Assembly: GCA_903833215.1 (NCBI GenBank)
Contig: CAILEM010000149.1
Location: 1 to 34,516 of the forward strand
DNA length: 34,516 nt
Source of the DNA: an uncultured Armatimonadota bacterium
Lineage (GTDB): Bacteria; Armatimonadota; Fimbriimonadia; Fimbriimonadales; Fimbriimonadaceae
Direction of reading: 5' to 3'
The notes under the pieces were generated by a model that saw only the letters and a list, made by a program, of their open reading frames with translations, was not told the DNA's origin and did not search any database. Below, piece after piece: positions 1 to 34,516 of the stretch. The translations under genes were made by a program, and so were the position numbers. The number at the start of each line of letters is the position of its first letter. Position 1 is the first letter of the stretch.

Positions 1-310
1 GCCGCAACCGGGGGACTTCCACGATAGTCATCCGAAACCGTGAGCGCACTCGGGTCCGCGATCTGGGCTACGAAGCTAAACTTCAAGGGTTGAACGCGGC
101 TTGGTCCCGAGTGGTCCCGCTCATTAACTTACTAGGGTTGTGCCCGAGAGGGCGCTACCCTGGGTCGGCGACGTCCCGAGTCCAACGCTGAAGGCGTTGC
201 GTCCGGAAACGTCCGGCAAGTGCCCGAAATCAGAAAGATCAGAATCGCCCTTCACAACAACTTGTAAATCATTGATAATGTCGCACAACCCATGAAGCAT
301 CAGTGGGTCT
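1..310. other. Non-coding, repeat-like left edge
   Basis: I see no gene with a ribosome binding site here. A minus-strand open frame (stop at 124-126) and a short open frame running off the left edge lack start signals. The stretch around 150-240 is rich in short GC-rich inverted segments and looks like the degenerate, partly translatable repeats often seen between genes in Verrucomicrobia, Planctomycetes and Armatimonadota. That likeness is from memory and unproven. It may simply be the promoter region of the gene that starts at 327. Confidence 0.3.
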
Positions 311-326
311 GAATGGAGGTTATGCC

Positions 327-1241
327 ATGTCCTTATCAACAGTTCTCAACGTCATCCTCGGAATGGTTTTCATCTACTTCCTTCTGAGCCGGTTCTGCTC
401 CTTAGGTTTCGAGTGGTGGGTTGGCAGGTTTTTCCTCCGAAATCGATATTTGAAATTCAATCTGCAGAAACTCCTTGAATGCGATGCTCTGCTCAAAGAT
501 TTCTACAAGCAGCCATTAATTGCGACGCTCGCAAGTGGAGAGCATGGTCCGGCGGATATCTCCCCGGATCTTTTCACACAAGTCATCGTCAACAACTACA
601 CGGTTCGCCCCTCCAAGGTCTTGCCTGAACAAGGACAACTCCAGCGGGAATTCGACCTTGAGGAAATCGCAATGGGAAGTTCAGCACTTCGTCATATGGC
701 CGAGAAATCAGTCACAGTTGCTCAATTTCAAGCATCCGTGAATATCTGGTACTCACAGGCAATGGCAAAATCTACCGCTCAATACCGTCACAAAATCCAA
801 GTGCCGATGTTCTGTCTGGGCCTGTTTGTCGCGATTGCCGTCAATGCCAACAGCATCCGGATGATGAAGACATTTTGGACGGAGCCGACGATCTCGGCAT
901 CAGTGGCGTTAGATGCTCAAAAGCAGATTACGAAATTAGCGCTACCGGCAGGGCCGACAAAACCTGGTGATGACGCAAAAGTTGCCGATTCAATTACCGG
1001 GCTGATCATGAGCGAGAAAACGCTCCCAATCGGATGGACGCTGGGTCCCAAGAGCAATTTGCCTAAAGAAGTTCAGGATCCTGGTGCGTTCCTGCAGGCG
1101 CTCCTAGGGTGGATTATTACTGGTCTTGCGATATCCTTCGGTGCGCCGTTCTGGTTTGATTTCCTGAACAACATAGCCAACATCAAGCAAAGCTCTGGTT
1201 CAGCATCCTCTACGGGCAGCCCAGCAAAGTCCACAGCCTAA
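327..1241 (+). CDS. Hypothetical membrane protein with three hydrophobic segments
   Basis: The protein has 304 residues and an unknown function. I chose the ATG at 327 because GGAGG at 315-319 sits seven bases before it; an in-frame GTG at 303 lacks such a site. Hydrophobic segments lie at about residues 5-22, 155-175 and 259-280. Between the first two is a soluble part of about 130 residues. The last segment carries ITGLAISFGAPFWFDFL, a motif I recognise from a widespread family of uncharacterised bacterial membrane proteins, and it is followed by a Ser/Gly/Ala-rich tail. The gene stands alone and converges on the glycoside hydrolase, with a shared hairpin between them. I infer an inner-membrane location only. 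Confidence 0.75.
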   Translation: MSLSTVLNVILGMVFIYFLLSRFCSLGFEWWVGRFFLRNRYLKFNLQKLLECDALLKDFYKQPLIATLASGEHGPADISPDLFTQVIVNNYTVRPSKVLPEQGQLQREFDLEEIAMGSSALRHMAEKSVTVAQFQASVNIWYSQAMAKSTAQYRHKIQVPMFCLGLFVAIAVNANSIRMMKTFWTEPTISASVALDAQKQITKLALPAGPTKPGDDAKVADSITGLIMSEKTLPIGWTLGPKSNLPKEVQDPGAFLQALLGWIITGLAISFGAPFWFDFLNNIANIKQSSGSASSTGSPAKSTA

Positions 1242-1255
1242 TTATCCACGGGAAG

Positions 1256-1285
1256 GGGCTTTAGGAGCATCATCTCCGAAAGCCC
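1256..1285. terminator. Bidirectional hairpin between convergent genes
   Basis: GGGCTTT at 1256-1262 pairs with AAAGCCC at 1279-1285. Inside it GGAG (1264-1267) pairs with CTCC (1274-1277) around a 6-base loop, with one a/g mismatch. It sits between the stop of the + strand membrane gene and the stop of the - strand hydrolase, so it can end both transcripts. There is no long T run, so it could work with Rho or as an RNA-stabilising hairpin. Confidence 0.55.
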
Positions 1286-1292
1286 ACCATTC

Positions 1293-3227
1293 TCACCGCG
1301 CCAACGCAAGAACGGCGTCCGTCGGCAAGTCGGTGAACTCAAACGCACCCGCCTTCACATCGACTTTCTTGTTTGAAACCTGCCCCGTCGCAGCATCGAA
1401 TACCTTAACCTTATACTTGCCATCCTTCAATCCGAGTCCCGAAACTCGGACGTGCGAGGTGTCCGTACCGAACACTCGAACCAATGCCCAACTGCTCTCG
1501 CCCATGCCATGGCCGCTGGCCGCTTCGCCAAGTCCGGCCACAGAAATTCCATCGAGCCGAATCCAATCCTTGCCATGGTTCTCAAGTCGAACCACCACCG
1601 GACCAGCCGGATAGTCGACCGACACGGGCTTCCGTGATCCTGTTGATGGATCGTATTTCTCGTCAAAAACCTGCTTGTCGTTGACCCAAATCGTCAGCGT
1701 TCCTCCCGCCGCAGAGATCTGACCAACATTCACTTGGAGCTTGCCAGGGACTTTGGCGTCGAACTTCACGACGAATGGCTTGGCCCAAGCTTTATTACCG
1801 CCGTCGAGACTCTGGAAATAGGGAGACCAGCCGCCGAGGCTACGAACGTCCACCTTGGGCAGAGAAATCTCAGAGATCTTCGACTTCTCCCATCCCCCGC
1901 CTGCCGACACGAGAAGGTCCGTCTTCTTTGGCGTCTCGACCCAAATAGACCACGGCTTGGCGTTGGGGTGGGTTAGCAACCCAGACTGATCGATAACCTC
2001 TCGCGCCGCTTTGAAGCTCGGTGCCAAATTCGAGCGATCCACCTGGTCCCAGTACCAATATTGACCCGCACCAGCGTGTCCCGCCAACATGCCGCCGTAG
2101 ATGCCATCCCGAACGAGCTTGTTGTAATTAGACCGTGGACCGCTTGGAGGTCCAAACTCGCCATAGAATCCCGGCTTTGTCTTGAACTCCGTGCCCGAAA
2201 TCGCGGCAAGCACGTTGGCGGGATAGGTGTGAGGCTGCATGTAGTCAACGTCGGCAAAGATCCCCGAATCCAACGATTCCGAACTGCTGCTTGTAACGAG
2301 GTGATGATAGGGGTCCAGCGACTTGACATAGGCGATCATCTCTTTGTGCCAAACCGCAACGTCGTTGGCCCGACTTGGGTTCTTCTTGATCGCGTCGACC
2401 CACTGAACTTCGTTGAAAAGCTCCCAAGACATCACCGCCGGTGAATGTCCGTATCGAGCGACGGCATATCGCAACCAAATCTTGGTTCGTCGCTTTGCTT
2501 CTGGATCGGCGAAGAAATCGGTCGGATCCTTCAGGAAGCCGCCATTTGCCGTGTTCCAAGGATGCTCGCGCCAGTTCGAATCTGTGGTGGTGCTGTACGG
2601 ACCGTGGTGGAACAGTACAAACTGAAAGCCGACCCCGGCCTTTTCGGCGGACTGGATAATGCCATCCCACGTAACAAGCGGGGGTTGCCTTAACTCGCGC
2701 CCCGGAATCTTCTCACCCTTCTCGGGAAAGAATGGATTCTTCGAATCCCAATGGCACGTCCAAATGCGAGACCAGTTCGCGCCGCTCTTTCCCATCTTGG
2801 TCATGCCTTGGGCCACAGTCTCGTTTGGAATGCCTTGCCAACCGTAGTCATAACCGATTGGAAAATAGGGCGTGCCATCGGTCCAGGCAAATCGCTTTCC
2901 CTTGATCCCGATAAAGCCGTGCACGAGCTTTGTCTCAACATCAACGGCATTTTTCAACTCGCTGACGACCTTGCCGTTCACCGAGAACCTCGCCGCGTAC
3001 TTCCCGGGCTGCGGAGCAACGAGGGTCGCAGCAAACTTCCCGTCGCCCACATAGTAAGCCAGCCGATGCTGAACCGCACCGTGGGCACCGACAAAGTCGA
3101 CGGTTACGTCATTGACTGCGGCATCGTACGGGTCACCTATCACTGTGAGCGGTGTTATCACGGTAGCAGGGCCGTACCAAGAGGCGGAGACATTACCGAC
3201 GACAGCGGCAGCAAGTAGGCACAACAT
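1293..3227 (-). CDS. Secreted glycoside hydrolase (DUF5060 / GH5-like, clan A)
   Basis: The 644-residue protein starts with an export signal (about residues 1-16, VVGNVSA then SW). Residues 17-105 look like the DUF5060-type beta-sandwich found before catalytic barrels. The TIM barrel spans about 108-420. SWELFNE puts the likely acid/base at Glu273, and FYGEFGPP puts the likely nucleophile at Glu357, the pattern of clan GH-A enzymes. Residues about 465-570 form a second beta-rich module with an IRLDGISVAG end, probably carbohydrate binding, followed by a short C-terminal beta domain. The enzyme should act on a plant or microbial polysaccharide outside the cytoplasm; the substrate cannot be read from sequence. 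A LacI-type operator lies just upstream, suggesting sugar-controlled expression. The ATG at 3227 is followed directly by an in-frame TTG; no strong ribosome site decides between them. Confidence 0.85.
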   Translation of the reverse strand: MLCLLAAAVVGNVSASWYGPATVITPLTVIGDPYDAAVNDVTVDFVGAHGAVQHRLAYYVGDGKFAATLVAPQPGKYAARFSVNGKVVSELKNAVDVETKLVHGFIGIKGKRFAWTDGTPYFPIGYDYGWQGIPNETVAQGMTKMGKSGANWSRIWTCHWDSKNPFFPEKGEKIPGRELRQPPLVTWDGIIQSAEKAGVGFQFVLFHHGPYSTTTDSNWREHPWNTANGGFLKDPTDFFADPEAKRRTKIWLRYAVARYGHSPAVMSWELFNEVQWVDAIKKNPSRANDVAVWHKEMIAYVKSLDPYHHLVTSSSSESLDSGIFADVDYMQPHTYPANVLAAISGTEFKTKPGFYGEFGPPSGPRSNYNKLVRDGIYGGMLAGHAGAGQYWYWDQVDRSNLAPSFKAAREVIDQSGLLTHPNAKPWSIWVETPKKTDLLVSAGGGWEKSKISEISLPKVDVRSLGGWSPYFQSLDGGNKAWAKPFVVKFDAKVPGKLQVNVGQISAAGGTLTIWVNDKQVFDEKYDPSTGSRKPVSVDYPAGPVVVRLENHGKDWIRLDGISVAGLGEAASGHGMGESSWALVRVFGTDTSHVRVSGLGLKDGKYKVKVFDAATGQVSNKKVDVKAGAFEFTDLPTDAVLALAR

Positions 3228-3254
3228 TGTGTTGAAATCCTACCCGTAGATTAC

Positions 3255-3268
3255 GTTAGCGCGTTAAC
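3255..3268. promoter_or_regulatory. LacI-family-type operator upstream of the glycoside hydrolase
   Basis: On the minus strand this reads GTTAACGCGCTAAC, a 14-base near-palindrome with a central CG and a single mismatched pair. This is the form of classical LacI/GalR-family operators. It lies 28-41 bases before the hydrolase start codon, where bound repressor would block transcription. No LacI-type regulator is encoded in the window, so the regulator would act from elsewhere. Confidence 0.55.
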
Positions 3269-3281
3269 AAGAATGTTCTTG
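3268..3281. promoter_or_regulatory. Second palindrome in the divergent intergenic region
   Basis: CAAGAA and TTCTTG flank a TG centre, giving 6-base perfect arms. It abuts the LacI-type operator and lies between the divergent hydrolase and phosphatase genes. It could be a second operator or the base of a small hairpin; the sequence alone does not say which. Confidence 0.3.
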
Positions 3282-3303
3282 CCTTATGGTAAGAGGAGGT
3301 TTG

Positions 3304-3336
3304 ATGGCACCAACAACTGTGCAGGCTGGGCGGTAA
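3304..3336 (+). CDS. Possible 10-codon leader ORF before the phosphatase
   Basis: ATG at 3304 follows a very good ribosome site (GAGGAGG, 3293-3299) by four bases and encodes MAPTTVQAGR before TAA at 3334-3336. The next gene begins four bases later with GTG and has no good ribosome site of its own. I infer that ribosomes ending here re-initiate at the phosphatase start. It is too short to be judged by composition, so it could be a chance frame. Confidence 0.35.
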   Translation: MAPTTVQAGR

Positions 3337-3340
3337 CCTT

Positions 3341-3796
3341 GTGTACGTGGCCCGTGTTCTGTTTGTTTGTCTCGGCAATATTTGCCGAAGCCCATTGGCT
3401 GAGGCGATCCTTAGGCGACAAGCAGATGAAGCTGGGATCGCAGTGGAAATTGATTCAGCGGGTATCGGTGATTGGCACGTCGGACAACGGCCAGATCCCC
3501 GGACCATCAAAATCGGTGAGTCTTTGGGGTGCACGATGACGATGCGGGCGCGTCAAGTTCGGACTCAAGATTTCAGCGAGTTCGACTTGATTGTGGCCAT
3601 GGATCACGCCAATGTCCGTGAGCTTGAGGCCTGGCCAGGAAGTGATCCGTCGAAGATCCGTTTGGCAAGGTCTTTCGATCCTTCTGCAGATACATCCGAG
3701 GTTCCTGATCCGTATTACGGACAATATTCTGATTTCGAAGCCGTCGCAGTAATGCTCGAAATTGCCTGCGCCAGAATTCTACAAACCCTCTCATAG
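3341..3796 (+). CDS. Low-molecular-weight protein-tyrosine phosphatase
   Basis: This 151-residue cytoplasmic protein is full length for its family. It removes phosphate from tyrosine, typically on autokinases that control exopolysaccharide export; arsenate reductases share the fold. The P-loop is CLGNICRS, with the nucleophile at Cys10 and the phosphate-binding Arg16. The general acid Asp is in VPDPYYG (Asp123), as expected for the phosphatase branch. Start codon: the first in-frame start after an upstream stop is GTG 3341; GTG 3347 would give the more usual short N-terminus (VARVLFVC). Neither has a clear ribosome site, and a leader ORF ends four bases upstream. The TPR gene begins 17 bases downstream, so the two probably form an operon. 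No partner tyrosine kinase lies in the window. Confidence 0.92.
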   Translation: MYVARVLFVCLGNICRSPLAEAILRRQADEAGIAVEIDSAGIGDWHVGQRPDPRTIKIGESLGCTMTMRARQVRTQDFSEFDLIVAMDHANVRELEAWPGSDPSKIRLARSFDPSADTSEVPDPYYGQYSDFEAVAVMLEIACARILQTLS

Positions 3797-3813
3797 CCCC
3801 CCACCGAAGAAAC

Positions 3814-4716
3814 ATGAGCGACTCTAGCCTTCCCAATTTCGACGCACTTTGGAATTACAGCCAACCGGCCGAAACTGAAACCGCATTCCGTCAAGTCCGA
3901 AACGATGTCGGTGACTGTGCCCCAGAAACCTATCTTCTTGAACTGGATACCCAAATCGCGCGAACTCTTGGGTTACAGCGGAAGTTTGATGAAGCGCATT
4001 CCCTTCTGGATGCGGTAGAAGCTCGGGCCACGGAAGTCGGTGGGCGACCTCATATTCGGTATCTACTTGAGCGTGGACGTGCCCTGAATTCATCGGGTCA
4101 CAAGGACAAAGCTCACCCTTTGTTCGTACAGGCTTGGGAGATCGGTAAAGATAGTGGCGAAGATGGCCTTGCCGTTGATGCTGCCCACATGGTGGCCATC
4201 GTCGAGACGCCCGAAGCTGCCCTCCAGTGGAACCTGACCGCGCTTGAGCTCGCCACAACCAGTGAAATGCCAGCCGCCCGAAAGTGGCGCAAATCGCTAC
4301 ACAACAATCTTGGCTGGACGTTTTACGATCTCCAGCAATTCGACATTGCCCTGTATCACTTCAAGAAATGCCAAGACCTCGCACTCGAAAATAACGATGC
4401 TGAATTCGAGCGAATCGCCCGATGGTGCATCGCCAAAGTCCTTCGCGTTCAGGGAAACCTCGACGAGGCACTGTCCATGCAGTTTGGCCAACTTGCCGAA
4501 CTCGAAAAAGTGGGAAGAACGAGCGGCTTCGTATTCGAGGAACTCGCCGAGTGCCATTATGCTCTGGGGCGTACTGATTCAGCCGAGCCGTTTTTTGCAC
4601 AGGCATACGCTGAGCTCTCACAGGATCCATGGATAACTCAGGATGAACCCGATAGGATCAGTCGTCTCCTGCGGCTTTCCAATCCTGCGCAAAATCCTAT
4701 CCCCGAAGATGAATAG
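3814..4716 (+). CDS. TPR-repeat protein
   Basis: The 300-residue product has no signal peptide or membrane segment and is mostly helical. Helix pairs with TPR character cover about residues 40-275; the clearest is HNNLGWTFYDLQQFDIALYH, followed by repeats with GNLDEA and LGRTDSAEPFF. TPR arrays bind other proteins, so I infer an adaptor or regulatory role in the cytoplasm. It lies 17 bases after the phosphatase stop and is probably co-transcribed, which makes a shared signalling job possible but unproven. The partner cannot be named from sequence. It converges on the GT-C-like gene with 170 bases between them, in which I see no clear terminator. Confidence 0.8.
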   Translation: MSDSSLPNFDALWNYSQPAETETAFRQVRNDVGDCAPETYLLELDTQIARTLGLQRKFDEAHSLLDAVEARATEVGGRPHIRYLLERGRALNSSGHKDKAHPLFVQAWEIGKDSGEDGLAVDAAHMVAIVETPEAALQWNLTALELATTSEMPAARKWRKSLHNNLGWTFYDLQQFDIALYHFKKCQDLALENNDAEFERIARWCIAKVLRVQGNLDEALSMQFGQLAELEKVGRTSGFVFEELAECHYALGRTDSAEPFFAQAYAELSQDPWITQDEPDRISRLLRLSNPAQNPIPEDE

Positions 4717-4886
4717 CCCACCCATGGCACGCCCTATGGATCCAGAGCATTTGTTTCTGTCCTTCACCCAAAATCCCTTGAAATATAAAGGTCCTAAATT
4801 GCCTCAGTGAGGTAGATATCGCCCAATGTGCGCAATCCTTCATTTTTTAAGTTGGACTTACGAGAGGCCGTGCGCTGTAAGCATGA

Positions 4887-6776
4887 CTAGTGGCCGCTCG
4901 AAGTTTTTGACATCGCCAACCTAATTTGTTCTTGACGTGAAGTGATTGCCTCGGCTGAAGGCTTAAAGACTGCCAATTTGGAATCTTCCAGGGCTTTTAG
5001 CGCCGCTCCAAAGTTGTGCTTGCCAGCCTGAGCGTCTGACAAGTCCAACCAGAGTTGTCCATCGTATGCCATGGTAGGCAGCGCTCGTTCCACCAAATCA
5101 ATCACGTCGGTGTATCTCTGGTCGAGAAGGCGTTCGTGGGCTAAAGAAGCAGCACACTGCGGGTACGTATCTGTCAAACGCAATGCCAGTTCCCAACGTC
5201 GAATCGCTTCCGCCCGGTCGTCTTGTAAAACAAGGCGACCATACATGTAGTTGAGCTCAGGTGCCTTCGGAGCAAGCTTTAGGGCTGCTCGCGTAATTTG
5301 CTGGGCTTTCAAGACTTGATTGGTTCGCGCCAAAGCTAATGCATAGTCCCCCATGTCGATCGCTATCGCCTCAGGGTTGGAAGCCCCACCCATTTCCTTT
5401 AGCCGTTTTTGGACATCGAGTGTGAAGATTGACTTCCCCTTTGCCTCAACATCGGCGGGCCACGAGTTTGACTGGAACAGATACTGAAATGGCTTCTCGA
5501 GAACTCTAGCCGCTTCGGGAGATTGTCCTGTTGAATTGAGCGATTTCGCCAGCATATCTGCCACAACTAAGAGATGGGGATCGTGCTGGATGATCGACCG
5601 AAAAGCTCCATCTGAAGTCATCCAGATATTAATGCCAAAGAATGTCACCCAAGCGTTTAATGCCAAGTTTGCGACAATGGGCACTGCGAAAAGTTGCTTC
5701 CTGTGTGATATAGCTAGAGCCAAGGCCGATCCTAGTAAACATGCGATCGCGACGCCTGACTCAGCTAGTCGATACGGCCCAATCTCAAATGATGGCGATG
5801 GCGGGAAATTCCCGATAGGCAAGTAGACCAATATCCCGCTGATGAGGAGCCACGCCAATGGTTTGGAACATTTCCAAAGCCACACCAAGAGGCTGAGTAT
5901 AAGAACGAAATACATGAGCCCGACGAAAATTGGTCCGGGCCCTTGGTAATTGTGTAGCGTGTAGCTTTGTAAAGCGGCACTGTTCGGCAAGAGGGTGGCT
6001 GTGCCGTAAAAGGCCAGCGTTTGAGCAACCAGGGCCAAACTTTGGGGGAAAGGAGCGAATGCGGTGTGTGGGAAAGGAGTGCATCGTTGCCACAGTGCCA
6101 AATACAGCAAGGCCATCAGCAAAAATGGAGCACTGACAGCAATAACATTCTTGAAAGGCCGATTTCCGATCATTTGAACGGCAAAAGGTACTGCAATTAG
6201 CGCTGCAATCGCTTGCTCTTTAGAAAGGGCCGCCAACAGCAAGCTGCATAGGGAAGCAATGAACCACGCTCGGCCCGAAGTCTTAATGTATTGCACCAAG
6301 GTCAAGAGAAACGCCGCGAGGAAGAGAGACGACAATGCATCCGTACGGCCACCAATCCACCCAACTGCACCCACCTGCATCGACTGGACGGCGAAGAAAA
6401 CACCGGAGAATATGCCTGCTCTTCGGCTGTTCGTAATGACGAAGGCCAGGCAACTAACCAACACCGCAGTTACTGCATGCAGAAGAACATTCGTTTGGTG
6501 ATAGAAGAACGGATTGCCATGACCGTATGAGGTGTCAATCACAAATGATAAGGCAGTCAGAGGGCGGAAATATGTAGCAAATGGATGAGTCAGAGCCGCA
6601 AGTACCGTGTTGCCTCCGAAAACTTCACCAGAGATCAGCATGTGATCGTCCCAAATCGGCAGTCCTGATAATCCCTTCAGGTAAAAGGCTACCGAGATCA
6701 CGAACACGCCGATAAGCGACAATCTCCAGATTGTAAAGGATCTAAACTGCCCCTGTGGAGATGTGGATTCTTTCAT
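4887..6776 (-). CDS. GT-C-like polytopic membrane protein with C-terminal TPR domain
   Basis: The 629-residue protein has an N-terminal membrane domain (about residues 15-395, roughly ten hydrophobic segments) and a soluble tail of about 230 residues. WDD at residues 42-44, in the first outside loop, and the later YFRPLTALSF segment match dolichyl-/polyprenyl-phosphate sugar transferases of the GT-C fold, where this Asp is catalytic. The tail carries TPR-like helices, for example APELNYMYGRLVLQDDRAEA and GAALKALEDSKLA. The layout resembles TMTC/O-mannosyltransferase-like proteins widespread in bacteria. I infer glycosylation of exported proteins or surface polymers; pilins are possible targets because the pilus genes are near, but nothing proves it. 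Start: ATG 6776, with only a weak ribosome site. Confidence 0.75.
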   Translation of the reverse strand: MKESTSPQGQFRSFTIWRLSLIGVFVISVAFYLKGLSGLPIWDDHMLISGEVFGGNTVLAALTHPFATYFRPLTALSFVIDTSYGHGNPFFYHQTNVLLHAVTAVLVSCLAFVITNSRRAGIFSGVFFAVQSMQVGAVGWIGGRTDALSSLFLAAFLLTLVQYIKTSGRAWFIASLCSLLLAALSKEQAIAALIAVPFAVQMIGNRPFKNVIAVSAPFLLMALLYLALWQRCTPFPHTAFAPFPQSLALVAQTLAFYGTATLLPNSAALQSYTLHNYQGPGPIFVGLMYFVLILSLLVWLWKCSKPLAWLLISGILVYLPIGNFPPSPSFEIGPYRLAESGVAIACLLGSALALAISHRKQLFAVPIVANLALNAWVTFFGINIWMTSDGAFRSIIQHDPHLLVVADMLAKSLNSTGQSPEAARVLEKPFQYLFQSNSWPADVEAKGKSIFTLDVQKRLKEMGGASNPEAIAIDMGDYALALARTNQVLKAQQITRAALKLAPKAPELNYMYGRLVLQDDRAEAIRRWELALRLTDTYPQCAASLAHERLLDQRYTDVIDLVERALPTMAYDGQLWLDLSDAQAGKHNFGAALKALEDSKLAVFKPSAEAITSRQEQIRLAMSKTSSGH

Positions 6777-7291
6777 GTATTTCCCGTTCGATCCTCAAAT
6801 GTACTCCCAATCTAAGTGTACCTAACTCCTCCACCAATGCAATAACACCATAACCGCAATGCCGCACGCATCAGGTTGAGATTTCAACGCTTGGCGCGAA
6901 GTTGAGTGGGATTGGGCTGGGCCTCATGTCTTCAGTACATCGCTCTGGAACTACCATTAATTCAGGTGCCTCAAGGATTGGCCTTAGGAGTAACGCATGC
7001 GTGCGACGGGAATATCCAAAAGAAGCAGCCTTGTACTCATGGCGAGCACAGTTATTGTTGCAGACTTGGGCCAACCTCATTCAAGAATACGCCAGATGAG
7101 CGTTGACTAATAACAGATCACTATGGTGGATCTCGATAGCCCCGTGTCAAAACGCAAAATCTATGTTCATTTAAGAGGTTAACTTCTCCTTGTAACTTTC
7201 GATTTTTTAGGGCTGTTAGTGTTTTTTTGATAAAACCGCTTCTTCCTATGTTAGAATTAAGTGCTTCGAGAAATTCTGTAGGAGGCACTTT
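6777..7291. other. 515-base intergenic region between divergent genes
   Basis: Short open frames on both strands around 6870-7110 have no ribosome sites and overlap each other, so I do not call a gene. The right half is AT-rich with T runs at 7201-7230. A possible promoter for the gene at 7292 has TTGATA at 7227-7232 and TAGAAT at 7252-7257. Their 19-base spacing is longer than ideal, so this is weak. Confidence 0.4.
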
Positions 7292-8002
7292 ATGAGCTCA
7301 ATCGTACACACCATGGCATTTGGATCGGGAACCGGCACACAACTTTATAATCCAGACAATATCTCCGGGGTTTGGAATCTCACGCTTGACTGGACCCCGA
7401 CACCTGGGAACACCCTCATCCTGGCACTTGCACTCCCTGGATCTCAGATTATTGACTTCATCTCCTATGGGGAGACTGGACTTGACCTAGGCTATGCACA
7501 AGGTCCCATTTTTGTCTTCACCTGTACAGTGCCGGAATACCCGGGCTCAACGATAGGTGCCATCGGAGAGGTCTTTAATTGTCCCGGTTTTGTTCAAGAG
7601 GTCTCGGGCATCAGTGATAACACCCCTGATCGGAAGAGTAACGGTTCCGGTGGTCCAACAACCAGCTACGATACGGGATCTACGCTCACGACTAGAAATG
7701 CCAGTGAGTATTGGCTCAACGTATACGCCTACTACAATGCATCTACGGGTGCAGATTGCCAAGGTAGCGCTCCATCGAATGGATACACTCTTAATTACGG
7801 GGGATCACCGATTACGGGAACGATGGCTGGATGGGTCCCAACCATCGAGTACAGTGCCGCTGCCCCCACGTACTCTTATGGAATGGTTTTTGCGCATAAG
7901 TTCGTTTCTTGCGAAGCAAATGCGGGGGGAACAATAACTGATTCGAACGAGAATGAGAATTACTACGCAGCTGGGGCTATTACTTGGGCGACAAGTTCCT
8001 GA
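7292..8002 (+). CDS. Hypothetical beta-rich protein
   Basis: This 236-residue protein has a clear start: GTAGGAGG lies before ATG 7292 at a good distance. I do not know its function. The pattern NTLILALALP, then GFVQEVSGIS, a Ser/Gly/Thr-rich stretch, TRNASEYWLNVYAYYN and a final AITWATSS recalls a beta-sandwich family found in phage tail and cell-surface proteins, where GNTLV, EYSG and SWA recur in the same order. It has no signal peptide, which is odd for such a protein; it may be intracellular or exported by a non-Sec route. It contains four cysteines. A hairpin terminator follows at 8070. Confidence 0.7.
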   Translation: MSSIVHTMAFGSGTGTQLYNPDNISGVWNLTLDWTPTPGNTLILALALPGSQIIDFISYGETGLDLGYAQGPIFVFTCTVPEYPGSTIGAIGEVFNCPGFVQEVSGISDNTPDRKSNGSGGPTTSYDTGSTLTTRNASEYWLNVYAYYNASTGADCQGSAPSNGYTLNYGGSPITGTMAGWVPTIEYSAAAPTYSYGMVFAHKFVSCEANAGGTITDSNENENYYAAGAITWATSS

Positions 8003-8069
8003 AAGGCAAGTCCTTAAGCTACGAAGATATAGCCTCAATAGCATAAGGACTCAGTTAAGTGAAAACAAA

Positions 8070-8105
8070 CTCCGGGGTGAAATTACTCCCGGAGCGGGCG
8101 TTTTT
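8070..8105 (+). terminator. Rho-independent-like terminator after the beta-rich protein
   Basis: CTCCGGG (8070-8076) pairs with CCCGGAG (8088-8094), followed by gcgggcg and five T (8101-8105). It lies about 70 bases after the stop of the gene at 7292 and before the small exported protein. The gap between stem and T run makes it imperfect. Confidence 0.5.
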
Positions 8106-8237
8106 GCGTCGACCCCTTTGAAGCTTGATGTTGATTCTATGCTCAGATTTGGGACTTCGGGAGTAAGTAAGGCCGACCAACGGGGTAGATTGCAGGTTGG
8201 GCAGAGCCGCCTGCATCCTTTTTTCGAGATCATTTTC

Positions 8238-8534
8238 ATGCCCAAGCGAACACTACTCTTCATTATCGGAATCGCAGCTTTTGGATCCGCCTTTTGCAGC
8301 CAGGGATGCTCGTCGGGTTCAGCCGACAAGCCTGTTGTTCTCGCAAGTGCTGAGGACGTTCAGAAGGCGAACATCTCGAAGGCAGCCACTATTTTGGATC
8401 AAGTCGAGAAACTGCCAAAGGCTCAACGACAGTCTGTCGTCAATCGGCCAAGAGTTGTTGACACATTGAAGGCCGCATCTGCCGATCCAGATACAAAAGC
8501 TCGGATCACGAAACTTGGCATCACGCTTGACTAA
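8238..8534 (+). CDS. Small exported protein, possible lipoprotein
   Basis: The 98-residue product starts at ATG 8238; a longer in-frame reading from 7953 overlaps the previous gene and its terminator, so I rejected it. Residues 1-20 form a signal peptide (MPKR, then LLFIIGIAAFGSAF). Cys20 and Cys24 follow, but neither is preceded by a canonical lipobox, so lipid attachment is uncertain. The mature part is short, charged and helical (about residues 40-95) with no family I recognise. GAGAT at 8226-8230 may serve as a weak ribosome site. Confidence 0.6.
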   Translation: MPKRTLLFIIGIAAFGSAFCSQGCSSGSADKPVVLASAEDVQKANISKAATILDQVEKLPKAQRQSVVNRPRVVDTLKAASADPDTKARITKLGITLD

Positions 8535-8557
8535 TCTCAAGCTCTCACTCCCACCAG

Positions 8558-8610
8558 TGTTAAGAGTTCGTTAACAGTTTCGCGGGTCAAATCCCGTGAT
8601 TGTTAACAGT
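8558..8610. repeat. Paired GTTAACAGT repeats flanking a small hairpin
   Basis: GTTAACAGT occurs at 8570-8578 and 8602-8610, 32 bases apart. Between them CGCGGG (8581-8586) pairs with CCCGTG around a 6-base loop, with one G-T pair. A TGTTAA also lies at 8558-8563. TTAACA recurs further on at 8762-8767 and 8793-8798, 31 bases apart. The set sits in the 324-base gap before the prepilin gene and looks like binding sites for a regulator of that gene. Confidence 0.4.
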
Positions 8611-8637
8611 CTTTCGAGGAGTTACAGGCTCCACCGT

Positions 8638-8659
8638 GTGTCACGTATTCACGTGACAC
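8638..8659. promoter_or_regulatory. 8-bp inverted repeat upstream of the prepilin gene
   Basis: GTGTCACG (8638-8645) and CGTGACAC (8652-8659) are perfect inverted copies around a 6-base spacer. It could be an operator or an RNA hairpin in the leader. It is too far from the lipoprotein stop, and has no T run, to be a good terminator. Confidence 0.4.
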
Positions 8660-8858
8660 TGCCCAGGATTTAGCGCATTTTGAACCTAATCTGAAGGTTA
8701 GCAGGGTGGACCCGACACGAAGATTCACCCGACAAAACTAATCGAGTTTAGGAACAACTCCTTAACACGGAAGCTGGTCGTTTAATCCGTCCTTAACAAT
8801 TCACAGATAGCTTATGTTTGTTTGACTCATTCCGGTTTTGACTGGGGTTCCCATAAAC

Positions 8859-9770
8859 ATGAAAAAAGCTTTTACTCTCATTGAGCTGTTGGTAGTTATC
8901 GCCATCATCGCAATTCTCGCTGCCATCCTTTTCCCTGTATTTGCTCAGGCAAAAGAAGCTGCTAAGAAGACCACGTGTCTTTCCAACACCAAGCAAATCG
9001 CCATGGGTCTGTACATGTACGCTGGCGATGCGGACGATACACTCTGCAACACTAGCTGGGAGCAACAGGCTTCCGGCGGCTATCCTGGAACATACAACCC
9101 AGCCAACCCGGCAGGCAATTACCAGGTGCACTGGTCCTTCCTCATTCAGCCATACATCAAGAACTGGAACATGTTCGTTTGCCCATCGGATCCAGCTCCG
9201 ACGCCAACAGACGTGCAGTGCACCAATGGCGTTTCCGACGTCGGTGTGTTACAGGGCGGAGTGATGACCTGCGACTGGGCTGCTCAGAAAAACAGCTATA
9301 TCGCGGTTTACAATGCGCTACCTGCCCATGACTGGGGAACCGTTTCGATGGGTCAGTATGCATCGCCAGCCAACCAGATCATGGTTACTGAGCACCGAAA
9401 TGACCTCGTTGCTGCTGACGGTCACAAGGGAGCCAGCGGCTTCTATCCTTCACAGCCATGTCCAGGCTGGGCACTTGTGCCATATCCTGCAAGCGGCAAC
9501 GCATACAGCTACTTCCCAGCTGCAGAAGCTCAGAAGCAGTACGCGCTCGCACTTCCAAACTTCGTTGCCAACAAGGCAATCTTCAAGAAGTACGATATCG
9601 TTCGCGTCGCATGGGATCGACACTCCGGCGGCCAGGGTGCGAACTACGCATTCGGCGACGGACACGCAAAGTACGAGAACCTCGGTCAGACGCTTAATCC
9701 AAATGCCTACCAGTACGGCGACAGATGGATTCCAAACTCTGCTCCTTGGAACAATTCGCCCTGCAACTAA
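8859..9770 (+). CDS. Type IV prepilin / pseudopilin with H-Xn-DG C-terminus
   Basis: The 303-residue protein begins [20 protein letters not shown], a textbook class III signal: prepilin peptidase would cut before the Phe after the short basic leader, and the hydrophobic helix would form the pilus core. The C-terminal region WDRHSGG...[10 protein letters not shown] matches the H-X9-DG domain of the large pseudopilin family common in Planctomycetes and Armatimonadota, although here 11 residues rather than 9 separate His from Asp-Gly. Seven cysteines are present. I chose ATG 8859 over an upstream TTG (8838) because the signal begins there. The gene is monocistronic with a strong terminator. It is probably a structural subunit for the pilus or secretion machine encoded further on. 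Confidence 0.92.
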
Positions 9771-9787
9771 ACAGGGAATAACCCATG

Positions 9788-9828
9788 GGACCCCCAGTTC
9801 TTGTTGAGCTGGGGGTCCTATCTCTTTA
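9788..9828 (+). terminator. Strong terminator after the prepilin gene
   Basis: GGACCCCCAG (9788-9797) pairs perfectly with CTGGGGGTCC (9809-9818) around an 11-base loop, and the T-rich stretch TATCTCTTTATC follows. It lies 17 bases after the prepilin stop and just before the metallophosphoesterase start. Confidence 0.85.
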
Positions 9829-9837
9829 TCACATACT

Positions 9838-10902
9838 ATGATTTCAATTCTCGTCTGCGCATATCTTACGCAATCAGCCTTCCCTTCAATCAATACAAAG
9901 CGCTTGCCAACTTCCAAACCAGACTTCTGGTTCGTTGGACTGGGTGACAACCGACCTGCCGGGGCGGGGCTGCCACCGACAAAGACCTTCAAGGATCTCA
10001 TTGCCGAAATCGGCATTATTGGACCTGACTTCGTGCTATCTTCCGGGGACCTACTCTACGGAAACGAAGAGACGATTGAGCAGTACAAGCAGGAGATCGC
10101 ATGGATCAAGCCGGTCATCCAATCCCTTCCTTGTCCGTTCTATAACGCAGCTGGAAACCACGAACTCAACAATCGTGCCGATTTCCTCAAGGAATATACA
10201 AAGGCTTTCGGTTCCCTCTACGGTTCCTTTGACTTCGGCGGTTATCGCTTCCTGGCAGTTTGCACCGAGCTCCCCGCCGAGAAGCCATCGGTCTTTGGCG
10301 ATCAACTTACCTGGCTGAAACAGACCCTCAGCAAGAAAGCCCCCACCGTGGTCTATCAACACCATCCCGTATTCGTCCGGCCAAGCAATTCCGAAAAGGA
10401 AACAGCTCACGTCGATCAAACGGAGATGATCCATCAACTTTACGTGGATGGCGGTGTGAAGCTTGTCGTAGAAGGGCATGACCACGTCTACAATGCGCAG
10501 GTTCACGATGGCATCGATTACCGGATTGCGGGTGGCGCAGGGGCACCTCTGGACGGCCCGGCAGAAGATGGTGGCTACTACCATTTCGTCCTCGTACACG
10601 CTCACGACGGAAAGCTAGACTCCACGGTCATTCCTTTGGGAACACTGGAGATCCTCCCGATGGGTGATGGTGCGGTGACGGTTTGCGATTACGCGGACGT
10701 TGACCTGCCGATCAACAACCTCATCGTCAACAGCAAGTTTGCTCCCAAGGGCCTTACTGCCTCCTATACGAACAAGAAGAAGAAGACAGTCAAAGTGAAT
10801 GCTAAGATTGTAAAAACTTGGAAGGCAGGAAGTGGATATGCCACTCAAATCTCACTGGTTGCGACGCGAGCCCGGGCGACAATGATCCGCCTTATCAAGT
10901 AA
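9838..10902 (+). CDS. Exported calcineurin-like metallophosphoesterase
   Basis: The 354-residue protein has the ordered metal-site motifs of the family: GDNR (36-39), GD (70-71), GNHE (106-109), HHP (175-177) and GHDHVYN (213-219). Arg replaces the usual His in the first motif, as in several purple-acid-phosphatase-like members. A short hydrophobic N-terminus (about residues 1-15) suggests export. It should hydrolyse phosphate mono- or diesters with a two-metal centre outside the cytoplasm; the substrate is unknown. Residues after about 255 form a separate Lys-rich tail. ATG 9838 comes 20 bases after the terminator stem of the prepilin gene, so its promoter would overlap that terminator or it depends on read-through. 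No good ribosome site is visible. Confidence 0.85.
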   Translation: MISILVCAYLTQSAFPSINTKRLPTSKPDFWFVGLGDNRPAGAGLPPTKTFKDLIAEIGIIGPDFVLSSGDLLYGNEETIEQYKQEIAWIKPVIQSLPCPFYNAAGNHELNNRADFLKEYTKAFGSLYGSFDFGGYRFLAVCTELPAEKPSVFGDQLTWLKQTLSKKAPTVVYQHHPVFVRPSNSEKETAHVDQTEMIHQLYVDGGVKLVVEGHDHVYNAQVHDGIDYRIAGGAGAPLDGPAEDGGYYHFVLVHAHDGKLDSTVIPLGTLEILPMGDGAVTVCDYADVDLPINNLIVNSKFAPKGLTASYTNKKKKTVKVNAKIVKTWKAGSGYATQISLVATRARATMIRLIK

Positions 10903-10912
10903 GGGCGGATCA
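10883..10912. terminator. Hairpin covering both convergent stop codons
   Basis: TGATCCGCC (10883-10891) pairs perfectly with GGCGGATCA (10904-10912). Both stop codons of the convergent genes, TAA at 10900-10902 (+) and TGA at 10910-10912 (-), lie within the hairpin. Only seven bases separate the two coding regions. It can act in both directions, though the T runs that follow are weak. Confidence 0.5.
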
Positions 10913-12013
10913 CTTTGCCTTAGGTGGGGGAGCGTTAAAGATCTTCGCGAACTCGGGCCGAGAGATGACTTCTTTGATATCATAACTGGAGGCTTTGGCC
11001 ACCGGTTTGCCATCAATGAACAGAATATAAGTCGGTGTCTGCTTAACCCCTAAGCTGGCACCGATTTTCATTTCTCTGGTTACTTCCTCTTTCGCTGCAC
11101 TCTCTGTCCTTAGATGTTTAGAGTGGAATGAACTAAAGATCTTGTCCAGGTCATCCCGAGTGGGCTTCGTATCCATCGCGTAGACCTTTCCAACGAAGCC
11201 CCAAAAGTCATCTGCATTCAGTTGTTCACTGAGTTCCGCCGCGTACCTTGACTGCTCATGGCCTTCAAAGCCCACAAGGGGAAAATGGTGGAACATTAAT
11301 CGCACCTTTCCTTTTTGATGCACGAGGAATATAAGAAGGCGCTGATGCATCTGGCGGCAAGCCGGGCACATCAGATCAGAGAACTCAGCAATCGTTACCG
11401 GGGCATTCTCCTGACCTACAATTCGTGACGACGCCAACAACTCTGAGTAGGAGACTTTACCCAGGTCAATCGAGGATAAATCAGGCGGCTTCGGACGATT
11501 GATCGCGCCGTACACCCCAATTCCCACCACGATTAGGGAGGGAATCACGGCCCAAAGGATGGCGGATTTTGGCGGGGCCGTATCCTTGATTCCTTTTGAT
11601 CCACTGGGCATTGCGACGTAGGCAAGCGTCGACAATATCATCATCGATAACGAACCAAGACACCAAAGGCATGTTGCGTGAATCTTGGTGATGGCGTGAT
11701 AGGTGAGGACCACACTGATGATCGCGCCTGCGAAGGACATGATAAAGCCGACGAGCAAACTTGGTTTGACGGCAATACCACGAATCCTAGCGACAGCCAC
11801 GATGAGCAGAAACACATACGCGGCCATTCCGATTGCGGAAACCGGAACTCCCCTGAAATAAGAACTAGGGTCTTGTGCTACCTGATCACAACCGCTACTG
11901 CCCCCGCACGGCAACGGCATGTTAGAGGAATGGGCAAACGTTATGACCGATGAAATCGCCAAACCCGTTGCCGCACATGCCAGGGTAAGGCGATTAAGAA
12001 GGCTATATCTCAT
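10910..12013 (-). CDS. VKOR-DsbA fusion: thiol oxidase for disulfide formation
   Basis: The 367-residue protein joins a vitamin K epoxide reductase membrane domain (about residues 1-170, four to five hydrophobic segments) to a DsbA-like thioredoxin domain (about 190-360). In the membrane part, CGGSSGC gives the loop pair Cys36/Cys42 and CLWC gives the quinone-side pair Cys115/Cys118. The outside domain has CPAC (Cys216/Cys219) and the cis-Pro loop TPT (326-328). Such fusions oxidise cysteines of exported proteins and pass the electrons to quinone. I prefer ATG 12013 (AAGG five bases upstream) over a TTG at 12052. It lies 52 bases after the PilP-like gene on the same strand with no terminator between, so it is probably the last gene of the pilus operon. 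Confidence 0.92.
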   Translation of the reverse strand: MRYSLLNRLTLACAATGLAISSVITFAHSSNMPLPCGGSSGCDQVAQDPSSYFRGVPVSAIGMAAYVFLLIVAVARIRGIAVKPSLLVGFIMSFAGAIISVVLTYHAITKIHATCLWCLGSLSMMILSTLAYVAMPSGSKGIKDTAPPKSAILWAVIPSLIVVGIGVYGAINRPKPPDLSSIDLGKVSYSELLASSRIVGQENAPVTIAEFSDLMCPACRQMHQRLLIFLVHQKGKVRLMFHHFPLVGFEGHEQSRYAAELSEQLNADDFWGFVGKVYAMDTKPTRDDLDKIFSSFHSKHLRTESAAKEEVTREMKIGASLGVKQTPTYILFIDGKPVAKASSYDIKEVISRPEFAKIFNAPPPKAK

Positions 12014-12065
12014 GGAAACCTTGGTTGTTCCGAAGTACGATGGCTGGGCCAATGAATCGGTCTAG

Positions 12066-12737
12066 CTAGAGAGGATTGGGAGAGGGCGGTCTCGCTCCGA
12101 CCCGTAGAATGCGCAACGCACCACCGGATTCGATCACGACTTGCGTCTCGGACACTGACTTTAGGCGGAGGCCTCGGCCAAATTTCGCCCCACGGTCGAC
12201 AATAAACTGTTGCGACCCAACCTTGATGACAGCCACAGGTTTATCACCGGTAATGACTCCCATGACGGACATCGGTTCATCCGGAATGATGACAGGTGGG
12301 GGTAACTTGCCGTCGAGTGGATTGAAGATGTCCCCTGGACCTTTTCGGGTAGTGGTCGGTGGTCGAATTGGATCCAGTGGAGTTTTCGGCTCGACCTTTG
12401 GCGTTGGCAGAGGGCCCTTGTACGCGTATATATCCCTATGGAATGGGCTGGGTATCTCACCGGGCGGAAGGACCGGTGGGTCAATCATCGGATCCGCAGG
12501 TGGGGCAGCAGGAGCACCACCGGGAATCGCGATAGCAACCGTCGACCCACCGGCAGGGGCAGGAGTCGAACCAGCCGGCCCACCGCTAACCGCAACGGTT
12601 GGGGCTCCGCCGTCAACCGGAGGTGGCGTACCCGATGCTCCCAGAGTGTTTTTGATGACCATCGCGAACACGACAACAACTGCAACTCCAAGGCCAATAG
12701 CTTTCTGCTTATCTTGAGGTGTCGCTAGCGGTTTCAC
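12066..12737 (-). CDS. PilP/GspC-like pilus assembly protein
   Basis: The 223-residue protein has one membrane helix (about residues 13-30), a long Pro/Gly/Ala-rich linker (about 35-140) and a small beta domain at the C-terminus with MGVITGDKPVAVIKVGSQQFIVDRGAKF, the form of the secretin-binding HR domain of PilP and GspC. It should link the inner-membrane PilM-N-O platform to the secretin across the periplasm. The GTG start overlaps the secretin stop by four bases (GTGA at 12734-12737), so translation is coupled. The assignment rests on fold pattern and position more than on strong sequence identity. Confidence 0.7.
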   Translation of the reverse strand: MKPLATPQDKQKAIGLGVAVVVVFAMVIKNTLGASGTPPPVDGGAPTVAVSGGPAGSTPAPAGGSTVAIAIPGGAPAAPPADPMIDPPVLPPGEIPSPFHRDIYAYKGPLPTPKVEPKTPLDPIRPPTTTRKGPGDIFNPLDGKLPPPVIIPDEPMSVMGVITGDKPVAVIKVGSQQFIVDRGAKFGRGLRLKSVSETQVVIESGGALRILRVGARPPSPNPL

Positions 12738-14635
12738 TTAGCCTTCTCCGGCGGATCCTTCACAATATGCGGCGTAATGCTCACAAGAATGTCCTCTCGT
12801 GATTTAGTACGTGAACGACTCTTGAAGAGTTCGCCTATGATCGGAATTTTCGAGAGCCAAGGCACTGCGCTGATTGTCAATGTGTCTTGGTCTTGGATGA
12901 GGCCGCCGAGAACCGAAGTTTCTCCATCCTGCAGGATCATCGTGGTGTCCGCTTCCCTGGCTGCCGTCTGAGGAATGCCGTCGGCGTTGATGGAACTGAC
13001 CGTGCTGATGACAGGGTTCACGTGCACCGTAATGCTGCCATCGGGGCCGATGCGCGGACTAATCAGAAGGATGATGCCCACTGGGAACTGAGCGATGGAT
13101 TGACTCACACCACCCAACTGGGTTGTCGAGCTCAATTCAACGGCAATCGTATTACCGATAAAAATAGATCCTTGATCGTTATCAATGACCTGGATGCTCG
13201 GCTTCGCCAGCAACTTAGCCGTCTGGTTACTCACCATCGCACTCAGCGTGGCTTGGAAGTTGATCGGAGTCCGGCTCCATCTTCCTGTTGCCAAAGACTG
13301 TGTTCCACCCTGGGTCAAAGCAACCGCGCCCGCGGCGTCCTTTAGGAGGCCACCTGGCGGGATGTCATAAAAGTTGACCGGTGAGTATTTGTAGTCGATG
13401 CCTAACTTCTCGGAGTCGGTTGGCGAGGTTTCAATGACCTTGACGTCAATGACGACCTGCCTTGGCCTAACATCGATCTCGGTCAAGAGCTTGAGCGCGT
13501 TGTCTACGTCGCCCTGTCGACCTTTGAGGACGATGGACTTCGCACGATCGCCTACCTGCGGTGTATGTCCGCCTGGACCCGCCGCAGCACCGGCTCCCGC
13601 ACCAGCTCCACCACCGGCTCCCCCACCAGCCTGTCCTCCGCCGCCACCTGACGAGGAGCCACTTCCTCCTCCTGGTTGACCCGATGCCGCACCAGATGCG
13701 ATTTGGCTGCCGCTCAAAGTGATGGAGCCACGTTGAGGACTAAATTGCTCAGGCCCAACAAAGACGTCAAGCTCTGGTGCCGCCTTGCGTAGGAATGTCG
13801 CGAGGCTGGGGCCGTTCGCGTACTTCAAATTGTAAACGCTGATAACGATCTTGTTGGGTCCCGAAAGGGCCGAAGGCGTCTCAAGCTTTTCGATCGTGGC
13901 CTTTGCGTTCTTAACCATCGCTTCTGGGCCACGTAAACCAATGGCACCGAACGATTGGACCGAGCGTGCAACGCCGCTATCGCCTGTGGTCCCGGTTGGG
14001 GCGGCTAGGGGAGCGGTTTTGGAGCTATTTGTTGAAGTAACTTCAAGCATGGGATACAGGCCCTTGATCAGGGGAACGGCCTCTTCCGCATTCATTTGGT
14101 GCATAACCACCAATTCCGTTACGGCGGTCTTCTGGAAAATCTGAGCCCGGGTGATCTCCTCGATGCTGTCCGTGGCCGCACGCAGGTCCTCTGGAATTCC
14201 GGTAAAGGAAACCTTGTCTCCAATGGCTCGAACCGTCGCATACGGAAAAGCTTCTTGGATCTTTGGAGCGATCTGCTCCGCCATTCCAGGGTCCAGCGTG
14301 AAAGTCTCCGTCTTGGCATAAGGAGTGAGTGCATCCTTCATGCTTTCTTTCGTTGCCACGAGGTAAATATTCCCAACGCGACGCGCAACAAGACTGGCGG
14401 CCGAGCTAACGGCTTTGATCGCTTCATCCACCGAGTTCACGGATAGGTTAAGCGTGACCGAGACCTTGTTCTTATTGTTATAGAGAATGGACTCGCCGGT
14501 TTGCTTACTGATAGCCTGCAATACGTACGCGGCATCGGTATCTGTGAACACCATCGAAATTCTAGGGTGCCCAGATTGCTGAGCCGTCGCCACGGCTGAG
14601 ATGGCTAGGAATGCTAGGAGTGGCGTTTTCTTCAT
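12734..14635 (-). CDS. pilQ: Type IV pilus / type II secretion secretin
   Basis: The 633-residue protein has a signal peptide (1-19, ending AVATA) and a secretin/TonB short N-terminal domain (about 27-100). NolW-like N-domains follow (about 110-310). Residues about 315-357 are an extreme Gly/Ser/Ala linker. The secretin barrel domain spans about 391-630, with QVVIDVKVIETS at its start and the signature VLGGLIQDQDT and VPWLSKIPIIGELF near the end. It forms the outer-membrane ring through which the pilus passes, which implies a diderm cell. Its ATG overlaps the pilO stop by four bases (14632-14635), and its stop overlaps the PilP-like start in the same way. No PilQ AMIN domain is visible. Confidence 0.93.
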   Translation of the reverse strand: MKKTPLLAFLAISAVATAQQSGHPRISMVFTDTDAAYVLQAISKQTGESILYNNKNKVSVTLNLSVNSVDEAIKAVSSAASLVARRVGNIYLVATKESMKDALTPYAKTETFTLDPGMAEQIAPKIQEAFPYATVRAIGDKVSFTGIPEDLRAATDSIEEITRAQIFQKTAVTELVVMHQMNAEEAVPLIKGLYPMLEVTSTNSSKTAPLAAPTGTTGDSGVARSVQSFGAIGLRGPEAMVKNAKATIEKLETPSALSGPNKIVISVYNLKYANGPSLATFLRKAAPELDVFVGPEQFSPQRGSITLSGSQIASGAASGQPGGGSGSSSGGGGGQAGGGAGGGAGAGAGAAAGPGGHTPQVGDRAKSIVLKGRQGDVDNALKLLTEIDVRPRQVVIDVKVIETSPTDSEKLGIDYKYSPVNFYDIPPGGLLKDAAGAVALTQGGTQSLATGRWSRTPINFQATLSAMVSNQTAKLLAKPSIQVIDNDQGSIFIGNTIAVELSSTTQLGGVSQSIAQFPVGIILLISPRIGPDGSITVHVNPVISTVSSINADGIPQTAAREADTTMILQDGETSVLGGLIQDQDTLTISAVPWLSKIPIIGELFKSRSRTKSREDILVSITPHIVKDPPEKAK

Positions 14636-15387
14636 GGCTTAATCGTAATTCCCCGGACGGCGCCAGGCTTAATAGGCTGCGTTACCGCAGGTTTGGTTTC
14701 AGGTTTGATGGGGGTTGTGGTCGGCTTGGTTGGATCTGGCTTCGCAGGTACAACTACCAAAGAATTCTGGCCAGGGACGTTCCCAGGAGCAACCGGAGCT
14801 ACTGGGGCCGCCTTCTTGGGATCTTCAGGCTTCTTCATGCCCGGCTTTGGTGGAGCAACGTATCGTGACACCATTGCCGTCATTTGGGTTCCATAGTTTG
14901 TGGTCGACCACTGGACACCGGTAATGGTGTACAGACGGTTAGAACCCTGAATCTCCCCCAGGAACTTTCGAATATTTTGGTAAGAACCCGTCAAAGTGAG
15001 AGATGCGCTGACTTTACGAATTCCTTTGAGCAATGCCGCTGTCTGGTCATCTTTGGAAGCGGCCTGCTTGTCTTTCCCGTATTCAACCGACTGGCTGAAC
15101 CAGCTTTTGAGGGTTGCGCCATTGGCAGCGATACGAGTCCTCAAATAGTTAAGGAATTCAATTTCTTCTTCAGGCAAATCATCCTTTGTTGCGTAACGTA
15201 ACCCCGCTGGCCGTCCCTGGGAGGCATTGAAATCCTGCTGGGCCCGTTCAACATCGCGCTGGGCCTGGTTGTGGGCGATGCTTGCAGCCTCAAACTGTTG
15301 CCGTTCGCTGTACAGGGTAAATCCAGCAATGAGCATACAGAGTATGGGAATGCCCCAGCCTAGCAGTCTTATTCCATCAGCTTTCAT
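14632..15387 (-). CDS. pilO: PilO-like pilus assembly protein
   Basis: The 251-residue protein has one N-terminal membrane helix (about 8-25) and a coiled-coil stretch (about 30-60). An alpha/beta PilO-type domain follows to about residue 170, with SASLTLTGSYQNIRKFLGEIQ and a following LYTITGVQW strand as in PilO/GspM proteins. The tail (about 175-251) is unusually Pro/Lys-rich. It should pair with the PilN half of the fusion upstream in the inner-membrane alignment complex. Its ATG overlaps the stop of the fusion gene by four bases (15384-15387). Confidence 0.85.
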   Translation of the reverse strand: MKADGIRLLGWGIPILCMLIAGFTLYSERQQFEAASIAHNQAQRDVERAQQDFNASQGRPAGLRYATKDDLPEEEIEFLNYLRTRIAANGATLKSWFSQSVEYGKDKQAASKDDQTAALLKGIRKVSASLTLTGSYQNIRKFLGEIQGSNRLYTITGVQWSTTNYGTQMTAMVSRYVAPPKPGMKKPEDPKKAAPVAPVAPGNVPGQNSLVVVPAKPDPTKPTTTPIKPETKPAVTQPIKPGAVRGITIKP

Positions 15388-17087
15388 TTCTTTTTGTCCT
15401 CAGGAAGCCGAATGCGGCCAACAGACACGGCGGTGCCATTGATTTCAAAACCATAACCGATACCTTGTTCGGGGACCAATTCACCGAACCTTACAATCCT
15501 GATATTGGTCAAGACAGGGCATCTCTGCAGGGTTTCGTAGAAATCAATCAGCAGCGTCTCATTCACTGACTGCCCTTGGATGACCACCCGGTAGTCGGGT
15601 GCAATCTGAATATTATCGAGACCACTTCCAGGCTTAACGCTGTTCGAGATGAAATCCATAATCTCGATAACAGGAGCACCTTCACTTCGAAGAGCTTTGT
15701 ATTGATCTTCCTGACGTTGCCGCTCTTGGACGACGAGATTCGTTTTGCTTTTCAGCTCATTCGCCCTCGCAACCGTCTCATTCGTCTCAACTTGAAGCGA
15801 GACAATCTGCTTGTTGTAAAGAAAATAGCCGGTCACACCCAGCGCGATCGCGAGGAGCGAGGCAAAGATGGACCCTCGGAAGTTTCTCTGCGTTTCCGCT
15901 TGTTGGACGCCAGCCCTTTGTTTGCTGTACAGGTCAATCCGGGGAACGCGCCCCATGATCTGCTGCCCATGCAGCGCCAGACCAAAAGCGGCGGCGTACA
16001 TGGGGCCAAGTGCATTGCTTGAATCCGCTAACTCGGGCGTCTCCTGAACGTGGAGAGTTGGGCGAAGGGGCTCTATGGACACTCCGAGAGACAGAGTCAG
16101 TTCTTTCGCAACAACATCAATTCGGGCATCGTCAATCGCCAGATAGAGATTCTCTTCAATCGTAACTTCAGGAAACTCACGCTGATAGTAGTTCAACGTG
16201 CGCTGGACTTCAAGGGATAGGCTCTCGACAGCCAACCTATTGAGACCACTGGGTCCGCTTGCGGTATTCGGGTTGGACCTCGTGTTGCCATAGGCATCAA
16301 CACCCATCGCTGTGGGACCAGGAGAACCCGGAGAGTCGGTGGTCGTGCTGTACTCCAGGGTCAGAAGCCGGGAACCAATATCGATTCGGCGGTAGCCGAC
16401 GATCAATCCTTTGTGAACGAACGCCACGTCGGTATTTGCCGGCGAGATCATCAAGGCAAACAGAGTCGCCCCTGGACCGCCCGCCATCATGATCGAGCGG
16501 AACATCGCATATTGCGTCGGCTCAATCGATTCGATCGCAAGGTTGGATTGCTCAACCGTGTCCTGCAAAGAGTAAAGGACGTCTTCTTCAACAGCGACAA
16601 CCGTAACAACCGCGGGATTCTGGTCTCCAGCCTCAGGGTCTAGCCATGTTTCCCGCTTATCGGAGCCACTCTGGGTGTTCCGCGATTCGCTGGAGGAGCG
16701 AGTGTGTGGAATCAGGCGGAGATAGCTATAGGCACCACCCGGTGAGTGGACGAGACCATAGTGGTTCACTTCACCCGCGATAATCATCGGGAGCTCGTGA
16801 TCCGGCACCGGTGGAACCGACATGGTTCGCAGCGTCGTTCCATCGCCAAGCACGCCAACAACGGTTCTGCCTGCATTCCCAATTTCCATTGAGTTCAGGA
16901 GGAGCCTTAATGCAACCGCGACGGGACCTGGGTGAAGCACTCGCCCGTTTTGAACCGCGCCCTCAGGCATCGGGGCGCGACCAAATTTGCCGAGCGTCAG
17001 CCTATTCGCGCGGCTGCTCATTTGCACCACACGAATCTCTTGCTCGTGCAAGTCTATTCCCAAAATTGAAGTGTCTTTACGAACCAT
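15384..17087 (-). CDS. pilM: PilM-PilN fusion protein of the pilus alignment complex
   Basis: The 567-residue protein combines two parts that are normally separate genes. Residues 1-375 are an actin-like PilM: LGIDLHEQEIRVVQM at the start and MYAAAFGLAL at the end of the ATPase-like fold. RIDLYSKQR (383-391) matches the PilN N-terminal motif that usually binds PilM. It is followed by one membrane helix (about 405-425), a coiled coil and a PilN beta domain to the end. PilM is cytoplasmic and PilN crosses the membrane, so the fusion keeps the known topology and locks their 1:1 ratio. Pro/Ser/Gly-rich inserts occur at about 130-157 and 250-282. The gene begins 105 bases after the PilW-like prepilin; no strong ribosome site is seen before ATG 17087. 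Confidence 0.9.
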   Translation of the reverse strand: MVRKDTSILGIDLHEQEIRVVQMSSRANRLTLGKFGRAPMPEGAVQNGRVLHPGPVAVALRLLLNSMEIGNAGRTVVGVLGDGTTLRTMSVPPVPDHELPMIIAGEVNHYGLVHSPGGAYSYLRLIPHTRSSSESRNTQSGSDKRETWLDPEAGDQNPAVVTVVAVEEDVLYSLQDTVEQSNLAIESIEPTQYAMFRSIMMAGGPGATLFALMISPANTDVAFVHKGLIVGYRRIDIGSRLLTLEYSTTTDSPGSPGPTAMGVDAYGNTRSNPNTASGPSGLNRLAVESLSLEVQRTLNYYQREFPEVTIEENLYLAIDDARIDVVAKELTLSLGVSIEPLRPTLHVQETPELADSSNALGPMYAAAFGLALHGQQIMGRVPRIDLYSKQRAGVQQAETQRNFRGSIFASLLAIALGVTGYFLYNKQIVSLQVETNETVARANELKSKTNLVVQERQRQEDQYKALRSEGAPVIEIMDFISNSVKPGSGLDNIQIAPDYRVVIQGQSVNETLLIDFYETLQRCPVLTNIRIVRFGELVPEQGIGYGFEINGTAVSVGRIRLPEDKKK

Positions 17088-17192
17088 GACGTACGGGGAG
17101 GCGACGGCTATTCATCAATACGCCGCACCTAGACCAATGAGAGGACGAACGGGCGGGCGTAGATGGTGCCAAAAATTGCACGCGATTCGCAG

Positions 17193-17744
17193 CTACGGAT
17201 TATTTCGCAAGCGAACAAACGTGTTGTACGTAGTGTTTCCGCCACTGATACTAACGTTTACAGAAATTTGCACAGCGATCAGAGTAGAGATCGTGCTGTT
17301 TGTCGGCGTAAAGGTTGCCAGAGAATTGGCATAGTATGCCGACGACGTGTAGTAAGTTAAAGTAACGGTCGCCCCGGAGGCCAACACCACCGTACTTCCA
17401 CCCGTCGTCATCTGAAAATTATTTCCAGACGTAGCAAAAACAGTCTGAACGAGCGTACCGGAGCTATCTCTTGAGTAGATAGTGCATCCGTTAGAGGAGC
17501 AATCCTGCATGCTGGAATTAAGGACGCACCCTGTATCAGTGGCTGAACAATTAGCTGCTCCGCGGATCGAATTTGCCAATTTATAGGCGATCTGCTCTGC
17601 CCACTGCTGGGAGGCTGGCAAACCCACGCTTCGGCCCTGCGCCTTCCACATCTGAAGGAAAGCGACAAGAATTCCGGCCATGATGATAGCAAAAACAATC
17701 AGACCGGTGAGTATCTCCACCATCGTGAAGCCTCGTCGCCTCAT
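17193..17744 (-). CDS. PilW-like minor prepilin
   Basis: The 183-residue protein starts MRRRGFTMVEILTGLIVFAI. The basic leader, Gly before Phe and Glu at mature position 5 form a prepilin peptidase site, with the hydrophobic helix to about residue 28. The mature domain is Ser/Thr-rich and carries four cysteines close together (about residues 62-90). It probably belongs to the minor-pilin complex that primes pilus assembly. Its ATG overlaps the preceding prepilin stop by four bases (17741-17744). The family name is based on position and the signal; the globular part is divergent. Confidence 0.85.
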   Translation of the reverse strand: MRRRGFTMVEILTGLIVFAIIMAGILVAFLQMWKAQGRSVGLPASQQWAEQIAYKLANSIRGAANCSATDTGCVLNSSMQDCSSNGCTIYSRDSSGTLVQTVFATSGNNFQMTTGGSTVVLASGATVTLTYYTSSAYYANSLATFTPTNSTISTLIAVQISVNVSISGGNTTYNTFVRLRNNP

Positions 17745-18262
17745 AGGCCGCCCTGCACCATATTCGTCGCCATTGTGAAATCAACAGCACCACTTGAAAC
17801 GTTGGTGACAGTCACAACCGCAGCCCTCATACTTGTTGGCGCTAGCGTGTAGGAGTTGCCGGAGTTATTTGCCAGGATGGACGAATCAGTCAGCGTCATA
17901 CTCACGGAAAAAAAGACACCTGGAGAATTGGACGACGCGAGCTGTACCCCCGTGTAACTGTAATAGGCAGTTGCTCCTGAAGTCCAGCCGGTACTTGGAA
18001 TGTATGCACCCGTCCAAGTACCGGTTTGACTCGAAGATTGGTACTGCCCCAAAGGAAGATTGGCAGCACCATATACCTTCGCAATTTCTAGCTCGGACTG
18101 AGCTATGTTCGCAGCTTCGGTGATCTCCGAAATCTTGGCACTCTGCTTGTAGCAGGCTGACCAAGTGGCAAACATTGCGACGACTACGATCGTCAAAATG
18201 AATGTCGCAATGATGCCCTCGATTAACGTGAAGCCTCGGCTGCGAAACGATTTAGGAGCCAT
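17741..18262 (-). CDS. PilV-like minor prepilin
   Basis: The 173-residue protein from ATG 18262 reads MAPKSFRSRGFTLIEGIIAT, a prepilin signal with Glu at mature position 5. A longer reading from GTG 18319 would add 19 non-typical residues, so I rejected it. The mature part is Ser/Thr-rich with a single cysteine (ACYKQ). The start lies inside the end of the cysteine-rich gene (11-base overlap), so translation is probably coupled. With the PilX- and PilW-like neighbours it forms the usual minor pilin set. Confidence 0.87.
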   Translation of the reverse strand: MAPKSFRSRGFTLIEGIIATFILTIVVVAMFATWSACYKQSAKISEITEAANIAQSELEIAKVYGAANLPLGQYQSSSQTGTWTGAYIPSTGWTSGATAYYSYTGVQLASSNSPGVFFSVSMTLTDSSILANNSGNSYTLAPTSMRAAVVTVTNVSSGAVDFTMATNMVQGGL

Positions 18263-19886
18263 AAGAACCGTTACAACTCCAGGACACTGCTCTTCCGCCT
18301 GAACAAGGATCCTTTTCACATGTCTTAGAAGGAGTGTATTCGCACTTGTTGTGGCCTTGGAAGGTCAGCTTGTCACAGAGCATCGAACCGTGCAAGTGAC
18401 ATGACCCGTGGCTTGTTGGCGTGGTTGTGCCACATCCACTTGTCAGCTCTGTTCCGTGGAACTTGACTGTGCAACCTACTTTCGAACTCGAATCTCCACA
18501 AGGCTTGCTGCAAGCGTAGACGCCGCAGTAGTAGTCGAAGTCGGTGTCGATCGAGTTGCCCTGCCAGTCTTTGCAGCCCTCAGGGTGGTTGAACTCACAG
18601 GTAGCGCCGTCCTTGTCGTAGTAGAGTCGGAATTGGCCTGGATCTGGATCCTCGCCCGATTTGCAGGTGTTCTTAATTGGGAGTTGGCAAACGTCAGACG
18701 TGTTGCCGTTGGCGACAGCATTCTGATCAACACACCAGAAGCGGACTTGACCAGCCGTTCCACCGCTTGCGTAAGCACACGGATCGATCACGATCTCTTT
18801 GCTCGCATCATAAAGAAGCGACATGTTCGTGAAGTAATAGTCGCCAGGTTCGAAAATCAGCGTCTGAACAGCAACCGTGTTGTGCCAGCCGAACCACCAG
18901 AAGCTTGAATCATAAGTTCCGGGCTTGGTGTTGCAATCTTGGAAGTCAGTGTTGTTCAATGACGAGCCAAGGTCATTTCCGTACTTGGTGCAGTTCGACG
19001 TATTGATTGTCGAGCTTCCCGCCGTGGACTTGTAGTGATAGACCTTTGAGTTTGTGCAGGTTGCATTGCTGCATGCCGTGTAGGCAACTGAATCCGAGTC
19101 ATTATCGTTGCATCCGAACGCATGTCGGCACACATCAGAGGTCTTAGGGTGAATCATCGGAGGATCGACTTGGCAGAGGTTGCCACCCGAGCTCACGTTG
19201 CCACTTCCAAACTGTCCTGAGGAGTGGTTCTGATGGTTACAGTTAATCGCGGTAGGAGCAGTGAAGCCGCAGGATCCGCCCTGTGAGACGGGGCCATTAA
19301 CGCCGCCAGATCCACCAATCGTGGTGTGTGAGCCCGAACCAGCCGTGACGGTTGGAGTTCCCGTGTCACCGCTTGCAAAAATACCGTAGACATTGAAGAG
19401 CGAAGCCGAAGTAGCTTGCACCTTTACTGTCTGCCAGCACTTGTTGACGACGGCGGAGCAGGTGATATAGAACGGTGAAGTGACGCCATCCCAAGCAACT
19501 GTTCCAGAGGCGTTGTTGCTACTGTATACGTAGAATGTGCCACCACTATAGCCAGTGATCGTTCCAGGTCGGCCAAGGACGACAGTCGAAGAGCCAGGCA
19601 ACTTCGCGGTAACACCACTGGTCGCTACCGGCTGGGAAGATTTGAGTGTTGCGTTTGCCGCGCCGACATTTTTAGCAATGTACTGAAGCTCGGAGTTAAC
19701 TCCTGCATCTGCAAGCTGAAGTGCCGCTTCTGAATAGGATTGGTTCCAGCCGAGCTTTGTTGTCGTTAGAGCAACCGTCAAGCTCGCTCCTAGCAGTAGC
19801 GCAGTACACAGCGAGAGTATTAGCACCGTGATTAAGGCTGCTCCAGCTTCGCGACGTATGCGCGCTTTGTTTCTAATTTGTTTCAT
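18252..19886 (-). CDS. Cysteine-rich PilX-like pilus-associated protein
   Basis: The 544-residue protein has an N-terminal PilX-type signature: a basic leader, a hydrophobic segment (about 15-40) and EAALQLADAGVNSEL after it. The leader lacks the usual prepilin cut site pattern and Glu5. The large outside part resembles DUF7305-type domains (FNVYGIFASGD, then TLIFEPGDYYF). It has 29 cysteines, 28 of them in the exported region, many in closely spaced pairs such as C-x4-C-x3-C (about 474-484) and a dense C-terminal third. That is exceptional for a pilus protein and suggests many disulfides. I infer a tip adhesin or minor subunit folded by the VKOR-DsbA enzyme of the same cluster. It is the first gene of the operon, and a 15-base palindrome overlaps its leader. 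Confidence 0.82.
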   Translation of the reverse strand: MKQIRNKARIRREAGAALITVLILSLCTALLLGASLTVALTTTKLGWNQSYSEAALQLADAGVNSELQYIAKNVGAANATLKSSQPVATSGVTAKLPGSSTVVLGRPGTITGYSGGTFYVYSSNNASGTVAWDGVTSPFYITCSAVVNKCWQTVKVQATSASLFNVYGIFASGDTGTPTVTAGSGSHTTIGGSGGVNGPVSQGGSCGFTAPTAINCNHQNHSSGQFGSGNVSSGGNLCQVDPPMIHPKTSDVCRHAFGCNDNDSDSVAYTACSNATCTNSKVYHYKSTAGSSTINTSNCTKYGNDLGSSLNNTDFQDCNTKPGTYDSSFWWFGWHNTVAVQTLIFEPGDYYFTNMSLLYDASKEIVIDPCAYASGGTAGQVRFWCVDQNAVANGNTSDVCQLPIKNTCKSGEDPDPGQFRLYYDKDGATCEFNHPEGCKDWQGNSIDTDFDYYCGVYACSKPCGDSSSKVGCTVKFHGTELTSGCGTTTPTSHGSCHLHGSMLCDKLTFQGHNKCEYTPSKTCEKDPCSGGRAVSWSCNGSYGS

Positions 19887-19897
19887 GGTTCGCTTCT

Positions 19898-19912
19898 CTG
19901 AGTTTAACTCAG
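19898..19912. promoter_or_regulatory. Perfect 15-base palindrome in the leader of the pilus operon
   Basis: CTGAGTT and AACTCAG flank one central base. It lies 12-26 bases before the ATG of the cysteine-rich gene, next to the probable ribosome site (AGAGAAG on the minus strand). A protein bound here, or a small hairpin in the RNA, could block translation or transcription of the whole minor-pilin operon. Confidence 0.45.
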
Positions 19913-20395
19913 TTTAAATACTTTTGGCGGGTACACGCCTTTCACGATAAGGATATCGCCGTTTAACCGCGTAGACAAGTAGTTATTGTATGGTCACGTG
20001 TCTCCGGTAGCGTAAAACCATTACGTATATGTACCTGATCCATCTTCTCTTTCGAAACCTCGATTCACTACCCTTCGGGTCTCCACCGAACAAGATCTGT
20101 TCCCACCTGAGCGAAGAACTTATACAACCGGCTTACCCAACATTACGTCTCCTGCATCTCAAATGTTGCATTCAAGTCAAGACTCTGCACTTACACGTGA
20201 CCACAACAATAACGAGAAAGGGAGTGAGTGCAAAACTCATTTTTAGCTGAATCTCGCCACTCCTTGCTTCACAAGATTATTGTCGGTGATTTGGCTGACA
20301 TTCGCAACGACTTCGCCTCATTCTTGTCCCTTCAGACACAAAAACCGGGTCTTCCGGGTCCATTTGAAGTCCATTGACCGATAAGGTTCTTGTCC

Positions 20396-20422
20396 GATGG
20401 TCCCAGAAAGACTGGGACCATC
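20396..20422 (-). terminator. Perfect 11-bp hairpin after pilC
   Basis: GATGGTCCCAG (20396-20406) pairs with CTGGGACCATC (20412-20422) around a 5-base loop, starting 11 bases after the pilC stop on the minus strand. No T run follows, so it may be a weak terminator or an RNA end that protects the pilB-pilC message. Confidence 0.5.
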
Positions 20423-20432
20423 TCGGTTATCG

Positions 20433-21671
20433 CTACTTAGCGTTAAGGGCTTTGCCGAGGCTAAAGACCGGCATATACAGCGCGAGAAGAATCAAAAGCA
20501 CGATTCCTCCGACCAGTATCGTCATCAGGGGCTCAATCATTCTCGTCAATGCTTCAACCGCGTACTCAACATCTCGCTCGTAGTAGCTGTTGACTTCTTC
20601 GAGCATCACGTCAAGATTTCCGCTGGATTCACCAGCCGCCAACATCCGCGTAACCATCATCGGAAATTCGCCGGTGCGCTCAAGCTCAATCGCGATGGAT
20701 GCACCATCTCGAATCTTATTCGACGCATCCGAAACGGCATCTCGAATGACCATATTTCCAGCCGTATTGGAGGCAATGGTGAGTGCCTGAAGAATAGGAA
20801 CACCACTACCGAGGGCGCTACTGAGCGTTTGGACAAATCGAGCGATCGCGATCTTCCGGAAGACGACGCCAAGAACCGGAATTTTCAAAGAGATAATGTC
20901 CAGTCGACGCTTTCCACCTTCTGTGTCGGCATATCTCTTATATCCGTAAACACCGAGGCCAATAGGAATGAGCAATAGCCACCCATAACGGACACCGATA
21001 TCGCTGATCATGATCAGCATTCTCGTTGGCAACGGAAGTTCCTGCTTGAGCTGCTTATAAACCTGCGCAAATACGGGAACGACGAGCAGCAGCATCAAGG
21101 CGATCGTACCGATACAAGCGCCGACAACGATCTTTGGGTACGTCGTGGCTGCCTTGACTTTGCGTTTTAAGTTATCTTCTCGATTAAGCTGCAGCGCCGC
21201 TGCTTCGAGGGTTCCGTCCAGATTTCCCGTAGCCTCACCCGACTCAACAAACGCGATAAGCAGTTTGTTGAATACCTTCGGGTATTGCGCCATGGCAACT
21301 GAAAGCGACTGACCCGACGAAACCGCTTTTTCCAACTCGCGGAAAACGAAGCGCAGGATCGGCTTAGTCGTCTGTGCTCCCACCAAGGCAAGGCCTTCCA
21401 TCATCGGTAGACCGGAGCGCATCATTGTCGAGAGCTGCCTGGTCGCGATAACCATGTCCTGAATACTTGGCTTCGCATCAAAGAGCCCTTGGGGCGCCTT
21501 CTCGACAGTTGTTCCTTCTGCGTCCTTTCCTCTGTCGGTGCCCTTGATCTGCGTCAAGAACAAACCGTTCTGACGCAGGATACGACGCAGTTCGGCTTCA
21601 TCAGCGGCTTCTATCAGCCCTGCACTCGACTTCCCACCGGCATCTCTGGCAACGTACTTGTACTTCGGCAT
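20433..21671 (-). CDS. pilC: Type IV pilus inner-membrane platform protein PilC (GspF family)
   Basis: The 412-residue protein from ATG 21671 begins MPKYKYVARDAGGK, the standard N-terminus of the family; a TTG at 21692 inside pilB is the alternative. Two GspF domains follow (about 70-195 and 275-400), each with the FxxxLxxxxxSGxPxxxxL and FxxxxAxGExSGxLxxxL type motifs. Membrane helices are near 175-205, 225-245 and 385-410. It is the platform in the inner membrane turned by the PilB ATPase. It starts four bases after the pilB stop, with AAGAAGAA at the end of pilB as the likely ribosome site, so the two are coupled. Confidence 0.95.
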   Translation of the reverse strand: MPKYKYVARDAGGKSSAGLIEAADEAELRRILRQNGLFLTQIKGTDRGKDAEGTTVEKAPQGLFDAKPSIQDMVIATRQLSTMMRSGLPMMEGLALVGAQTTKPILRFVFRELEKAVSSGQSLSVAMAQYPKVFNKLLIAFVESGEATGNLDGTLEAAALQLNREDNLKRKVKAATTYPKIVVGACIGTIALMLLLVVPVFAQVYKQLKQELPLPTRMLIMISDIGVRYGWLLLIPIGLGVYGYKRYADTEGGKRRLDIISLKIPVLGVVFRKIAIARFVQTLSSALGSGVPILQALTIASNTAGNMVIRDAVSDASNKIRDGASIAIELERTGEFPMMVTRMLAAGESSGNLDVMLEEVNSYYERDVEYAVEALTRMIEPLMTILVGGIVLLILLALYMPVFSLGKALNAK

Positions 21672-21675
21672 AAAA

Positions 21676-23391
21676 CTATTCTTCTTGGGCAAATACGCGC
21701 ATGATCTCGTCGGCCGACAGTTGGAAATTCAGGGCTTTCTTGATAGCAACTTCACGCATCGTCATCATGCCCTCGTCTATTGCTTGGACGGTTAGCTCCT
21801 GCCCAGAGCATCGCCGAAGCACCATTTCACGCAGTTTTTCTGTCATCGGCAGAATTTCTAGCGCAGCGCTTCTGCCCTTGGTACCTCTTCCACCACACCT
21901 TTTGCAGCCAACTGCCCTTGCCATTTTCGGAATTTTGCCGTCGACGACCTGGATTCCAGCAGCCAAGGCAACCTCAAGGGTCGGGGTGTATTCCTCGCGA
22001 CAGAAGGGACAGAGGCTTCTTAGCAGGCGTTGGCCAATGATGCCCAGGATGGCAGAACTGACGAGGAAAGGCTCAACCCCCATGTTCTGAAGTCGAACGA
22101 GAGCTCCCGGTGCGTCGTTGGTGTGCAAAGTGCTAAGCACCAAGTGGCCGGTAAGAGCCGCCTGAATGGCGATCTCAGCCGTATCCTTGTCGCGGATCTC
22201 ACCGACGAGGATGACGTCGGGGTCTTGCCGAACCAGAGTTCTCAGCCCCGCGGCAAAGGTGACACCAATCTTGGCATTGACCTGCATCTGGTTAATGCCA
22301 GACAAACGATATTCAACCGGATCCTCGACCGTGTTGATGTTCTTGGTCGAGTCGTTAATCGCCTGAAGGGCTGCATAAAGCGTTGTCGACTTACCCGATC
22401 CTGTAGGGCCAGTTACCAAGATCAAACCGTGCGGACGATGAATGAACCGCTCAAACATCTCCCGCTGCACAGGCATGAAACCGATCTTATCGACGCTAGC
22501 CAACGCGTTGGCCTTCTCAAGAAGTCGCATACAAGCCTTTTCGCCATAAACAGTCGGCATAAGACTGAGGCGGATGTCAAATTCTCGACCGGTATCATCG
22601 CGGGTGCTAAAGCGACCATCTTGGGGGCGCCGGCGCTCGGCAATATCAAGGCCACCCATAATTTTGAGTCGCGAAACGCACGACGCCATGTAACTCGCAG
22701 GGAGCGTCATCTGCTCATACATCACACCGTCGATTCGATAGCGGACACGCACGCCGTTCTCTTGTGGTTCCAAGTGGATGTCACTCGCGCCCGCAACAAC
22801 AGCTCCGCCCACCAAGCTGTTCACGAGCCTAACGATCGGTGCCCGTTGACCCTCGTCATAGGCCTCCTCCTCCTGAGTATCTTCGACAAGGACGGTGGTC
22901 GATTCACCCATCTCATTGATGAGGTTCTTGACCTTGTCACGATCATCATAGGATCGCTTGATCACCTCGTTGAGATCGGCACTTAACGCAAGGCAAGCAA
23001 CAATCGGCTTATTGATGGTCGCACGGTACTCGTCGATCGTCTCGATATCGAGCGGATCCGCCATCGCGATATAAACGCGGCCATTCACTTCTCGATAGGG
23101 CAACGCAATCCGATTTACGACTGTCGCCTTTGGGACGAGCATAACCAGATCGCGATCAATTTCCTCTTCGAGAATGTCGACAAACGGAAAGCCTGTCCAC
23201 TCTTCAAGGTAAGGCTTGATCTGTGCCGCAGAGAGAAAGCCCATGGAAACGATGATCTCGCCGAGAAAACCACCCGATTTCTTTTGTTTCTGAATGGCTT
23301 CACGTAGTTGGTCGTCGTTAAGGACGCCATCCTTAACTAACCGCTCACCCAGACGGCCCAATAGGAACCGCTGCCCTTTCATCGACATCAT
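21676..23391 (-). CDS. pilB: Type IV pilus extension ATPase PilB (GspE family)
   Basis: The 571-residue ATPase powers pilus extension or pseudopilus assembly from the cytoplasm. An MshEN-type N-domain (about 1-150, GERLVKDGVLNDDQLREA) may bind cyclic di-GMP in relatives. Then come the N2 domain and the ATPase core: Walker A GPTGSGKST (328-336), Asp box VEDPVEY (355-361), Walker B region (389-400) and His box near 415-425. A tetracysteine zinc site has CPFC (461-464) and CKRC (496-499). Three Met codons are close together; AAGGGG is best spaced for the second ATG (23388). pilC follows four bases later. No retraction ATPase (pilT) lies in this window. Confidence 0.96.
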   Translation of the reverse strand: MMSMKGQRFLLGRLGERLVKDGVLNDDQLREAIQKQKKSGGFLGEIIVSMGFLSAAQIKPYLEEWTGFPFVDILEEEIDRDLVMLVPKATVVNRIALPYREVNGRVYIAMADPLDIETIDEYRATINKPIVACLALSADLNEVIKRSYDDRDKVKNLINEMGESTTVLVEDTQEEEAYDEGQRAPIVRLVNSLVGGAVVAGASDIHLEPQENGVRVRYRIDGVMYEQMTLPASYMASCVSRLKIMGGLDIAERRRPQDGRFSTRDDTGREFDIRLSLMPTVYGEKACMRLLEKANALASVDKIGFMPVQREMFERFIHRPHGLILVTGPTGSGKSTTLYAALQAINDSTKNINTVEDPVEYRLSGINQMQVNAKIGVTFAAGLRTLVRQDPDVILVGEIRDKDTAEIAIQAALTGHLVLSTLHTNDAPGALVRLQNMGVEPFLVSSAILGIIGQRLLRSLCPFCREEYTPTLEVALAAGIQVVDGKIPKMARAVGCKRCGGRGTKGRSAALEILPMTEKLREMVLRRCSGQELTVQAIDEGMMTMREVAIKKALNFQLSADEIMRVFAQEE

Positions 23392-23475
23392 TACCCCTTA
23401 TTATGAGTGCCAACACCATATCATTAGGCAACCCTTTGGCATCACGAGGATGAATTAGTTCTTACGAATGCGGCT

Positions 23476-24252
23476 TCAGGCCCACGTCTTGTCGATGATG
23501 ACGGCCACAAGGCGGTAAAGCCCAAACAGGCTCGCGGTTTGAATGACCGCCCACAACGTCGATAAGCAATACAGTCTTCGAATCGAAAGCAGCAAATAGA
23601 CTGACATGATGATCTGAGCGATCAAGGTCAACGAGCGGCCAATCTCCATATGAAGCGGAAGAATCCTAGAAATTTCTAGGATTCGGATGATAGGTGGAAT
23701 GGCGGTGTACTCCACGAGCAATACCAACATCAGAAAGGACCAAATATGCGTGCCGGCGATGAGGTGGACCAAGAAATTTAGCTTCTTCGTCACGTTCATT
23801 ATCGCTAGGCCAACAACAAACACGATGCCGACAACCAATAGAGCCTTCGTCTTTAAGTCAATTTCGCGTGGGTCCTGGCTGAAGAACACTCGATGCGAAA
23901 CGAAGGCGATGGCTTGAAGCCAAAAGAACAGTTGGAATGGTGTGAGGTACCGCACCCTTTTTCCATCAATGTAGTCGAGCGTGAGCTGGCCAGGTTGAGA
24001 TACAAGAACAACAAGCGTCCTCCAAATCTTGGCGTCGTAGGAAAAGAAAGCACCAAACCCTTCGTGGAGTAACTCGTGCAGCCGAGGAATTCCGACCTTC
24101 GTGCTCTGACCGCAATCGGGACAGAACAGAGACTCCGCTCGTGCTCCACAGTTCCGACAGAGATCAAAATTAGGTTTTGGATGAACGGCAGTCGTTTGCG
24201 CCCGGCCAAACGCCCTTTGCTGATTTCGTCCTTTTCCCATGAACCATGCCAT
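23476..24252 (-). CDS. DUF3667-like zinc-ribbon membrane protein
   Basis: The 258-residue protein has an N-terminal zinc ribbon with CxxC pairs at Cys32/Cys35 and Cys44/Cys47 (CRNCG, CPDCGQ). A segment typical of DUF3667 follows (TLVVLVSQPGQLTLDYIDGKRVRYLTPFQLFF), then about five membrane segments to the end. The function of the family is unknown. The start is uncertain: ATG 24252, ATG 24240 and TTG 24270 are in frame and none has a clear ribosome site. It lies 84 bases before pilB on the same strand and could be co-transcribed with it, though no shared role is known. Confidence 0.75.
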   Translation of the reverse strand: MAWFMGKGRNQQRAFGRAQTTAVHPKPNFDLCRNCGARAESLFCPDCGQSTKVGIPRLHELLHEGFGAFFSYDAKIWRTLVVLVSQPGQLTLDYIDGKRVRYLTPFQLFFWLQAIAFVSHRVFFSQDPREIDLKTKALLVVGIVFVVGLAIMNVTKKLNFLVHLIAGTHIWSFLMLVLLVEYTAIPPIIRILEISRILPLHMEIGRSLTLIAQIIMSVYLLLSIRRLYCLSTLWAVIQTASLFGLYRLVAVIIDKTWA

Positions 24253-24310
24253 TGTAGGACAACGGCCCAAGCGAAAAAGTGTTCAAGCGAGCTAATAGGA
24301 ACATTTGAAG

Positions 24311-24341
24311 CCCTCCGATGCCTTCTCACGGCAAAGGAGGG
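24311..24341. terminator. Hairpin downstream of the HAF-repeat gene
   Basis: CCCTCC (24311-24316) pairs with GGAGGG (24336-24341), with an inner TGCC/GGCA stem separated by a symmetric 2-base internal loop. It follows the stem at 24359-24387 on the minus strand, so the HAF-repeat transcript may end at a double hairpin. Confidence 0.35.
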
Positions 24342-24358
24342 TCGCCAAGTCTGATGAA

Positions 24359-24387
24359 CTTGCCGCTCGAAATCTGCGAGCGGCAAG
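24359..24387 (-). terminator. Perfect 10-bp hairpin after the HAF-repeat gene
   Basis: CTTGCCGCTC (24359-24368) pairs with GAGCGGCAAG (24378-24387) around a 9-base loop, 13 bases past the stop codon on the minus strand. The T run is absent. Confidence 0.5.
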
Positions 24388-24400
24388 ACTCAGAGTCCAG

Positions 24401-26065
24401 CTAATGGACAGTATAGGTTTGGCTTACCGACACTCCTCGGTAGGTCCCGTAGATCCTAACAATCTGTCCCTTGACAGCGCCACGACCCTGGCTGATGTGG
24501 AATTGTGCCTTCGACGCTCCTGCGGGAATGTTCACCGTGGACGGAACTGTAACCGAAGGATCGGAAGTTCGGAGGGTGACGGTTCCGCCGGCAGGTCCTG
24601 CGTTACCCAACAGGGCGATCAGCATTTCCCTTCCTTGATCATCCGAATTCCCCTTCAGAGTCATCGATGAGATGACGGCGGGAGAGACGAGAATCGTCTT
24701 CGTCGACTGAAGTCCGCCCAGCATGACCGTGATATCGGCACGTGTGGGTTCGTCAACGCCTTGAGTCTGCATTTCAAATGTCTGTCGGCTGGACAAGGCT
24801 GGCATCAGGATATCCCGTGGGATGTGGATAAGCGAAGAGGTGGTCGCGAGGTTGAGGTCGATATCGAAGGGGTTCGTACCGTTGACGCTAACAGCTGGAT
24901 TGAACTTGAGACCACCGTATACAGGCCCTTCTTGGAACACTACTCCGATCAATAGTTTGGGAGTCGCGACGAACCCACGTGGAACCCAAGCTCCATTCTC
25001 ATAGTGCTTTCCAAACCCCGAAATCGCTCCGTAGGTATTGATTCCGGTCGCCATGGTGTACTGCCAAGAGGAGTCGACTGGCATCAGGTCCTTAACGTAG
25101 CTGGCAACCCAATTTCCGTTAACGTACTCCCAGACGGTTGCCGATTGCGTACCATTTGGGTCGATCGTCGAACCGGCAATCCGCTTGCCCCAGACATCAA
25201 CGGCAACCGCATGAGTCTCATAGAAGGGGTTCCCTGGAGCATCGAGAATCTGCCACTGGTTTGCACCGACATTGAATGCGTATCCCTCAAAGTGAGTGTT
25301 TGAAGCATTTAGTTGCTGGAGAACGGTTTCACCGATGGTGGTAATTCCACCGTAGGTGCTTATCCCACTTGGATAGATAAACATGTAAGGACCGGGAGCC
25401 AAGTAAGTCTTCGAAGTCCCGTTTGGCTGGACGACCACGAGTTCGGCCTGGTTGTAGTAGTTGTTTGGCTTGAGGTTGTTCGCGACAATGGCGCCGTACT
25501 CGTTGATTCCACCTGGCAAGAGGTTCGGTGTATCCGCCGATCGCTGACTGGATTGAGAGTTCCACCGGAACATGTGGGCGACGACGCCTGTGTTCTCTTC
25601 CTTGTTGTAGTATCCGACTGCATTCCCTGCCTGATTTACGCCCATGACTTGGCTGAAATAGCTGTATTTCACGTTGGCAGTCATGTTCACGATGTTTCCG
25701 CCAAACTGTGATCCAACCGCGGTTGGATGCCCAGAAATATTCGCCGAACCAACCATGTAGAGGCTATCGTTGAGGCCAGTGAAGCTGACGGAGGTCCAAC
25801 CACTTGGCACCTGGGCCATCTGGCTCGCATAGCCGGCCCCCCCAAGCAGTCCATCAAACACTTGCGAATTGGTGCCAGGCAGAGCCAATCCGGCGGCTCG
25901 AGCGTGAGCATTGACGCCAAAGACTTGAGTCGGATTGGCCCCAAATCCCTTGATAGGATAAAGCGCGTAGCCCGGCCAGCTAGCGTGGGCGACTGCCGGT
26001 GAAGCGATAGCTATGGCGGCTGTGACATAGCCAAATAAAGTTGTCTTCCATTTGTTGCGATTCAT
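24401..26065 (-). CDS. Secreted HAF-repeat protein with C-terminal Ig-like domain
   Basis: The 554-residue protein from ATG 26065 (GAGGA nine bases upstream) has a signal peptide (about 1-28, SPAVAHA then SW). Residues about 40-380 contain HAF-type repeats with the pattern G-[IV]-[NS]-x-x-G-x-x-x-G: GVNAHARAAG, GVNQAGNAVG, GINEYGAIVA, GISTYGGITT and GINTYGAISG. They probably form a beta-propeller. Residues about 395-554 form one or two Ig-like domains (TLRTSDPSVTVPSTVNIPAG is typical). The protein acts outside the cytoplasm; its ligand is unknown. A longer start at 26119 is unlikely because it would lose the signal at the N-terminus. A Pho-box-like repeat set lies 70-100 bases upstream. Confidence 0.8.
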   Translation of the reverse strand: MNRNKWKTTLFGYVTAAIAIASPAVAHASWPGYALYPIKGFGANPTQVFGVNAHARAAGLALPGTNSQVFDGLLGGAGYASQMAQVPSGWTSVSFTGLNDSLYMVGSANISGHPTAVGSQFGGNIVNMTANVKYSYFSQVMGVNQAGNAVGYYNKEENTGVVAHMFRWNSQSSQRSADTPNLLPGGINEYGAIVANNLKPNNYYNQAELVVVQPNGTSKTYLAPGPYMFIYPSGISTYGGITTIGETVLQQLNASNTHFEGYAFNVGANQWQILDAPGNPFYETHAVAVDVWGKRIAGSTIDPNGTQSATVWEYVNGNWVASYVKDLMPVDSSWQYTMATGINTYGAISGFGKHYENGAWVPRGFVATPKLLIGVVFQEGPVYGGLKFNPAVSVNGTNPFDIDLNLATTSSLIHIPRDILMPALSSRQTFEMQTQGVDEPTRADITVMLGGLQSTKTILVSPAVISSMTLKGNSDDQGREMLIALLGNAGPAGGTVTLRTSDPSVTVPSTVNIPAGASKAQFHISQGRGAVKGQIVRIYGTYRGVSVSQTYTVH

Positions 26066-26133
26066 GCGATTGTTCCTCGGGCCGCGAGAAAGACACTGCT
26101 TTTTCCGGCACGAGGACATTCAATCGCGCGACA

Positions 26134-26162
26134 GTGACACAAACGTGACAGAAACGTAACAA
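26134..26162 (-). promoter_or_regulatory. Pho-box-like triple direct repeat
   Basis: On the minus strand three 7-base units recur every 11 bases: TTGTTAC, CTGTCAC and GTGTCAC, separated by GTTT each time. This matches the form of the PhoB box (CTGTCAT, 4-base AT-rich spacer, CTGTCAT) and more generally OmpR-family tandem sites. It lies about 70-97 bases before the HAF-repeat start codon, where an activator would bind. Regulation by phosphate is an inference. Confidence 0.5.
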
Positions 26163-26207
26163 ACGTTCAGACGGGCCGTTTGGCCCATCCAATAGGGGCC
26201 ACATGGC

Positions 26208-27128
26208 CTAGCCCGCCGGCACCAGCGACTCACCAAGCTGCTCTTCGTGAACAGCAAGGGCATGCGAAATCTCATCCTGTATTCGTCGCGCATGGATCTG
26301 CGAGGCGTGCTTCACCGCCCGGAACCTCTGCTCGAATTCAACGTGCTGCTCACGGCTCATGCTTGCCAACAGATCTGGCGAAACCGTTACCCGATCAATC
26401 GCGGGACGGAAGGATTCTTTCGCCAAGACTTCTTGGAACATATTGCTGTGGCTGAGGTTGACAACCTGTGGATGCAGTCGATGGTCGGGACCGTAGAAAT
26501 TCTGGAGTTGCTTGGCCTCCCCCGATACCGGATCTAGCCAAGAAATATATCCGTTTGGCGCCAGTTGAAGCGGGCCGCTCAGCACTCCCATGAAGTCGTA
26601 TCGCACACCGTTCGCCGCAGCCGGATCATAGAAGTTTGGCGTAAAGAAGTCAGAGACGAGGACACCGTTGATCTGGTATCCAAACTGGCCATCTTCGACG
26701 GGGTCGCAAACTTCGACCACGTATTGCACCTCGTGCTGAGGAAGCCCTAATTGAACCGCCTCTTCGAGCAGTGGACCAGCATGCAATCGGTTTCCAGACG
26801 GATCCACAAGCATCTCCAGACACTCATGACTTGCGCTGAGAGACCATTTGTCCCCAGCCTCGACGAGAGCATAAGGCTGATTACGTTTGTCAAGATGGAC
26901 GCCTGCCGCACCATCTGGCAGCTTCATTGGGTCTTCGATAAAAATGGGCCAATAGCCGACCGGCACATCCGCAGCTTTTGGAAACGCAGAAACAGTAGCA
27001 GTGATGCCCCAGATCGGGCTGAAATCACGGATGACCTGAGTCGCAAGAGCCGCAGCAACATGTGCTACCTCCGACATGTCTACTCTGACACCGCGTGGAA
27101 CGAGGGCCACGTGCGCTACCGAACTCAT
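26208..27128 (-). CDS. Putative HExxE-type metallopeptidase-like protein
   Basis: The 306-residue protein has no signal peptide. Its clearest motif is SASHECLEMLVDPSGN (His101, Glu102, Glu105, Asp109). It is followed by EVCDPVE (about 139-145), a HExxE/DP pattern that I know from uncharacterised zinc-peptidase-like proteins in which a SHEhhEhhxDP helix supplies metal ligands. I infer a metal site, but the enzyme activity is unproven. The last 70 residues are helical and charged (EFEQRFRAVKHASQIHARRIQ). ACCTCC on the plus strand (27135-27140) gives an excellent ribosome site, GGAGGT, seven bases before ATG 27128. It is separated from the next upstream gene by a strong terminator, so it has its own promoter or read-through. 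Confidence 0.65.
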   Translation of the reverse strand: MSSVAHVALVPRGVRVDMSEVAHVAAALATQVIRDFSPIWGITATVSAFPKAADVPVGYWPIFIEDPMKLPDGAAGVHLDKRNQPYALVEAGDKWSLSASHECLEMLVDPSGNRLHAGPLLEEAVQLGLPQHEVQYVVEVCDPVEDGQFGYQINGVLVSDFFTPNFYDPAAANGVRYDFMGVLSGPLQLAPNGYISWLDPVSGEAKQLQNFYGPDHRLHPQVVNLSHSNMFQEVLAKESFRPAIDRVTVSPDLLASMSREQHVEFEQRFRAVKHASQIHARRIQDEISHALAVHEEQLGESLVPAG

Positions 27129-27152
27129 CTGTCAACCTCCATTGGCTCTAGC

Positions 27153-27190
27153 AAAAAACGCCCACCTAGGAGTCTAGTCCTAGGTGGGCG
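27153..27190 (-). terminator. Textbook Rho-independent terminator
   Basis: A perfect 13-bp stem (27159-27171 with 27178-27190) around a 6-base loop is followed on the minus strand by six T (27153-27158). It ends the transcript of the small secreted protein upstream. Confidence 0.9.
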
Positions 27191-27229
27191 ATATGCGCAA
27201 GTGTATCGTAAAAAGGTTTGGTTAACGGC

Positions 27230-27757
27230 TTAGGGTTGACCACCATGAAGGGAGATTGCACGCGTCGCCTCGCTGCTGGCGACTTTGATATCTGCCGCTG
27301 CCCGAATGGCTTTGGAGTTTGGCTTTGAACCTGCCGCCGCCGCCAAATCCTTGGTTGCTTGCTGAAGGAACGCATAGCCTTTTCTCATATTCTCCTGGCT
27401 CGCCGCAATCTGCTGAGGTGTAAATTGGGAACGAGCGGCCCCAGAACTTATATGGTCCTTGACGCTAGGTAGCGCGCGATGAAATGCCTTTGCACCGTTG
27501 ATAGCGGTGTCGGCAAGAACTAATGCGGAATGCGTTGCATGGATCGAGCGTACGCGGAATCCATCGTAGATGGGTAACCCCAACTTCATCGCATCGATCG
27601 CGTTATTTAGGTCAGTTTGAAGAGCGACAAGCGCCTGGGGGTTGGGTGGAATAAAGCCAGCACGTTGTCGAGTGCGGTAATTCTGTCCTTGCGCCAAAAC
27701 ACCTGCAACGAGTGAAGTGACGATCATCAGAGCGAGGGTTGGGCGAAGTAATTTCAT
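27230..27757 (-). CDS. Small secreted helical protein, function unknown
   Basis: The 175-residue protein has a clear signal peptide (about 1-22, MIVTSLVAGVLA then QG). The mature part is largely helical and Ala-rich (about 45-170), with no cysteine and no family I can name. It contains many Ala/Gln/Lys/Ser residues and a regular helix pattern, as in small periplasmic or surface helical bundles. ATG 27757 has no strong ribosome site. The transcript ends at the strong terminator 40 bases downstream. It is divergent from the gene at 27869. Confidence 0.65.
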   Translation of the reverse strand: MKLLRPTLALMIVTSLVAGVLAQGQNYRTRQRAGFIPPNPQALVALQTDLNNAIDAMKLGLPIYDGFRVRSIHATHSALVLADTAINGAKAFHRALPSVKDHISSGAARSQFTPQQIAASQENMRKGYAFLQQATKDLAAAAGSKPNSKAIRAAADIKVASSEATRAISLHGGQP

Positions 27758-27868
27758 AGGTAAACCAGAGGTTCGTCGTGTTCTATTGTAGGGCTAAACG
27801 ATGCTTTCGGAGCAGAGTTCAGTCAACTGGGCCAAAAGCCCTGACTGACATTGCGCCACAATGACGGT

Positions 27869-28450
27869 ATGCAACCTAATGCACCACGGAAGCTTAACCT
27901 CGGCGATCTGCTCGATGGCACTGTCGTCAAACCTATCGGAGGTCGTCGCTTTGCCGTGAAGTGCAAGGGGGTACCCGATGGTTGGAAGGTCGAACTGCAC
28001 GCTCGACGCCCCGAAACCATTCGCCCAGGTGGGCTCGGAACCTTCTGGGTCGCGAAAGTTTCACCCCTGCAAGGGTCCGTCCTCGTTCACGAAGGGGACT
28101 TCGGCCGAATGCCGATCAGCGACGTCATGAGAGCGCGCTACATCGCTGGCCTAAAGGCGCTCCTTAGCGAGGAGGAAATCAGCGGTGAGTTGCTCGCCGA
28201 CGCGCGATCGATGGTTCTGCGAATCGAAAAGAAAGACCAAGTCGACTGGCTCACCGTGTGGAAAGTGCTTGGAATGCCCCCCACCGGCGACGTCAAAACC
28301 CTACTCGCCGCGATCAACGCGATCCGAACCGCCCGAACTGAAGACATCGCCTCCCTCCCCGCCCGAAGAGCCGAACTCATCGAGAAGTACGGCGGAATCC
28401 TAGAAAGAACGATCACTAGACTCGGGGATGTACCAAAAGACGAAGACTAG
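27869..28450 (+). CDS. Hypothetical cytoplasmic protein
   Basis: The 193-residue product from ATG 27869 (an in-frame TTG at 27851 is the alternative) has no signal or membrane segment. Residues about 10-75 are beta-rich (LLDGTVVKPIGGRRFAVKCKG) and could be a small barrel, and the rest is helical and charged (ISGELLADARSMVLRIEKKD, then a Lys/Glu-rich end). I do not recognise the family. Codon use and length support a real gene, but there is no strong ribosome site. Confidence 0.6.
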   Translation: MQPNAPRKLNLGDLLDGTVVKPIGGRRFAVKCKGVPDGWKVELHARRPETIRPGGLGTFWVAKVSPLQGSVLVHEGDFGRMPISDVMRARYIAGLKALLSEEEISGELLADARSMVLRIEKKDQVDWLTVWKVLGMPPTGDVKTLLAAINAIRTARTEDIASLPARRAELIEKYGGILERTITRLGDVPKDED

Positions 28451-28467
28451 TTAGCGCATATTTCGCG

Positions 28468-28496
28468 TTTGAGTGATATATGCTTCACCGCTCAAA
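28468..28496. terminator. Weak hairpin between convergent genes
   Basis: TTTGAG (28468-28473) pairs with CTCAAA (28491-28496), with a possible 3-base extension inside. It lies in the 49 bases between the + strand hypothetical gene and the - strand toxin gene. Confidence 0.3.
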
Positions 28497-28499
28497 ACC

Positions 28500-28997
28500 T
28501 CAGTAGCCAAGTGCAGTCCTGATGTCTTTGAAGAGCAAGAACAAGTGCAGTGGATGGGTTGGCGAGGGAAGCATCCCGAACTTCGAGTAAAAAGCTCTGG
28601 CCTCCTCGTCCATGGAATGAACAACGAAGGCCCTCCCCCCAATCTGCTCATGAGCGCGAAGTGCACGAAGCATTGCGTCTCGGAATAAGAGCTTTCCGAG
28701 ACCCGTCCCCTGAGCAGTTTGGTCTACGGCGAGTCTAGCCAAAAGAATGCAAGGAACTGGGTGCCTGGGCTGTCCTTTCATGACGCGGTCAGGGGCATCC
28801 GCTGGCTCTACTCCTGCTGGCGCCAAGCTGTAATACCCTACGACTCTGCGTTCAGAAACCACGACGTATGTGCGCGCCAGTCCCCCCTGTTGATTGGTTA
28901 TGGCGAAGCCTCTTAGGAATGAGTTGAGCGGTTCTTTACCGCAGTCAAATGAGCCAACATCGTGAGTTTTGTCGAGTAGAACCGGCTCACTCAGCAA
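28500..28997 (-). CDS. GNAT-family toxin of a toxin-antitoxin pair
   Basis: The 165-residue GNAT acetyltransferase matches the TacT/AtaT-type toxins, which use acetyl-CoA to acetylate the amino acid on charged tRNA and stop translation. Seen here: the N-terminal NSFLRGFAITNQQGGLARTYV motif, LARLAVDQTAQGTGLGKLL (acetyl-CoA loop, about 87-104), and the likely catalytic Tyr137 in ARAFYSKFGM. The start is TTG 28997: GGAGGA, which overlaps the end of the antitoxin gene, lies seven bases before it. The gap to the antitoxin stop is three bases, so the pair is one operon with coupled translation. Confidence 0.88.
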   Translation of the reverse strand: MLSEPVLLDKTHDVGSFDCGKEPLNSFLRGFAITNQQGGLARTYVVVSERRVVGYYSLAPAGVEPADAPDRVMKGQPRHPVPCILLARLAVDQTAQGTGLGKLLFRDAMLRALRAHEQIGGRAFVVHSMDEEARAFYSKFGMLPSPTHPLHLFLLFKDIRTALGY

Positions 28998-29000
28998 GGA

Positions 29001-29285
29001 TCAGTCCTCCCATGGTGCTTTCAACGCAAGTAGTTCCTTTAATTGGGGGATCTCCCTCGCAGGAGCGTCGAGGAGTTGACAGAACTCTGCCCAGTCGTCA
29101 GGACCAAGGCGAAATAGCGTTTGGACTTCTCCGATTTCGTTACGAACAATTTCCTCAGCAATAGGCACGCTTGTGTGAAGAATGAACTGACTGACACTCA
29201 TATTCTTTGACTGCGCAGCACGGGCGAGCATTGCTTTATCACGCTCAGACGCCCGGATATGAAGATGTTCGATCTTGGCTTGCAT
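29001..29285 (-). CDS. DUF1778 / TacA-like antitoxin
   Basis: The 94-residue protein from ATG 29285 begins MQAKIEHLHIRASERDKAML, the ribbon-helix-helix DNA-binding start of DUF1778 antitoxins, followed by the toxin-binding helical tail. AAGGA precedes this ATG by four bases; two earlier in-frame starts are less well placed. It should neutralise the GNAT toxin and repress the operon. A perfect palindrome lies 41-50 bases upstream and may be its operator. Confidence 0.88.
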   Translation of the reverse strand: MQAKIEHLHIRASERDKAMLARAAQSKNMSVSQFILHTSVPIAEEIVRNEIGEVQTLFRLGPDDWAEFCQLLDAPAREIPQLKELLALKAPWED

Positions 29286-29325
29286 GGCTTCCTTCAGCAT
29301 ATACCTTACCACGACTGGAACACAT

Positions 29326-29335
29326 TGTGATCACA
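29326..29335. promoter_or_regulatory. Palindrome TGTGATCACA upstream of the antitoxin
   Basis: A perfect 10-base palindrome lies before the toxin-antitoxin operon. Such sites are usual targets of the ribbon-helix-helix antitoxin itself. It is also close to a CRP half-site pair without the spacer, so autoregulation is an inference. Confidence 0.4.
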
Positions 29336-29416
29336 TTTGCATTCGGTGTAGCTGCCGCACGTATGTCGAGTGATCGCGAGCAAACTCTACGTCGATGAAT
29401 TGCGAGAAGTCCGAAA

Positions 29417-29716
29417 CTAGTTTTGCAGCCGTTCCAACTCTTCCCTTAGGGTCTGAATCTTGGCTTGCATCACTTCTTGCACCTTGCGCTGCGATTCGGC
29501 CGACTGCTTCTGCGCGGTGATCTTTTGGCGGAGCCGCTCTTTTTCTTTTCTTAGTTGCTCGGCTTGCTGAAGGGCGACCGCTTTTTCTTGTTGAGCGGCG
29601 ATGACTCGGGCTCTCAACTCCTCGTTGTCGCGACGCAACACATCGACCTGCTTACGCAGACCGACATCAGCGAGGCTGACGAACGGATACTTTCGGCTAA
29701 AGAGGAGCTTTACCAT
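29417..29716 (-). CDS. Small coiled-coil protein
   Basis: The 99-residue protein is almost entirely one long coiled coil (about residues 20-99, Leu/Glu/Gln/Lys-rich heptads such as LRRDNEELRARV). A short non-coiled N-terminus precedes it. No ribosome site is clear before ATG 29716, and a function cannot be assigned. It lies 102 bases after the DUF1501 gene on the same strand, with a hairpin between. Confidence 0.5.
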   Translation of the reverse strand: MVKLLFSRKYPFVSLADVGLRKQVDVLRRDNEELRARVIAAQQEKAVALQQAEQLRKEKERLRQKITAQKQSAESQRKVQEVMQAKIQTLREELERLQN

Positions 29717-29783
29717 CGAGATTGAGCCACTTCACACCCCAATCAAGCGGCGTGAACTCAGCCCAACAGTACCCGGCAAACCA

Positions 29784-29806
29784 AAATCGGAGAAAACTGC
29801 CGATTT
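29784..29806 (-). terminator. Hairpin after the DUF1501 gene
   Basis: AAATCGG (29784-29790) pairs with CCGATTT (29800-29806) around a 9-base loop, 13 bases past the DUF1501 stop on the minus strand. The following sequence has only a short T run (TTTTGGTTT), so termination may be partial. Confidence 0.4.
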
Positions 29807-29818
29807 CAAGGTTCCCTA

Positions 29819-31276
29819 TTAGGCGACGATGTCGTGAATCACATTTCCGTATAGGTCGGTCAGGCGATAGTCGCGTCCAGCGTGACGGTAGGTGAACTTC
29901 AGGTGGTCGAAGCCGAGCAGGTGGAGGATCGTGGCATGGAGGTCATGCACATGAACCGGATTCTGCTCGGCTTTGAATCCAAAGTCGTCAGTCGCCCCGT
30001 ACACCGTGCCGCGCTTCACGCCGCCGCCCGCCATCCAGTAAGTGAAGCCGTAGTGATTATGGTCGCGCCCATTCGCATGTCCAGCGTTGGCACCAGGCGT
30101 CGGGAGTTCCACCGTCGGAGTGCGGCCAAACTCGCCGCCCCAGATCACAAGTGTGTCATCCAACATGCCGCGTTGCTTTAAGTCGGTTAGAAGTGCGCCA
30201 ATCGCCTGATCTGACTCGTGAGCCAAATTGCGGTGCGCCACCGCGATGTCGTCGTGGCTATCCCACGGCTGACCGGCACCGTGATAGAGCTGAATGAACC
30301 GAACTCCACGCTCCGCAAGCCGCCGAGCCATGAGGCACTGACGAGCAAACGTCCCCGGCCCATACATATCGCGGGTCGCCTGCGACTCCTTATTGACGTC
30401 GAACGCATCGGTCGCCTCGGTCTGCATTCGGTAAGCCAGTTCGAACGACTGGATGCGCGACTCGAGGGCAGCGTCGTGTCCTCTCAAGTCGGCATGCTTT
30501 CGGTTCAGTCGTTGAACCAGATCAAGCTGCTCCCGCTGATCACTTGGCAGTGTGTAGTGGTCTTTGATGTTCTCGATCAGCTTATCGATATCGGTATTCG
30601 CGGGGTCGATATACGTTCCGGCTAGGACTCCCGGCAAGAACCCAGACTGCCAGTTCTGAGTTTCCTGAATCGGAAATCCGCCTGGACACATCGCAATGAA
30701 GCCAGGCAAATTCTGATTCTCGGTCCCCAAACCATAAAGCACCCAAGAGCCCATCGAAGGGCGAACCATCCGCGACTCGCCGCAGTTCATCAACAGCAGC
30801 GATGGCTCGTGGTTTGGCACATCCGCATGCATCGAGCGGATGACGACCATGTCGTCGACGTGCTTGGCGACATTCGGGAAGATCTCACTTACCTCGATTC
30901 CCGACTGGCCGTACTTCTTGAAACTGTAGGCCGAAGGAAACGCGGCACCGGTTTTTCGCTCGGTGGGAAGTTGAAGTGGAATCGGCTGGCCCGCATATTT
31001 CTGCAGCGCGGGCTTAGGGTCGAATGTGTCGACCTGAGATGGCCCGCCGTTCATAAATAGGAAGATCACACGCTTGGCTTTGGCCTTCAGCGGAGGCGCG
31101 TGGGGTGCAAGCGGGTTCTGCGCATTGCCGGTCGAGCCAGGTCCTGCTGCGAAGGCCGACTCTCCCATCAAGCCCATCAAACCAAGCGCGGCAAAGCCGT
31201 TACCCATCCGGCCCAGCAGTTGCCGACGGCTTAGAAAGAGATCACGGAATGGATCGTTGTGGTTGTATTCAGACAT
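29819..31276 (-). CDS. DUF1501 protein with Tat-type signal
   Basis: The 485-residue protein has a twin-arginine-like start: SRRQLLGRMG at about 16-25, then a hydrophobic stretch ending AFAA. DUF1501 follows from about 65 with FLFMNGGPSQVDTFDPKP, and the C-terminal end TYRHAGRDYRLTDLYGNVIHD is usual for the family. The fold is related to alkaline phosphatase/sulfatase enzymes, but the function of DUF1501 is unknown. It almost always sits beside a DUF1549/DUF1553 protein, as here (43 bases downstream of it). The pair probably acts together at the cell envelope. Confidence 0.9.
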   Translation of the reverse strand: MSEYNHNDPFRDLFLSRRQLLGRMGNGFAALGLMGLMGESAFAAGPGSTGNAQNPLAPHAPPLKAKAKRVIFLFMNGGPSQVDTFDPKPALQKYAGQPIPLQLPTERKTGAAFPSAYSFKKYGQSGIEVSEIFPNVAKHVDDMVVIRSMHADVPNHEPSLLLMNCGESRMVRPSMGSWVLYGLGTENQNLPGFIAMCPGGFPIQETQNWQSGFLPGVLAGTYIDPANTDIDKLIENIKDHYTLPSDQREQLDLVQRLNRKHADLRGHDAALESRIQSFELAYRMQTEATDAFDVNKESQATRDMYGPGTFARQCLMARRLAERGVRFIQLYHGAGQPWDSHDDIAVAHRNLAHESDQAIGALLTDLKQRGMLDDTLVIWGGEFGRTPTVELPTPGANAGHANGRDHNHYGFTYWMAGGGVKRGTVYGATDDFGFKAEQNPVHVHDLHATILHLLGFDHLKFTYRHAGRDYRLTDLYGNVIHDIVA

Positions 31277-31319
31277 TGGTGGCCCTGACTTGGTAGGTAC
31301 TTATCATACGATCCTAAAA

Positions 31320-34274
31320 CTAATCGACGAACAAAAACTCGTTGGTCATTAACAATGCCTGCGCGTAGAGTGCAAGCCGAGATATGGGAGGACCAGGAGG
31401 TGGTCCAAAATCAGCAGCGGCCTCCCAAGTTCTAGAACCATCCACCGCTTGCACCGTTGGCGACCATCCAAATCCATCGTAGCCGTCACTATCGAGTGGG
31501 TCGACGACAAAGTCGATCGTATCGCCCTTTTCCACAGCAACAGAAGGGATCTCGGCTTTGGTAGTCGTGTTGTGAACATTCCACCGGCCAACGAGCCCAA
31601 TCCGGCTAGAAATAATTCGCGCTCCGATGCCGTCGCCCTGCGCTTGGGGGTGGGATATCGAACCCAAGATTCGAATCGTCATCGACTTTGGTGCCACCCA
31701 ACGTCGAACCACACAGTGCTTTCGATCGTGCCCAGGATGGCCGCCTTGGGCGCTTAGGAGGATGTAGCCTAGAACCGGATCTGGAAAAGTCTTGGTAGGC
31801 TGATACCCCTGCGCGCTGAGTTCGGAAATCGGTGTAAAGAACGACAGGTGCGACTGTTCGCGATCAATCTCACCGTAGCCATACCGCCAAACGGCATCAG
31901 GTGCCATGACGCTCGGCTCGCCATGGTGCAGATAGGCAACGCCCGAAGCCAACTCATCGGCATCCGGCAGACGCTGAAAAAGCAGAAGGTAGAGCCTTCT
32001 CACCCTTTGACCATCATCGCTGGCTTTGGCAATCTCGGGTCTCTTCACGAGATCCTGGGCATCTTCAACCGCCAGGGCCGAATTCAGGAAGAACAGGGCC
32101 TGTTGTGGAACCGTCGTGGTGAAGCGACGAGCACTCGTGCTATCTGGGGACGCAAAGTCAAATGTCCGGAAAGTGCCTGGTAGGTTTTGTCTCTCAACAA
32201 ATCCGTAAACGGCTCGTCGACCCGTAAATGGCTTTGCCCACAGGTCAACCGACTTGCCACCCACTTGCTTAATATCCAACCGTCCGGCCGCATTCATCAA
32301 GGAGTCTCGCATCTGCTCCATGTCGAGCCTATGTCGATTCATTCGACTTACGAGTCGATTGTCAGGATCTGCCGCGAGTGTCTGCGCAGTTGGGTTTGAG
32401 CTTTGGCGGTAGGTGTTTGAAGTCACGATGAAGCGATGGAGCTTCTTGATGGACCATCCATTCTCCATGAACGTCGACGCCAGATAGTCGAGTAGCTCAG
32501 GATGGGTTGGCTTCTCACCTTGATGCCCAAAGTCGGAGGGTGTTCGCACGATTCCAGCGCCGAAGTGGTCCTGCCAAATCCGATTCACAAACACGCGAGC
32601 GGTAAGCGGGTTATCTTTCGAAGCAATCGACTTCGCAAGTTCGAGTCGACCACTTCCGCTGGTCCAGTGTTCACGCTCGACACCTGGTTTCGTCAGGGCA
32701 GAAAGGAAGCGACGAGGTGCGACTTCACCGCCGTTGGCAGGATTGCCTCGTCGAAAGACGACGCCATCGTGAGGGTTGCTGTCGACCATCGCCATCGCAA
32801 GCTCTGGCGTTGGAGGCGGACTCTTCTTCAGAGATTCGAGTTCAGTGCGAACTCCATTCAAATGGTCGCGCTCAGCAGGCTCGAACACTGGCATCAATTT
32901 GGCCAGAGTTGCCGCATCTGGCAACTCTTCCTCGCGGAACGACTGCAGTGCCTTTTTGACCTCCGCACTCACACCGTTTTGCGTGTCTGGAGTCGTGTTG
33001 AGCTTCCGGAGTCGCTTCACCTGGGACGAGATGATCTCTTTGCTCGTCGCATCGAGCGAGGTGACGCGTTGGCTGTATTTCTCCCAAGGCTCTCGAATCG
33101 ACTTCTCCGAGATCGCAGCCATCGTCTCGCTAGAAGAAGCAAAAACGGAATAGAGCGAATAGTAATCCTGAGTTGGGATTGGATCGAACTTGTGGTCGTG
33201 ACAGCGCGCGCACTCGACCGTGAACGCCTGGAACCCCCGCATGGTCACATCGATTCGATCATCGATAATGTCCGGCTGGCTATTCAGAAAGCGTCGCCCA
33301 ACAGAAAGAAAACCGAGCGCCGCCAACGGCGTTTTATCCTCACCGTTTTGCACATCTGGAACGCGATCTGCCGCAAGTTGTTGAATGACGAACTGATCGT
33401 AAGGAAGATCTTTGTTCATCGCCGCGACGACCCAATCGCGGTAGGTGTAAGCGTTGGGATAGTTCCGATCTTCGTTAAACACGTACCCTTTGGTATCCGC
33501 GTAGCGGGCCACATCAAGCCATCGCCGCGCCCACCTTTCGCCGTACCGAGGAGAAGCCAAAAGTCGATCCACGACCTTGTCGTAGGCAGTCGGGGATTTG
33601 TCGGTGAGGAACGCTTGCATCTCACCCGCAGTTGGGGCGAGGCCGGTGAGATCGTATGTGACACGCCGCATTAGCGTGTGCTTATCTGCTGGCGACGCAG
33701 GGGCCAGCTTCTTGGCTTCCAACTTTGCCAGGACAAAGGCGTCGATTCCGTTTCTGATCCAAGCTGTGTTCTTAACTTTGGGCAGTGCAACCTTCTTGAC
33801 TGGCTGCAAAGACCACCACTTCTCAGGCTCGACTTCTTTTGCTCCTGGCGTCTCTGGCCATGGTGCCCCCATTTGAACCCAAGCCTCAATATCGGCAACC
33901 TCGTTCGGCTTAAGTTTGCCCCCTTGAGGCATTTTCAGGAGGGTCGTTTGCCGCAAAGCAACCACCAGAAGACTCTGGTTCGGCTCGCCCGGAATAATGG
34001 CCGGGCCCGATTGTCCACCCTTGAGCAGGGCGGCAACACTATTGACACGAAGCCCCCCCATTTTCGCCGTCGGACCGTGGCATGCGTAACACTTGTCGAC
34101 CAAAACGGGCCGAATCTTGGATTCAAAGAACGTAATCTGGTCCTTCGTGGGCTTGGCAACCGCTGCGGTCTTCTGCTGGGCAGAAAACCCAATCAGGCTA
34201 AACGCCAGAAACCCGAGCGAAGCAACAAGGGCTCCTCCCGATCGATTCAATGAACGCGACGGCAGAGTTGGCAT
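31320..34274 (-). CDS. Planctomycete-type c-type cytochrome with DUF1549 and DUF1553
   Basis: The 984-residue protein has a signal-like helix (about 15-33), then a cytochrome c-like domain (PSCyt1) with CYACHG (Cys62, Cys65, His66) for one covalent haem. DUF1549 spans about 150-360 and DUF1553 roughly 530-800, with the motif RVFVNRIWQDHFGAGIV. Between the DUF1553 body and its usual end (ALLMTNEFLFVD) is a jelly-roll-like insert (about 810-945; GHPGHDRKHCVVRRW, GDTIDFVVDP) that may bind sugar. The role is unknown; an envelope oxidoreductase or polymer-processing job is plausible. ATG 34274 begins MPTLPSRS with no strong ribosome site. It is the first gene of the pair with DUF1501. Confidence 0.92.
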   Translation of the reverse strand: MPTLPSRSLNRSGGALVASLGFLAFSLIGFSAQQKTAAVAKPTKDQITFFESKIRPVLVDKCYACHGPTAKMGGLRVNSVAALLKGGQSGPAIIPGEPNQSLLVVALRQTTLLKMPQGGKLKPNEVADIEAWVQMGAPWPETPGAKEVEPEKWWSLQPVKKVALPKVKNTAWIRNGIDAFVLAKLEAKKLAPASPADKHTLMRRVTYDLTGLAPTAGEMQAFLTDKSPTAYDKVVDRLLASPRYGERWARRWLDVARYADTKGYVFNEDRNYPNAYTYRDWVVAAMNKDLPYDQFVIQQLAADRVPDVQNGEDKTPLAALGFLSVGRRFLNSQPDIIDDRIDVTMRGFQAFTVECARCHDHKFDPIPTQDYYSLYSVFASSSETMAAISEKSIREPWEKYSQRVTSLDATSKEIISSQVKRLRKLNTTPDTQNGVSAEVKKALQSFREEELPDAATLAKLMPVFEPAERDHLNGVRTELESLKKSPPPTPELAMAMVDSNPHDGVVFRRGNPANGGEVAPRRFLSALTKPGVEREHWTSGSGRLELAKSIASKDNPLTARVFVNRIWQDHFGAGIVRTPSDFGHQGEKPTHPELLDYLASTFMENGWSIKKLHRFIVTSNTYRQSSNPTAQTLAADPDNRLVSRMNRHRLDMEQMRDSLMNAAGRLDIKQVGGKSVDLWAKPFTGRRAVYGFVERQNLPGTFRTFDFASPDSTSARRFTTTVPQQALFFLNSALAVEDAQDLVKRPEIAKASDDGQRVRRLYLLLFQRLPDADELASGVAYLHHGEPSVMAPDAVWRYGYGEIDREQSHLSFFTPISELSAQGYQPTKTFPDPVLGYILLSAQGGHPGHDRKHCVVRRWVAPKSMTIRILGSISHPQAQGDGIGARIISSRIGLVGRWNVHNTTTKAEIPSVAVEKGDTIDFVVDPLDSDGYDGFGWSPTVQAVDGSRTWEAAADFGPPPGPPISRLALYAQALLMTNEFLFVD

Positions 34275-34516
34275 AGCGGCCCTACGATCTTATCACACGT
34301 CCCGCGAGCGCGGAGAAAAGGAATGACTAAGCGTGTCCATGCTCGCTCACCAATATGTATTTCGAACGCCATCATTCAAGCCCGAGGCCCGACTTAATGT
34401 CAAACAGTTTTGGCAGAATGGTCTTGTTCTGTAGCCGCGGCATGGTTTGTGGCTGCGAACCCAGCTCGCGGCTTGAACCCATTTTTGGTCTTGGCGAACG
34501 GTCCGAACGCCGGCAC
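34275..34516. other. Right-edge sequence without an assigned gene
   Basis: On the minus strand all three frames stay open from the window end to about 34372-34402, so open length says nothing here. One frame would end at the stop complementary to 34400-34402 and another at 34372-34374; either could be the last 38-47 residues of a gene beyond the edge. The run is also consistent with a repeat relic like the left edge. I cannot decide. Confidence 0.3.

Follow-up and report, generated by a model that had tools for sequence, protein, structure and literature searches.

A pilus-linked VKOR-DsbA oxidase and a cysteine-rich, putatively ComZ-like tip pilin in a type IV pilus locus of Armatimonadota

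Does a disulfide-forming enzyme whose gene closes a type IV pilus operon serve the cysteine-rich protein encoded at the start of the same run of genes? The question is raised by a 34,516-nucleotide stretch of DNA, referred to here over its full length as the window, from an uncultured bacterium of the Fimbriimonadaceae (phylum Armatimonadota), the genome of which (6.2 Mb, 168 contigs) is denoted G000. A first-pass annotation of the window had proposed that the oxidase is dedicated to folding the cysteine-rich protein. This is too strong, as the oxidase also accompanies cysteine-poor tip proteins in two related genomes (G002 and G016), and two-cysteine pilins are other possible substrates. An oxidase found in relatives without the cysteine-rich gene was an outcome that the annotation itself had named as refuting, and this outcome is observed in part. 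We prefer the reading of a pilus-linked oxidase that later permitted a cysteine-rich tip, which fits these observations; our best explanation, and one that we consider probable, is that the pilus-linked oxidase came first and the cysteine-rich solenoid tip afterwards, with disulfides made by the operon-encoded VKOR-DsbA.

The locus occupies the minus strand from 23391 to 10910, in the order PilB, PilC, a 546-base gap, tip protein, two prepilins, PilM, PilO, secretin, PilP-like protein and VKOR-DsbA (Table 1). Neighboring genes in the run overlap or lie close together, and the two widest gaps measure 105 and 52 bases; the latter, at 12014-12065, separates the end of pilP from the oxidase ATG at 12013, just as first annotated, and a TTG start at 12052 is also possible. 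Because pilC and pilB lie upstream on the same strand, across the 546-base gap (19887-20432), the pilus locus exceeds the interval 10910-19886 to which it had initially been assigned. Pfam identifies PilB, PilC, PilQ, PilM and two N_methyl prepilins, a type IVa pilus set in one locus, while PilO and PilP were assigned solely by position and by comparison with relatives. The true start of the second minor pilin probably lies inside its open reading frame, near the prepilin motif. Neither a PilT retraction ATPase nor a PilD prepilin peptidase was found within the window. Scans of the window for consensus promoters and terminators returned chance-level results, so that gene spacing alone points to co-transcription. 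Relatives carry one or two genes for two-cysteine pilins between pilC and the tip gene; the corresponding interval of the window (19887-20432) holds no pilin or recognizable pilin remnant, and its major pilin must thus be encoded elsewhere. Two further features of the window lie beyond the pilus genes: a DUF1559-type prepilin-like protein with an N_methyl motif, adjoining the locus on the opposite strand (8838-9770), and a DUF1501 protein adjoining a PSCyt1/PSCyt2/PSD1 protein with a cytochrome c-type domain (29819-34274), a pair familiar from Planctomycetes.

Table 1 Genes of the pilus locus, with positions in the window and the evidence for each assignment.
Feature	Position	Strand	Evidence
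VKOR-DsbA fusion, pilus-linked type, last gene of the run	10910..12013	-	Pfam VKOR 1.9e-18, Thioredoxin_4 6.2e-18
PilP-like protein	12066..12737	-	Position, weak T2SSC match, homologues at the same place in relatives
PilQ/GspD-type secretin	12734..14635	-	Pfam Secretin 1.1e-40; TIGR02515/TIGR02517 below cut-off
PilO-like protein, one N-terminal TM helix	14632..15387	-	Position and homologues in relatives; no Pfam family
PilM, probably fused to a PilN-like C-terminal part	15384..17087	-	PilM_2 8.5e-07; PilN 0.028 (below cut-off) at 476-549
Minor pilin 1, 4 Cys	17193..17744	-	N_methyl 1.8e-05; weak PilV/ComGF similarity
Minor pilin 2	17741..18319	-	N_methyl 7.9e-06; ComGE-like 6e-08, below cut-off
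Cys-rich large tip-type pilin (PilX/ComZ-like beta-solenoid), 544 aa, 29 Cys	18252..19886	-	Cys count, AlphaFold, Foldseek, VIA-align
PilC (T2SSF)	20433..21692	-	Pfam 2.7e-59
PilB extension ATPase with MshEN domain	21676..23391	-	Pfam T2SSE 2.7e-128, MshEN 1.1e-15

The assignment of the last same-strand gene as a VKOR-DsbA fusion with three cysteine pairs is borne out by its Pfam domains and by its motifs: the loop cysteine pair of the VKOR domain (CGGSSGC) and its CxxC (CLWC) are followed by a thioredoxin/DsbA domain with a CxxC (CPAC) and a cis-Pro, all three pairs being intact. Residues C36, C42, C115, C118, C216 and C219, together with TP327, are invariant in the six pilus-linked homologues. 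The same domain order and the same three cysteine pairs are present in the VKOR-DsbA fusions of Synechococcus and Clostridium sp., for which the accessible part of the source describes no link to pilus genes, and which include a fusion reported there to complement an Escherichia coli dsbA dsbB double mutant (PMC12453122). The window enzyme would oxidize exported thiols using quinone. When 38 VKOR-DsbA proteins are placed in a tree, the six pilus-linked copies group as a single clade (99/95), and copies located beside mnmA fall outside it; together with the position of the gene downstream of pilP in all six genomes, this upholds the view that the oxidase is part of the pilus locus. G000 encodes a second VKOR-DsbA on contig C134, next to a gene recognized as mnmA by the N-terminal sequence of its product and not by family search; this copy belongs to the housekeeping type found family-wide. 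Since G000 also encodes other DsbA-like proteins, the pilus copy may be redundant, which counts against our best explanation, as does a genome search that found no DsbC-type isomerase, although isomerases of another kind may be present. In the G002 pilus-linked oxidase (L083:14791-15885), the CPAC of the DsbA active site is replaced by CESC, a difference that may alter the redox strength of the enzyme. A third kind of VKOR-DsbA lies near small exported cysteine-rich proteins of 118, 123 and 124 aa, with 11, 8 and 9 cysteines and no Pfam match, in G007, G019 and G012 (L112:5691-8001, L113:2058-3662 and L114:2492-8387, respectively); in G012 this VKOR-DsbA also adjoins a second DsbA-like protein with 14 cysteines.

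At the other end of the run, the count of 29 cysteines with 28 exported stands, C27 alone being placed in the N-terminal membrane helix. Cysteine makes up 5.3% of the protein, the highest value among 64 other mechanically called, exported-looking open reading frames in a 268-kb sample of G000 being 2.9%. Versions with 26-38 cysteines are kept in four genomes including that of the window, at 50-56% identity and with intact frames; the cysteine-rich tip is therefore neither chance nor an assembly artefact. The window protein has no Pfam or NCBIfam match, and at the curated cut-off of PilX_N (PF14341) it goes unmatched while three of eight homologues match (best 9.3e-05). An AlphaFold model built on eight homologues, of middling confidence (mean pLDDT 69.5, pTM 0.67), predicts a long N-terminal helix followed by many short strands. 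The best Foldseek matches to this model are three chains of the Thermus thermophilus pilin ComZ (6QVI; E 4.9e-05 to 1.7e-04), and VIA-align returned Z 14.9 over 250 residues for ComZ and Z 15.5 over 195 residues for the ice-binding protein FfIBP. A pilin helix joined to an FfIBP-type beta-solenoid, the hallmark of the ComZ type, is thus present in the model at its middling confidence.

ComZ is a large pilin whose N-terminal part resembles GspK and into which a beta-solenoid is inserted. According to the ComZ authors, FfIBP is the nearest structure to this solenoid, and such a pilin, they argue, fits only at the pilus tip (PDB 6QVI, PMC6561018). The nearest solenoid to the window protein is likewise FfIBP, and in both systems minor pilins adjoin. 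Fold and size together suggest that the product of 18252-19886 is a ComZ-like tip pilin. The two differ in that sequence identity is about 10-14%, that DNA-binding assays exist for ComZ, that the ComZ paper leaves disulfides unmentioned and mentions cysteine once (PMC6561018), and that no oxidase is described for the ComZ locus. G000 also encodes a solitary paralogue of the tip protein (contig C20, L079:12585-14261) with 41% identity and 6 cysteines, near which no pilus or oxidase gene was found; a tree built without the cysteine columns left it unplaced between cysteine loss and branching before the gain.

To what extent do oxidase and cysteine content go together? The order PilX, minor pilins, PilM, PilO, PilQ, PilP, VKOR is common to six genomes. 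Four of them have cysteine-rich tips (29 cysteines in G000, 36 in G004, 38 in G012 and 26 in G019), and in all four the VKOR start lies -4 to +52 bases from pilP. The other two have tips with few cysteines (3 in G002, 5 in G016), which counts against our best explanation, and here an extra open reading frame separates pilP from VKOR-DsbA. Tip proteins of loci without an operon oxidase have 3 (G063), 5 (G007), 4 and 2 (G013) and 3 (G083) cysteines; G014, where the contig ends just after pilP, was left out of oxidase scoring. The expectation that the oxidase gene tracks with the cysteine-rich gene therefore holds in one direction: a cysteine-rich tip always comes with the oxidase (4/4 loci), but the oxidase does not always come with a cysteine-rich tip (4/6). 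A search of 291 Armatimonadota genomes brought up proteins near the pilus-linked family in these six alone (at least 499 bits, the next scoring 304), and at the other best VKOR loci of the phylum, examined with flanks of about 1.5 kb, neighbors match no pilus gene and several lie beside mnmA. A scan of 50 VKOR loci from several phyla with 10-kb flanks detected pilus neighbors only in four of the six genomes. A pilus-linked oxidase outside the genus is supported by neither scan. Separately, G019 (L090:7487-10639) and G012 (L091:8726-11700) carry a second PilM-PilO-PilP set that is devoid of secretin, tip pilin and oxidase.

In a tree built from PilB, PilC, PilM and PilQ, the four loci with cysteine-rich tips form one clade (100/100), so that the correlation between oxidase and cysteine content represents one evolutionary event with no independent replication, a further point against our best explanation. 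The oxidase-lacking G063 pairs with the oxidase-bearing G002, and a single clade of oxidase-bearing loci was rejected (p-AU 0.0054). Taken together with the single VKOR clade, this topology suggests that the oxidase was gained once and lost in G063, and that the cysteine expansion followed later; alternatively, the oxidase may have been transferred between loci. As G002 and G016 combine the oxidase with cysteine-poor tips, the simplest order is oxidase first and cysteine expansion second.

These two genomes also speak for a different account, in which the oxidase mainly serves minor pilins and the ordinary two-cysteine pilins, or any protein exported during pilus production, and the cysteine-rich tip came later for unrelated reasons and is oxidized mostly by the housekeeping VKOR-DsbA. 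The pilins in these loci do carry two cysteines, the housekeeping enzyme is present family-wide, and G063, nested among the oxidase-bearing loci, maintains a full pilus operon without the oxidase. However, two-cysteine pilins also occur in the oxidase-less loci of G063 and G013, hence the oxidase is not needed for them, and the tightest linkage between oxidase and operon coincides with the cysteine-rich tip; we regard this account as unlikely, though it deserves to be taken seriously.

How do the tip cysteines behave among the four cysteine-rich proteins? Cysteine is found in 65 alignment columns, and in only 9 of these do all four proteins share it; pairwise conservation of cysteine is 37%, to which alignment error in loops may contribute, as compared to 75% in the VKORs of the same genomes. 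Cysteine is less conserved in the tip proteins than Tyr, Phe, Gly, Pro, Asp, Trp and Leu, and the residues that replace it are mixed (Thr, Ile, Ala, Ser, Val, Gly and Asn). Such turnover is unlike a fixed disulfide set and counts against our best explanation. As judged from the alignment, it would fit a solenoid that gains and loses different disulfides, or a surface on which the number of thiols outweighs their place. On the latter account, the tip cysteines would mainly act as thiols on the protein surface, binding metal ions, minerals or thiol-reactive surfaces, their count mattering and not their pairing. In keeping with this, the overall number of cysteines remains high while individual positions are replaced about as fast as the average, and G012 and G019 may export an odd number of cysteines if the one in column 37 lies in the membrane helix. 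The motif content argues otherwise: CxC, CxxC and CC show no excess over shuffles in the four cysteine-rich proteins, and no CxxCH haem motif occurs in any of 12 tip-protein homologues. As an oxidase from the same operon would, in addition, tend to remove free thiols, we consider surface thiols very unlikely to be the main role. The motif counts also rule out two other candidates, a multihaem cytochrome filament or wire (CxxCH being absent from the 12 homologues) and a metallothionein-like metal binder (CxC and CC not being above shuffles).

That the tip cysteines form disulfides, and that the pilus-linked enzyme forms them, is what we infer. More tentatively, and with some doubt, we propose that capture of the oxidase makes cysteine gains tolerable, such that the total number of disulfides is selected while their positions drift, yielding a rapidly rearranged set. 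Least probable of all is chance proximity, whereby a duplicated general oxidase landed behind pilP in an ancestor and was inherited there without a functional link: of the 291 genomes only six, all from one genus, show the linkage, and it was apparently lost at least once, but the gene has kept its place despite divergence of the pilus-linked enzymes to about 31% identity, and in four genomes it stays tightly coupled to pilP.

The first-pass annotation knew of no pilus system built in this way. In a literature search with most subscription journals outside its reach, no type IV pilus operon with an oxidase next to a cysteine-rich pilin was found described, which is weak evidence of novelty. 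BdbD and BdbC of Bacillus subtilis are encoded away from the comG operon. As thiol-disulfide oxidoreductases linked to a type IV-like pilus, they resemble the window enzyme; they are needed to build the ComG competence pilus and act on its major pilin ComGC (PMC8262900), and they differ in being a DsbA/DsbB-type pair with a major pilin, not a cysteine-rich tip, as client. In Actinomyces oris, MdbA folds pilus proteins oxidatively, is linked by menaquinone to the respiratory chain and is reoxidized by VKOR (PMC5478893). Oxidative folding of pilus proteins and the involvement of a VKOR enzyme are thus shared, whereas the A. oris pili are sortase-assembled, the DsbA-like and VKOR proteins are separate and the oxidase is a general one. 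Myxobacterial PilY1 is a type IVa tip protein for which the available part of the source gives median cysteine counts that differ by clade, from 17 to 41, together with numerous predicted disulfides (PMC13190605). It parallels the window protein in its strongly clade-dependent cysteine number, and differs in being a beta-propeller/vWFA adhesin, not a solenoid pilin, with no operon-encoded oxidase described in that part. Pilus-serving oxidases and cysteine-rich tips are therefore each described already (PMC8262900, PMC5478893 and, as far as the available part goes, PMC13190605); the claim of novelty is tenable for their combination, which appears to be new on what is weak evidence.

Taken together, a model for the locus emerges. 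It would make a type IV pilus tipped by a large ComZ-like pilin, with an N-terminal helix and a solenoid outside the cell, and the VKOR-DsbA at the operon end would be a pilus-linked copy of the cell's general oxidase. Electrons from the cysteines of newly exported pilus proteins would pass to the DsbA domain, on to the VKOR domain and finally to quinone, with the formation of disulfides. The oxidase would have joined the pilus locus while the tip was still cysteine-poor, its clients then presumably being the two-cysteine pilins; in one clade, the tip would later have gained its 26-38 cysteines, which the co-produced oxidase could convert to disulfides that would stiffen or protect the exposed solenoid. 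The data suggest, and do not prove, that the operon oxidase makes a cysteine-rich tip possible. On this model, the order of events can be read in living relatives, which have either no oxidase and few cysteines, the oxidase and few cysteines, or the oxidase and many cysteines. This series of related operons would allow testing whether a local oxidase lets a secreted protein gain many cysteines, raises the question of what use a heavily cross-linked pilus tip may have, and would add the Armatimonadota to the few lineages with a link between a filament and a disulfide-forming enzyme.
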